A DNA stretch of 51,735 nucleotides from positions 1 to 51,735 of the forward strand of contig CAJQOS010000017.1 in the NCBI GenBank assembly GCA_905479975.1. Reading direction: 5' to 3'. This document shows, piece by piece, positions 1-51,735 of the stretch. How positions within the stretch are numbered: the stretch's first letter is position 1; every line of letters begins with the position of its first letter. Position numbers and translations under genes: made by a program. This DNA is from an uncultured Puniceicoccaceae bacterium (GTDB lineage: Bacteria; Verrucomicrobiota; Verrucomicrobiia; Opitutales; Coraliomargaritaceae). The notes beneath the pieces are model-generated. The model made no database searches and was not told where the DNA came from. It saw only the letters and a program-made list of their open reading frames with translations.

Positions 1-38
1 TAACCCTGAAAAACGACTGGCGGCGACAAAAGAACCAC

Positions 39-113
39 GGACTCCGTCAAAATCGCAGTTAACGCACTATCGAGCTCAGGGACTCGTCAAAATCTGAATT
101 GACTTGTGAAAAT
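39..113. repeat. Degenerate direct repeats at the left edge
   Basis: The 178 bases left of the flippase gene contain no convincing gene. They hold three related copies of a motif reading roughly GACTCGTCAAAAT: 40-53 (one extra C), 81-93 and 101-113 (two changes). The starts are about 41 and 20 bases apart. They lie just downstream of the 3' end of the exopolysaccharide operon. Nothing identifies them as a mobile element, and function is unknown. Confidence 0.4.
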
Positions 114-178
114 AGCGTAAGGAGTTTTTCAGCAGAATCTACCTTTGTGGTCATTTATCTGAAGCCGATTCTACTTTG

Positions 179-1483
179 TTAAGTCCGTAGTATTCTGACA
201 TGGTCCCTGTTTCCTTTCCGCGAGCTAAGCCCCTGCGGTCGGCGCACCTGCGCGACCTTATACTGACAAGCGATGGCGTAGTAGATCTCGGCGATCAGCA
301 AACTACCGAGGGTGCCTGTGAGCCCGAAGCAAAGGGTTGCTGGGATGACTAGTAGGATTGATATGATTGCGGAGTGGATACGCAGGCGTGCGGTGAGGGC
401 TGCGCCGTCTTCGCGTTTGATTTGCACGGCGATCATTTGGCAAGTGGTGATGGCATCGAGGGTTGCATAGATGAGTGCGAGGCTGAGCCATTGACTGGCG
501 GGTGCGAGTTCGCTGCCGAAGAGCAGTGCAATGCTTGGCTGACCTAGCCATAGCGCTGCGGCGCTCGCGAGTATGCCTGTTACACTTAGTATACTGAGCG
601 CGCTGCGATACATGCGGACGAAATCCGCGGGGCGCGCTTGATTCTGAAAAAGTGCTAAGCGTGGACGAAGTAAGTTGGTCAAGGCCATGGATAGCAGGCG
701 CACCGGGCCAATGAGTGTCCAAAGCACTCCGTAGAATGCCAAGATTTCGGTGCTCGCAATGGCTCCGAGTAAGTAGGGCTGCAAGCGTGAGCAGGCGCTG
801 TTGGCGAGCGATCCGCGAAGCATCGCTCGACCTTGTTGGCGTGCGGTGTGGATGCGTGTTTCGCTGTGTTCGTCGCGGCCAAGCTCCAGTTTGCGCGCAT
901 GGACTTTCATTAAAAGACTGCTGCTGATTGCGGCAGCGGTGGCTCCCCACCAGAAGGCGGTCAATAAGGAGACGCCTTGTAGCCACAGGTATCCCGAAAC
1001 GAGGAGATGTATGCTACAGGCGACTACGTCGGCGTATAGCGCATGCCCTTGTTTGAACTCCATTTGCAGCCGACTACGCATACTCTGCTGCCAGAGTTGG
1101 GCGCATGTCGCTGCTAGAAAACCGAGTCCCATGGTGATGGGGATCGGGCAGTTGGGCACACAGAACAAGAGGGCGAACCCGAGTAAAAAGAACACCAACG
1201 CGGCGCGCTCTACGCCGCGTTGGGCCCATTGGCATAGTTCCCCATACTGTGCCGGAGCGGCTCCTGTGCCCCGGTTGAGTAATGGAATTAGGAAGCATGT
1301 GCTGGGAAGTAGTTGAAAGATGACACTAGTGGTCATCAGTAGTATGTAAGTGGCGAAGAGTTCGCTGCCGCCTAGCCTAGCGATCGCAAGACTGGATCCA
1401 AAACGAAACAGCGAGAGCACTGCGCTATCGGCTAAACCGTAGAATTTATCCCGATTCTGTAGGATCTGTGGGAGTTTAAGCAT
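179..1483 (-). CDS. Polysaccharide flippase-like membrane protein (MOP/Wzx-type)
   Basis: This 434-residue protein is almost entirely hydrophobic helices joined by short basic loops, as expected for a 12-14 helix MOP-superfamily exporter. Its likely role is to flip lipid-linked oligosaccharide repeat units across the inner membrane. The evidence is the overall membrane pattern, the length (Wzx proteins are about 400-500 residues) and the position as last gene of an exopolysaccharide operon that also holds polymerase, chain-length and export proteins. It begins 26 bases after the glycosyltransferase stop, so it is probably cotranscribed. Individual flippase motifs are weakly conserved in this family, so the Wzx role rests mainly on context. 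Confidence 0.72.
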   Translation of the reverse strand: MLKLPQILQNRDKFYGLADSAVLSLFRFGSSLAIARLGGSELFATYILLMTTSVIFQLLPSTCFLIPLLNRGTGAAPAQYGELCQWAQRGVERAALVFFLLGFALLFCVPNCPIPITMGLGFLAATCAQLWQQSMRSRLQMEFKQGHALYADVVACSIHLLVSGYLWLQGVSLLTAFWWGATAAAISSSLLMKVHARKLELGRDEHSETRIHTARQQGRAMLRGSLANSACSRLQPYLLGAIASTEILAFYGVLWTLIGPVRLLSMALTNLLRPRLALFQNQARPADFVRMYRSALSILSVTGILASAAALWLGQPSIALLFGSELAPASQWLSLALIYATLDAITTCQMIAVQIKREDGAALTARLRIHSAIISILLVIPATLCFGLTGTLGSLLIAEIYYAIACQYKVAQVRRPQGLSSRKGNRDHVRILRT

Positions 1484-1509
1484 GAGCCATGTGTTTTTTG
1501 ATTAGACTC

Positions 1510-2811
1510 TCAACGCAGTTCGCTCGTTTGGCCGTTGAGGCCGTTGGCGTTTAGCAGTTGAGGTAGCGGCGACCAGACTGGGGAATGTGGTTGAGTTCTT
1601 GAAGCCTGTGATAGGCGGGTTTCGATCACACTGTGGAAGCAGTTCGTGAGCTCGGTCGCGTGGGCTGCTTGCGTGTAGTCGTTGAGGTAACGTTGCCGCC
1701 CCGCCTGTCCCATGTGCTTGAGCTCTTGAGGGGCATTTAGCATTGCTTGCATCATCGCGTGGAGGGCGGTGTGATTATCGGCAGGGAACAAACGGCCTGT
1801 TTGATTCGGAATGACTATTTCGGCAGGTCCGCCGAGCTCGGACGCAATGACTGCAATGCCCGCGCTCATCGCTTCGATGACAGTCAGGCCGAAGGGCTCG
1901 GCCCACAACGAAGGGCAGATGAGTAAGTGCGAGGCGCAGAGTTTTTTGAGTGTGTTGCGATGCGTCAATACGCCCTGAAATACAATGCTCGGGTCTTCTT
2001 GAGCCATTGCTTGTAGGCGTTGTGCTTCTGGGCCTTCACCGATGATATTGAGTTGGCATTGCGCACGTGTGAGTGTGTCGAGTTGGAGCCATGCTTGGAT
2101 TAATACATGCGCGCCTTTTTCGGGGACAAGGCGACCAACGAAGCAGACTTGCAGTTTATTATGATGCTGTGGACTGACGTCGAGTGCGCGTGCATCGGGG
2201 CAGGCATTGGGCACGATCGACATACGCTCTTCCGGTAGGCCGAGTTGGCGGTGGCGCTCATAGATCTCGCGACTGGGACAGATGTAATGGTCGACACCTT
2301 TAGTGAACGTGCCGTTGTTCCAGTTGCGATCCATGATGCGTTTCCATGCAATACTACCTGCCAGGCTGTTGTTGTAGCAGCGATTTTTGACTGCATTGCA
2401 GTTGCTGCCTGTGAGACATTGGGTGCAGTCTGTGCCGTTACGGCGGAAGGTGGCAGCGGCACAGCCGAGGCGGTAGTTGTGGAGTGTTTGCACGACGCCG
2501 ACACCGGCAGCTTGATGGGCGGTATAGATCGATGGGCTGAGCAGTGGAAACCAGTTATGCACGTGGCTGATGTCGGGGCGTTCCTGCTTTAGAAATTCAG
2601 TGATGGCATGTTGTGAGGCCTTGTTGTGTGGCGCTTGCCATGCCGTTTTGATTTTAGCGGTGATGTTGCCACCAGCGAGCACACTCGCATTGTTGACATG
2701 GTAGGTGACGACTTCATGGCCATAGTCGCGTAAGGCTGTGGCTTCGATTTCGAATACGCTATCTTCGCCGCCACGGGTTTGATAGCTATTATGGAAGAGT
2801 GCGATTTTCAT
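1510..2811 (-). CDS. Glycosyltransferase family 4
   Basis: A 433-residue cytoplasmic GT-B fold glycosyltransferase. The N-terminal acceptor domain starts with MKIALFHNSYQTRGG, with the glycine-rich loop of GT4 enzymes. The C-terminal nucleotide-sugar domain has VGRLVPEKGAHVLIQAW and the E-x7-E type segment EPFGLTVIEAMSAG at about residues 306-319. A Cys-rich patch (about residues 125-145, CTQCLTGSNC and nearby) is seen in a subset of GT4 enzymes and may bind metal or be structural. The start overlaps the upstream polymerase stop by 4 bases (ATGA), implying translational coupling. It probably adds one sugar to the repeat unit; donor and acceptor cannot be read from sequence. Confidence 0.9.
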   Translation of the reverse strand: MKIALFHNSYQTRGGEDSVFEIEATALRDYGHEVVTYHVNNASVLAGGNITAKIKTAWQAPHNKASQHAITEFLKQERPDISHVHNWFPLLSPSIYTAHQAAGVGVVQTLHNYRLGCAAATFRRNGTDCTQCLTGSNCNAVKNRCYNNSLAGSIAWKRIMDRNWNNGTFTKGVDHYICPSREIYERHRQLGLPEERMSIVPNACPDARALDVSPQHHNKLQVCFVGRLVPEKGAHVLIQAWLQLDTLTRAQCQLNIIGEGPEAQRLQAMAQEDPSIVFQGVLTHRNTLKKLCASHLLICPSLWAEPFGLTVIEAMSAGIAVIASELGGPAEIVIPNQTGRLFPADNHTALHAMMQAMLNAPQELKHMGQAGRQRYLNDYTQAAHATELTNCFHSVIETRLSQASRTQPHSPVWSPLPQLLNANGLNGQTSELR

Positions 2812-4127
2812 GATATTTGGGGGAACTCCTGGTTGATGCCGTTATGATCACGGTTGGTGATGAGTAGGGTGCTCCATGTGAGCACGAGGAAGGGGAAGCT
2901 GTCGAAGCGCAGGAAGAAGCTTTGCGCGAATGCATAGCTGAGCATGTAGCTAAAGGTGGCTGCGTAGAGAGCCGCCATGGCGCGACGGCGAGGGCTACCG
3001 CTCTCGCCACGAACGCGTCCCCAATGTGTGAACAGTGCACCGTGAAAGCAGAGGCCGACTCCGATGAGTCCGAGGATTCCTAGATCCAGCCATACGTCGA
3101 GGTGAGCATTATGACTTTGGCGCGGATTCCATGTTTGGACGAGTTCGCGGCCTTTGCCTTCGGTCCAGAAGGCGCCATAGCCTTTGCCAAATACGGGATG
3201 TTGTTTGCCTTCGTTGAATACGATGCTCCACAGTGCGTCGCGGCCGGAAAGTGACGCATCGCGCCCAGTGGTTTCGAAGGCAGTGGCTTGCACATTTTTC
3301 CAGCCGATGACTGTGCCTAACAATAGTGTGCCCACGATGAGTAGTTGAATGATGCCGCGGCGGTATGTGCTGGCACTGAGGAATGTGTAAATGCTAAGTC
3401 CTAGTGCAGTGGCGAGCCATGTGGTGACTGAGAAGGTGAGTAGTAAGCCGAATGCCAGGGCCGCTTGTGATGCGCGTAGCATGAACCATTCGCGACTGTT
3501 TTGGGCAGACATGCCGAGTGAGAGCATGAGCCCGATCGAGAGGAATGGAGCGAGTGTATTGGGGTGCACTGCGACTCCAGATAGGCCGGGGCGCGCGGGA
3601 TTCACCGAGTAGATTTTAGGCAGTGAAAAATACATCAGGAGTGAAATGCCTGCGATGACTGCCGTTGCGTAGACGATGGTTTGTAGCATCTTACGCACGG
3701 GTTGCTGGCTCGAGTGGACGATCGTGACGAGCGCAGTGAAGCAGAACACATAGAGGATGGCGCGTTTGGCTGAGAGTGCTGGCTCTGGTGACCACAGTGT
3801 CGAGAGTGCCACGAATCCAGCGAGTGCGCAGAGTGGTAGGTTCAATGCAATGACGGCACCGATGTTACGTGTCAGGAAGAGCAGGCCGATTGCTGATGCC
3901 CCTGCGCCTCCAAAGATGAGCTGGCGCACCAGTGCACTGGCATTATTATCAGATACGATGATGGGGCTGAGTGGTGAGCGGAAGTTGGTAGCAGCGTAGG
4001 TGATCCAAAGTAGCACGGTGATCGTCATTACGTGGCGTAGTGGGTGCTGGCGTAGTGTATTCGTATATCCACTACGAATGGCTTCGGGTTCGCCTGCGAT
4101 ATAGCTGTTGGAGATGGTTTTATTCAT
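2808..4127 (-). CDS. O-antigen ligase/polymerase-like membrane protein (Wzy/WaaL family)
   Basis: A 439-residue multi-helix inner-membrane protein. A large periplasmic loop contains the Wzy_C/O-antigen ligase signature, with an Arg-Gln-Ser-His-Asn-Ala-His run followed by LDVWLDLGILGLIG (about residues 335-358). The GRDALW and FGKGYGAFW segments just before it also fit this family. In a Wzx/Wzy pathway this enzyme joins flipped repeat units into long polymer on the periplasmic side. Polymerases and ligases share the fold, but the context (Wzz, Wza, flippase, initiating transferase) favours polymerase. It follows the Wzz-like gene by only 6 bases and overlaps the next gene by 4. Confidence 0.83.
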   Translation of the reverse strand: MNKTISNSYIAGEPEAIRSGYTNTLRQHPLRHVMTITVLLWITYAATNFRSPLSPIIVSDNNASALVRQLIFGGAGASAIGLLFLTRNIGAVIALNLPLCALAGFVALSTLWSPEPALSAKRAILYVFCFTALVTIVHSSQQPVRKMLQTIVYATAVIAGISLLMYFSLPKIYSVNPARPGLSGVAVHPNTLAPFLSIGLMLSLGMSAQNSREWFMLRASQAALAFGLLLTFSVTTWLATALGLSIYTFLSASTYRRGIIQLLIVGTLLLGTVIGWKNVQATAFETTGRDASLSGRDALWSIVFNEGKQHPVFGKGYGAFWTEGKGRELVQTWNPRQSHNAHLDVWLDLGILGLIGVGLCFHGALFTHWGRVRGESGSPRRRAMAALYAATFSYMLSYAFAQSFFLRFDSFPFLVLTWSTLLITNRDHNGINQEFPQIS

Positions 4128-4133
4128 CTTGGT

Positions 4134-5369
4134 TTAGTGCTTGAAGCATTTGAAGTTTGGGAGGACTTGATCAATCAAATCGTCCGTGCGAGCGGCCATG
4201 CCGTGATCCTGACGCATGCTCTGCCATTGTTGGCAGAGTAGGCAGTAGCCGATGGAGAAGATCATTGAGAGTCCCAGTGCGAGTCCCAGTTCGCGTTTCT
4301 TTGAGGGGCCGGCTGGGCGTGTCGGTGTGTTGGCTGGGCGGATAATGGCGAGGTTCCCGATCGGTTGTTCGGCGCGTAGGCGGTAGATGTCTGATTTGGT
4401 GGAGAGTGTGGATGCCATGTCGCGCTCGAAGCGCACCTTTTGCTCCAGGCTTTTATAAGCAATGCTGACTCGGCCAAAGTCCGCGGTGCCGACCGAACCG
4501 ACGACGTTCTGCTGAGAGAGGGTGCTTTGACGTTCGATGGTGGCGATGCGGGCTTTGACTGCGGTGACCTCCGGTGCGGAGTCTGTGTAGCTCAGGCGTA
4601 GTGCATCAAGGTCGGCTTCGAGTGCATCGCGTTCGGTTTGTAGCTCGCGCAGGCCGCGTAGTTGGTTGCTGGCTTGTAGGTCAGTGTTGACGAGGCCCAT
4701 GTCCGAGGTGAAGGCACTCATCTTTTCTTCGGTTTCAGTGAGTCGCTTTTCGGCAATCAGTAGCGCTTTATCTAGGTGGCCTGCTTGATGAATCAGTAAC
4801 TTGCGCTCGATCGATTTACTGGCGATTTCGCATTGCTCAAAGAGCGCATTGGCGATGTCGGCTGAGAGCTGTGGTGAGTGACTGTCGACGTGGACTGTGA
4901 TGATGCCTTCTTCGGTGGTCGTGGTGCGAATCATACGGCGCAACTGATCGATCACTTCTTCGGAGCGATCATTGTTAGAGATCGCATTGGCGCTGGAGAG
5001 CTGGTCGCTGAATCGTCGTGCGATTTCTTCCAACACGGCGCGTGAATGAATGATGGTGGTGTAGAGTGCAGGGTTTGGGGGCAGCATTAAGTTGCCCGCG
5101 CTACTACGGCTCGCGCGGTCATCGCTGGTTTCGATCGAGCTGGTGTCGATGGATGCATCCATGATTGCTTTTTCGCGGGGGAGTAGCACTGCCACGGCAC
5201 TGGCGGAGTAAACATCGGGCATACTTGCGAGGCGTAGGATGCCGGCGATGCTGCCGACGACCATGATGATGATGACGGTCCACTTGCGGTGGATGATTGC
5301 TTCGAGGATGTCCAGCAGCGGTTCCTGCCAGGCGATGCGTGGGGCTGAATTGGTATCTGTCTGAGTCAT
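4134..5369 (-). CDS. Wzz/GumC-type polysaccharide chain-length protein
   Basis: A 411-residue inner-membrane protein with the classic Wzz plan. It has a short cytoplasmic N-terminus, a first membrane helix at about residues 33-50, a long periplasmic coiled-coil-rich domain, a Pro-rich stretch (ANTPTRPAGPSKK) and a second helix near residues 370-390. Such proteins set polymer length and couple polymerisation to export. The C-terminus ends shortly after helix two, so no BY-type tyrosine kinase domain is fused and no separate kinase gene lies in the operon. It sits 14 bases after the export protein and 6 before the polymerase. Confidence 0.87.
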   Translation of the reverse strand: MTQTDTNSAPRIAWQEPLLDILEAIIHRKWTVIIIMVVGSIAGILRLASMPDVYSASAVAVLLPREKAIMDASIDTSSIETSDDRASRSSAGNLMLPPNPALYTTIIHSRAVLEEIARRFSDQLSSANAISNNDRSEEVIDQLRRMIRTTTTEEGIITVHVDSHSPQLSADIANALFEQCEIASKSIERKLLIHQAGHLDKALLIAEKRLTETEEKMSAFTSDMGLVNTDLQASNQLRGLRELQTERDALEADLDALRLSYTDSAPEVTAVKARIATIERQSTLSQQNVVGSVGTADFGRVSIAYKSLEQKVRFERDMASTLSTKSDIYRLRAEQPIGNLAIIRPANTPTRPAGPSKKRELGLALGLSMIFSIGYCLLCQQWQSMRQDHGMAARTDDLIDQVLPNFKCFKH

Positions 5370-5383
5370 CGTAGATCCTTGGT

Positions 5384-8107
5384 TTATTTGTCTAGTAGGA
5401 TGGCGGCATCGACTCCCGGTGTGTTGGGGGTAAATGGGCTGACGAGTGATACATCGAATTCTTTGTTGCCGTTGGTGGTGATGACGGCGATTTCAGCGAG
5501 TTGACGTGTGAGCATCATGATGTCGGAGAACTGTGCTCCGAGTGTGCGTTTCATTGGTTGTGTTGGGGCCAGTAGCACATCGCCGGCGTAGAGCACGGTC
5601 TTCTTTTTGATGAAGCCTCTTGATTTCTTTGAACGTTCGATTTCGCCGTTGGCACGGATGACATAGATCAGGTCTTCGTCGGCCATTTCGGTGAGGCCGC
5701 CGGCTTTCTCCAGTGCATTTTGGACGGTGATGCCATCGACGACGATGAAGGTGACGGGGCGAAAGACATCGCCTGAGACACTGACGGTTGGATGACTACG
5801 TGGGATCAATAATGTATCGCCGCTTTGCAGAGGTAGGTTGTAAGGGCTGCTCGGGAAGCTTGGTTCGTTGAAGGGAATGACGATGCGACCATTCGTGCTT
5901 TTGGTGTCGAGGCGTGCCAGCATGTCTTCGGTTTGTTCCAGCGCGATTTTAGCAGCGAGCCCTTCCTTGGATTGGCCTGTCTGCACCATGCGTTGGAGTG
6001 AGTTTTCGGCGAGGCGTCGGGTGCGTTCGACGAGATCATCGAGGCGGCTTTGTTGTAACCTGCGGGTGGACTCTCTGCTAAAGATGCTCGCACGTAGATC
6101 GGCATCTTCAAGGATGCCGCCGGCAGCTGTGATTAAGTCAGTGATTTGTGCGCCGTCAGGGAAGATGTATTCGCCGGGGAAACGAACGCGGCCGCCGACT
6201 TTGACGCGCACTTGTGCTTTTTGTAGTGAGCGGATGACGAGCTGATCGCCATTGGAGAGGACGGGGTTGAATGTGTTGTCGTAGTGATGTGCGGGGTGCA
6301 GTGCTTCTTGTAGGTTGAAGCGGTAGCGTTTGACGTCGAGCTTGAGCTCGTGCGCATCGAAGTGGCGGCGAATGAGTTCGGCTTCGTCGTAATACACTTC
6401 AGGGGTGAGGTTGCCTGCAATGGCGATGATGTCGGAGACGCGCATCGAGGCGGTGAGCTCATATTTGCCTGGGCGTTGAACGGAACCGATGATTTCGACG
6501 ACTGGCTGAGTCATTGCCGTATCGCGTGAACGAATGGTGATGAGGTCTAGTGGCATGAGTTCGAGGTCATGCTCTGTTACGCGCAGCAGTGCTTTATCCA
6601 GTTGAGCGACTAAGACGCGTTTGGACTGATGGTGGACGGTGCGGCCCGGCACTTCTTCGATCGCGCTGTGTTCACCGATTTGACGAGAGATGAATGCTTG
6701 TTTGATGTAGGCATCGACAGTGAGTCCGTCAGCACGTTCGATCAGCTCGCTGAGCGTCATGCCTGGAGTGTATTCGTAGTCGCCGGGGCGGGCGACTTCT
6801 CCTTCGATACGGACGATGGATTGGCGTTGATCATCGACTGCTTCGATCATGAGTAGTTCGCCGTTGAGCATCGGAGCGGATAAGCCGGTTTCGTTCAGTT
6901 CAATGTCGCAGCGTTTGCGACCACGACCGTCGATGGTGCGTTCGATTTGAGCGAGTGGGGTGAAGGAAAATGCAGTGAGGCCACCGGCGATTTCGAGTGC
7001 ATCACCGACGCTGAATGCGTTCTGCTTGATTTCGTAGATGCCCGGGGCTTGCACATAGCCAGCGATGCCGACGGTGCTGCCAATGGCTGGCACGTAGAGT
7101 GTGTCTTGCTCTTGAAGTTGTGGGAAATGCTTCTCGTTACCCGGATCGCGCAGATAGTCGTAGAGGTCGATCACGATTTGGGTATCGCCTTGTGAACTCG
7201 GACGCGTGAGGACGATGTTGCGCAGAGTGCCGTCTTTGTTGACGCCGCCCGCTGCACTGAGCGCGATGAGTAGATTGGATAAGGCAGGCACTTGAATGCG
7301 TCCTGGGTTAGCGACTCGGCCGACTATGTTGACTTGAATCGCACGACGATTGCCGATGCTGACGGTGAGTTCGAAGCCGTGGCGGCGTTGCTGAAGAAAG
7401 GCGAGTAGGTGCTGGTTTAGTTTGCCGTAGCTGATTCCTGCGACTTGAACTGTGCCAAATTCGGGAATGCTCAAGAGTCCATCCTGATCGACCGTGAGTT
7501 GATGGAAGGCATCCACTGTGCCACTGAGTGTGACTAGGATTTGGTCGCCTGCGCCAATGATGTAGCTAGCGGGCGTCGGGCCAGTGGAGAAGGCATCGGC
7601 AGCGTCCGGTTCGAAGACGTCGTAGCCGAATTGTTCGAGCTCACGACTGGCTTCGCGTGCAAAGTCACCGCTGTAGAGTTCTTCTAAGCGTGAGCGACTG
7701 TCGGCGGTGGCGATGCTTTCTGGGAGTTGCTCCTCACCGTCGTTGTTGATGTTGACGGTGATGGAGGATGTGTTGGGCGCGCTGTTGCTGGATCCTCTGT
7801 TGTTGCGGAGTCGATCGTTGGTGCGGCGAGTCGCTGAGGTGCTGTTTCTGCCGGCATTTTCGACCGGCTTGAGCAAATTCTTGGGAGTGCCCCAAGGCCA
7901 TGCGTCTTGTGAAAGTGTTGGTGCTACATCGGACTGAATCGTTTTGTGCGAACTTGATTCAGTGTAGTGTGGGACTTGTTGAACCTCTTCGCGTAGACGA
8001 TAGGCCCAGTCGTAGGAGGAGGGTTCGGTTGCCTCTAGGGCGGAGCAAATCAATAAGCTGATGAGAGCGATTGTCTTGCGGCTGAATTTGAAGTGGAGCG
8101 TCTTCAT
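5384..8107 (-). CDS. Wza-like polysaccharide export protein with many SLBB domains
   Basis: A 907-residue secreted protein, far longer than E. coli Wza (about 380). A signal peptide spans residues 1-26 (hydrophobic core ALISLLICSALEA) without an obvious lipobox. After a low-complexity Asn/Ser/Arg region, the poly-export domain starts near residue 185 (YIIGAGDQILVTLSG). About five or six SLBB-type repeats follow, each beginning like GYVQAPGIYE, GEVARPGDYEY, GSVQRPGKYEL, GGRVRFPGEYIF or GDVFRPVTFIV. A predicted helical segment (about residues 660-720) interrupts the series. It should form the outer-membrane/periplasmic exit channel. The many SLBB domains suggest a tall periplasmic tube. It is 24 bases downstream of the fused glycosyltransferase gene. 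Confidence 0.88.
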   Translation of the reverse strand: MKTLHFKFSRKTIALISLLICSALEATEPSSYDWAYRLREEVQQVPHYTESSSHKTIQSDVAPTLSQDAWPWGTPKNLLKPVENAGRNSTSATRRTNDRLRNNRGSSNSAPNTSSITVNINNDGEEQLPESIATADSRSRLEELYSGDFAREASRELEQFGYDVFEPDAADAFSTGPTPASYIIGAGDQILVTLSGTVDAFHQLTVDQDGLLSIPEFGTVQVAGISYGKLNQHLLAFLQQRRHGFELTVSIGNRRAIQVNIVGRVANPGRIQVPALSNLLIALSAAGGVNKDGTLRNIVLTRPSSQGDTQIVIDLYDYLRDPGNEKHFPQLQEQDTLYVPAIGSTVGIAGYVQAPGIYEIKQNAFSVGDALEIAGGLTAFSFTPLAQIERTIDGRGRKRCDIELNETGLSAPMLNGELLMIEAVDDQRQSIVRIEGEVARPGDYEYTPGMTLSELIERADGLTVDAYIKQAFISRQIGEHSAIEEVPGRTVHHQSKRVLVAQLDKALLRVTEHDLELMPLDLITIRSRDTAMTQPVVEIIGSVQRPGKYELTASMRVSDIIAIAGNLTPEVYYDEAELIRRHFDAHELKLDVKRYRFNLQEALHPAHHYDNTFNPVLSNGDQLVIRSLQKAQVRVKVGGRVRFPGEYIFPDGAQITDLITAAGGILEDADLRASIFSRESTRRLQQSRLDDLVERTRRLAENSLQRMVQTGQSKEGLAAKIALEQTEDMLARLDTKSTNGRIVIPFNEPSFPSSPYNLPLQSGDTLLIPRSHPTVSVSGDVFRPVTFIVVDGITVQNALEKAGGLTEMADEDLIYVIRANGEIERSKKSRGFIKKKTVLYAGDVLLAPTQPMKRTLGAQFSDIMMLTRQLAEIAVITTNGNKEFDVSLVSPFTPNTPGVDAAILLDK

Positions 8108-8131
8108 GGCCGTGATGGAGTTGGAGTATTA

Positions 8132-11059
8132 TCAGTGAGCACTCGCGGTGATGGCCTGTTGGAAACTGTTGGCCATACTTTGCGGTGTGTAGGAGCGGAT
8201 TGCAGATTGTGCGGCACGACCGACGCGAGGTAGGTCTTCATGTTGTAGCACTAACTGCAGTTTTTGTGGGGCTTCTTGACTGGCAGCGAAATTGATTTGA
8301 AAGCCGGTTTCGCCATCACGAATCAGATCATCGAAGCAACCCGCATGCTCGGAGCAGAGCGTTGGGGTGCCACAGATACTGGCTTCGTTGACTACCAGGC
8401 CCCAAACGTCGCCGCAGGTAGGGAAGATGTGTAAGTCGGAGGCCGCATACCAATAAGGCATGCTCGTGGTAGGCACGTTGCCGGCGAGTTCGATGAAACG
8501 TGAGTCCTGTTGCTGGATGAGTGTATCCAGAGGGCCACTACCGACGAAGACCAATTTCCATTGTTCTTTGATTGCCTGAGGCAGGGCGTTCCATTGTTCG
8601 AGGATATGTTCAATGCCTTTGAGCGGAACCAAGCGACCCACGATCAGTGCCAATTTTTGCTGTGGGACGTAGACTTCGCGGATGGCCTCGATGTGGCGCT
8701 CTGCTTTGTCTTGGTTGAGTGTCTGTAGGAATTTTCTTTGGTCAGATGCATTGGGTGCATCGATGATTTTTTCAGCCGGCACGCCCCACGCGAGTAAGAC
8801 TTCGCGTGCTTGAGTGCCCATGCCGACGACACTAGAGGCTTGGATGAGTAAGGCCTTGCGCCATGTTTTGCGTAGCCAAGATTGAGTGGCGCTGACGCGA
8901 GATTGATAGCACCAGATGACGAACTCTGTGCCGGTGCATTTGCAGTAGAGGGCGGCAAGCGCGCTGCGGAGGCCGAGTTCTAGGCTGATGACGACTTCCG
9001 GCTTGAAACGCTTCAATTGATAGGGAAGGCCATAGGGCATGTGCTTGGTGAGTGTTTGTTCGAAAGGGATCGGTCCAGGTGTGACTTCTTTTTGCTTCCA
9101 GCTGTAGCAGTGAGTCTGCTCCAGCGGTAGGTCGCTGAGTTCGACTTTCCAGTTGCGGTCGAACTCTGATTGAGCATCGGCGAAGACACGTAGATCAATG
9201 CCTGGAGTTTCAGCGAGTGCTTGAAAGACGGGCTTGCGGTAAGGGCTTACGATGTTGGTTAGAAAGGCGACTCGTTTGGTACCCGACTGAGTGTTGCCTT
9301 GGTAAGCGATGTGACGCGTCGTGCTCGAAGGGATGAGCGTGGCGTGTAGGCCGCCGAGCATCAGTGGCAATTTAAGTAGACCGCGGATGCAGGCAGCTGG
9401 CTGACCTTTGAGCAGTGCGGGTGTGCTGCGTAGGCAGAGTAGTCCGGTTGCCGCGAGGCGCTTACATGCCCGTGCGAGTGGATGGTTGACTGGTGCCGTC
9501 TGGCGCAGGTTACGTTCGTAGATGAGTCCGTTGCGATAAGCACGTTTCCATAACCAGCTGAGTGTGGCACGACTGGCCGGCACGTATTCTTCGACCACTG
9601 CTTCGCGGCAGCTGATGAAGTTGGCGCCTTGAGCGGAGATGCGGGCGAAGAGATCGCTGTCGGATCCACCGCTACGGCCGAGCTTGCTGTCGAAACGATA
9701 GTTCATGTGGTTGAACCATTTGCCACGCACGAGCGTGTTGCTGGTGCGTGTTTCTTGCCAATTGATGGAAGTGCCAGTGGCAGCGACTGACTTTTCGAAG
9801 AAGCGGCCCTGTTCTTGCCAACCACCACTCAACTCTCCGAGCTTTGCCAGCACCGGGCCGAAGACGGCATCGGCCTGATGATTGTTGGCGCAGCGGATGA
9901 GTTCGATCAACCAGGTGCTGCTCACGGTTTCGTCGTCATCAACAAATAGGTAGGCATCGGCAGGTCCCATATCGATGGCACTGTTGCGTGCGTGGGCGAT
10001 GTTCTGGCGTGATTCGACGGCGTAATGAATCGCAGCAAAATGGCTTGCTGTTTGGCGAAAGTCATCGACGACGGCCCGTGCGGATCCGGTGGCATCATTA
10101 TCGATGATGCGTAGTTCGACCTGAATGCCGTCGGGACGTTGGCAGGCGTTGATGCTTTTCAGTAAATCACAGAGCAGGACGGGGCGTTGATAAGAGGCGA
10201 TGCAGATGGCGATGCGTTTGCCGTGGTTGAGTGATTCGCTGGTTTGCTGTGCATCATTAGTGCGTAGCGATCTGAACTGACGTTTCTGGTATTTAGCCTG
10301 TAAGAGTTGCTTGGCTGCTTTGAATAGAAAGACTGGGTTGGTGGTGAGGTAGCGGCGCAGTAAGCGCTTTGGTTCGCGGCTGAGACGGAAGGCCCATTCG
10401 AGGCCTAATTTCTGTAGGCGTTCGGGTGCTTGCTCGACTGCGTTGGCGTGAAAGTCAAATGCAGCGCCGACACCGATCATGACACCTGGAATACGATGTG
10501 CGTGTGCATTCATCCAGATTTCTTGCTTGGGGCAACCGATGCCGACCCAAGTGATCTGAGGTTTCGCAGCTATGAGCTCGGCAGTGTAAGCGTCGTCTTC
10601 GCTTGCAGTGAGCGGACGGAAAGGGGGTGTGATGGTGGCGACGATTTCGATGTGTGGATACTGTTCACGCACCATTTTGAGAAGTGTTGTCATGCGATTT
10701 GGATGGCCGCCGTAAAAGGCGACGCGTAGCTTTTCACGCGATGCTTGTTCAAGTGTGTGTAGCATGAGCGTGGGTCCATATACGCGACTGGCATCTGTGT
10801 GACCGAGGCGGCGTTGCATCCAAACCAGTGGCATGCCATCGGCGGTGTTCATGTCGGACTCGTCGAGGGCGCGGCGTAGGGAGAGGTCCCAGTGGGCGGT
10901 CGTCGTCGAGTGCACGTTGCAGACACAGACGTAGCGGTGTTCGTTGGCTTTGGCCCAGTCGATGATCCGAGCAGGGGCGCTATCGTAGTTGACGTTGGAC
11001 AGAGCAGTGCCTGTGACTTCGGTTGAACTATTGGCGGAATGTGGAGTGCGGTAGATCAT
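8132..11059 (-). CDS. Three-domain fused glycosyltransferase (WecG/TagA + GT2 + GT4)
   Basis: A single 975-residue frame carries three glycosyltransferase modules. Residues ~20-255 are a WecG/TagA/CpsF (GT26) domain, with NTADGMPLVW, a GxGxPKQE motif (WVGIGCPKQEIWMNAH) and GVGAAFDFHA. Residues ~285-550 are a GT2 (GT-A) domain starting RIAICIASYQRP, with an acidic metal-binding motif FVDDDE. Residues ~600-975 are a GT4 domain with VGRLVPLKGIEHILEQW, VFVGSGPLD and a C-terminal E-x7-E-like region (GLVVNEASICGTPTL). These are usually separate proteins. The fusion could channel a lipid-linked intermediate through three consecutive sugar additions. No stop or frameshift is visible between modules, so it looks like a real fusion. 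It follows the initiating transferase by 13 bases. Confidence 0.88.
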   Translation of the reverse strand: MIYRTPHSANSSTEVTGTALSNVNYDSAPARIIDWAKANEHRYVCVCNVHSTTTAHWDLSLRRALDESDMNTADGMPLVWMQRRLGHTDASRVYGPTLMLHTLEQASREKLRVAFYGGHPNRMTTLLKMVREQYPHIEIVATITPPFRPLTASEDDAYTAELIAAKPQITWVGIGCPKQEIWMNAHAHRIPGVMIGVGAAFDFHANAVEQAPERLQKLGLEWAFRLSREPKRLLRRYLTTNPVFLFKAAKQLLQAKYQKRQFRSLRTNDAQQTSESLNHGKRIAICIASYQRPVLLCDLLKSINACQRPDGIQVELRIIDNDATGSARAVVDDFRQTASHFAAIHYAVESRQNIAHARNSAIDMGPADAYLFVDDDETVSSTWLIELIRCANNHQADAVFGPVLAKLGELSGGWQEQGRFFEKSVAATGTSINWQETRTSNTLVRGKWFNHMNYRFDSKLGRSGGSDSDLFARISAQGANFISCREAVVEEYVPASRATLSWLWKRAYRNGLIYERNLRQTAPVNHPLARACKRLAATGLLCLRSTPALLKGQPAACIRGLLKLPLMLGGLHATLIPSSTTRHIAYQGNTQSGTKRVAFLTNIVSPYRKPVFQALAETPGIDLRVFADAQSEFDRNWKVELSDLPLEQTHCYSWKQKEVTPGPIPFEQTLTKHMPYGLPYQLKRFKPEVVISLELGLRSALAALYCKCTGTEFVIWCYQSRVSATQSWLRKTWRKALLIQASSVVGMGTQAREVLLAWGVPAEKIIDAPNASDQRKFLQTLNQDKAERHIEAIREVYVPQQKLALIVGRLVPLKGIEHILEQWNALPQAIKEQWKLVFVGSGPLDTLIQQQDSRFIELAGNVPTTSMPYWYAASDLHIFPTCGDVWGLVVNEASICGTPTLCSEHAGCFDDLIRDGETGFQINFAASQEAPQKLQLVLQHEDLPRVGRAAQSAIRSYTPQSMANSFQQAITASAH

Positions 11060-11072
11060 AGTTAGAGGGGGC

Positions 11073-11744
11073 TTAGTGGTTGAGGAGCTTTTTGATGACG
11101 TAGCAGCTGGTCATGCTGACCATGAGCAGGTCGTAGCTGATTGATTGGTTGCGGATGTAGTGGAGTTCACCCTCAAAGCGTAGTTTCCAGTCGTGTAGCA
11201 TTTCCTCGCCCAGTGCGTTATCATCGATGCAGATCTGACCGATACTGGTGAGGCCGGGCATGGTGGAGTAGCGTGACTCAAAGCCATACAGCTTGGCGCA
11301 GAGTTCTTCGTCCAGTGCCAGTGGGATGGGGCGAGGACCAACAATAGTCATGTCGCCGCGCAAAATATTGAGCAGCTGTGGGGCTTCATCGATTTTAAGC
11401 TTACGTAGAATGCGTCCGAGTGAAGTGACTTGAGGGCTGGAAAGTTGAGTGCCCAGGGCCGTGGCCTTTTCGGAGCCGACACGCATGGTGCGGATTTTAT
11501 AGATCTCGAAGCGTTTACCTTGATAACCACGGCGACTTTGCTTGAAGAAGAACGGGCCACGGTCATTACATTTGTGGGCGACCCAGATGCAGGCGAACAT
11601 TGGGAGCATGGCTAAGAGTGCGATGCCAGCAGCGAGACGCATGCCGCTTTGCCATAGCCGGTAGCGGCGTGTGGATGTTTCTGAAACGACGGTATCGAGA
11701 CGCTCCAGTGGGTAGCCGAGTTGGAATCCTGTATTGTAGTTCAT
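11073..11744 (-). CDS. Initiating undecaprenyl-phosphate sugar-phosphate transferase
   Basis: A 223-residue monotopic phosphoglycosyl transferase of the bacterial sugar transferase family (WbaP/WcaJ C-terminal type). One hydrophobic segment (about residues 32-54) precedes the catalytic core, which has GPFFFKQSRRGYQGKRFEIY, KIRTM and a GPRPIPL motif near residue 136. It would load the first sugar-1-phosphate onto undecaprenyl phosphate, which starts repeat-unit assembly. It lacks the extra N-terminal helices of full-length WbaP. It is the second gene of the operon, 20 bases after the receiver protein and 13 before the fused glycosyltransferase. Confidence 0.93.
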   Translation of the reverse strand: MNYNTGFQLGYPLERLDTVVSETSTRRYRLWQSGMRLAAGIALLAMLPMFACIWVAHKCNDRGPFFFKQSRRGYQGKRFEIYKIRTMRVGSEKATALGTQLSSPQVTSLGRILRKLKIDEAPQLLNILRGDMTIVGPRPIPLALDEELCAKLYGFESRYSTMPGLTSIGQICIDDNALGEEMLHDWKLRFEGELHYIRNQSISYDLLMVSMTSCYVIKKLLNH

Positions 11745-11764
11745 GATTCGGTGAAGTTTGCAGG

Positions 11765-12277
11765 TTACAGGCTGTTTTTGCTCAAGCGGCTATTCCACTC
11801 GTGGAGTAGTTCGCGTAGTGAAAGCACGACGCCGCTGAAGGGGTTGCGTGTGTGGCCTGCGCGTAACCGCTGCAGCACGGATAAATAATTCTCAATGACC
11901 TCAAACACGGCATCGCAGTCGTGTGGCTGGTTCTTGTCATACACCGCGTTGCAGCCGCCGTTCATCAGTGCGAGCAAGGTTGGCTGCTCGAGTGTCGATG
12001 ACATGGCGACGACGAGTGCATTGGGGTTTAGCTCCCGTATTTCGCGCAGCAGTTGGGTGGCCATGCGTTGGCCATTAAAGTCGTTGTCGACGAAATAGAC
12101 ATCCAACGTGGGAGTGACGACCGGTTCGTCGTAGACTGTGACCGAACATGGAGAGAATTTCTGTAGCAGGCGTGCACGCATGCAACCAGCTGCGATTGGA
12201 TCGTCATCGATGATTCCGATGCGTGCGGTGTGGTCTTTGGAGCTGACCTGAGTTGGAGCGTTTTTTTGGAGTCGCAT
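11765..12277 (-). CDS. Stand-alone response-regulator receiver protein, first gene of the exopolysaccharide operon
   Basis: A 170-residue protein with a receiver (REC) domain and no recognisable output domain. Acidic-pocket residues are Asp24-Asp25(-Asp26). The likely phospho-acceptor is Asp64 (in VYFVDNDF), the Ser/Thr switch is around 93-95 (AMSST) and the conserved Lys is 115 (YDKNQP). About 45 C-terminal residues extend beyond REC without a known fold. The start cannot lie further downstream, because the next Met is inside the domain. No Shine-Dalgarno is visible, and the predicted sigma-54 start is about 2 bases upstream, so the message may be leaderless. It could be a phosphate sink, an anti-activator or a post-translational switch for polymer synthesis, fed by the divergent kinase. 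Those roles are inferred. Confidence 0.85.
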   Translation of the reverse strand: MRLQKNAPTQVSSKDHTARIGIIDDDPIAAGCMRARLLQKFSPCSVTVYDEPVVTPTLDVYFVDNDFNGQRMATQLLREIRELNPNALVVAMSSTLEQPTLLALMNGGCNAVYDKNQPHDCDAVFEVIENYLSVLQRLRAGHTRNPFSGVVLSLRELLHEWNSRLSKNSL

Positions 12278-12290
12278 GCAAGATACATAA

Positions 12291-12305
12291 ACAATCCCCG
12301 TGCCA
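12291..12305 (-). promoter_or_regulatory. Predicted sigma-54 (-24/-12) promoter of the exopolysaccharide operon
   Basis: Read on the minus strand the site is TGGCACG-GGGA-TTGTT, against the sigma-54 consensus TGGCACG-N4-TTGCW. The GG doublet and the -13 G are separated by the required 10 bases, and only the -12 C is changed (to T). The predicted start is near 12279, directly in front of the receiver gene. A sigma-54-type activator is encoded in the divergent operon, and two palindromes lie 120-170 bp upstream of this promoter, so position and partners agree. The promoter itself is predicted from sequence only. Confidence 0.72.
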
Positions 12306-12315
12306 ATTCTTTCGG

Positions 12316-12347
12316 TGGTATCTTAACCGCATGGTATTGAGTGGTAT
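12316..12347 (+). repeat. Three TGGTAT direct repeats in the divergent control region
   Basis: TGGTAT occurs at 12316-12321, 12332-12337 and 12342-12347, between the predicted sigma-54 promoter and the palindromes. The spacings are 16 and 10 bases. They could be binding sites for another factor, such as an IHF-like DNA bender needed for loop formation, or they could be chance. Confidence 0.25.
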
Positions 12348-12392
12348 CTGCATCTATTTTATGTGGATGCTCCTTTCAGTGATCGAAGGGCC

Positions 12393-12407
12393 CTGTAATA
12401 ATTACAG
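12393..12407. promoter_or_regulatory. Perfect 15-bp palindrome, candidate activator (enhancer) site 1
   Basis: CTGTAATAATTACAG is a perfect inverted repeat (7+1+7). Its centre at 12400 is about 121 bp upstream of the predicted sigma-54 transcription start and about 74 bp upstream of the H-NOX start codon. It shares the CTGTA-N5-TACAG plan with site 2, whose centre is 51 bp away. Spacing and upstream location are typical of paired NtrC-family dimer sites. Assignment to the adjacent regulator is inference. Confidence 0.6.
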
Positions 12408-12443
12408 TCATCGGTGCGGCACTTTAGTGGTTTGATTTGCTTT

Positions 12444-12458
12444 CTGTAAAAACTACAG
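12444..12458. promoter_or_regulatory. 15-bp inverted repeat, candidate activator (enhancer) site 2
   Basis: CTGTAAAAACTACAG repeats the CTGTA-N5-TACAG arrangement of site 1. It lies about 172 bp upstream of the predicted sigma-54 start. It ends only 15 bases before the H-NOX start codon and probably overlaps that promoter or leader, so the same regulator could also control its own operon. Confidence 0.55.
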
Positions 12459-12473
12459 TAAAACTATGTGCCT

Positions 12474-13019
12474 ATGAAGGGATTAGTATTTACAGAATTT
12501 CTCGAGATGGTGGAAACGAAGTTTGGCTATGAGGTGCTGGACCGCTTGACGTCTTTACCATCACTTAAAAGTCACGGTGCCTATACCTCGGTAGGGAACT
12601 ATCCACATGGTGAGATGCTTAAGATGTTGGATGAGCTGCATGGTGCAGTGGGGCTGCCACAACGAGAGTTGATTCTGGCGTTTGCTGAATGGTTGTTCGG
12701 CACCTTTCTTAAGGTGCATCCAGAGTTTTTTGAGCGGATTGATAATTCCTTCGATTTCTTAAATGGAATTGAGACGATGATACACAGTGAAGTGCGTCGA
12801 CTGTATCCGGACGCACGCTTGCCGGATTTCGAGTGTGAGCGTCGTAGTGAGACTGAGTTAGTCATGGATTATTCGTCGTGGCGGCCGTTTGCCGATTTGG
12901 CAGAGGGCTTGATTCGTGCTTCCAGTCAGTATTTCAACGAGGAGGTTGAGGTGATTCGTGAGGATGGTCCCTCGGCAGACGGGCGTAGTGCCCGCTTCAC
13001 ATTGAAGAAATTGAACTAA
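12474..13019 (+). CDS. hnoX: H-NOX haem-based nitric oxide sensor
   Basis: A 181-residue soluble haem protein of the H-NOX (HNOB) family, near the usual length for stand-alone bacterial members. The start MKGLVFTEFLEM is characteristic, so the ATG at 12474 is preferred over a GTG two codons upstream. His104 (in ETMIHSEV) matches the proximal haem ligand, and Tyr133-x-Ser135-x-Arg137 is the haem-propionate motif. Aligned by eye with Caldanaerobacter (Tt) H-NOX, the distal Tyr that stabilises O2 is Leu142 here, which predicts selectivity for NO over O2. It starts an operon with a hybrid kinase 10 bases downstream. In known systems NO-bound H-NOX modulates the partner kinase. No strong Shine-Dalgarno is visible. 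Confidence 0.95.
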   Translation: MKGLVFTEFLEMVETKFGYEVLDRLTSLPSLKSHGAYTSVGNYPHGEMLKMLDELHGAVGLPQRELILAFAEWLFGTFLKVHPEFFERIDNSFDFLNGIETMIHSEVRRLYPDARLPDFECERRSETELVMDYSSWRPFADLAEGLIRASSQYFNEEVEVIREDGPSADGRSARFTLKKLN

Positions 13020-13029
13020 GTTTATACTG

Positions 13030-16000
13030 ATGTCGGATTCGAAGGAACTAAGCCCCGAAGTTTTTGAGCGGCTACTGGCACGTGAGCGTCGTTCGCGTCA
13101 GGAAGCCGAGCGTTTACTCGATCAGAAGTCCGTTGAACTCTACGATACCAATCAACGACTGCTTGCTTTAGCGGATAATTTGGAACAACGAGTGCAGCGT
13201 CGCACCGCGGAGTTGGAAACTGAGCGCAATGGTGCTGTCGATGTGGCTGAAGCCTTGCGGGAGAGTGAACGTCGCTTCAGTGATGTGGCTAGTATTGTGG
13301 GTGAGTATTTGTGGGAGATTGATGCCGATTACTGTTTTACATCTGTCACGAGTCATGTGGCCGCTGTCTTGGGGTATAGTGAAGCTGATTTGATCGGCCG
13401 TTCTATCTTCGATTATATGCCGCCCGAGGACGCCTCGCAGATGAAAATAGCGTTTCAGGAAGCGTCGAGTGCCAGCCAAGTTTTTACTAATTTGGCACAT
13501 CGTTCGCATTCTAAATTAGGAGAGGTGATTTGGCAGCGTAGTAGTGGTGCGCCTAGTTTCGATGCTGCGGGGGATGTGGTGGGCTTTCGTGGGGCGAGTT
13601 TGGATGTTTCGGAGGAGGAGCGTTCGAAGGAGCAGATGCAGCAGTTGGTAATTGCACTGCAACATGCGAGTGAGGGCATTGCTATGACGGATTCGCAGGG
13701 GCGCATTGTTTTTGCCAACAATGCCTGTGCCTCAATGTTTGGTTATGACAGTTGCGATGCTTTGATTGGATTAGGCTGGCAGACTTTTTACGGAGATGCT
13801 GAGGCCTTGCGTATTGAAATTGCGATTTCGAGTCAATTGGCGGTGGGAGAAGCTTATAGTGGCGAGGGTGTGGGGCGCCGGCATGATGGCAGCGAGTTTT
13901 CCGGGCATTTTTCGATTAATCGCTTGCCCAGTAGTGAGCTTCTTTGGGTTTGCCGGGATGAATCTGAACGCTTGAGCACTTTGATGAGTTTGCAGACTCA
14001 GAATTCGTTGCTGAGTGCATTGTTGGAAAATATTCGGGTGGGTGTTTTGTTTGAAGACGCTTCGGGAGGGCAGGATATTTTATACAATAATACTATTCTG
14101 GGTATGTTAGGTTTGAAGCGTGACGTATTTACTGGTTTGCGTGTCGCGACTCCTATCTTTGAGCAATTACATTCGCGTTGTCGTGACGAAGCATCTGAAG
14201 TCGCGATGAATCTGCTGATTGAAATCGATGAGAAATGCGAAAATATTCAACTAAGTATTGATGATGATACTTACCTGGTGGTGGATCGTATCCCGGTCAA
14301 TGTCGGTAGCACCTATCATGGTGCACTATGGGCGATTCGTGATGTAAGCGCAGGAAAGCGACAAGAGCTTGCGATGCAAGACGCGCGTCAGCGTGCTGAG
14401 GCTGGGGATCATGCGAAGTCTACCTTTCTCGCGAATATGAGTCATGAAATCCGCACACCTCTCAATGGTATCTGCGGAATGGCACGTCTTCTAAAGAGTG
14501 AGGCGCTGGATCCCAATGCTGCTGAACAGGTTCGAAGCATTCAGATTAGTGCTGATTCTTTATTACATGTGCTGAATGATATTCTCGATTTTTCGAAAGT
14601 AGAGGCAGGACAATTGGATATCGAAATTGTGAATTTCGACATCGCACATGTGCTAGATTCTGTATTTGCGGTTCTGCAATCCAACGCAACGGAGCAGCAG
14701 TTACGCTTTGATGTGATATATCCAGAGGCAAGTATTCCTTTGCTGCAAGGCGATCCGAGTCGGTTGAATGAGGTGCTCTTAAATTTGCTGGGAAATGCCA
14801 TTAAATTTACTTCAGAGGGAGGCGTGACCTTAACCTGTGAGGTCAGAGCCCAGTCTATTGATTCTGTTACGTTGAGGATGACTATTCGTGATACCGGTAT
14901 TGGTATGAGTGCGGTCGATGTGGAGCATGTGTTTGAGCCATTTACGCAGGCGGACACTTCGATTAGTCGACGCTTTGGTGGGAGTGGCCTTGGGTTGTCG
15001 ATTAGTCGTGATTTAGTTCGACTGATGGGAGGCGCGCTGAATGCGGAGTCTGAGTTGGGCCGAGGCAGTGCGTTTTCTTTTGAACTACCATTCACGATCA
15101 GTGGCAACTCTGCGGTCGTTGAACCGCTTCCGGACGCTTCGGGGATTAGTGTGTTTGTGCTCACCCGATCCGAAATCTTTTACCGTATGGTGAAATCTAT
15201 GTTGGGGTATGCTGATGCGCAAGTGGTTCGAGTGGAGAGTGCCGAGCAAGTAGAATACTACCTCGACGAACAATTCCCCAGTGATGCGGTAATGCTATTG
15301 GATCGTTCCTCACAGTCTAGCTATAGGCCGAATGAAGATCGAGATTTGTTACATGAATTCTCAAGTCGGTTACACCGTATTCTGATCTCAGAAGTTATTT
15401 CAGCGGATTCCGTGAGCCAGGCGCAGGTGATCGAGTATCCGTTTTCTAGATACAACTTATTACGGACGATCTATTCGAGCCTCGGACTTGGCCTGCCAGA
15501 TCAGCTCTTTCAATCGTATAACAGTGTGTCTTTCGGTTCCGTTGATTTGAGTGGGCTACGTGTCCTGATCGCAGAGGATAATACCATTAATCAAAAAGTG
15601 ACACGTATGATGATCGAGCGCTATGGCGGTGCTGCAGATATCGCTGCGAATGGCATCGAGGTATTGGAGTTAGTCGAACGTTTTGAGTATGACCTGATTT
15701 TGATGGATATCCGCATGCCTGAGATGGATGGAGTCGAGGCCTGTTTACGGCTACGCTCGTTGGGGCTGACGTTACCTGTCTATGCGTTGACCGCGGATGC
15801 GATGAAGGGCGATCGAGAACGTTTCTTGCAGGCAGGGATGAATGGTTACCTGAGTAAACCAATGGTGGAGTCTGACCTGGTCCGTGTATTAATGGATAAT
15901 TACAGGTCGCATGCCGGCGACGGAGAAGAGGTTGCGAATGGGAAAGCCCGGCCTGAGGTGTCACCTGCCGATGAATTGTTTGGGAAAGCACCCAGCGAAG

Positions 16001-16344
16001 CGCTTTTAGATGTTGAGGGGTTTTATCGATTACTTGGCGGTGAGCAGTTGATCGCGCACGAGCTGTTGAGTCAATTTGTCGACTATGCTCGTGGGTATGC
16101 GCAGGAAGGTGTGGAGGCTTTGCGGGCAGATGACTTAGAGACCGCACGTAGCCGGTTTCATAAGTTGGCGGGGTCTGCCGCCACCATTTGTGCGCATCAA
16201 GTGCGGGCTTATTTCTTGTCTTTTGAGCGTAGCTTAATGGAGGATCCGCCTGACGTTGCGACTTGCCTCGTTCGCACGAAAGTAGGCTTAGACGCGTTTG
16301 AGCAGTTGGCTCTGGAGATTCAAACAATTGTGGAGGAAAAGTAA
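13030..16344 (+). CDS. H-NOX-associated hybrid sensor histidine kinase with REC and HPt domains
   Basis: A 1104-residue protein with no clear membrane segment, so probably cytosolic. A charged coiled coil (about residues 12-85) leads into two clear PAS domains (~85-315) and a third PAS-like region (~325-440). HisKA follows with His472 in the MSHEIRTPLNG motif. The HATPase has N-box NLLGNAIKF, DTGIGM and GGSGLGLSIS. A degenerate receiver-like segment (~700-820) lacks a convincing acceptor Asp. A full receiver has Asp893 in ILMDIRMPEMDG, and an HPt domain has His1044 in FHKLAGSA. This is a complete His-Asp-His internal relay. The H-NOX stop is 10 bases upstream and the sigma-54 regulator start is 3 bases downstream, so the partners are likely cotranslated. 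Sensing through H-NOX is inferred from adjacency and known systems. Confidence 0.93.
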   Translation: MSDSKELSPEVFERLLARERRSRQEAERLLDQKSVELYDTNQRLLALADNLEQRVQRRTAELETERNGAVDVAEALRESERRFSDVASIVGEYLWEIDADYCFTSVTSHVAAVLGYSEADLIGRSIFDYMPPEDASQMKIAFQEASSASQVFTNLAHRSHSKLGEVIWQRSSGAPSFDAAGDVVGFRGASLDVSEEERSKEQMQQLVIALQHASEGIAMTDSQGRIVFANNACASMFGYDSCDALIGLGWQTFYGDAEALRIEIAISSQLAVGEAYSGEGVGRRHDGSEFSGHFSINRLPSSELLWVCRDESERLSTLMSLQTQNSLLSALLENIRVGVLFEDASGGQDILYNNTILGMLGLKRDVFTGLRVATPIFEQLHSRCRDEASEVAMNLLIEIDEKCENIQLSIDDDTYLVVDRIPVNVGSTYHGALWAIRDVSAGKRQELAMQDARQRAEAGDHAKSTFLANMSHEIRTPLNGICGMARLLKSEALDPNAAEQVRSIQISADSLLHVLNDILDFSKVEAGQLDIEIVNFDIAHVLDSVFAVLQSNATEQQLRFDVIYPEASIPLLQGDPSRLNEVLLNLLGNAIKFTSEGGVTLTCEVRAQSIDSVTLRMTIRDTGIGMSAVDVEHVFEPFTQADTSISRRFGGSGLGLSISRDLVRLMGGALNAESELGRGSAFSFELPFTISGNSAVVEPLPDASGISVFVLTRSEIFYRMVKSMLGYADAQVVRVESAEQVEYYLDEQFPSDAVMLLDRSSQSSYRPNEDRDLLHEFSSRLHRILISEVISADSVSQAQVIEYPFSRYNLLRTIYSSLGLGLPDQLFQSYNSVSFGSVDLSGLRVLIAEDNTINQKVTRMMIERYGGAADIAANGIEVLELVERFEYDLILMDIRMPEMDGVEACLRLRSLGLTLPVYALTADAMKGDRERFLQAGMNGYLSKPMVESDLVRVLMDNYRSHAGDGEEVANGKARPEVSPADELFGKAPSEALLDVEGFYRLLGGEQLIAHELLSQFVDYARGYAQEGVEALRADDLETARSRFHKLAGSAATICAHQVRAYFLSFERSLMEDPPDVATCLVRTKVGLDAFEQLALEIQTIVEEK

Positions 16345-16347
16345 TAT

Positions 16348-17724
16348 ATGAGTGCTTCAGTTAAAGCTCGCCGCCTATTGGTGGCCGATGATGATCCGAT
16401 CACTCGGCAGGTGATCAAACATGGCTTTGATTCTGTGGGGTTGACGGCGGATTATTTTGAAAATGGAGATGATCTGTTGGCAGGCTTTCATGATTCGGTT
16501 GAAGCCTGTTTGTTGGACATTCAGATGCCTGGGACGAATGGCTTGGATTGTTTGAAGCGTATTAAAAAAGACTTTCCACAGGTCGAAGTGATCATCCTCA
16601 CTAGCTTGAATCAGGCGACCGAAGCATTGGAGGCAGTGCGCCTGGGCGCCTTTGATTATATTACGAAACCCTTTGATCTGAAGGAACTGACTAATCGTGT
16701 GTCGAATGCAATGGCCTATAGTCGCAGCCAGCGTGAACGCGATGTGCTTAAAAATTCCTTATCCGAGCCGCAGTTGAAATCACCGGCACTCGGTGAGTCG
16801 CCAGCGATGCAGCAAGTGCAGGCGTTAGTGCAGCGGATTGCGCCCACTGCGAATGCCGTGCTGCTTACCGGAGAGAGCGGCACAGGGAAAACTCTGCTGG
16901 CACGCTCGATTCATACTGCCAGCCCACGAGCCGAGGCGCCCTTCATTAGTGTCAGTTGCCCCTCCTTGCCCGGAGAGCTACTTGAGTCCGAGATGTTCGG
17001 CCATGAAAAAGGCGCCTTTACCGGGGCTACCGCACGACGAGTCGGTCGTGTGCAACTGGCGGAAGGTGGCACCTTGTTTCTCGATGAAATCGATGAGCTC
17101 TCTCTGGCATTGCAGACGAAGCTGCTGACTTTCTTGCAGGACAAGACTTACTTTCGCATCGGTGGTGAGAAGGCTCAGATCAGTGATGTGCGGATAATTG
17201 CCGCGACGAACCAACACCTCGAACAACGTGTGCGGGAGGGACTCTTTCGTGAGGATTTATTCTATCGTCTCAATGTGTTGCCGATTGAAATGCCGAGCCT
17301 GACTGCACGGGTGGAAGATATTCCGATGTTAGTGAATCATTTTGTGCATCGTTTTGTTGCCGAGAATCAGCAGTCGGTGCCTACCATTGCTCATGAGTAT
17401 TTAATACTGCTGCAGCAGATGCCTTGGCCCGGCAATGTGCGTGAGCTGGAAAACGCAGTCATCCGGTCAATGACCTTACGGGCAGAGCCTCAGTGCCTGT
17501 CTGCCGATGATTTGATGGGTATGTCTGCGCCGGTGCCCTCGGTTGCAGCAGCATCGCTGGGCGGACTGACCTTGGCCGAGGTCGAGCGGCGTGCCATCGT
17601 CGAAACCTTGCTGCTCTGTGGGCAACGTAAGGCCGAAGCTGCACGCGTGTTGGGGATCGCCGAAAAAAGCATTTATAATAAAATGCGACGCCATGGTCTA
17701 ATCGTAGACGATCCCGTGGTCTAA
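16348..17724 (+). CDS. NtrC-family sigma-54-dependent response regulator
   Basis: A 458-residue regulator of standard architecture. The receiver domain (~8-120) has acidic DDD residues near 11-13 and phospho-acceptor Asp57 in CLLDIQMPG. The AAA+ domain (~150-380) has Walker A GESGTGKT at 175-182, the sigma-54-contacting GAFTGA loop at 222-227 and Walker B LFLDEIDEL. A Fis-type helix-turn-helix is near the C-terminus (AEAARVLGIAEKSIYNKMRR). It should activate sigma-54 promoters when phosphorylated by the upstream kinase through its HPt domain. The only good -24/-12 site recognised here faces the divergent exopolysaccharide operon. No rpoN gene is in the window. Confidence 0.95.
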   Translation: MSASVKARRLLVADDDPITRQVIKHGFDSVGLTADYFENGDDLLAGFHDSVEACLLDIQMPGTNGLDCLKRIKKDFPQVEVIILTSLNQATEALEAVRLGAFDYITKPFDLKELTNRVSNAMAYSRSQRERDVLKNSLSEPQLKSPALGESPAMQQVQALVQRIAPTANAVLLTGESGTGKTLLARSIHTASPRAEAPFISVSCPSLPGELLESEMFGHEKGAFTGATARRVGRVQLAEGGTLFLDEIDELSLALQTKLLTFLQDKTYFRIGGEKAQISDVRIIAATNQHLEQRVREGLFREDLFYRLNVLPIEMPSLTARVEDIPMLVNHFVHRFVAENQQSVPTIAHEYLILLQQMPWPGNVRELENAVIRSMTLRAEPQCLSADDLMGMSAPVPSVAAASLGGLTLAEVERRAIVETLLLCGQRKAEAARVLGIAEKSIYNKMRRHGLIVDDPVV

Positions 17725-17810
17725 TCCGTTGTGCAGCCCTGATTTGTTCTTCGAAAGGGTTCAAGGAATGGGGCATCGTCAATTTATTCAGAATTGTTTG
17801 GCTTTCCCGC

Positions 17811-17840
17811 TTGCACGAATGGGGATTTTGGAATTACTCT
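17811..17840 (+). promoter_or_regulatory. Possible sigma-70 promoter of the PIN-PhoH gene
   Basis: TTGCAC at 17811-17816 and TACTCT at 17835-17840 are separated by 18 bases. A Shine-Dalgarno-like AAAGGAA at 17851-17857 lies 10 bases before the ATG at 17868. The -10 match is moderate. Confidence 0.35.
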
Positions 17841-17867
17841 ATGCTTGTCTAAAGGAACGGCGATACA

Positions 17868-19457
17868 ATGCCGAAAATAGAGTTAGCAGCTATTAATAAT
17901 CGACCCTTGCCTAAACAAAAAACTACCAAAAACGGGGCCAAGATCTTTGTCCTCGACACCAACGTTCTCCTTCATGACCCCCAGTGTCTACATAAGTTTG
18001 AGGATAACACCGTTGCCATCCCCGTCGAAGTGCTTGAAGAGCTCGACCGTAAGAAATCCGCTCCGGGGGAGTTAGGGTTTTCTGCCCGTCAGATTCATCG
18101 AGATCTACGAGCGCTCTTCGATGAAGAGCTCGCCATCCCGCCTGAAATGAAAGGGAAGGGGAATTCAGCCCTCAGTTGTGATCTGCCTAACGGCGGCCGC
18201 CTGATCGTGGTGATCAACGATTATTTCGTCTCCGGCGATCATCAGAGTGAGGGTATGAATCGCCTGCGTGCGACGCTTGTCGATATGGAGAAAATGGATA
18301 GCCGCATCTTGGCATCCTGCTTTTTCTTGAAGGAAGTCTGCACGGACAGTCGCGTGATCTTAGTGACCAAAGACGCCAACATGGCGCTGAAGGGCATTGC
18401 GCTCGGTCTTGAAGTGCAGGACTACATGAACGACAAGATCAAGACGGCCAACATTGGCGGCGGGATCAAGACGGTCGTGGTCGAAGACGCGGATTATGAG
18501 TGCTTCATCGAGGAGCACGGTGTGGATCTCACGCCGGAGCTCACGAGTCATCTTCATATCAATGAATACATCTATCTGAGCAACGGAGAGTTTCGCGAAC
18601 CTGCGCGCTACCGTGGCGATGGTCAGATTGACGGCTTGATTCTGAGTAGTGGGACGGGCATTAAGATTCCGAAAGGCATTCGTATCAATCCGCTCAATGA
18701 TGAGCAACGCATGTTGATGGATGCCTTGCTGGATGAAGACATTAAACTGGTCACCTGCATGGGTAAAGCCGGCACGGGTAAGACGCTGGTTTCAATCGCG
18801 ATGGCATTGTATCAAGCAATCGGCGAAGACAATCTCTACGAGCGCGTATTCATTACCCGTCCGCTGGTGCATATTGGTAAAGATACCGGTGCGCTCCCCG
18901 GCACCTTAGAAGAAAAAATGGCGCCTTACATCGCGCCGTTTTATGATAACCTTGAGGTGCTCTTCAGTAATCGTAAAGTCATCAAACGCCCGGATGCGAA
19001 TCCTGAGCAAGCGAAGCTGGAGCGGATCACTTCCAATCGGAAGCGCAAGAAAGCGATGTCGAAGATGGCAAAGCAACCCTCGCATGCCGATAAGGAAGAG
19101 GATGATTCCAAGCAACCGCGCAAGCCGTATCAATTCCTCTTTGACTATGGAATGGTCGAAGTCGAGGCGATGACCTACATCCGTGGTCGTTCGCTGGCCG
19201 ATACGATTTTTATTATTGATGAGGCGCAGAATCTCACGCCGCACGAAGCGAAGACCGTCGTCAGTCGTATGGCCGAAGGTTCGAAAGTCATCTTACTCGG
19301 CGATCCGTATCAGGTGGATAATATGTTTCTCGATGCCATGTCGAACGGCCTGGTGCACACCGCGCAGCGCCTCAAGGGGACGGAGATTACCGCCCACTTG
19401 GAGCTAACGACCGGAGTGCGCTCAGAGCTGGCCGATTTAGCTGCGGATTTATTGTAA
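17868..19457 (+). CDS. PIN-domain/PhoH-like ATPase fusion
   Basis: A 529-residue cytosolic protein. The N-terminal PIN nuclease domain (~25-175) starts [13 protein letters not shown] with acidic metal-binding residues and continues through [10 protein letters not shown]. The C-terminal PhoH ATPase domain has Walker A-like [10 protein letters not shown] (about residue 300) and Walker B-like [14 protein letters not shown] (about residue 447). A Lys-rich insert (~385-415, [12 protein letters not shown]) lies between. PhoH2-type proteins are RNA helicases/nucleases thought to act in RNA turnover, and some belong to toxin-antitoxin pairs, but no antitoxin-like gene is next to this one. The gene stands alone 143 bases after the sigma-54 regulator. 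Confidence 0.92.
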
Positions 19458-19491
19458 TTTGTAAGTCTGCATTTTTCTGAAAACAGTATGA

Positions 19492-19512
19492 TCTAAATGC
19501 TTGGTATTTAGA
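19492..19512. promoter_or_regulatory. Inverted repeat upstream of the HU-like gene
   Basis: TCTAAAT and ATTTAGA form perfect 7-base arms around a 7-base spacer, about 70 bases before the HU-like start. It could be an operator or a small hairpin. There is no T-tract on the plus strand, so it does not look like a terminator for the upstream gene. Confidence 0.3.
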
Positions 19513-19583
19513 AAAATGTGCCTAGGTTTTCTTATCTCGGGTCATCGCGGGTGCGTTGGCTAAAAAATAATACCTCAAAGATT

Positions 19584-19907
19584 ATGACAAAAAATGAACT
19601 AGTTGAAGCGCTCCAGAAGGAGCTTGGTTTAGATAGCAAAGCAGAAGCAGGTCGCACGCTTGATGCTGTTGGTGCTGTCTACTTGAAAGCCCTTAAAAAG
19701 GCTGCCAAAGCAATTAAGAAACCGAAAAAGGGCGAAGCAGCTGTTAAGGCTTCCGTCGTGGCAGCGCTACCAGGTGTTGGTAATTTTTACGTAGGTGCTT
19801 CCGCTCCACGTAAAGCACGCAACCCACTGGATGGTTCGTCTGTTAATGTGAAGGCGAAGCGTAAAATCTCCTTCAAGGCGGCTCCGTCGATCTCAGCCAA
19901 GCTTTAG
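19584..19907 (+). CDS. HU/IHF-family nucleoid DNA-binding protein
   Basis: A 107-residue basic protein starting MTKNELVEALQKELGL. The ATG at 19584 is chosen because the HU fold begins there; an upstream GTG at 19518 would add 22 residues unlike any HU. The helical dimerisation part contains an unusual Lys/Ala-rich stretch (KKAAKAIKKPKKGEAAVKAS). The beta-arm and tail follow (PGVGNFYVGASAPRKARNP, then VNVKAKRKISFKAAPSISAKL). It should bend and compact DNA as a dimer. It is slightly longer than typical HU (about 90) because of the Lys-rich insertion. A strong terminator follows, so it is probably monocistronic. Confidence 0.9.
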   Translation: MTKNELVEALQKELGLDSKAEAGRTLDAVGAVYLKALKKAAKAIKKPKKGEAAVKASVVAALPGVGNFYVGASAPRKARNPLDGSSVNVKAKRKISFKAAPSISAKL

Positions 19908-19932
19908 TTCTTAGCTGATCTTGAATTTATAA

Positions 19933-19966
19933 AGGGTTCCGCGCACTGGCGCGGAGCCCTTTTTTT
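19933..19966 (+). terminator. Rho-independent terminator after the HU-like gene
   Basis: The arms at 19933-19944 and 19949-19960 pair over 12 positions (one G-T wobble) around an ACTG tetraloop, and a run of seven T follows (19960-19966). It is 25 bases past the HU-like stop. Confidence 0.93.
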
Positions 19967-20064
19967 GTATCGTCTTCGGCGCTCCCAGGTGCAGCTCCTC
20001 AGTGATGGTAGATCTTGGCGATCCCTCCCGGACATGTTGCTCGTCTGAAAATTGACGCCGAGCG

Positions 20065-20994
20065 TTACCAGACGTAGGAAGCGCCTAGGGCGAAGTTGGT
20101 GCTGTCGAAGCCTTTATCGGTTTGGGTATCGGTGCCGATGTAGGCGGCCTTGATGCCGAAGCGAGGCGTGAATGAGTAGCCGGCGCTCAGCGCCCACGCG
20201 AGGTTGCGCTTGCGGTCGCTTTTGTCCACGCCGTTGACTTGGGACTCGCCGCCTTCGCCGTAGCCGATGCTGGCACTTGCCCAGATACCGGGCTTGTAGG
20301 TGTAAATGAGGTGGCTTTGAATGGCGTAGAAGGGGTCTTGCTCGAGTTCGTTTCCGTTCCAGAAATCGTCGTTTTTAGTTTAGCACCATGCGGCGATGGT
20401 GGTCTCGTAGGTCCATTTGCCGCGGCTGTGCATGATGCCGAATTGAGGGCGGATGACGGTGCGGTTGCCGCTGATGTTGAGGAGCTTGTCGTCGTCGTAT
20501 TTCCCGGTGGGGAGAGTCACGATGACGCCTGCTCCGACAACCGTATCGCTTTGATAGACTGATTTTCTGTAGTCCTTGAAGGCTTTGCCTTTAAGTGGTG
20601 GCGCTCCGTAGAGGTTCATCGCTAGGCGTAAGACCGTATCTGTGGCTCCGCTTGAGTTGCGGGTTTGTGGTTGGCCGTCAACAGTGCCACTCCATTCTGC
20701 GTCTTGGTAGCCTTGAGCGACTTCGATGCGTGACGATTTCTCCAGAAACTCGAATGTTCGAATATAGCGAAACGCGGTGGTGTAGAACTCCATGTCGACG
20801 TCTTCGGCTTGAAGCACAGGGTCGAAGTAGATGTCGCCAGTCGTATAGACCGTGCCAGCGCCGATGATGTTGATGTCGGAGGGCAGGTGGCTCCAGCGAC
20901 GTGGCGTGAGCTCCTGTGCGGATAGCGACGTGGAGCCGATGCTCGCTGCAGTGCCGAGAGCGAGAAGAAGGCGTTTGGCAGTGAGCTGGAGCAT
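20065..20994 (-). pseudogene. Outer-membrane transporter-like gene (phenol-degradation 'meta-pathway' barrel family) with an in-frame stop
   Basis: The frame starts with a signal peptide (MLQLTAKRLLLALGTAAS...SAQ). It continues with segments of the Phenol_MetA_deg-type outer-membrane barrel family: ELTPRRWSHLPSDINIIGAG, LYGAPPL, VTLPTGKYDDDKLLNISGNR and IRPQFGIM. After 204 residues a TAA occurs at 20380-20382. The same frame then continues without any shift through TKNDDFWNGNELEQDP and GIWASASIGYGEGGES to a barrel-like C-terminus ending in Tyr-Val-Trp (stop 20065-20067). The full product would be 309 codons. A single substitution (for example Tyr codon to TAA) explains the break, so this is a young pseudogene, a sequencing error, or read-through. 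The ABC-F gene ends... upstream: this gene begins 24 bases after the ABC-F stop and is probably cotranscribed. Confidence 0.85.
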
Positions 20995-21018
20995 CGGAGT
21001 CGTGTGGTTGAGTGCGGC

Positions 21019-22647
21019 CTACTTGCCGAGCTTTTCGGCGGTCTCTTGTTCGAGGCGTTCGATGTATTGGGAAACGTTACAAGTGAGCATACGTGTGCTG
21101 CCGGGAGAGACTTCGAGCACCTTGTTAACGACGCCGTCGAGGAAGTAACGGTCGTGGCTGACGAGGATGACGGTGCCTTCGAACAGGTTGATCGCTTCCT
21201 GCAATACTTCCTTGGATTTGATATCAAGGTGATTGGTCGGTTCGTCGAGAATCATGCAGTTGCACGGGTGCATCAGCATCTTGGCGAGGGCGACGCGATT
21301 TTTCTCACCACCAGAAAGGACGGATGTCTTCTTGAGGGCTTCGTCGCCGGAGAAGAGCAGTGCACCCAGGGCGGCGCGCGGGTTGGCGTCGTCGTTGCCG
21401 ATGGCGGCGGCTTCGACTTCTTGCAACACGTTGTTTTCTGGGTCGAGCTCTTCGGCTTGTGACTGAGCGAAGTAGCCGAGCACGGTGTTGAGGCCCTTTT
21501 CGACGGTGCCGTCTTGGTAAGGCTCGGTGCCAGCCATGATGCGGGCGAGGGTGGACTTACCAGCGCCGTTGACCCCGACGACGGCGATACGGTCGCCCTT
21601 GTCGATACGGAGGTTGAGGCCGTTGAAGATGACGTTGTCGTCGTAAGCTTTGTGCAGGTCGGTGATGGTGATCACCTTGGCGCTGGCTGGTGGTGCTTTC
21701 GGGAAACGGAAGAACATCTTCTTCTCATCGCGCGGGATGGTGATGAGCTCCATCTTGTTGAGCGCTTTAATCCGGCTCTGCACCATGCTGGCTTTTTTGA
21801 CGTTGGAGCGGAAGCGGGTGATCCAGTCTTTGACTTCTTTGATCTCCTTCTGCTGGTTGGCGTAGGCCTTGCGCAGCACTTCGAGGCGCTTTTCGGTCTC
21901 GGTGACGTAGTAGCTGTAGTTGCCCTTGAAGCTGTTGAGGTCGCCCATCTTGAGCTCAAGTGTGCGGTCGGTGACTACGTCGAGGAAGGCACGGTCGTGA
22001 GAGATGACGATGAGTGAGCCTTGGTAGTGCTTGAGGTATTGCTCGACCCAGTTCTGCGAAATGATGTCCAAGTGATTGGTCGGCTCATCAAGAATGATGA
22101 GGGACGGGTTTTGTAGGAGCAGCTTGGCCAGCGCGATACGCATCTGCCAACCTCCGGAGAACTCGCCGGTGTCGCGCTCAAAGTCGGTGGCCTTAAAGCC
22201 CATGCCCATGAGGATCTTCTCGACGCGGGACTTCATTTTGTGCGGCTCGTGGTCTTCGAGTTGTTGCTCCCATTCGCCTATTTGGTCGATCAAATCGTAG
22301 TAGGCGTCTTCGCTGGTGTCCATCTCGACCATGTCTTCTTCGGCTTGCTCGACCTTTTTCTGGAGTTCGAGCACGTCGCCGAAAGCGCTTTCGGCTTCTT
22401 TGAACAGGGTTTTACCGGATACGGAGATACCGTCCTGTGGCAGGTAGCCGACGCTGACGTAGTCCGGCTTGTCGATCGAACCCTCTTCGGGCTCAAGCTC
22501 ATTCATGAGCATGCGCAGCAGGGTGGTCTTACCGGAGCCGTTGGAGCCGATGAGTGCGATACGATCACGTGCACCGATGACGGAGTTAATCTTGTTAAAG
22601 AGAACCTTCTTGCCGAAGTTGTGATAGACTTGATTGATCGTAATCAT
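21019..22647 (-). CDS. ABC-F family ATPase (ribosome-associated)
   Basis: A 542-residue protein with two ABC cassettes and no membrane domain, the hallmark of ABC-F factors. Cassette 1 has Walker A IGSNGSGKTT (~residue 33), signature GEFSGGWQMR and ILDEPTNHLD. Cassette 2 has Walker A VVGVNGAGKST, signature SVLSGGEKNRVALAK and ILDEPTNHLD. The charged inter-cassette linker (~245-310) is where the ribosome-probing P-site tRNA interaction motif lies. An acidic helical arm (~85-140) interrupts cassette 1. Such proteins act on stalled or initiating ribosomes, and some give antibiotic resistance; which applies here is not readable. The length is nearest the EttA/YbiT/YdiF group. Confidence 0.92.
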   Translation of the reverse strand: MITINQVYHNFGKKVLFNKINSVIGARDRIALIGSNGSGKTTLLRMLMNELEPEEGSIDKPDYVSVGYLPQDGISVSGKTLFKEAESAFGDVLELQKKVEQAEEDMVEMDTSEDAYYDLIDQIGEWEQQLEDHEPHKMKSRVEKILMGMGFKATDFERDTGEFSGGWQMRIALAKLLLQNPSLIILDEPTNHLDIISQNWVEQYLKHYQGSLIVISHDRAFLDVVTDRTLELKMGDLNSFKGNYSYYVTETEKRLEVLRKAYANQQKEIKEVKDWITRFRSNVKKASMVQSRIKALNKMELITIPRDEKKMFFRFPKAPPASAKVITITDLHKAYDDNVIFNGLNLRIDKGDRIAVVGVNGAGKSTLARIMAGTEPYQDGTVEKGLNTVLGYFAQSQAEELDPENNVLQEVEAAAIGNDDANPRAALGALLFSGDEALKKTSVLSGGEKNRVALAKMLMHPCNCMILDEPTNHLDIKSKEVLQEAINLFEGTVILVSHDRYFLDGVVNKVLEVSPGSTRMLTCNVSQYIERLEQETAEKLGK

Positions 22648-22673
22648 GAGAAAAGTGATGAGTGGTAGTGAAC

Positions 22674-22731
22674 GTGAGAGTGGTCAAAGCGTGAAGAGGC
22701 TGGATATCAGCACTTTCACCTTCACTCTCAC
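22674..22731. repeat. Intergenic GTGA-rich inverted repeat
   Basis: The 183-base gap between two minus-strand genes contains GTGAGAGTG (22674-22682) and its complement CACTCTCAC (22723-22731), with further AGTGR-type words around them. The style matches low-complexity repeats in the gaps near 33.5 and 38.3-38.9 kb. No gene is seen in the gap. Confidence 0.4.
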
Positions 22732-22830
22732 TTTTAGGCCCGAAGGGGCAAAGGCGCGGTATGAAAGCAGCTGATTGCCGAATGGCAAAGAAAAAGGTGT
22801 CGGGGGATATTTCGAAGTGGAACCCTGCTC

Positions 22831-23928
22831 TTATTGATTACGATACCGAATCGGGGAGATGCCTTCTTGCTTTTTAAAGGTATTACTAAAGTGAGGTGCG
22901 TGGCAGAACCCTGTCAACGCGGCGATGGTCTCGATCGGTTCATTGGTATAGCTCAGCAGGCGCTTTGCCTCATCGATACGGATGCCGATCAGATGCTCGC
23001 GGATACTGGTGTGCATGCTATTGCGAAAACGCATCTCCAGACTGCGCCGACTGATGCCGAACATCTCCGCCAGTTCGACGGTGCCGATGGAGCGCTTGAA
23101 GTTGGCCTTTAGGTATTCCAGCAGTTTGCGGATTAATGGATCGGTGACCGCCAGCGCATCGGTGCTTTGGCGAATCGTAATGCCGCGCGGCGGGATCAGC
23201 TTGAGGCGCTGCTTCAGTTTTTGGCCGTTCATCAGATGATCGAGCATGGCGGCACCCTCGTAGCCGATGGTCTTCAAGTCATGTCGCACGCTTGATAGAG
23301 GCACGGCCTGATTCTCGCAGATCAATCGATTGTCGTCCGCGCCGAGGATTGCGATGTCGTCAGGCACGCGCAGTCCGGCAGCCATGCAGAGGTTCGATAG
23401 CCAGACTGAGTCGTAGTCGCTCTTAGTGTAAATGGCGCAGGGTTTCGACAATGCTTGAAGCCGCTCTGTGATATAAGTCGCATCCTGTGGGCGCGTCGTA
23501 TCCAGGCGTATGCATGTGATGCCTGCTTCCGCCAGGCACTGACTATACGCGACGTAGCGTGCGCGGCTCACGGGATTACTCGCCAGTGCAAACCATGCGC
23601 AATGCCGATGCCCCAGACTCAGGAAATGCTCCGCACCAGTTCGACCGAGCGCCGGGTTATCGGCTGCAACTCGCGGCAGATCGATATCCTCACGCCAAAT
23701 CGACAGATCCACCGTCGGCACTTTTGCCTGTAAGACGAATTCTTCCAGCGCGCGGCTATTATTAAGCGATGTAATGATGCCGTCTCCCTGCCAATGCTCG
23801 GGCAGCTGAAAGTCCTTCAAGATGCTGACGTTCAAATGCCAGCCATGCTGCCCCGCATATTGAGCGATCCCTTCGTGCGCCGACTGGTCGTAGCTCCCCA
23901 ATACCATCAATACATGTTTTACCCGCAT
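22831..23928 (-). CDS. XylR-like transcription regulator (LacI-type sensor + AraC DNA-binding domain)
   Basis: A 365-residue regulator if started at 23928 (MRVKHVLMVLGSYDQ), which matches where family members begin; an upstream ATG at 23967 would add 13 residues. The N-terminal ~250 residues form a periplasmic-binding-protein-like sugar sensor (GIAQYAGQHGWHLNV, DIAILGADDNRLICE). The last ~100 residues are an AraC-type double helix-turn-helix (TVELAEMFGISRRSLEMRF, ETIAALTGFCHAPHFSNTF). It is divergent from kdgK, with the control region at 23929-24074, and is a good candidate to sense a sugar or sugar acid and control kdgK-eda. The ligand is not predictable from sequence. Confidence 0.88.
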   Translation of the reverse strand: MRVKHVLMVLGSYDQSAHEGIAQYAGQHGWHLNVSILKDFQLPEHWQGDGIITSLNNSRALEEFVLQAKVPTVDLSIWREDIDLPRVAADNPALGRTGAEHFLSLGHRHCAWFALASNPVSRARYVAYSQCLAEAGITCIRLDTTRPQDATYITERLQALSKPCAIYTKSDYDSVWLSNLCMAAGLRVPDDIAILGADDNRLICENQAVPLSSVRHDLKTIGYEGAAMLDHLMNGQKLKQRLKLIPPRGITIRQSTDALAVTDPLIRKLLEYLKANFKRSIGTVELAEMFGISRRSLEMRFRNSMHTSIREHLIGIRIDEAKRLLSYTNEPIETIAALTGFCHAPHFSNTFKKQEGISPIRYRNQ

Positions 23929-24074
23929 AACTTGCGCATTTCTGCAAAATGTATCTAAATTATGCAATTATAATCTCCGCGTTAAGTTGCTAGTCTCCTT
24001 GGCCTATCGCACGGTGGTCCGGCTGTGCGTGTCACTTTTCAAAACCAACTGCACACTCAAAACGTAATTCTCCC

Positions 24075-25172
24075 ATGGCTATCGACATCAAATCCCCCGA
24101 ATCTTGTGAATACGCATGCATCTCTCTTGGAGAAGTCATGCTCCGTCTCGACCCCGGCGAAGGCCGCGCGCACACCGCGCGCCAATTTACCGCTTGGGAA
24201 GGTGGCGGCGAATATAACGTCGCTCGCGGGCTGCGTCGCTGCTTCGGCCTGAAGACAGGCGTCGTCACTGCATTTGCTGACAATCCAGTCGGTCGTCTGG
24301 TCGAAGACTTCATCCTGCAAGGCGGCGTTGACACACAATTCATCAAATGGGTGGACTACGACGGCATCGGTCGCAACGTCCGCAACGGCCTCAACTTTAC
24401 CGAGCGCGGTTTCGGTATCCGCGGCGCAGTTGGTTGCCCTGATCGTGGTAACACCGCAGCGAGCCAGCTCAAAGTCGGCGATATCGACTGGGAGCACATC
24501 TTTGGCACACTCGGCGTGCGCTGGTTCCACACGGGCGGTATTTTCGCCGCACTTAGCGAGACGACTCCCGAGTTTGTGCTCGATGCCGTCAAATGCGCGA
24601 AGAAGCACGGCACGATTGTCAGCTACGACTTGAACTATCGCCCATCCCTTTGGAAGGACTTCGGCGGCCTCGCTAAGTGCCAGGAAGTGAATCGCGAGAT
24701 CGCTCAATACGTCGATGTCATGATCGGCAACGAAGAAGACTTCACCGCTTGCCTCGGCTTCGAAGTCGAAGGTGTGGACGAAAATATCTCCCACATCCCG
24801 GTCGAAGCGTTCAAAAACATGATCACCACCGCGACCAAGGAGTTTCCGAATTTCAAGGCGACTGCGACTACACTCCGCGCCGTCAAATCCGCGACCGTCA
24901 ATGACTGGGCAGCGATGGCTTGGCACGATGGCGAGTTCTACGAGTCTATCAAGTTCCCCAACCTCGAAATTCTCGACCGCGTCGGCGGTGGCGACAGTTT
25001 CGCATCTGGCCTGATTTACGGTTTTCTCACGGAGAACGATCCGCAGGAAGCAGTCGACTACGGCTGTGTCCACGGCGCACTTGCAATGACCACTCCAGGC
25101 GACACCACCATGGCGTCACTCAAGGAAGTGAAAAAAGTCAAAGCTGGCGGCGGTGCACGTGTTGATCGCTAA
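24075..25172 (+). CDS. kdgK: 2-dehydro-3-deoxygluconokinase (KDG kinase, PfkB family)
   Basis: A 365-residue ribokinase-fold enzyme. The N-terminal sugar-binding part has LGEVMLRLDPGEGR, EGGGEYNVARGL and a VVTAFADNPVGR segment. The C-terminal ATP/anion-hole motif is DRVGGGDSFASGLIYG, with Asp-Ser after the glycines containing the catalytic base (about residue 309). It phosphorylates 2-keto-3-deoxygluconate to KDPG, which the next gene cleaves. It is followed after 45 bases by the KDPG aldolase. Codon use is richer in C at third positions than in neighbouring genes, suggesting high expression. The EGGGEYN variant is common in this subfamily; substrate assignment rests on family resemblance plus the aldolase partner. 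Confidence 0.92.
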   Translation: MAIDIKSPESCEYACISLGEVMLRLDPGEGRAHTARQFTAWEGGGEYNVARGLRRCFGLKTGVVTAFADNPVGRLVEDFILQGGVDTQFIKWVDYDGIGRNVRNGLNFTERGFGIRGAVGCPDRGNTAASQLKVGDIDWEHIFGTLGVRWFHTGGIFAALSETTPEFVLDAVKCAKKHGTIVSYDLNYRPSLWKDFGGLAKCQEVNREIAQYVDVMIGNEEDFTACLGFEVEGVDENISHIPVEAFKNMITTATKEFPNFKATATTLRAVKSATVNDWAAMAWHDGEFYESIKFPNLEILDRVGGGDSFASGLIYGFLTENDPQEAVDYGCVHGALAMTTPGDTTMASLKEVKKVKAGGGARVDR

Positions 25173-25217
25173 GTCTCCAATCATTCATCAATCATTCGCT
25201 ATAATCCATTAAACAAA

Positions 25218-25844
25218 ATGTCAGCACTAGACCAATATCCCGTCATTCCCGTAATCGTTCTCGACGATGTCGCGGATGCCAAACCACTTGCGAACGCACT
25301 GCTCGAAGGCGGCCTCAATATTATCGAGGTCACGTTTCGCACCGCTGCCGCAGCCGGTGCGATCGAGTCCATCGCCAATGCATTTCCGGAAATGCTGGTC
25401 GGCGCGGGCACAGTCGTCACACCCGAGCAAGCCAAGATCGCGATCGATTGCGGCAGTAAGTTCGGCCTCGCTCCGGGCACAGCCGCAGAGACCATCGCTT
25501 ACTTTAAGAAGCGCGATGTGCCATTCATCCCCGGCATCATGACGCCGTCGGATATCCAAGCTGCGATCAAAGCAGGTTGCGAGCATCTCAAATTCTTTCC
25601 AGCCGGTGCAGCGGGCGGACCGAAGCTTCTCAAAGCAATGGCCGCTCCGTATGCAAATCTCGGCGTTAAATTCTGCCCAACCGGTGGTGTCTCGCTCGAT
25701 AATATGAATGAATATCTATCGATTCCTGAAGTGTTTGCAATCGGCGGATCTTGGCTGGCTACGAAGGCGCAGATCGCGAACAAGGACTGGAGCACGATCA
25801 CCGCACAGGTGAAACAAGCTCTGGCGAAAGCCGCAGAGGTATAG
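25218..25844 (+). CDS. eda: KDPG/KHG aldolase (2-keto-3-deoxy-6-phosphogluconate aldolase)
   Basis: A 208-residue class I aldolase of normal length. The N-terminal catalytic Glu lies in IIEVTFRT, the phosphate-binding region is GAGTVVTPEQA, and the Schiff-base Lys is in EHLKFFPAGAAGG (about residue 132). It splits KDPG to pyruvate and glyceraldehyde-3-phosphate, completing the pathway begun by KDG kinase upstream. Together they are the final steps for uronates from alginate, pectin or ulvan. No uronate isomerase or lyase is in the window, so upstream steps must be encoded elsewhere. Confidence 0.95.
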   Translation: MSALDQYPVIPVIVLDDVADAKPLANALLEGGLNIIEVTFRTAAAAGAIESIANAFPEMLVGAGTVVTPEQAKIAIDCGSKFGLAPGTAAETIAYFKKRDVPFIPGIMTPSDIQAAIKAGCEHLKFFPAGAAGGPKLLKAMAAPYANLGVKFCPTGGVSLDNMNEYLSIPEVFAIGGSWLATKAQIANKDWSTITAQVKQALAKAAEV

Positions 25845-25859
25845 GCAGATCTGGCACTG

Positions 25860-25893
25860 AGAAGCAGCGAGACGTGACTCTTGCTGCTTCTTT
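25860..25893 (+). terminator. Probable terminator after kdgK-eda
   Basis: AGAAGCAGC (25860-25868) and GCTGCTTCT (25883-25891) form a 9-base stem, with possible further GAG/CTC pairing in the loop and only a short T-run (25891-25893). It lies 15 bases after the aldolase stop. Its presence argues against an upstream start for the next regulator. Confidence 0.55.
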
Positions 25894-25967
25894 GGTGCTT
25901 GAATCGTCGAATTTCGATAGAATTAAAGTGTTGCTTTTTGGCGATTTCGGCTGCGTTTTTATCATAT

Positions 25968-26864
25968 ATGACGCAATCTGCGATTCCATCGAAGTTACAA
26001 AGACTGGCCAAGAAGATCGTTAAATCTGAAGACTTGTTTGAGGGGCGTTGTCATGGGCCGATTTGCGAGGTGGATAATGTGCTGGTGTTTAACCGCCTGA
26101 CGCGCACCAATCTACAGCAGAACTCATTGAGTCATTTGCACCACCGCCACGTGTTGTTTTTCAACCTAGGCACCGCTGGTGTCTTGAGTCTGGATGGTGT
26201 CCAAATGGATCTAAATCCTGGTGAGGCGGCAATGCTGCTGCCTTATCAATTCCACTCTTTCCCGATGGTGGAGGAGGAGAGCATGCTGTGGGTCATGATT
26301 TCGTTTGAGACCTCGACTGCCGAATTATTGGAAGTCTTCCGAAATGAAAGTTTTCGAGTCAGTGAAGAGTGTTTCGATTTGTTGGGGCAGGTGATCGAGG
26401 ATTTCTCACACGCTGAAAGTGAGTTCCTAAATGTGGCTCATTCGCTCAAGGTGTCTTTGTTACTTCACAATTTTAGTGAGCAACTTGCGCGTGAGGGTGA
26501 CTCAAGCTCTGTAAGTCTGAATAGTGTGAAATCGGAGTCGGCTCAACTGGTTGCCGACATCGAACAGGTGCTCTTCAGTGCGGATGCTGAAATGACCAGC
26601 GTGGAAGATGTTGCGAAAGCACTCGGCGTCTCCGCTAGCCATCTGCGTGCGACTTTCCGCGGGCATTTCAATATTACACTCGGCTCCTTTATTCGCCACT
26701 TCCGTTTGAATCAAGCCGCAGACATGTTGGCAAATTCTCAGATGTCGCTGACTTCCATCGCAGCCTCGATTGGCTTTAGCTCGCCATCGACCTTTACGCG
26801 CTTCTTCCGCAATAGCTTAGGTATGACGCCTAAGGACTATCGGAACAATGCGAAGAATCGTTAA
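25968..26864 (+). CDS. AraC-family transcription regulator
   Basis: A 298-residue regulator. The start at 25968 (MTQSAIPSKLQRLAKK) is preferred because in-frame sequence upstream overlaps the hairpin behind eda and encodes an unrelated hydrophobic stretch. The N-terminal half is a cupin-like sensor domain (SHLHHRHVLFFNLG, LNPGEAAMLLPYQFHSF). The C-terminal ~100 residues carry the two helix-turn-helices of AraC proteins (SVEDVAKALGVSASHLRATF and LTSIAASIGFSSPSTFTRFF). It sits on the same strand just after kdgK-eda and may regulate sugar-acid or polysaccharide genes. The target is unknown. Confidence 0.87.
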   Translation: MTQSAIPSKLQRLAKKIVKSEDLFEGRCHGPICEVDNVLVFNRLTRTNLQQNSLSHLHHRHVLFFNLGTAGVLSLDGVQMDLNPGEAAMLLPYQFHSFPMVEEESMLWVMISFETSTAELLEVFRNESFRVSEECFDLLGQVIEDFSHAESEFLNVAHSLKVSLLLHNFSEQLAREGDSSSVSLNSVKSESAQLVADIEQVLFSADAEMTSVEDVAKALGVSASHLRATFRGHFNITLGSFIRHFRLNQAADMLANSQMSLTSIAASIGFSSPSTFTRFFRNSLGMTPKDYRNNAKNR

Positions 26865-26883
26865 GCCATTTAGTCAATTCGGA

Positions 26884-29040
26884 TCAAAGAAAGACGCAGG
26901 TCCAGCCCGCGAGCGTCGCAAAGATCGAGATGCCGAGCGCGATCCAGAGCCACTTTCGCACTTGATTACGTTCGTCGAATTGGCAGCAGGAAGCAATTGG
27001 CAGTGTGGCGCTGGTTGTGAGGCTGCGCCCTAGCTTTGGAGAGATGAGTGTGCGGCCGTTGACTGCCCATCCTGATGCATCGAGTAGGGGAGCGAGTGTG
27101 CGTTTGCGGATCTTCAACCAGGCGATGACCATCGATGGTAGTGAGATCATCATTACCACGCCAGTGATGACTAGCGGGAGCTCCCACCATGCGAGTGCTT
27201 TGAGCGTATCGAAGAGGGATGCGAGGCCGGCGCCGACTGCCCCGAGCGCGATGCCGCCAGCGGCCAGCATGCCCGCGAATCCGCCCATGCCGCCGCTTGA
27301 AGATGTGGTATCTTTGCCTTTTTGGTCCGTTGCGGTGGGGCTGCTTCCGACGGTTTCGACGCCTGTTTCCATTTGCTTTTGCATGGCCTTGTCGCGCGTG
27401 ACCGCCCACTTCTCAAGCTTGTCGCCGATGAAGCGACCGACGCGCACATACGGCATAAGAAATGCCTCGCGGATGCTAATCGGGTTTTCGATTAAGCGCA
27501 CGATGGTGGTATCCCAAAGGCGGCCTTGGCGGTCTTGGAAAATACCGTTTCGCCCGACGATTAAATTCGCCGAGTCACCCGCAGAGAAGACTGCGGCAAT
27601 GTAGAATTTACCTTTAGAGTCTTTGCGGCGGCATTCGCAGTAAGCGACAAAGGCGCGTGATAATGTGGCGAGCACTGCGTGCTTGGCTGGGTTGGCAACT
27701 CGTAGGCAAAGGCGGCATTCACGTCCGTCTAAATACAAGACACCAGCTTGAAAAATTGCAGGCTGTGATTCGTCGTAGAAATCATTGAAGTTTACGAAAT
27801 TGTTCAGCACGCGGATTAGGTCGCGATGGAAGCGGGCGAGTTTTTCAACGGCATCGACGGACTTCATGCGCGGAGCCAGCGCGTGGTCTTCGGCGAGTAG
27901 GGCGGCTAGTTGTGAGCCGAGGTCGGATGCTAGGACTTCGCGCACGCGTGTGATGCAGAGCTTCTCCGTATTGGTCTTTGGTTTTGACTCGCGCCATTTG
28001 CGATAGGCGGTGAAGCGTTGTTTGATCTCTTGCCACTCGTCGAGTTCGAGGGAATCACCTGTGCCTATGTTGAGTGGGCGCACGACTTGCTCGCAGAGTG
28101 TTTGCATGCGTTGCTTCCACTCTGGATTGATTCCATTGAAGAGCGGGACAGTCGATGTGCCCGATACTTTGGCGAGTGGTAGTTTTGCGATGTCCTTTCG
28201 GCTGGCAGAGAAGTCTTCTTCTGCAATGGCTTTATAGAGGGATACATCGTGGTTGAGTGGTGCTTCGGCGCGTGCATCGAAGGCTGCTAATTGGCAGCGG
28301 GCAAAGAAGTCGTCGATTTTATTTTCAACGGCACGTAGATGGTTAAATGCTTCTGGAGTGTCGTCGCCGAGAGGGAAGATGGCTTCACCTTTGGCGGAGT
28401 CGATTTCGCCCTGAGTCCACCATGTTTCATAGGTCTTCAGTTCAGTGAAGAAGGCATCCAGCTTCTTTTGTGTGATGCCTGGCTCACCGCTTCGGTCCGT
28501 TTCGGCTCCGAGGCAATCCATGATCTCGGCGATCAGTTGCTGTAGTTCCGGGAGGTCAGTGGCGTCTTTTGCGATCACGCCATCGCCATTGAGGCGTGAC
28601 TGGCCGTAGATTTTTGCGGTGTTCGCGGCTTGCTCGACCGAGATGCTGGTGGCGTCTGTCACGCCCATGTTGGCGAGGATTTGCTTGGCGGAGGCGAGTA
28701 GTTTCTCACCTTCAGGGTCTGAGGTGTTGATGGCGTCGAGCGGCAAGTCGCCGCCTGTAAAAAGCGAGTCTGGTTTGGCGAGTCGCTTCAATGTCCATGC
28801 CACGGCGTTGCGCATTTCTTCGATACGCACGCGGCCATCGGTGTCGTAATCGATCAGTGAGAGTGTGCGGCGGTCGATCTCCAGGTCATTGACGGGGCAA
28901 CTCAGCGCGACCCATAGCTTCGGGTCGAGTGTGGCGAGTGCCTCCAGATCTTTGACGGATTTTAACTGCACCTGAAAGATGCCGCCCATGTGTTTGATGG
29001 TCCAAGGATAGGTGCTTTTCAGATTGTTTAAAAATTTCAT
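26884..29040 (-). CDS. Large protein of unknown function with EF-hand loop and C-terminal membrane helices
   Basis: A 718-residue protein not assigned to a functional family here. Near the N-terminus a textbook EF-hand calcium loop occupies residues 64-75 (D-x-D-x-D-G-x-V-x-x-x-E). A second, poorer Asn-Gly-Asp-Gly segment lies near 155. The middle is mixed helical, with a Cys-containing region around 455-490 (RECRLCLRV, AYCECRRK). The C-terminal 150 residues hold about three hydrophobic stretches: a Gly/Ala-rich one near 595-615, one near 630-650, and the extreme C-terminus. It begins 17 bases after the hipA stop on the same strand, so it may be expressed with the toxin-antitoxin pair. A calcium-responsive membrane protein is possible but unproven. 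Confidence 0.8.
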   Translation of the reverse strand: MKFLNNLKSTYPWTIKHMGGIFQVQLKSVKDLEALATLDPKLWVALSCPVNDLEIDRRTLSLIDYDTDGRVRIEEMRNAVAWTLKRLAKPDSLFTGGDLPLDAINTSDPEGEKLLASAKQILANMGVTDATSISVEQAANTAKIYGQSRLNGDGVIAKDATDLPELQQLIAEIMDCLGAETDRSGEPGITQKKLDAFFTELKTYETWWTQGEIDSAKGEAIFPLGDDTPEAFNHLRAVENKIDDFFARCQLAAFDARAEAPLNHDVSLYKAIAEEDFSASRKDIAKLPLAKVSGTSTVPLFNGINPEWKQRMQTLCEQVVRPLNIGTGDSLELDEWQEIKQRFTAYRKWRESKPKTNTEKLCITRVREVLASDLGSQLAALLAEDHALAPRMKSVDAVEKLARFHRDLIRVLNNFVNFNDFYDESQPAIFQAGVLYLDGRECRLCLRVANPAKHAVLATLSRAFVAYCECRRKDSKGKFYIAAVFSAGDSANLIVGRNGIFQDRQGRLWDTTIVRLIENPISIREAFLMPYVRVGRFIGDKLEKWAVTRDKAMQKQMETGVETVGSSPTATDQKGKDTTSSSGGMGGFAGMLAAGGIALGAVGAGLASLFDTLKALAWWELPLVITGVVMMISLPSMVIAWLKIRKRTLAPLLDASGWAVNGRTLISPKLGRSLTTSATLPIASCCQFDERNQVRKWLWIALGISIFATLAGWTCVFL

Positions 29041-29057
29041 GATTCTAACTGGCGTGT

Positions 29058-30362
29058 TTAGTCTTTGGTGAATTTGAGGCGGTGTTGTGCTTGTATCTGT
29101 TTAATCCACGCAGTTTTAACTTTGGCTGCTTCCGCGTGTTCGGGCCAATGCTCTACGGAGGCGATGACTTCGTTGATGATTTCCTGCGCGCGGCCACGTT
29201 TCATTTGTGCGCTTTTTGCGCAGGCGTTGAAGTCGTCCATGGTGAACCCGTCGCGCTTGCCGTTCATCGTCATTTGATGAGTGGCAGTCCATGCGCCGTC
29301 GGGATTGTAGCTATAGGTGATGTCGAACGCGGGGGAGAGCGCCCAGCGGCCTGTCTTGTCCATTAAGAAGGCGATGTTTTTTACGTGGTCGTCTTGATTG
29401 CGTGCGATGATGTTAAAGGCCATGCGGCGGAACTGCTGCTCGGTGGCATCCATATCCAAGTGCAGTTGGCTCATTACGAGGAATGCCTGCTCGTAGGCGT
29501 AGGCTCCGGCGGCGTTGAAATCGTAATGGGCGAGGGCGCAGAGCGATTGCATGTGGAGCTTCTCGCCACCAGAGCGGCGATCGAAGCGGCGCGTCATGAA
29601 GTGGCGGCGGTCGTGCTCTTCGAGTAAGCGACATTCGCTCATTTCGATGCCTGCAGCTTGAGCCATTAAATAATAGGCATATTCGATCGCGCCGTAACCC
29701 TTCGGGTCATCCATCTCTTTGTCTTTATTACCGCTGACGCCGTCGAATTTGAGTAGCCAATATTCAAAGCCGGAGTCTGCCGCGACCTGGCCAGAGCGCA
29801 CCTCGTTGGTGCGGCGGTTCCATGCGATCACGGCTTTTGCGCGCGCGCCACCTGCTGAAGTGCCGACACGTAGTATGTCTTTAAGTGCTTTCTCGCGGGT
29901 GGAGTCTTTGAAATTGCCTTGGAGTGTATTTCGGTGGCTGAGCACATCGGATGCGAGGTCGATCAAGGCATCAATCTCGATCCGCGTCGCCTTGCGCGCG
30001 CGCGGGCCGATTACGGGCAGGAACTCAAGTGCGCCCATGCCGCGTCTGCCTGTATAGCAAAGCCGCTCGACGGGCGTGAACTGTTCGGTCTCGCGGCCTT
30101 GGCTCGCGAGCCAAGTGTTGATCAGCGCGTTGCCGAATTTATCGGGCAGGGCATCTGCCAGTAAACCCGGCAGTCCCAGAAACGTATTACGGGGGAGTGT
30201 TGGGAAGCTATAAACGCGGTCACTCAGTGGCATCATTAACGGAGCGATTTCAAACCCGCTCTGTAAGAATGCACGATCATACTCGAACGCGGCGATGTCT
30301 TGGCTCGTGTCCCATGTCACGGCGCCGATGGTGCGCCCCCAGAGCTGGATTTCTGCTATCAT
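29058..30362 (-). CDS. hipA: HipA-family toxin kinase
   Basis: A 434-residue Ser/Thr kinase of the HipA/HipT family (E. coli HipA is 440). The N-terminal subdomain has FLGLPGLLADALPDKFGN. A Gly-rich loop is GTSAGGARAKAVIAW and the ATP-site Lys is in YWLLKFDG. The catalytic loop and metal-binding segment is NQDDHVKNIAFLMD, followed by LSPAFDITYSYN. HipA toxins phosphorylate glutamyl- or tryptophanyl-tRNA synthetase and drive growth arrest. The start overlaps the antitoxin stop by 4 bases, the usual coupled arrangement. All core motifs are intact, so it is likely active. The EF-hand protein follows 17 bases downstream. Confidence 0.94.
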   Translation of the reverse strand: MIAEIQLWGRTIGAVTWDTSQDIAAFEYDRAFLQSGFEIAPLMMPLSDRVYSFPTLPRNTFLGLPGLLADALPDKFGNALINTWLASQGRETEQFTPVERLCYTGRRGMGALEFLPVIGPRARKATRIEIDALIDLASDVLSHRNTLQGNFKDSTREKALKDILRVGTSAGGARAKAVIAWNRRTNEVRSGQVAADSGFEYWLLKFDGVSGNKDKEMDDPKGYGAIEYAYYLMAQAAGIEMSECRLLEEHDRRHFMTRRFDRRSGGEKLHMQSLCALAHYDFNAAGAYAYEQAFLVMSQLHLDMDATEQQFRRMAFNIIARNQDDHVKNIAFLMDKTGRWALSPAFDITYSYNPDGAWTATHQMTMNGKRDGFTMDDFNACAKSAQMKRGRAQEIINEVIASVEHWPEHAEAAKVKTAWIKQIQAQHRLKFTKD

Positions 30363-30715
30363 GTGCCGTCAGCCCATGTCCATGGGCCAGGATCTTCGGC
30401 GACTGCCATGCTCTGGCCGCTGGCGCGCCGACGTAGTTTGCCGCGCATTTTGAGTTGTTGCATCGGGCTGGGGATTGGCTCGGGGATGAGTAGGTTGAAA
30501 TGATCGACGATGCCAAGCGCGCGGCAGATGCGGATGAACATGGTGAGCTGCGGTGCGGCACTCCCTGCTTCGAGACGTTGAACGGTGCGCACGCCGACTC
30601 CCGCTTCGTGGGCCAATTGCGCTTGAGTGAGGTTTTTGTCGAGTCGTAGCCGAGCGAGTCGTTGTCCTAATTCGTGGATGATGGCGTCATCGGTTATGTG
30701 ATCTTGTATGTTCAT
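30359..30715 (-). CDS. hipB: HipB-like antitoxin (XRE-family regulator)
   Basis: A 118-residue DNA-binding protein. A Cro/C1-type helix-turn-helix spans residues ~14-68 (LGQRLARLRLDKNLTQAQLAHEAGVG, split here for length, then VRTVQRLEAGSAAPQ). A basic, flexible C-terminal tail (LKMRGKLRRRASGQ) probably contacts HipA. It should neutralise the toxin and repress the operon by binding the palindromic sites that begin 5 bases in front of its start codon. It is slightly longer than E. coli HipB (88 residues). Overlap with hipA supports coordinate translation. Confidence 0.92.
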   Translation of the reverse strand: MNIQDHITDDAIIHELGQRLARLRLDKNLTQAQLAHEAGVGVRTVQRLEAGSAAPQLTMFIRICRALGIVDHFNLLIPEPIPSPMQQLKMRGKLRRRASGQSMAVAEDPGPWTWADGT

Positions 30716-30719
30716 TACT

Positions 30720-30852
30720 CGTCTAATCTGGCATTTACCTATGATTTTTCAACAATAAACGTCTATTTCGGCGTAAGTTAGTTATGTTAACATACGTCTT
30801 ATCTGACGGTTAATTGCTTTCAAATGTCAATATACGCCTAATTAGGCGTTTA
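30720..30852. promoter_or_regulatory. Array of four operator-like palindromes between hipBA and the ArsR-methyltransferase gene
   Basis: Four 18-base sites follow the pattern CGYCTWATNNGRCGTTTA: 30720-30737, 30760-30777, 30795-30812 and 30835-30852. Starts are 40, 35 and 40 bases apart, close to whole helical turns on one DNA face. The last contains a perfect 16-base palindrome, ACGCCTAATTAGGCGT; the others are degraded in one or more half-site positions. A TTGACA (minus strand, 30825-30830) lies between sites 3 and 4. The arrangement is that of a multi-site HipB operator, probably also influencing the divergent gene. Confidence 0.72.
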
Positions 30853-30939
30853 TCGTGTATTTATATTTTATTGTTTATGAGTGTTGCTAAATATCAACTC
30901 GCAATCTCGGAGATCTCCCTAATTCTAACTTCTTTATAT

Positions 30940-31872
30940 ATGGCAGACTCCTGGGAAATTTTGAAACTGTTGGCGGACTCGACACGAGTGCGCATTCTAT
31001 CGCTACTGACGAAGGAGGAACTCTCGGTCGCAGAGCTGCAGGAGGTGTTGAATATGGGGCAGTCGCGCATCTCGTCGCACCTAGGTCTATTGAGGCAGGG
31101 CGAGTTGGTGCATGATCGCCGTGAAGGTAAGAAAACATTCTATGCATTGAACGGAGGTTTTGATGCTCAAGGCTTGGCGTTGATGCAGGCGGCCTGTGCT
31201 GCGGTGGCAGCCACGACTCAGATCGGCGAAGACAATGCGAATTTGAAGCGCATCCTTGAGAAGCGTAAACAGCAGTCGGAGCAATATTTCAATTCGGTCG
31301 CTGGTCGTTTGGGCAAGAACTATTGCCCTGGGCGCAGTTGGGAAGCGATTGGGCATTTTTTACTCCACCTGACTCCGAAGATTAAGATCGCGGATCTCGG
31401 CGCGGGTGAAGGCCTGCTCTCTCAATTACTCGCGCGCCGCGCAGAGGAAGTGGTGTGTGTGGATAATTCGCCCAAGATGGTCGAGTTCGGCAGTGAGCTT
31501 GCGAAGAAGAATGGATTTACCAATCTCAGCTACATGCTGGGTGATATTGAAGAGGTGCCACTGCAGGATCATCGCTTCGACCTCGCGCTCTTGAGTCAAG
31601 CCTTGCACCATGCACAGCATCCTCAAAAAGCAATCGAAGAAGCCGCACGCATCTTAAAGCCCGGAGGGCAGTTGATCATCATCGACCTTTTGGAGCACCA
31701 ATTTGAAAAGGCGCACGATCTGTATGCCGACGTGTGGCTCGGCTTCTCTGAAAACAAGCTTTATCAATTCTTAAAAGAAGCGGGCTTCCGCCAAATCGAG
31801 ATCAACGTCGTCGCCCGCGAAGATGAAGAGCCTAATTTTCAGACCGTGTTGGCGAGTGGCGTGAAGGGGTAG
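30940..31872 (+). CDS. ArsR-family regulator fused to a SAM-dependent methyltransferase
   Basis: A 310-residue two-domain protein. The start at 30940 (MADSWEILKLLADSTRVRIL) is chosen because the ArsR winged helix starts there. Residues 1-~85 are the helix-turn-helix (ELSVAELQEVLNMGQSRISS, then HLGLLRQGELV). Residues ~120-310 form a class I methyltransferase with SAM motif IADLGAGEGLLSQLLA, an acidic VCVDNSPKM motif and LKPGGQLIIIDLLE. Fusions of this type occur widely and are thought to sense SAM or methyl-cycle status, but neighbours here give no target. No ArsR metal-binding Cys pair is evident. It is divergent from hipB, sharing its 224-base control region. Confidence 0.88.
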   Translation: MADSWEILKLLADSTRVRILSLLTKEELSVAELQEVLNMGQSRISSHLGLLRQGELVHDRREGKKTFYALNGGFDAQGLALMQAACAAVAATTQIGEDNANLKRILEKRKQQSEQYFNSVAGRLGKNYCPGRSWEAIGHFLLHLTPKIKIADLGAGEGLLSQLLARRAEEVVCVDNSPKMVEFGSELAKKNGFTNLSYMLGDIEEVPLQDHRFDLALLSQALHHAQHPQKAIEEAARILKPGGQLIIIDLLEHQFEKAHDLYADVWLGFSENKLYQFLKEAGFRQIEINVVAREDEEPNFQTVLASGVKG

Positions 31873-31882
31873 AGCGTTGTTC

Positions 31883-33475
31883 TTACTGCACCTCTCTCGG
31901 TAGCTTCCGCAAGCGGTCCTTAAGACGTGCGATCGTCGTGGCATTGCTCTGCGTGCTGTAAGCGCTGCCTAGGTTTTGGACGCCACTGGCTAAGAACGCA
32001 TCGATCACGACGGCGTGTTTACTGTCGGTCAGCACGCCGATGAATTGACTGTTTTTTGTGAATGCCAAGTCGCCACGAGAGGAGGCGAAGTCGGCAAAGA
32101 GTTCACCCAAGGCAGGGCGCTCCATCTTGAGGAAGCGGGGGCTGCTAGTGAGGCGGCGGAATTCGCTGCGGCCGAAGTTGCTCTCGTCGTTCTTAACGAG
32201 CACGGCTTCTTCCCAGCGTTCGGGCTGGAGTGCGAGTTCGAAAGTTTCGAGGCCCGAGGCATCAACGTAGCCTTTCGGTAGCGGGATGTAGATCAGGCGA
32301 GGGTCGGCGCTGAGGTAAGCGATTTGATTGACGGGGAAGGTGCGATTGCCCAGTGAGACTTCGAGCTTTACGCTGAGGATGCTCAACGGATTTTTAAAGA
32401 AGGCAAATGGCGTGTCCGCAGTGTGTGTGACTAGGTAAGTGCCAGTTGTATCCGAGATGAGGATACTCTTGCTCTCATATTGGTGTGTTTGAGGGCTGCC
32501 GATTCGTGGCTTCTCGGATGAGGTGAAACGGATCGTAGCACGGTTACTTTGGAAACGGGTAAAGATCTCGCTCATCGTGCGTGGACGGCTGGCATCCATC
32601 TCTTCGATGATGTCTTCGGAAGACTGGGCGAGTTCATTCACCCCTTGGCCTAGATCAGAGACGCCTTGTCCGAGTTGAGAGACGCCGACACCAAGCTCCG
32701 ATACGCCGACACCGAGCTCGGAAACATTTTCAGTCAAACGGCTGGCATGGGCGATTGCTTGCGCTTTCTCTTGCTGTTCTTGTTTTAGGTTTCGCTGTAG
32801 CATCGAGCGTTCGGCGCGTGCGACTTCGAGTTGTTTGTTCAGCACTTCGCGTTCTTGGTTGAGCTGCTTCGCTTCTTCTTTTGCGGCCTTTAGTTCGGCT
32901 TCGCGTTGAGCGAGGGCGACTTCGCGTGCGATGAGGGCTTCCTCTGTCTGGCTGAGGCGCTCTTTGGATACGGAACTTTCTGCTTTGAGTTGCCCTAATG
33001 TCTGAGTCAACTCCACGCGCTCGCTGTTGGCGTCTTCCAGTTTGGTGCGAGTGTTCTCAAATTTATTTGCGAGCTCTAGGCGATCTGCTTCGAGTTTTGC
33101 TTTCTCTGCGCTCAGCACTTGTTGTTCGCTCTCGATTGCAGCTTTGGCCTCGGCCAGTTGCTTGGCTTCGGCTGCGGTGAGTTCGAGGTTCTTCTGAGTT
33201 TCTGCCAGAGCGGCTTCGCGCTCGGCCAGAATGCGGGCTTTTTCGATCAGGTCTTGACGTGTTTCGCTCAGATCTTCGTTCAGGTTGGAGCGCGATTCGA
33301 GTTCGGACTCCAGCGAATCTTCCAAGAGACTGATCAACTCAGCTTCGGCGCTGGCCGAAGACGCGGTGGCGTCGAGCGTGGCGACTGGTGCTTCCTCCGG
33401 TGGATCAAAGCGTGCGAGCGCTAACATGCTCAGGAGCAGGAAGTCGCATATGACGAGCATCAAAGTTTTGTTCAT
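31883..33475 (-). CDS. Membrane-anchored coiled-coil protein, possible MotB/ExbD-like partner of the next gene
   Basis: A 530-residue protein. Residues ~4-21 form one membrane helix that carries an acidic residue (Asp11 in MLVICDFLLLSMLALARF). A transmembrane Asp followed by Phe resembles the proton-binding Asp of MotB/ExbD. A long coiled coil (~40-255, Glu/Lys/Ala/Leu-rich) follows, then exact heptad repeats (~250-285, LGVGVSE-type) and a C-terminal folded region (~300-530) without recognised motifs. It probably lies in the periplasm or envelope. The upstream same-strand gene encodes a multi-helix protein with MotA/TolQ flavour. Function is unknown; the stator comparison is by eye only. Confidence 0.75.
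   Translation of the reverse strand: MNKTLMLVICDFLLLSMLALARFDPPEEAPVATLDATASSASAEAELISLLEDSLESELESRSNLNEDLSETRQDLIEKARILAEREAALAETQKNLELTAAEAKQLAEAKAAIESEQQVLSAEKAKLEADRLELANKFENTRTKLEDANSERVELTQTLGQLKAESSVSKERLSQTEEALIAREVALAQREAELKAAKEEAKQLNQEREVLNKQLEVARAERSMLQRNLKQEQQEKAQAIAHASRLTENVSELGVGVSELGVGVSQLGQGVSDLGQGVNELAQSSEDIIEEMDASRPRTMSEIFTRFQSNRATIRFTSSEKPRIGSPQTHQYESKSILISDTTGTYLVTHTADTPFAFFKNPLSILSVKLEVSLGNRTFPVNQIAYLSADPRLIYIPLPKGYVDASGLETFELALQPERWEEAVLVKNDESNFGRSEFRRLTSSPRFLKMERPALGELFADFASSRGDLAFTKNSQFIGVLTDSKHAVVIDAFLASGVQNLGSAYSTQSNATTIARLKDRLRKLPREVQ
32634..32727. repeat. 21-base tandem repeat encoding heptads
   Basis: Within the coiled-coil gene about four and a half 21-base units encode near-identical heptads of the type LGVGVSE/LGQGVSD. 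The most similar copies (around 32682-32720) share a GACGCCGACAC core. In-frame units can expand or contract, changing coil length by whole heptads. Confidence 0.7.
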
Positions 33476-33504
33476 AGCTTAAGAAGTGGGAAGGTGGAAA
33501 TGTC

Positions 33505-33570
33505 GGAAAGTATGAAGGTCTTGAGGTGGGAAAGTAAAAGGTAGCTACGTTTGCACCTTCATACCTTTCC
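33505..33570. repeat. Intergenic inverted repeat with GGAAAG/GAAGGT arms
   Basis: GGAAAGTATGAAGGT (33505-33519) pairs with ACCTTCATACCTTTCC (33555-33570) apart from one bulged base. Purine-rich GTGG-type words lie around the arms. It occupies the 111-base gap between the two stator-like genes, so it could form a hairpin in a shared transcript. Confidence 0.5.
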
Positions 33571-33586
33571 ACTTTTTACCAGTCTT

Positions 33587-35278
33587 CTACAGCTCGATGT
33601 TTTTCATCAACGTCGACGGTGCTGCAGTAGAACCGGCTTCGAGTATGAGTTTGCGGCGGAACGGGCGCAGGTGCATGACCTTGAGCATTGCGGTAAAGAG
33701 GATGCCGAACAGTGTGGAGGCATAAGCGGCCATCAGGCTGGCTTCGACGATGCCGACAGCGACCAGAATCAGTGACAGGACGGTGCCGCCGAGGCCGACA
33801 TAGAGCCCGAAGTCGAAGAGGTTTTCTTCGTTCTCCAGCAGCTTGATTTTCATTTCGGCGCTGAGTTGTTGTTTCGAGACTTCCCGCAGCTTGATTAAGC
33901 AGAAGGAATAGATGACGAGCTGTATGATGAAAAACAGTGCGAGCACGAGGAGGGTGACTTGGTTGAGTTCTTGCATGGCTTTGACGGGTGATTTGATTGC
34001 TGAAAGTGAGTCGGCGACGGCGAATTCAATACGCGGCGTGTTGTCGGGGGCGGTTTCTTGTGATTTGAGAATGTCCGGCTCGAAGAAAGTCCAGACGGTG
34101 AGCACGACGACTAAACTGATGAGGACATCGCGCGCCATAACCATCGGGTTGGTGCGCGAGACGGGGGTGATGTTGCCGATGCTGCTGCGCCACGCACTGC
34201 CCATCGCAAACGCGAAGGCCAGACCGGCGAGGAAGAGTAGGGCGAATTTGAGCAGCTGACCGAGTGAGTTTTGTTGCAGTGTGATGGCTGCAAAACTTTC
34301 GGGGCGATAGGGAGCCAGGTAGCTCAAAACGGTGGCAGGCAGTGCAGAGGGGCGGTAGATCGGTTGATTTGATTGGATCAGGTGGCTGACGGCGTCGGGG
34401 CCATTACGCAGGGCCAGATCGATATCCCGATCCCCCGTTTCGCTGTGCTCGGCTAGATACGTGTAGAGACCGTCCGGATCTTGGGCGAAGAGCAGTGCGG
34501 TGAAGTTTTCGGCGACGCGCTTGGGCTGTGCGCGGAAGAGTGAGGCCATTTGCGACCAATCGCTGAGCGTGTGGGTCATTTCGGCTAGGCTGGCGAGGGA
34601 GCGGTAGTCGAGTTGACGGCCGAGCGAGAGGGTGCCGATTACGAAGTCTTCGCAGGCGATGACGGCATCGGGGTTTCGGTTGGCTGCGAGTGTGGCTAAG
34701 TTGCCGATTTGCTGGGCGAGTGCGGGCTGAAAATGCCCGCCTTCGATGAGTAACGCCAAGGTGAGCACTCCAGAGTCGTAGGGCGCGCCCGCTGCGTGGC
34801 TGGCTGGGTGTAAGCGTAGTAGGCCGCTTAGGTCGCGAATGTTGAGGAGCGCGACGATGTTGCGGTTATTGGAGGCGGCCAGTGTCGTGCTGAGTGCCGC
34901 GCGCTCGCTGCGCGGTAGCAGTTGAGGGATGACTGCCTCTGCGCGGCGTGAGTTTACGCTGGCCTTTAGGTAATCCTCAAAACTGCGGTCAGGGCCACCG
35001 GTCAGCGAGAATTCGGGGTTCTTCTGGAGTAGCTCTGCTATACGTGCTTGAAGCAGTGGTTCTTCGGTCTGCGTGGCTGCGGCAACGCGTTGAGCCGGGC
35101 CCACATAGGCGGCATTCACTTCTTCCCATAGCTTGTCTTCGACGGAAGTTCCGTTGCTGCCTGCCAGTTCGATGACACTTTGGTCGATGGAGCGTATTTG
35201 TGCAGGCACTAGCAATGCCACCATTGCGAGGAAGAGCGCAATGAGCAGTAGAATAATGGTTTTGATAAAGGCGACCAT
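33587..35278 (-). CDS. Multi-helix membrane protein, possible MotA/TolQ-like channel component
   Basis: A 563-residue protein if started at 35278 (MVAFIKTIILLLIALFLAM); in-frame sequence upstream of it reads through repeat-like DNA and is unlikely to be coding. One N-terminal helix is followed by a ~320-residue soluble, Ala/Leu-rich helical region. About four further helices cluster at the C-terminus, near 350-375, 400-420, 460-485 and 505-550. The last segment, GLYVGLGGTVLSLILVAVG then AAYASTLFGILFTAM, recalls the Gly-rich helices and the Ala-x-x-Thr-x-x-Gly pattern of MotA/TolQ/ExbB. Together with the downstream Asp-in-membrane protein it may form an ion-driven complex. No database family was recognised with certainty. 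Confidence 0.72.
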   Translation of the reverse strand: MVAFIKTIILLLIALFLAMVALLVPAQIRSIDQSVIELAGSNGTSVEDKLWEEVNAAYVGPAQRVAAATQTEEPLLQARIAELLQKNPEFSLTGGPDRSFEDYLKASVNSRRAEAVIPQLLPRSERAALSTTLAASNNRNIVALLNIRDLSGLLRLHPASHAAGAPYDSGVLTLALLIEGGHFQPALAQQIGNLATLAANRNPDAVIACEDFVIGTLSLGRQLDYRSLASLAEMTHTLSDWSQMASLFRAQPKRVAENFTALLFAQDPDGLYTYLAEHSETGDRDIDLALRNGPDAVSHLIQSNQPIYRPSALPATVLSYLAPYRPESFAAITLQQNSLGQLLKFALLFLAGLAFAFAMGSAWRSSIGNITPVSRTNPMVMARDVLISLVVVLTVWTFFEPDILKSQETAPDNTPRIEFAVADSLSAIKSPVKAMQELNQVTLLVLALFFIIQLVIYSFCLIKLREVSKQQLSAEMKIKLLENEENLFDFGLYVGLGGTVLSLILVAVGIVEASLMAAYASTLFGILFTAMLKVMHLRPFRRKLILEAGSTAAPSTLMKNIEL

Positions 35279-35610
35279 GAGTTGATGTTGGTCAAACTTT
35301 GGACAGAACGGTTCCAGTGGCAAGACGTAGATTTTGGGAATTGTTAATAGTCGCAGTCGGGATGGCGGCTCAGGACGCTTCGCTCGAACACTCAAGGTCC
35401 AAGTTAGAACGCTCATCCTTGTGCGTTGAACGTTGAACGTTTCATGTTGAGCGTTCATTCCATCAGGCACATCTCCTCGGAAATATCGCTGATTTGCCCA
35501 AACGCCGGCAATGCAACGAATGCCCCGCAAGTTTTCATCGGCGCTGGCCGCTACGGCGGAGTGCCAGTTAAGAGTTGCCAGATCGTGGGGATGCACCGTT
35601 TTCTCAGTCC
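35279..35610. other. 332-base intergenic region with AACGTTGA repeats
   Basis: No gene is supported here. Around 35426-35458 it contains several overlapping copies of GTTGAACGTT-type words. The region lies between the divergent starts of the membrane protein (minus) and the methyltransferase (plus), so both promoters should be in it, but no good -35/-10 pair was identified. Confidence 0.6.
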
Positions 35611-36357
35611 ATGGATCGCGAAACTGTGCTCAAATATTTTGATTCTGAATCTGTGGTGGATCACTACGCTAAGGCAGCAGCGCGGCTAGGCCTCTGGGAG
35701 TCGGAGGAAAAGATCTTTACCCGCGTCTTTGCGCAGACCGATTCGTTGCTGGAGCTTGGCTGTGGAGCTGGGCGTATTGCGTTTGGCTTACATGAGCTGG
35801 GCTATCAGAATATCATGGCGACGGACTATTCGGCGGAAATGATCAAGCGAGCGCGGCACCTTTCGACCTTGTTGGAATGCAATATGCCGCTTCGCGTGTG
35901 TGACGCCACGGATCTAGAGTTCGAAGATAATGTCTTTGATGGCGCGATCTTCGGGTTCAACGGTTTGATGCAGATCCCGCAGGCCGCGCAGCGCGAGCAG
36001 GCGCTGAGTGAAATCTTCCGCGTCATTAGGCCGGGCGGGTGGTTTGTGTTTACCTCGCATGATCGCGATCGCTCGCCGCATCGCAGTTTTTGGATACAAG
36101 AGGAGCAACGCTGGCAACAAGCCGAGCAATCCTCCGAACTCGATGATTTTGGTGACCGCACAGAAACGACTGCGGACGGTGCACATTATATGCATGTGCC
36201 CTCGATGCAGGAAATGGACGCGGTGCTGGAACGTGTCGGTTTCCGGGTCGAAGCCACGGTGATGCGCTCGCAGCTAGCGCACGAGTCGTCGGAGGTCGAT
36301 GATTTCTCCGACGACTGCCGCTTCTGGGTGGTGCAAACGCCGGAGGTCTCTGACTAA
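35611..36357 (+). CDS. Class I SAM-dependent methyltransferase
   Basis: A 248-residue protein with start at 35611 ([20 protein letters not shown]). The SAM-binding motif I is [16 protein letters not shown], followed by an acidic motif II in MATDYSAEM, a [14 protein letters not shown] motif and [13 protein letters not shown]. The family covers small-molecule, lipid and protein methyltransferases, and the substrate cannot be inferred. The last three bases overlap the radC stop codon on the other strand, so the two genes are convergent and abut. Confidence 0.87.
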
Positions 36358-37073
36358 ATCAAGCCTGCCTCGTTGAAGCTGTAAAACCCGATGCCATGGG
36401 GGTCTTTGTTTTTCTGGCCGACGACAATATGGTCGATCAAATCGATGCCGATGATTTTGGCGGCTTCGCGGAGTTGGCGGGTGACTTGTATATCGGCACG
36501 ACTGGGAGCTGGATCGCCGCTGGGATGGTTGTGCACCGCGATGATGGCTGAGGCGCTGAGCTTAATGGCGTCTTTGAAAACTTCTCTTGGATGCACTAAA
36601 CAGGAAGAGGCCGTGCCTTTCGACACTTCGATGCGCTGAATGAGGCGGTTCTTACGATCCAGACAGAGCGCCCAGAAATGTTCGACTTCTTTGCCTGCGA
36701 TCAATGTGCGAAAATGGCGAGCGACCACTTCTGCCGCATCGAAGATCGTTTCGACCGAGTCGTCTTCTTTCAAAATACGGCGGGCGAAGTCCATCACCGC
36801 CATCAACTGTAGGGATTTAACCGTGCCGATCCCTTTCACTTTACGAAAGTCTGCGGCGCTCCAACGCAGTAGATTCGTGAGCGAGCCAGCGTCTTGCAGG
36901 AGCTCTGAGCACATGGAGACGATGTCGATCCCAGGTTGACCGGTTCGCAGAATCATCGCGAGCAGTTCGCTGTCGCTCAGCGCTTCAGCGCCGTGTTTCG
37001 CGAGTCGCTCTTGGGGGCGCTCGCTGGCGACCATGTCCTTCATGCGTCGATTTGTGGGATATAGCATGCTCAT
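36354..37073 (-). CDS. radC: RadC-family JAB/MPN domain protein
   Basis: A 239-residue protein of usual RadC length. The N-terminal helix-hairpin-helix-like domain includes [20 protein letters not shown] and [13 protein letters not shown]. The C-terminal JAB domain has the metal-binding motif [17 protein letters not shown] (about residues 185-200), with an upstream Glu in [10 protein letters not shown]. RadC was named for DNA repair, but its biochemical role remains unclear; it is often called a DNA-associated metalloprotein. It is convergent with the preceding methyltransferase. Confidence 0.95.
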
Positions 37074-37174
37074 CTGTTCACTTAACTTGGTGCGCTTTTT
37101 AATTTTTGCAATCCCGAAGCGTCAGTTGTCAGATTTCGGTGGAGATTCTTAGAAATCCGTGCAAGTTCGCCCTC

Positions 37175-38329
37175 GTGAAATTTACACCTGTAAAACCGAG
37201 CCTGTTTGGCGAAACCTTGGAAAGTCTGAAAGAGAGCGTTGTCGCGGCGGGCTTTCCTGCGTTCCGCGCGAAGCAGGTCATGGAATGGCTCTATAAGAAA
37301 CGCGTCGATGAGTGGGATGCGATGAGCAACCTGCCGAAGGCGTTTCGTGCGTGGTTGGATGAGAATTACATTATGTATCCGACCGATTCGCTACTGGATA
37401 AGCGCTCGGACGATGTGACACAGAAGTTCTTATTGCAACTGGAGGACGGGGCGCTGATCGAGACCGTCTTGATTCGTGCGCCGCAGACAGGCGTCGGTCA
37501 GGAGAGCTCGCGCAAAACAGTGTGTGTGTCGATCCAGGTGGGCTGCGCGTATGGTTGCAAATTCTGTGCGTCGGGCTTGGCTGGTTTTAAGCGCAATCTG
37601 ATGGCGGCCGAGGTCGTCTCTCAGTTGATGCACATCTGTAAAATGGAGGATGCGCATACCAAGCGCGCGAAGGAGGAAATCGCGTCCTTCGATAATATCG
37701 TGTTCATGGGCATGGGTGAACCGCTCGCGAATTACGATTCGCTGGTGCAGACCATCAAGATTTTGAATGCAGACTGGGGGCTGAATTTCGGTGCGCGTCG
37801 CATCACGGTGTCCACTTCAGGGCTCGCGCCGAGGATCATGCAATTGGCCGAGGAGGGCGTTGCCGTGCGTCTGGCAATTTCACTCCATGGCGCGACGAAC
37901 GAAGTGCGCAGCCAGATCATGCCGGTGAATAAAAAATACCCACTGGAAGAACTGATCCCTGCGGCGAAGGCATTCAAAGATCGTCACGGGCGTATGTTGA
38001 CGCTCGAATTTATTATGATCGAGGACATCAACGACAGCCTCGATCAGGCCAAGGAGTTGACCAAGATCGCACGTGAGCTGCATGCGCACGTGAACTGCAT
38101 TCCTTACAATAAGGTGGAAGGGCTTGAGTGGAAACGCCCGAGTGTGCGCCGCCAAGATGCGTTCGTGGATGTGCTGCGTAAAGGCGGCGTCTCAGTGACG
38201 ATCCGCCGCGAGAAGGGCCACGACATTAATGCGGCCTGCGGCCAGCTACGCTTGAAAACCGAAAAGGCGATGGCTGAAGCGGAATCGAAGCCAAGCAGCC
38301 CGTATGTGGATCCGAAGGCTGGTTGTTGA
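37175..38329 (+). CDS. rlmN: 23S rRNA (adenine2503-C2)/tRNA methyltransferase RlmN
   Basis: A 384-residue radical SAM enzyme if started at GTG 37175 (MKFTPVKPSLFGETLE); an in-frame TTG 23 codons upstream is less likely. The iron-sulfur motif C-x3-C-x2-C appears as GCAYGCKFCASGLAG. The GxGEP-like VFMGMGEPLANYD, the ISLHGATNEVR segment and a late Cys in NAACGQLR (the methyl-carrying Cys) are present. It makes m2A at 23S position 2503 and in some tRNAs, improving translational fidelity. RlmN is separated from Cfr-type resistance enzymes by the length and context; housekeeping function is expected. Confidence 0.95.
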   Translation: MKFTPVKPSLFGETLESLKESVVAAGFPAFRAKQVMEWLYKKRVDEWDAMSNLPKAFRAWLDENYIMYPTDSLLDKRSDDVTQKFLLQLEDGALIETVLIRAPQTGVGQESSRKTVCVSIQVGCAYGCKFCASGLAGFKRNLMAAEVVSQLMHICKMEDAHTKRAKEEIASFDNIVFMGMGEPLANYDSLVQTIKILNADWGLNFGARRITVSTSGLAPRIMQLAEEGVAVRLAISLHGATNEVRSQIMPVNKKYPLEELIPAAKAFKDRHGRMLTLEFIMIEDINDSLDQAKELTKIARELHAHVNCIPYNKVEGLEWKRPSVRRQDAFVDVLRKGGVSVTIRREKGHDINAACGQLRLKTEKAMAEAESKPSSPYVDPKAGC

Positions 38330-38354
38330 ATGACGTGAGACTGCATGCCTGTGT

Positions 38355-38376
38355 CACTACCACTACCACTACCACT
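38355..38376. repeat. (CACTAC) tandem microrepeat
   Basis: About three and a half perfect CACTAC units lie in the 69-base gap between the convergent rlmN and thioesterase genes. It belongs in style with the other short GTG/CAC-rich intergenic repeats of this window. Confidence 0.6.
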
Positions 38377-38398
38377 CCTCACTCCGTGCGGTGCACGA

Positions 38399-38827
38399 CT
38401 ACAGCTCAATCGGCTCCGCATCCTTCGGCTTCCACGCGGCGTCGATTTTTTCGAGGAATTCTTCCGGAGGGCGCAGGCCTTTGCCGTTGGCATTCATGAA
38501 GCCGTGGCTGGTGGAGCCTGTCGCTAGTAAGGTGTCGCCGCGGCGCACTTCGTAGTCGAAGCGGAAGCGGGCGCGGGGCTTTTCGCGCATGAATAAGTGG
38601 ATGTCTAGGCGGTCGTCGAAGCGAGCCGGGCGTTTATACTCGGCGCTGGCTGTGAGGACGGGGAGTCGTAGGCCGCGCTCCTCGATCTCTAAGTAGGGGA
38701 TGCCGATCTGGTCGAGCATCAGGATGCGGGCGGTTTCGAACCATACCAGATAGTTGCTGTGGTAAACCACGTCCATGCGGTCGGTTTCGGCGTAGCGAAC
38801 ACGTATGTGCGAAATTGTGTGAATCAT
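38399..38827 (-). CDS. ybgC: YbgC-type acyl-CoA thioesterase (4HBT hotdog family)
   Basis: A 142-residue single hotdog-fold enzyme with start at 38827 (MIHTISHIRVRYAETDR). The active-site stretch YAETDRMDVVYHSNYLVWFE matches the Y-x-D/E-T-D ... VYHxNY motif of YbgC-like thioesterases. A mid-protein YKRPARFDDRLDIHL and an SHGFMNANGKGLRPPEEF tail complete the fold. It hydrolyses short acyl-CoA or acyl-ACP thioesters. In proteobacteria ybgC is near tol-pal, but here it is next to rlmN instead. Sequence upstream of 38827 in the same frame is low-complexity and not coding. Confidence 0.9.
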   Translation of the reverse strand: MIHTISHIRVRYAETDRMDVVYHSNYLVWFETARILMLDQIGIPYLEIEERGLRLPVLTASAEYKRPARFDDRLDIHLFMREKPRARFRFDYEVRRGDTLLATGSTSHGFMNANGKGLRPPEEFLEKIDAAWKPKDAEPIEL

Positions 38828-38920
38828 TGTGTGGCAGTGTGTGGAGTGCTGTGGAAGGTGTGAAGAGTGAAATGAGTGGTGTGTGTATTTAACCGTGGTT
38901 TTGAAATACGCTGGGTTAGG

Positions 38921-38935
38921 TACACACACACACAG
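38921..38935. repeat. (AC)n dinucleotide run
   Basis: A seven-unit AC/CA run lies in the 151-base divergent gap between the thioesterase and the prodomain-like protein. The left half of the same gap (38828-38885) is GT-rich with many GTGTGG-type words on the plus strand. Confidence 0.6.
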
Positions 38936-38978
38936 ACTTGCCTTGCTCGGATTTCCGTTTCACGGTGCGCGCCTATCT

Positions 38979-39536
38979 ATGAAAAAATTTGATCGAATCT
39001 TTATATATATAGTGGGCTTCATTTTGGGCTCGCTGCTGGTGTCGATGATTATGAAGCGGCGTGCGCTTAAAGAGGAGGCGAGCGTAGATCCGTGGGTGAT
39101 GCATAATGCGGCGGCAGTCGAAGCGGGCGCGGAAGGCTTGCCAGAGGGATTGCCGGAGGTGATCCAAATTGGTAAGATTCTGGACTTCGGCTATTTGCCG
39201 AACGAAGCGGAGGCGCAGAGCAGGGTCTGGCATCTGAATTTTGAGGAAAGCTATCCGTATGTCCGGGTCGAGGAGGACCTGTCCACTGGCGATTTTTCTT
39301 ACATGGCGGCAGATCAGGTTTTGATCGAATTGGCGGACGACGTGGATGTGACGGCGCTCAAGCCAATGCTCGACGAGTTGGGCTTGCGTTTGCGAATGTT
39401 TAACCGAAAAGACCAGATTGCGGTGGTGGGAGTCTTGACCACGCAAATTGATGCCGTGCCAGCTACAATTGAGGCGTTGCAGCCATATTCGGAGCTATTT
39501 CGAGCGGTTGGGCCGGATGTGATCGAATTCAAATAG
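38979..39536 (+). CDS. Membrane-anchored protein with subtilase-prodomain-like region
   Basis: A 185-residue protein starting at 38979 (MKKFDRIFIYIVGFILGSLL). One N-terminal membrane helix (~6-26) is followed by a basic stop (KRRALKEE) and a soluble region. The last ~80 residues (VLIELADDVDVTALKPML, LGLRLRMF, then an Ala/Glu helix ending AVGPDVIEF) resemble the ferredoxin-like prodomains of subtilases and I9 inhibitors, which read V-x-L ... LGL ... VGPD. No protease domain follows. It may be a free-standing inhibitor or chaperone, or simply share the fold. No family name can be given with certainty. Confidence 0.72.
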   Translation: MKKFDRIFIYIVGFILGSLLVSMIMKRRALKEEASVDPWVMHNAAAVEAGAEGLPEGLPEVIQIGKILDFGYLPNEAEAQSRVWHLNFEESYPYVRVEEDLSTGDFSYMAADQVLIELADDVDVTALKPMLDELGLRLRMFNRKDQIAVVGVLTTQIDAVPATIEALQPYSELFRAVGPDVIEFK

Positions 39537-39651
39537 GCCTCCGCAGATCGCCTGATGCCTGATTTTACGAGGCTGGGCGTGGGATTTCGCCGTAATTTCG
39601 TTAAAAATATGCCAGAGAGGCGAGATATGGCTTCTTAGAGCAACATAGGCA

Positions 39652-39681
39652 TTGACCGAAAAAAACCTTTCCACTTTTATA
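39652..39681 (+). promoter_or_regulatory. Possible sigma-70 promoter of tig
   Basis: TTGACC at 39652-39657 and TTTATA at 39676-39681 with an 18-base spacer lie about 50 bases before the trigger factor start. No clear Shine-Dalgarno precedes the ATG (the leader ends in an AT-rich TTATTTTT). Confidence 0.45.
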
Positions 39682-39730
39682 GCCCGCTTTTTCCTACACC
39701 TGCCCATTTTGGGCGATACCAATTATTTTT

Positions 39731-41068
<1,338 letters not shown>

Positions 41069-41095
41069 GTTGATTTATTCAAAGCACTGGATAAC

Positions 41096-41124
41096 CTGCG
41101 GCAGGCGACTAAGGCCTGCCGCAG
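41096..41124 (+). terminator. Strong hairpin between tig and clpP
   Basis: CTGCGGCAGGC (41096-41106) and GCCTGCCGCAG (41114-41124) form a perfect 11-base stem with a 7-base loop. The following ACTCTTTATC is only weakly T-rich, so it may act as a partial terminator or as a processing/stability element inside a tig-clpP-clpX transcript. Confidence 0.6.
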
Positions 41125-41154
41125 ACTCTTTATCATCATTATTTATAAACTATC

Positions 41155-41751
41155 GTGAGTTACGTTCCACTACCTACAGTCTATGAGCGCGAGGGGCGCA
41201 CCGAGCGCGCTTGGGATATTTACAGCCGCCTACTGCGTGATCGCATCATTTTTATCGGCACGCCGATCAATGACTTCGTCGCCAATGCCGTGGTTGCGCA
41301 GATGCTCTTCCTCCAGATGGAGGATCCTAAAAAGGACATCAGCCTGTATATCAATTCCCCGGGCGGTAGCGTCACAGATGGAATGGCGATCTACGATACG
41401 ATGAATTTCCTCCAGTGTGACATCGTCACATACTGTGTGGGGCAGGCCGCCAGCATGGCGACGTTGCTACTCGCAGCCGGCACCAAGGGGAAGCGCTATG
41501 CGCTGCCAAATAGCCGTGTGATGATGCACCAACCAACAGGTGGTGCGACTGGTCAGACTTCTGACATCTCCATTGCTGCGAAGGAGATCCTCCGCTGGCG
41601 CGCGCAGATGAACGAATTGATGGCAGGTCACACCAATAAAACTGCAGAAGAAATCGCCGCCGATACGGATCGCGACTTCTATCTGACAGCAAAAGACGCA
41701 TTGGCCTACGGGATCGTCGATAAGGTGATCGAAAACAAGCCAAGCGCTTAA
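41155..41751 (+). CDS. clpP: ATP-dependent Clp protease proteolytic subunit
   Basis: A 198-residue serine peptidase starting at GTG 41155 ([20 protein letters not shown]). The catalytic Ser is residue 100 in CVGQAASMA and the catalytic His is 125 in VMMHQPTGG. The catalytic Asp lies in the ADTDRD segment (about 171). [17 protein letters not shown] forms the oxyanion region. Fourteen subunits form the degradation chamber that works with ClpX, encoded 28 bases downstream. There is no long propeptide. The use of GTG as start is dictated by absence of an upstream in-frame ATG in the gap. Confidence 0.97.
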
Positions 41752-41779
41752 ACATTTAGGAAAAGAGAATACTACTGAT

Positions 41780-43165
41780 ATGGCAAAATCCACACGGATG
41801 ACTTTTTGCTCGTTTTGCGGCAAAGCGCAGAATGAGGTTCGCAAGATGATCGCAGGCCCCGCCGGTGTGCACATCTGCGATTCGTGCGTATCTGTGTGCA
41901 AGACTATCATTGATCGGGAACTCGCCAGTGCTCCCGAAGAGAGTGAAGTTCAGAAGGATGCTGCAGTTGCGGGGAAGGGGCTCTTTAATGTACTCAAGCC
42001 TGCGCAGATTACATCTGGTTTGGATCAGCATATCATCAGCCAGGATTACGCGAAGCGTGCCCTCGCAGTTGCAGTGTATAATCACTACAAACGCTTACGC
42101 TCTGAAGATCGTATCGAAGGTGCGGCTGAGTTTTCAGAGCTCGATGGCAAGTTTGCCGATGTCCAAGTCGAGAAGAGTAATATCCTGCTGCTCGGCCCGA
42201 CGGGTAGTGGTAAGACACTCCTCGCACGCACCCTTGCTAAGATGCTCGATGTGCCGTTTGCGATCGCTGACGCCACGACTTTGACTGAGGCCGGTTATGT
42301 GGGCGAAGACGTGGAGAACATTGTGCTACGCCTCCTGCAGTCCGCTGATTACGATGTTAAAAAAGCCGAGTGCGGCATCATTTACGTCGACGAGATTGAT
42401 AAGATCGGCCGCAAGACCGATAACGTTTCAATCACACGTGATGTTTCTGGTGAAGGTGTGCAGCAAGCGCTGCTTAAGATTCTTGAAGGCACGGTTTGTA
42501 ATGTGCCGCCACAAGGTGGACGCAAACACCCGAATCAAGAATACATCCAGCTCGATACTTCGAATATTCTCTTCATTTGTGGTGGCGCTTTCGTTGGTCT
42601 CGATAAAATCGTCCAGAGCCGTATCGGCTCTAAGGCGATGGGCTTCGATACACAGCACAATCTGCGTCAGGACGAAGTGCCTCTCAGTGAATTACTCCGC
42701 GATACTCAGCCGGAAGACTTGGTGCACTTCGGTATGATTCCAGAATTTATTGGACGTCTGCCAATGGTTGCCGTGCTCGATGAATTGAGCCGTTCCGATC
42801 TGGAGCACATCTTGCAGAACACGAAGAATTCGTTGCTCAAGCAATACGGGAAGCTCTTTTTGATGGAAGGTGCGAACCTACACTTTACACGCGATGCCGT
42901 CGCAGCGATTGCCGATAAGGCGATTGAGTTGAAGACCGGTGCGCGCGCACTGCGCTCAATTATGGAGCGCATCATGCTCGATGTGATGTATGATCTGCCG
43001 CAGACTGAAAATGTCGATGAGGTGGTGATCAATCGCGCCGTCGTCGAAGGTCGTGGTAAGCCCAAACTCAAACTTCACAAGGTAGCAAAGGCGACTAAGC
43101 CACAGGTTCAGGAATCTGAAACTGCCAATTCGGAAGAAGACAGCAGCCCCGCTGACGCGGCGTAG
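41780..43165 (+). CDS. clpX: Clp protease ATP-binding subunit ClpX
   Basis: A 461-residue AAA+ unfoldase. The N-terminal C4 zinc-binding domain has Cys pairs in CSFCGKAQ and HICDSCV. The AAA+ core has Walker [14 protein letters not shown], Walker [11 protein letters not shown], the pore-loop segment around [10 protein letters not shown], and the [16 protein letters not shown] sensor-2 region. A flexible Ser/Glu-rich tail ends the protein. It selects and unfolds tagged substrates for ClpP. A purine-rich AGGAAAAGAG upstream can serve as Shine-Dalgarno. It is the last gene of the tig-clpP-clpX cluster. Confidence 0.97.
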
Positions 43166-43199
43166 TTCGTCGGCTTTGGGCGCTATTGCTCATTGAACC

Positions 43200-43388
43200 T
43201 TACCCTTCTTCGACCAGAGTCGCGCCTTTGATCAGGCGGCAGAATTCTTTTTTGCTGAGCTGCTTGTGCGTGCCGTCTTTGGTGAAGGCATCCTCCATGA
43301 TCTTAAAGTCCACGGAGAGGCGCTCTAGCTCAACAATGCGAAGATAGGCGGTTTCGTTTTTCCAGATTTGTCCCTGTTTTAGTTTCAT
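43200..43388 (-). CDS. Small conserved-looking protein of unknown function
   Basis: A 62-residue soluble protein starting MKLKQGQIWKNETAYLRIVE. It has mixed charge and no signal peptide, membrane helix or Cys. The pattern (short beta-rich start, then a helical Lys-rich stretch QLSKKEFCRLIKG) suggests a small folded domain. It lies between clpX (convergent) and the cytochrome gene, 43 bases after the cytochrome stop on the same strand. Function is not known. Confidence 0.6.
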   Translation of the reverse strand: MKLKQGQIWKNETAYLRIVELERLSVDFKIMEDAFTKDGTHKQLSKKEFCRLIKGATLVEEG

Positions 43389-43431
43389 TACGATAGTTTG
43401 GTCAGTGTGTTGGTCGGTAGCCGAGGTCTTG

Positions 43432-45576
43432 TTATTGTCCGGCTTGTGCGCGTTGCATTGCGCGGGCAGCGTCTTCAGGGCGGTTGAGTTTCCCGTAGGC
43501 GAGGGAGAGGTTATACCAGGCGCGACTGAAGCGCGGCTCTATGGCGACGGTCTCTTCGAGGAAGCCGACGGCGCTTTCGAGATCCTGCTGCTCGGCAGCG
43601 ATTAGGCCGAGCGAGTAGGGGAAGCTTGGGTTCTTCGGTGCCAAGTCCCAGCCCTTATAGAGTGCGCTTTTTGCTTCGTCGTTTAGGCCTGCGCTACTGA
43701 GCAGGATCGCGGCCTGATGATACATCTCAGGGTTGAGCTGATCCAGTTTGATGGCGCGCTCGACATATTTCGAGGTGTCGGCTCGGTGCCCTGCCTTGCT
43801 CGCTTTGTTGGCCAACATGAGCAGGCTCTGCGGGCGGTCGATGTTGAATTCCAGGTAGTCATCCCACTCTTTGCTCGCGATCGGATCAGGGATGGGCTCA
43901 TTGATTGACGCTAGGCTGCGGGAGGCTGCGATACGCACGCTACCTGCAAGGTCACTGAGTTTTTCGATGATTTTGTTGTTGGGATCAGTTGCATCGAGCG
44001 AGCCGAGTGAACCTACCGCGCGGGCACGAACCATCGGGCTCTCGTCTTCGAGTAATGGGCGGAGTGCGGCGATCACGTCTTCGTTGGGCAGGTAGTTGGC
44101 GAGTAGGCCAGCGTAGGTGGCGCGCCAGCCTGGGATGTCTTCGTCTTTTAATAGTTTTAGAAGTTCCGTCAGGCCTACGGGCTCGTAGTTGTGAGCTGCA
44201 GCAATGGCACGGGCGCGGATGCGCTGGCGGTGTGTGCTCATCTTTTCGCCATACCATGCTTCTGCGTGCTCAACCGCCCAGTCGACACTTTCGTCTGTGT
44301 GGCATTTGTTACAGGCATTTGGAATGCCGAGTTCTTTGGTGAGTAGTGGATCGGGTGATAGGAATGCGTGGTCGGCACGTGGATCGACCTGCATATAAGT
44401 GGTCTTCGACATGTGGCAGTTGACACATTGGTTGCCCGTGCTGCCTTCTGTGTGAAAGCTGTGTGCGAGTGGTTCGATCACAGGTGCCTTTTCAACTCCG
44501 CCAGAGTGGCAACGCATGCAAAGCAGGTTGTTCTCTATGGGGAGGATTGTTTTAAGCGTGTGTGGGTTGTGGCAATCCTTGCAACTTACGTTGGAGTGAG
44601 CCATGCGGCTCATTTGGAATGAGCCATAGACGAAGTCTTCGTCGAGGATTTGTCCATCGTGGTGGTAGAGATTGGGCTGATCGGGGAAGGAGAGGGAGAA
44701 GTGATCGTGATAATTGTCTCCAGGCAGAAAGGCATCGCTCGTGAGTTGATCGCGACGAGAGTGGCAGGTTGCACAGTTGTGCTCGGTTTGAATGGTGGTG
44801 AGCGTGCTTAGGCCTGTGGTGTTGTCGCCTTCCTTCGCCGCGGCGACGTGCTCCTCCAGTCCAGTGTGGCACTCTGCGCAGGCGAGACCTTGTTGGGTCC
44901 AGCTGGAGTGATAGCTATCAGATTCGAAATCGAAGCTCTTCTTATATTCGGTGGTGTGGCAGTAGGCGCAGTTGGCGTTCCAGTTCATGCCTTGGCCGAT
45001 CCAGTGTCCCCATTCGCCGGGAAGGCGGTCTTCGCCTGCGTAAACATCGACCCAGCGATCTTCGAGCACGTCGTAAGTGGCGCTGATGGTTTGGAATTTA
45101 TTGCCAGGTAGGAGTGCCAGATACTGGCGCAGGGGAGTGTAGCCGATCACGCCGACCAGGGCGTAGGTGTCGATCTTGCCGTCGTCGTGAAGGACGCGCA
45201 GCTCAAACTTTCCATCGGTCTCGGCCATTTCGTAGGTCACACCGGATTCCTGAATGCGGCGGGCGGGGGTAAAGGCCGGGCGATCGATTTCGACAGAGAC
45301 CGGGCGGTTGGCCTTTGCGTGGTGGCTGGTTTTCCAATCGGCGACGGCGTCTGCATGGCATTCGACGCAGGCCTCCGGGCCGATCTTTGCTTGGCGCTCT
45401 GGATTGTGGGAAATCGCAAAGGTGCCCGGGGCGTAGCTAGTGGCCTCTGCTGTTGCGGCCTTCTCGGTTGCGGGGTAGCTGGCGTCTTCCTTTTTATCGC
45501 AGGCGCAAAATGAAAAGAGAGAGAGGCCAAGTAAAATGTGGATTGGCCGGACGGCCTTAATAAAAACAGGAAACAT
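43432..45576 (-). CDS. Secreted octahaem cytochrome c with HEAT and TPR repeats
   Basis: A 714-residue exported protein; start 45576 (MFPVFIKAVRPIHILLG) gives a good signal peptide, and a Cys-Ala-Cys at its end suggests a lipoprotein. Eight CxxCH haem sites are visible: CVECH, CAYCH, CAECH, CATCH, CKDCH, CMRCH, CVNCH and CNKCH, all in the first ~420 residues. Extra His residues could be distal ligands. HEAT-like repeats follow (~455-560), then TPR-like helices to the C-terminus (AIEPRFSRAWYNLSLAYGKL). It is probably a periplasmic or surface electron-transfer protein. Similar cytochrome-TPR proteins are common in Verrucomicrobiota and Planctomycetes, with no single known substrate. Confidence 0.9.
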   Translation of the reverse strand: MFPVFIKAVRPIHILLGLSLFSFCACDKKEDASYPATEKAATAEATSYAPGTFAISHNPERQAKIGPEACVECHADAVADWKTSHHAKANRPVSVEIDRPAFTPARRIQESGVTYEMAETDGKFELRVLHDDGKIDTYALVGVIGYTPLRQYLALLPGNKFQTISATYDVLEDRWVDVYAGEDRLPGEWGHWIGQGMNWNANCAYCHTTEYKKSFDFESDSYHSSWTQQGLACAECHTGLEEHVAAAKEGDNTTGLSTLTTIQTEHNCATCHSRRDQLTSDAFLPGDNYHDHFSLSFPDQPNLYHHDGQILDEDFVYGSFQMSRMAHSNVSCKDCHNPHTLKTILPIENNLLCMRCHSGGVEKAPVIEPLAHSFHTEGSTGNQCVNCHMSKTTYMQVDPRADHAFLSPDPLLTKELGIPNACNKCHTDESVDWAVEHAEAWYGEKMSTHRQRIRARAIAAAHNYEPVGLTELLKLLKDEDIPGWRATYAGLLANYLPNEDVIAALRPLLEDESPMVRARAVGSLGSLDATDPNNKIIEKLSDLAGSVRIAASRSLASINEPIPDPIASKEWDDYLEFNIDRPQSLLMLANKASKAGHRADTSKYVERAIKLDQLNPEMYHQAAILLSSAGLNDEAKSALYKGWDLAPKNPSFPYSLGLIAAEQQDLESAVGFLEETVAIEPRFSRAWYNLSLAYGKLNRPEDAARAMQRAQAGQ

Positions 45577-45635
45577 GGGGGCGAATCGTCTCAAATGCCC
45601 GCGACAGGTCAAGGCTGATAGGCTCTGATTTGTAT

Positions 45636-46523
45636 CTAGTCGCGCTGTTCCTTCAGCCATTGCTGTGGCGAGCATCCGAATTGTTTTTTGAAGGCGCGGG
45701 AAAAGTAATACATCGACGAATATCCTAGTGCGCCCGCAGTTTCGGTGACGCTCTTTTGCTCGCGTAGCAGCAGGTCGCGGGAGCGGTTGAGCTTGATGAT
45801 GTTCTCGAATTCGCGGGGCGAGTAGCCGGTTTGCTCTTTAAAGGTGAGGCGGAAGCGCGTGTAACTGATTCCGAGCTCTTTCGCCAGGAGCTCTAGATCG
45901 GTATGCTCGGACAGGTTCGCGAGCATCGTGGTCTTCGCTTCAAGCACGAATTCGCTGCCTTTACTTTGTGAACTGTTTTCAGTCCTAGCGCCTGATTTTA
46001 GAAATGCGAGGATGAGGGGCACGTGACTCGCTAGAACCTGTTCTTTGGCGGCGATGGCTTGCTGTAGCCAGTGTAGGATCTGGTCGAAGTGATGGATCAA
46101 TGCATCGCCTTGACCGACTTTACAGATAGGTTCTTTGGGGGAGAAAAAAGATGCCATGATGCGACTCGCCTCGCGTCCATGGAAGCCAGTCCAGCACTCC
46201 GACCAACCGGTTTCCGGATCAGGGCCGTAACGATGCCATTCGTCAGGAAAGAGCAGTATGGCATCACCAGCATTGACCGTTGTCTTCGACTGTGAACGTG
46301 ATTCGAAGGTGCCGGAGCCTTTCGTGATGTAGACGACTTGGAATTCGTCTAAGGTGCGTCGCCCATCGGTGTCAAAAAGGTAACTTAATGGGTGTTCGGT
46401 GTTGGGGTATTGAGAGTGGGGAGGCACGCTTTGACGCCCAGCGTGCACAAGTCGCCAGCCCCACTCTTTTGCCTGTTGATCGGTGGGTAGGTAGCGGCTG
46501 AAATTCTGTGGACGATGGGGCAT
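45636..46523 (-). CDS. AraC-family regulator divergent from rhaA
   Basis: A 295-residue regulator with an N-terminal cupin sensor (YITKGSGTFESRS, AILLFPDEWHRYGPD). The C-terminal AraC helix-turn-helix pair is LELLAKELGISYTRFRLTF and SVTETAGALGYSSMYYFSRAF, followed by CSPQQWL. It faces rhaA across a 112-base gap, so control of L-rhamnose catabolism, like RhaS/RhaR, is a reasonable inference. The sensor domain does not by itself reveal the ligand. It begins 60 bases before the cytochrome gene on the same strand. Confidence 0.88.
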   Translation of the reverse strand: MPHRPQNFSRYLPTDQQAKEWGWRLVHAGRQSVPPHSQYPNTEHPLSYLFDTDGRRTLDEFQVVYITKGSGTFESRSQSKTTVNAGDAILLFPDEWHRYGPDPETGWSECWTGFHGREASRIMASFFSPKEPICKVGQGDALIHHFDQILHWLQQAIAAKEQVLASHVPLILAFLKSGARTENSSQSKGSEFVLEAKTTMLANLSEHTDLELLAKELGISYTRFRLTFKEQTGYSPREFENIIKLNRSRDLLLREQKSVTETAGALGYSSMYYFSRAFKKQFGCSPQQWLKEQRD

Positions 46524-46553
46524 CGATCCAGTCAGTGCTGGTTTGTCAAAAAA

Positions 46554-46592
46554 TGCAAATTTAATGTCAGTAGGTGCATTTTAATTTATGCA
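46554..46592. promoter_or_regulatory. Candidate operator in the divergent AraC/rhaA gap
   Basis: TGCAAATTTAAT (46554-46565) and TGCATTTTAAT (46575-46585) start 21 bases apart, two helical turns, as AraC-type half-sites often are. The second also forms an inverted repeat, TGCAT-N8-ATGCA (46575-46592). The match between the two is imperfect and the region is AT-rich, so chance is possible. Confidence 0.4.
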
Positions 46593-46635
46593 GCATTGAG
46601 GTATTATGATTGTTTTTAATCAATCCCGTAGAATT

Positions 46636-47877
46636 ATGTTTACTCAAGTTAAAGAATTGTATGCGTCGCTAGGCGTTGATGTTGAACTGGCCCTCGCCGC
46701 GATGGCGAAGACGCCGATTTCGTTGCACTGCTGGCAAGGCGATGACGTGGTTGGTTTTGAAACGGGCGCAGGTGCGCTTGGTAGCGGACTGGCCGTAACT
46801 GGCAACTATCCTGGTAAGGCGCGTAGTATTGATGAGCTGCGTCAGGATTTGGAGCAAGTGCTCTCGTTGCTTCCTGGCGCGCACCGCCTGAACCTTCACG
46901 CTATTTATGGTGATTTTGGAGGCGAAGCGGTCGATCGTGACGCCATTGAACTGAAGCATTTTCAGGGGTGGATTGACTGGGCCAAGCAACAGGGGATCGG
47001 CATGGATTTCAATCCGTCCAACTTTTCACATCCTTTAGCCGACGACGGGTTGACGCTGAGTAGCCCGGATGAAGGCAAACGTGACTTCTGGATCGAGCAT
47101 TGTAAGCGCAGTCGTAAGATTGCTGCAGCGATGGGCGAACAACTCGGCAGCGCGGCTGTCACCAATGTTTGGATTCCGGACGGCATGAAGGATATGCCTG
47201 CGGACCGTCAGAGTTACCGTCAACGTCTCTCCGATAGTCTTGATGAGGTGTTTTCTGAGAAGCTCGATACTGCGCACAATATCGATGCAGTGGAATGTAA
47301 GCTATTCGGTATCGGTTCCGAAAGCATGGTGGTCGGTTCGCACGAGTTCTACATGGGCTATGCGATGAAGAACCAGACTGCACTTTGCTTGGACGCCGGT
47401 CACTTCCATCCGACCGAAGGTATTGCCGATAAAATCTCCTCCGTGCTCATGTATGTGCCGGAACTGCTGCTCCATGTTTCCCGTGGGGTGCGTTGGGATA
47501 GTGATCACGTTGTGCTGTTCGACGACCAGACGCAGCAGATCATGCAAGAACTCGTCCGTTGTGATGCGTTACCTCGCACCCATATCGGCCTTGATTTCTT
47601 TGACGCCTCCATCAACCGCATCGCGGCATGGGCCATCGGCACACGTGCCGCGCAGAAGAGCCTGCTCCTTGCGCTGCTTGAGCCACGCGAAAAGCTCCGC
47701 GCTGCTGAACTATCCGGCGACTACACCACACGTCTCGCTTTGTTAGAGCAGGCAAAGTCGCTGCCATGGTCGGTCGTTTGGGAAGAGTTCTGTAAGCGTA
47801 ATAATGTGCCGGGTGAAATGGCACTGCTTGATTCAGTGAAGAGCTACGAAGCTTCCGTGCTTTCCGGTCGCCACTAA
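46636..47877 (+). CDS. rhaA: L-rhamnose isomerase
   Basis: A 413-residue TIM-barrel isomerase if started at ATG 46636 ([15 protein letters not shown]), which aligns with E. coli RhaA; an ATG ten codons upstream also exists. Characteristic segments are [16 protein letters not shown] near the N-terminus, [17 protein letters not shown], the metal-binding [11 protein letters not shown], and RWDSDHVV. It converts L-rhamnose to L-rhamnulose using Mn2+ or similar metals. Rhamnulose kinase and aldolase are not adjacent. Rhamnose is abundant in ulvan and related algal polysaccharides, fitting the KDG and sulfatase-maturase genes in this window. Confidence 0.96.
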
Positions 47878-48077
47878 GGCCAATCAGTTTGCTCCACTAG
47901 CGAGACATCATGCCGGCTTCATTTCGTTCTATAGGGGGACGGCGTGAAGTGCATCTCCAGTTTATATATTAGGTATATTAGGGGGCTGGAAGTGTTGGGG
48001 GTGTCTTGCGAGTGGAGCATCATGGTCGAGGGATGTCAGGCTTTTTTAAAGTGATATCCCCTTTTGTTGTGGTTCGA

Positions 48078-49862
48078 CTATTCTTTTTTCTTCTCGCTGG
48101 CGTAGATCGTGATGTTGGCGCTTTCTTGGCCGAGGATTTCTTGGGCGCGCTTGAGGGCGTGGCGGGTCGATAGATTGGGTTGGTTCGGGTGCCAGCGGTG
48201 GAAGTTTTCCTCGCCGAGTTCGTTGATCAAGCCTGAGTTGTAGAAGACACGTTCGACTTCTTCGTGTGCGCCGCTGACGATGACGTCGCGCCCCCTGGAG
48301 CGTGCGAAGCGTATGAGGTCACGGATGGCCATGGCTGCGGTGCCGTCGAGCGCATGGGCATTGCGGGTGCGTAGAATGATGATGCGCATCTCGGGGTGTT
48401 CGACGAGGTTGCGCATTTGTTCGAGTAGCATGTCGCAGGAGGCGAAGAACATGTCGCCGTCGATGTGAACGATCGCAATACTGGGGCGGCGTTGCTCGGG
48501 GGGAGTGAGTTGCTTTTCGACCAAGGCGCCTTTTTCATCGAAGGCGATTTCTTTGAGTTGTGGGCGTGCGGCTTTACGGATGAATAGCACGATGGATGCG
48601 GCTGTGCCGATGTAGATCGCGGTATCGAGTGACAAGATGAGGCCGCTGCCGAATGTGATAAAGAAGACGCTGGCGTCGCTCTTGGTGGTTTTGACAAAAA
48701 GTCGGATGTGTTCCTTGTTGATGAGGGAGACGCCGACGGTTATGACGAGTGCGGCCAGTGCTGGCTTGGGGATGTAGGCGATCATGGGCCCGAGTAGGAT
48801 GAGGCCGGTGACCATTATCAGTCCGCTGAAGATGCTGGACATGGCGGTTTTCGCGCCGCTGTTGAAGTTGAGCACGGATCGGGTGAGTGAGCCGGAGACT
48901 GACATGCCGGAACCAAAGGCGCCGACCGCATTGGCGACGCCCATACTGAGCATCTGTTGGTTAAGATCGATTCGGTCGCCTGCCTGTGCGGCCAGGGTTT
49001 TGGCGATGGACGCGCTTTCCAGCAGCGAGAGGAAGGCGATGGCCATGGCGGTATTCGCTAGTAGTGGCACGTCGGAGAGTGTGACTGAGGGGAGGGTGAG
49101 TGGCCATGAGCTAAAAGAGACGCCGCCGAGCATCGGCACGGCAATGCTGGAGGGTTTGAGTAGGAACTCAGTGATCACGCCAATCAGTGCGAGTGTCAGT
49201 GCGACAGTGGGCAATGCTTTGCCAAAGCGCTTGAGGGGCAAATAAATCGCCAGTGTAATCCCGGCGACTAACAGTGAGCTCCACTCGCTGAGATGGATCG
49301 ACTTGATGATGATGACCAGTGATTCGAGGAACGTGCCTGCGCGAGCCACCTCGAGTCCGCAAACGGTTTTTAGCTGATTGACTATGATCAAGCAGGCTGC
49401 CGCTGTAATGTAGCCGGTGACGACCGAGCGTGACACGTATTGCACGATGCTGGCGACTTTACAGAACGCACCGAGAATCATAAAGCCGGCGACCATGAGT
49501 AGCAAGACGGGCAGAGCCGCCATTGCTTGTGTCTGATCGTAGCCGAGCGTCAGAAAGGCACTCAGCAGCATGACCGCAGTGGCATTCGTCGGGCCGAGCA
49601 TGACGAAGCGCGAACTAGCGAGCATCGGGCCGGTGATGGAGGATAAGGCGGAGCAGTAGATGCCGAGTTGCACGGGTAGGCCGGCTATCAGTGCGTAGGC
49701 CATCGCTTGCGGAAAGTCCAGCAGGGCGACGTTCACGGCGGCGCGTGAATCCGCCTTCGCTTTCGCAACGCTGTAGTCCTTTAGGACGTCCTTGAGTGGA
49801 AAAATGCGTAGTCCGCTGCCACGCAGAATCTGCGTGATTCTTGAAAATATTTTTAACCCCAT
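48078..49862 (-). CDS. SulP-family anion (sulfate) transporter with STAS domain
   Basis: A 594-residue inner-membrane protein. About 11-14 hydrophobic helices carry SulP signatures (QAMAYALIAGLPVQLGIYCS, ASSRFVMLGPTNATAVML). A cytosolic C-terminal STAS domain lies at ~450-560 (IAIVHIDGDMFFASCD, MRIIILRTRNAHALDGTAA). SulP proteins carry sulfate, bicarbonate or other anions. The gene starts 17 bases after the sulfatase-maturating enzyme stop on the same strand, which favours sulfate as substrate: moving sulfate released from sulfated sugars. Direction of transport is not known. Confidence 0.9.
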   Translation of the reverse strand: MGLKIFSRITQILRGSGLRIFPLKDVLKDYSVAKAKADSRAAVNVALLDFPQAMAYALIAGLPVQLGIYCSALSSITGPMLASSRFVMLGPTNATAVMLLSAFLTLGYDQTQAMAALPVLLLMVAGFMILGAFCKVASIVQYVSRSVVTGYITAAACLIIVNQLKTVCGLEVARAGTFLESLVIIIKSIHLSEWSSLLVAGITLAIYLPLKRFGKALPTVALTLALIGVITEFLLKPSSIAVPMLGGVSFSSWPLTLPSVTLSDVPLLANTAMAIAFLSLLESASIAKTLAAQAGDRIDLNQQMLSMGVANAVGAFGSGMSVSGSLTRSVLNFNSGAKTAMSSIFSGLIMVTGLILLGPMIAYIPKPALAALVITVGVSLINKEHIRLFVKTTKSDASVFFITFGSGLILSLDTAIYIGTAASIVLFIRKAARPQLKEIAFDEKGALVEKQLTPPEQRRPSIAIVHIDGDMFFASCDMLLEQMRNLVEHPEMRIIILRTRNAHALDGTAAMAIRDLIRFARSRGRDVIVSGAHEEVERVFYNSGLINELGEENFHRWHPNQPNLSTRHALKRAQEILGQESANITIYASEKKKE

Positions 49863-49879
49863 TCGGTTTTCTGAGTGGT

Positions 49880-51163
49880 CTAGCTTTTCTTACTCTTTCG
49901 TTGGTTTGCTAGGATTTGCATGACATCCGCAGGTGGGCGCTTGGAGTGATACAGATCGGTCATGATTTTCATGGCGGGGTCGATATGCTTGAAAAATTTC
50001 TTGTAGGCTGGGCAAAGGTAGTTGAGCCCCCATTCGCCATCGGGCGTCCAAGTGAAGCGATGCTTCGGACACTCGCCGTTACAGGCGAAGCGCACACTGC
50101 AGTCGCGGCAATATTTGGGCAGTGTGTCTCGCTTGGCGTTGCCAAAGTCGACGGCCATCTGGCTGTCCGCTAAATGGGCCAGCGAGGTGTTCATCAGGTT
50201 GCCTAGCTTGTATTTGGGATACACGTAGTGGTCGCAGGTATAGACGTCGCCGTCGTGCTCCATGGCCAGCGCGCGTCCGCAGGTCTCCGCGAAATAGCAT
50301 AGACCGCCGGGGGCGCCTAGCCATTTGCCGAGTGCGACATCGAACAGCTGCACGTAGGTCTTGCCGACGTCGCGCTTGATCCATTCGTTGAAAATCTTGA
50401 CCAAAAAATCGCCATAGGCTTCGGCTGGCACCGCAAACTCCGACATGCGCGGGTTTTCTTTGGATGCAGGGGCTTCGGCGAGATTGGGTGGTGCGGCAAA
50501 GTCTAGCCCTAGTTTGGCTGCTGCGGTGTCCACTTCGCGTTCAACGATTGGGATAAATTGTAGATATTTGGATCCGATGCTTTTGAGGAATTTATAGATG
50601 CGCACCGGGTGCTGCACTGTCACTGAATTGACGCAGGTGAGCGTGTTAAATTCGACTTTGTATTTACGTAAAATGTTGAGTCCGCGGATGACCTCTTTGT
50701 AGGAGTCGCGGCCTTTTTTATCAACGCGATTGGCATTGTGCACGTCTTCGGGGCCATCAATGGAAAGGCCGACGAGGAACTTGTTTTCGAAAAGGAACTC
50801 CCCCCATTCGTCATCGAGTAGGGTGCCGTTTGTCTGGAACGCGGTGCTGATTTGCTTGCCGTTGGCGTGCTTCTTTTGGAATTCGACGACCTTGCGGAAG
50901 TAGTTCACGCCGAGCAGAGTCGGCTCGCCGCCCTGGAAGGCGAAGTTCACTTCTTGCCCCGGCTGTGCTGCGATGTAGTCGCGCACGAAGGCCTCCAGCT
51001 TTTCGTCAGACATCTTCCACTTCTCGTTATCGGGGTAGAGCTGTTCCTTCTCTAGATAGAAGCAATACTTGCAATCGAGGTTACAAATCGGCCCGATCGC
51101 CTTTGCCATGATATGAAATGGCTGTGCGGATGGGGCGGTTTGGGATGTTCGTGTCTGACTCAT
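49880..51163 (-). CDS. Anaerobic sulfatase-maturating enzyme (radical SAM/SPASM)
   Basis: A 427-residue radical SAM enzyme of the anSME family. The SAM cluster motif is C-x3-C-x2-C in CNLDCKYCFYLEKEQLYP (about residues 27-34). VNFAFQGGEPTLLG and FLVGLSIDGPEDVHN are typical. The C-terminal SPASM region holds many Cys (CYFAETCG, DVYTCDHYV, YCRDCSVRFACNGECPKHRF) for two extra iron-sulfur clusters. It oxidises a Cys or Ser in sulfatases to formylglycine, making them active. Many marine Verrucomicrobiota encode dozens of sulfatases for fucoidan or ulvan, but none is in this window. It leads a two-gene operon with the SulP transporter. Confidence 0.94.
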   Translation of the reverse strand: MSQTRTSQTAPSAQPFHIMAKAIGPICNLDCKYCFYLEKEQLYPDNEKWKMSDEKLEAFVRDYIAAQPGQEVNFAFQGGEPTLLGVNYFRKVVEFQKKHANGKQISTAFQTNGTLLDDEWGEFLFENKFLVGLSIDGPEDVHNANRVDKKGRDSYKEVIRGLNILRKYKVEFNTLTCVNSVTVQHPVRIYKFLKSIGSKYLQFIPIVEREVDTAAAKLGLDFAAPPNLAEAPASKENPRMSEFAVPAEAYGDFLVKIFNEWIKRDVGKTYVQLFDVALGKWLGAPGGLCYFAETCGRALAMEHDGDVYTCDHYVYPKYKLGNLMNTSLAHLADSQMAVDFGNAKRDTLPKYCRDCSVRFACNGECPKHRFTWTPDGEWGLNYLCPAYKKFFKHIDPAMKIMTDLYHSKRPPADVMQILANQRKSKKS

Positions 51164-51550
51164 TTAAGTGGTAGGATCGTTTCTGTCTCTGTAGTCGATA
51201 CACGTGATCCTATGGCGTGGCTAGTCGTTTTATTCGTGGGATCCGCTACGCCGATTCGTTTATCGCGCAGCACACTGTTCTAATTGAGGGTTGTCGGCTT
51301 CGCCTCGGATTGTATTTCCATCCTCATCGCTAGCAGTGGAAACGCTTTCCCGTTTTAGAAAATTAGACGGAGCGTAGCGGAGAGGGACATCGCGCAGCCC
51401 TGAACGCAGTGAATCAATCGGTTCGTAATGCCTCCCTGTAGGCCGGCCACTTGTCTCAACATGCGAACGGTCGATGCCGCTTTCGGATTGGCCCTGTTAG
51501 TGGTTGACATCAGTTGGATGTCGTAAGCGGTTGTTTTTGAGGTATTAAAC
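51164..51550. other. 387-base intergenic region without a supported gene
   Basis: Between the sulfatase-maturase start and the tRNA-Asn terminator I see no convincing gene. A 65-codon minus-strand frame (51355-51552) lacks a Shine-Dalgarno, has no recognisable motif and runs into the tRNA terminator. The promoter of the maturase-SulP operon should be in the left part, but no clear site was identified. No tRNA-derived duplication or integrase remnant was seen. Confidence 0.5.
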
Positions 51551-51587
51551 AAAAAAACGTCAACTACTTTTCAGTTGGTTGACGTTT
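51551..51587 (-). terminator. Rho-independent terminator of tRNA-Asn
   Basis: On the minus strand, AAACGTCAAC (51587-51578) pairs perfectly with GTTGACGTTT (51564-51555) around a 13-base loop, and a run of T follows to 51551. It begins 10 bases past the encoded CCA of tRNA-Asn. Confidence 0.88.
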
Positions 51588-51596
51588 CATGTAAAA

Positions 51597-51671
<75 letters not shown>

Positions 51672-51735
51672 AAAAATCTCTTTAATTAACTGCCTGTTGG
51701 GCAGATCAATCAAATTGAAGACGGCATAAAGTTAT

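Follow-up and report, generated by a model that had tools for sequence, protein, structure and literature searches.

The proteins of the H-NOX family bind NO, and some of its members bind O2. In Shewanella oneidensis, H-NOX stands with an adjacent kinase in the H-NOX/HnoK network, the outputs of which are c-di-GMP enzymes. The Vibrio regulators SypG and LuxO are both sigma-54 activators. According to a review, the biofilm pathways of H-NOX commonly have c-di-GMP enzymes as their end, and less often quorum sensing or phosphorelays (PMC9500659). In Vibrio fischeri, an NO-sensing H-NOX lies in an operon with its kinase and the signal runs through HnoX-HahK-SypF/LuxU-SypG-syp; the relay passes through a hub that also serves other kinases and quorum sensing, and ends at a regulator acting directly on transcription of a polysaccharide locus (PMC12369376). 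In Vibrio harveyi, H-NOX feeds the H-NOX/HqsK/LuxU/LuxO relay, which ends in LuxO and whose output is quorum sensing, acting on light, flagella and biofilm and not on a neighbouring polysaccharide promoter (PMC3759921). In addition, an NtrC-type activator usually lies near EPS genes in the PrsK/PrsR/PEP-CTERM system of Proteobacteria, where PrsK is a transmembrane kinase (PMC1569441, PMC9850573). The PrsR-linked DNA consists of a 17-nt motif ending in TTTACA and sometimes repeated, a spacer of 32–92 nt and a sigma-54 site, and its authors found the motif in Proteobacteria only (PMC1569441).

The window, i.e., the whole stretch of 51,735 nucleotides analysed here from an uncultured Puniceicoccaceae bacterium (Verrucomicrobiota), contains by its own sequence all parts of a circuit of the HnoX-HahK-SypG type, the Vibrio systems being likened to it by their part lists. 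As in V. fischeri, the relay would act directly on transcription of a polysaccharide locus through its regulator, and as in V. harveyi, H-NOX would feed a relay. However, sensor, relay, activator and target promoter are here gathered in one locus, in another phylum. Unlike the Shewanella network, moreover, the window belongs to a genome in which a search that covered, of the c-di-GMP enzyme domains, GGDEF alone gave 0 matches (94.9% complete; 8 of 14 control genomes positive), which agrees with the earlier proposal that no c-di-GMP enzyme stands in the path. The promoter layout resembles that of PrsR/PEP-CTERM, with C(-12) mostly missing in the verrucomicrobial sites, whereas the kinase of the window is a soluble, H-NOX-linked hybrid. 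The first-pass annotation had regarded this exact wiring as undescribed in Verrucomicrobiota; the Vibrio precedents count against the novelty of the wiring itself, while a literature search found no description in this phylum. The logic is not new. New are the gathering of all parts in one locus, the phylum, the fact that no c-di-GMP synthases were detected and the receiver that heads the operon, which one relative has fused to the glycosyltransferase. With a probability of roughly 0.7, the locus is read as a self-contained gas switch that governs polysaccharide synthesis independently of c-di-GMP.

Layout of the locus and its proteins

The genes of hnoX, the hybrid kinase and the NtrC-type activator (the trio) form a tight plus-strand operon with internal gaps of 10 and 3 bases, divergent from a polysaccharide (EPS) operon of eight ORFs on the minus strand (12277 down to 179), and the gap between the two operons is 190 bp (Table 1). 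Both operons had been proposed in the first-pass annotation, together with a near-consensus -24/-12 promoter and paired palindromes 120–170 bp upstream of the EPS genes. Pfam domains and key residues confirm the former operon, all eight ORFs of the latter are present, and both kinds of site were found, the promoter with T as its -12 base and the palindromes at 116–181 bp from the EPS start. Rfam gave nothing on the window but one tRNA, at the window edge, and no DNA relative of the window was matched in the plasmid collection.

Table 1. Features of the H-NOX and polysaccharide operons, with positions in the window
Feature	Position	Strand	Basis
Membrane protein, candidate flippase	179..1483	-	ORF; position and look only
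GT4 glycosyltransferase	1510..2811	-	Pfam
Wzy/O-antigen-ligase-type polymerase	2808..4127	-	Pfam Wzy_C, E=8.7e-18
Wzz chain-length determinant	4134..5369	-	Pfam Wzz, E=1.5e-6
Polysaccharide export protein, Poly_export + SLBB repeats	5384..8107	-	Pfam
WecG/TagA–GT2–GT4 triple glycosyltransferase fusion	8132..11059	-	Pfam
Undecaprenyl-phosphate sugar transferase	11073..11744	-	Pfam Bac_transf, E=2.8e-44
REC1, atypical single-domain receiver, first gene of the operon	11765..12277	-	Conserved residues, fold; Pfam unmatched
-24/-12 (sigma-54) promoter-like element, TTGGCACGGGGATTGT	12306-12291	-	Before REC1
Promoter-proximal palindrome CTGTAATAATTACAG, candidate activator site	12393-12407		TGTAA-N3-TTACA-like
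Second palindrome CTGTAAAAACTACAG, adjoins hnoX start	12444-12458		TGTAA-N3-TTACA-like
hnoX, H-NOX heme gas sensor	12474..13019 (ATG) or from GTG 12468	+	Pfam HNOB
Soluble hybrid kinase	13030..16344	+	Pfam: PAS, PAS, HisKA, HATPase_c, REC, Hpt
NtrC-type sigma-54 activator	16348..17724	+	Pfam: REC, Sigma54_activat (AAA+), HTH_8 (Fis-type)

The H-NOX matches Pfam HNOB with E=1.5e-37 (129 bits, cut-off 25.5), and contains the proximal heme His and the YxSxR motif in the form YSSWR, the R of which is replaced by K in locus L045. The hydropathy of the kinase reaches a maximum of only 1.53 in a 19-residue window, so the protein has no obvious membrane span; its phospho-His, REC Asp and HPt His are kept in 7/7 aligned kinases. 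The HPt domain, fused to the kinase in the window, is a separate protein close to the trio in L099, L131 (both identified by Pfam) and L100 (identified by sequence). In the regulator, GAFTGA, Walker A, the receiver Asp57 and the Fis-type HTH are all present, and GAFTGA becomes GAFSGA in the regulators of L049 and L045. The regulator falls under the cut-offs of the NtrC, AtoC, PrsR and LuxO models: it scores 308.9 bits against LuxO (curated cut-off 800) and 359.4 bits against PrsR TIGR02915 (cut-off 502.6), for which six relatives score 368–428.

As for the EPS operon, its triple glycosyltransferase fusion corresponds to two separate ORFs in L049, and its last ORF, which matches neither NCBIfam nor Pfam, is probably a flippase. 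In REC1, the residues D24, D25, D26, D64, S93 and K115 are identical in the orthologue of L049. An AlphaFold2 model of REC1 (two sequences in; pLDDT 76) lacks helix alpha2, and a fold search with this model gave receiver structures among the top matches, e.g., 2qxy (TMt 0.75). By sequence and predicted structure, REC1 thus has the alpha/beta fold, the acidic residues, the Asp and the Lys of a receiver domain, with alpha2 missing in the model. A profile built from G000 and G071, two of the three genomes with strong matches, found REC1 strongly in 3/372 genomes of the order (G000, G071 and G279), each with the trio; in G279, it is in two pieces, both at contig ends, one on the contig that carries the trio and one on another. 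Weak matches in G338 and G252 (E 7.6e-7 and 9.6e-6) were discounted, since they fall within frames of 519–538 codons.

Control sites and their recurrence in relatives

In classical sigma-54 promoters, C(-12) is near-invariant. Among nine -24/-12 sites compared here, GG(-24) and G(-13) are each found in 9/9 and C(-12) in 2/9, and this scarcity of C(-12) speaks against the sigma-54 reading. The window element, with T in place of C, is otherwise near-consensus; its counterpart in L049 is TTGGCACGAGGAATGT. The predicted +1, counted by hand, lies at about 12279, two bases ahead of the REC1 ATG, so the EPS message would be almost leaderless. The promoter-proximal palindrome starts 101 bp from the start of the -24 element and is probably the activator site, and the second palindrome may serve autoregulation. 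L049 likewise has two copies, the second of them at 9749 and separated from the other by 52 bp. In the 2.85-Mb genome, the exact TGTAAN3TTACA occurs once, in the EPS/hnoX gap; with at most one mismatch, 34 places are found (two in this gap) compared with 64 in the reversed control, so the palindrome is without genome-wide enrichment, and a regulon based on it alone was rejected. TTGGCACGN4TTG is exact at three genomic places and occurs 86 times with at most one mismatch (54 in the control), and a permissive weight scan for sigma-54 sites returned weak matches in numbers too large for use alone.

Palindrome and promoter together form a composite element. Among 11 polysaccharide operons tested across the class, the palindrome lies 99–104 bp before the -24/-12 element in eight, where about 0.007 would be expected, the motif having been tuned on these loci. 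Likewise, 15 composites occur in 59 loci (2.19 M strand-bases) against a Markov expectation of 3.0, with the motif defined on loci that were later counted. The element is located at SLBB-type export operons in the window, L045 and L049, and at polysaccharide operons of the GT2/OEP type in L099, L100, L101, L133 and L136. In L131 both parts are present, 133 bp apart. If the target gene is called by its longest frame, the -24/-12 sites of L131 and L133 lie 1–17 bases inside it. Three out-of-sample composites adjoin surface-protein genes, and the composite of L102 precedes a PEP-CTERM protein. In the window's own genome there are two exact composites, one at the EPS operon and one (C91) inside a kinase gene; as the reversed control also gave two, the latter was set aside as chance.

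The synteny on which the first-pass annotation had let its reading depend holds in part. H-NOX was found in 6 of the 12 genus members searched. The full arrangement of trio and EPS genes is found in the window, in G279, where it is divided between two contigs, and in G071, which belongs to another family, whereas G195, G231 and G271 (drafts, completeness 77–88%) have H-NOX and kinase, with no NtrC orthologue in the genome search and no EPS genes in the stretches examined, and G090, the sixth genus member with H-NOX, is arranged differently. NtrC paralogues of 33–45% identity in genus members were rejected as orthologues because the regulator of L050 is 69% identical. In L049, from another family, the synteny, the -24/-12 element and the palindromes all recur with proteins 36–60% identical. 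In three loci that lack an NtrC orthologue, the stretch before hnoX was scanned for the palindrome with up to two mismatches allowed: L048 gave no match, and L052 and L053 each gave a single weak one with two mismatches. In L125 and L139 an NtrC relative lies near H-NOX, yet no polysaccharide gene was found, and in L134 neither NtrC nor the promoter element was found. The joint clade of the trio regulators has a support of only 66/71 in an NtrC tree of 7/10 trio regulators (L100, L101 and L136 left out by the motif filter, as well as the L037 paralogue). Four H-NOX matches were partial or secondary (G817, G901 and two in G934), three of them outside the locus set and one inside L137; L004–L006, of Bacteroidota and Shewanella, were mapped apart from the 56 places counted.

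Proposed relay and other readings

The wiring from sensor through relay and activator to the EPS promoter is well supported by the predicted genes and sites, and we infer NO as the signal, every phosphotransfer, the DNA binding by the activator, and the sign. NO bound by H-NOX would alter the autophosphorylation of the soluble hybrid kinase, and the phosphate would pass from His via Asp to the HPt His within the kinase, with Asp57 of the activator as its last acceptor. The phosphorylated activator, on the paired TGTAA-N3-TTACA palindromes, would drive RpoN polymerase at the EPS -24/-12 site, and at the second palindrome it may adjust the expression of its own operon. The analogy with HnoX/HahK of V. 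fischeri makes inhibition of the kinase by NO most likely, and it is somewhat favoured that NO turns the polymer off.

The same wiring might serve another signal, in which case the H-NOX would report oxygen, CO or redox and the polymer would follow the oxygen or heme-iron status. The O2 binding of some family members speaks for that reading, but the top solved-structure match, 6ocv (E=7.3e-40), carries the name 'Heme NO binding domain protein', and Leu occupies the presumed place, five residues along from the R of YxSxR, of the O2-stabilising Tyr140 of Thermoanaerobacter H-NOX; a signal other than NO is judged unlikely. It is less probable still, indeed the most improbable of the readings weighed here, that the neighbourhood is coincidental, the regulator serving its own operon or another target and the EPS genes starting elsewhere, e.g., from a sigma-70 site. 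One palindrome does adjoin the hnoX start, and the draft locus L050 of the same genus has trio and REC1 without the -24/-12 site; there the frame of the kinase is broken and that of the regulator enters ambiguous residues before the HTH, so draft error or a decayed copy is possible. The minus strand of 12150–12600 has one sigma-70-like site, no excess over shuffles (mean 0.8), and a sigma-70 start was set aside. Against coincidence, the -24/-12 element stands directly before REC1 and was kept there while the proteins fell to 36–60% identity, and in other families, next to the trio, the composite also stands in front of polysaccharide operons of another type. This conservation with the trio across families, together with the RpoN present in the window's genome, supports the earlier proposal that the adjacent regulator controls the EPS genes by sigma-54.

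It could also be that the kinase mainly phosphorylates REC1, so that polymer control would be post-translational and the sigma-54 step secondary or a relic. The receiver residues are kept in REC1, the GT2 beside the kinase in L134 carries a C-terminal receiver, and V. fischeri has in SypE a further response regulator, which works post-transcriptionally beside the transcriptional one (PMC12369376). However, the regulator retains GAFTGA and Asp57, and the promoter architecture recurs across families; such a REC1-centred control is very unlikely. Within the sigma-54 reading, it may tentatively be suggested that REC1 takes a second phosphate branch and acts on the synthesis machinery post-translationally. 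More doubtful is the wider proposal that NO sets the polymer at two levels through one phosphorelay and no second messenger, with HPt serving both the sigma-54 activator and a dedicated receiver (REC1, or the GT2-receiver fusion of L134) that gates the glycosyltransferase machinery; the Verrucomicrobiota H-NOX controller would then be swappable, its promoter code kept while the operon type changes.

Meaning for polymer control in Verrucomicrobiota

Since the control sites recur in distant relatives, a compact NO control of slime without c-di-GMP is probable. With sensor, relay, activator and promoter together and no GGDEF domain found, the locus offers a chance to study a direct NO-to-polymer route in isolation. 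The receiver-glycosyltransferase fusion of L134 suggests that phosphorylation can gate polymer synthesis. In addition, regulons of this little-studied phylum can be predicted from the conserved distance between palindrome and promoter, and they would include surface proteins encoded next to polysaccharide operons.

Gene content of the locus and parts of the predicted phosphorelay

The gene layout proposed in the first-pass annotation was borne out by ORF and Pfam analysis: three genes on the + strand (H-NOX, hybrid kinase and NtrC-type sigma-54 activator, here called the trio) and, divergent from them, eight polysaccharide genes on the − strand. In the H-NOX protein both the heme His and YSSWR are present, as are Asp57 and GAFTGA in the regulator. 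The HisKA, REC and HPt domains of the kinase each carry their residues, and no obvious membrane span was found in the kinase. The genome is a 2.85 Mb draft with a completeness of 94.9%. Elsewhere in the window there are a HipA-like kinase gene, a multiheme cytochrome c gene and three ORFs for which Pfam gave no match at E 0.001 (see table).

The HPt His is kept in all seven aligned kinases. In another family (f29), in which the gene order is NtrC-HNOX-HK, the HPt is a stand-alone gene close to the trio, recognised by Pfam (loci L099 and L131), by sequence (L100) and by similarity (L133). Judged from sequence, a genuine His-Asp-His-Asp relay to the adjoining regulator would be expected to look like this. 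Three genomes of the same genus (G195, G231 and G271) retain H-NOX and kinase, HPt His included; an NtrC orthologue was not found in them, the best match being 39–40%. Ahead of hnoX, TGTAA-N3-TTACA has no match in L048, a locus of this NtrC-less group, and one two-mismatch match each in L052 and L053; by eye, the hnoX upstreams of the group contain TGTAA and TTTACA half-sites that are wider apart. The second H-NOX locus of G271 (L037) adjoins an NtrC-like protein without a recognisable GAFTGA loop.

Distribution of the trio and its control region

Searches detected H-NOX in 23 of the 372 genomes of the order, in 20 of 387 in the phylum sample and in 36 of 384 in the class sample; these samples share genomes. 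Altogether 56 H-NOX places were examined: the window, 23 others in the order, 13 taken from the phylum sample and 19 taken from the class sample. At 12 of them (the window, L045, L049, L050, L099, L100, L101, L125, L131, L133, L136 and L139) the fetched stretch includes a full-length NtrC relative that is at least 40% identical. Ten of the 12 have polysaccharide genes alongside (L050 via a second contig, L076), and none was found at L125 or L139; 15 of the remaining 44 places have at least two matches to the polysaccharide query set, and these counts are descriptive rather than a test, because the set was drawn from the same loci and was smaller for L030–L053, which were compared against 12 window proteins only, than for later loci.

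In L049 (genome G071, another family) the divergent layout recurs, with proteins 41–60% identical (kinase 36%), and the intergenic region retains AAAGAATTGGCACG-N-GGA-N-TGTTTA together with paired TGTAA-N3-TTACA palindromes 52 bp apart (51 in the window). In L045 the polysaccharide operon lies downstream in the same direction, with a receiver gene also first, and is preceded by TGTAAAGTTTACTG and TTGGCATTCTTGATGC. Although the operon of family f29 is of a different type (GT2, GT4, HlyD and an outer-membrane efflux protein), the same composite of palindrome and −24/−12 element is present at its GT2 gene.

When the composite is defined as NGTAAN3TTACN (at most two mismatches), 97–107 bp before TGG[CT]A[CT]N6TG, it is matched in 8 of 11 promoter regions (the window, L045, L049, L099, L100, L101, L133 and L136) against a Markov expectation of about 0.007 for 11 regions of 470 bases, a count that is not a clean test because the rule was written after these eight had been seen. 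L050, L131 and L134 do not match; in L131 both parts are there, 133 bp apart. Over 59 loci (2,185,258 strand-bases) there are 15 composites, and Markov sequences gave 9 per 6,555,774, equivalent to 3.0 per 2.19 M; four of the 15 (L045 at 5260, L047, L097 and L103) correspond roughly to the number that chance would give. Three of the seven that remain beside the eight are out of sample and meaningfully placed, at surface-protein genes (L133, L136 and L102) that are probably further regulon members.

GC at −12 is near-invariant in classical sigma-54 promoters. Over nine sites (the eight and L131), T(−26), G(−25), G(−24), A(−22), T(−14) and G(−13) are invariant and C(−12) occurs in only two, a departure from the classical form at −12; either the RpoN of the group tolerates the change, or the promoters are set to low strength unless the activator is present.

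Coordinates of features in the window and in the compared loci
Locus	Position	Strand	Feature
Window	26887-29040		ORF, 718 aa
Window	29061-30362		HipA-like kinase gene (HipA_C + Couple_hipA)
Window	31886-33475		ORF, 530 aa
Window	33590-35596		ORF, 669 aa
Window	43435-45675		multiheme cytochrome c with HEAT + TPR repeats
L133	near 8336	−	composite, 16 bases inside longest-frame call of DUF6923/DUF4114 protein, divergent from NtrC
L136	near 3214	−	composite, 140 bases before protein with ice-binding-like adhesive domain + DUF4114
L102	near 6697	−	composite, 78 bases before PEP-CTERM protein, DUF1194/VWA type
L134	5239-6653	−	GT2 glycosyltransferase fused to C-terminal receiver
L037	1171-3114		second H-NOX locus of G271
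L047	7856-19642		H-NOX amid glycan genes
L093	10204-13992 and 17333-18031		H-NOX-adjacent kinase (HNOBA domain + HPt) and following genes

Known circuits and a possible second arm

The circuit logic is already known in V. fischeri (PMC12369376) and in part from V. harveyi (PMC3759921), the promoter layout is known in the PrsR/PEP-CTERM system (PMC1569441), and a PEP-CTERM gene whose −24 element reads TGGCAC has been reported as RpoN-dependent in Aquincola (PMC9850573). The PrsR cut-off was missed by all seven regulators tested. The logic is not new, but the first-pass suggestion that this exact wiring is undescribed in Verrucomicrobiota is retained: no such locus from the phylum was found in titles and abstract openings, most subscription journals lying outside the search, and the sole verrucomicrobial mention in the accessible part of PMC9500659 concerns hydroxylamine oxidation. 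Leaving the putative NO signal aside, good comparative evidence from sequence argues for the wiring.

A further type of H-NOX neighbourhood amid glycan genes is seen in L047, which L034, L038, L039, L040, L041 and L046 resemble (Pfam was run on L047 only). It comprises a sugar transferase, hexapeptide protein, H-NOX, kinase, receiver, SpoIIE-type phosphatase, receiver, phosphodiesterase-family protein, DHH/CBS protein and GT4, which suggests a second, partner-switching-like output. In L093, GT4, a sugar transferase and a protein of the STAS-receiver type come after the kinase.

The polysaccharide operon opens with REC1, an atypical receiver about which the first-pass annotation is silent. It has no match in Pfam; its predicted fold is that of a receiver (AlphaFold2, pLDDT 76, from a model built on two sequences), the best matches of the fold search include receiver structures, and its sequence profile reaches the response regulator 2qxy at E=6.8e-5. 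D24–D26, D64, S93 and K115 are identical in the L049 counterpart. A search of 372 genomes of the order gave strong matches in 3, all of which carry the trio, and the family-level search gave them in 2 of 43. The GT2-receiver fusion of L134 adjoins H-NOX and a hybrid kinase, in a stretch where neither NtrC nor the composite was found. In V. fischeri, SypE is described as a second, post-transcriptional response regulator (PMC12369376). Because REC1 accompanies the trio, L134 carries this fusion and V. fischeri has SypE, receiver-gated polymer synthesis is a plausible, though unproven, branch of the circuit.
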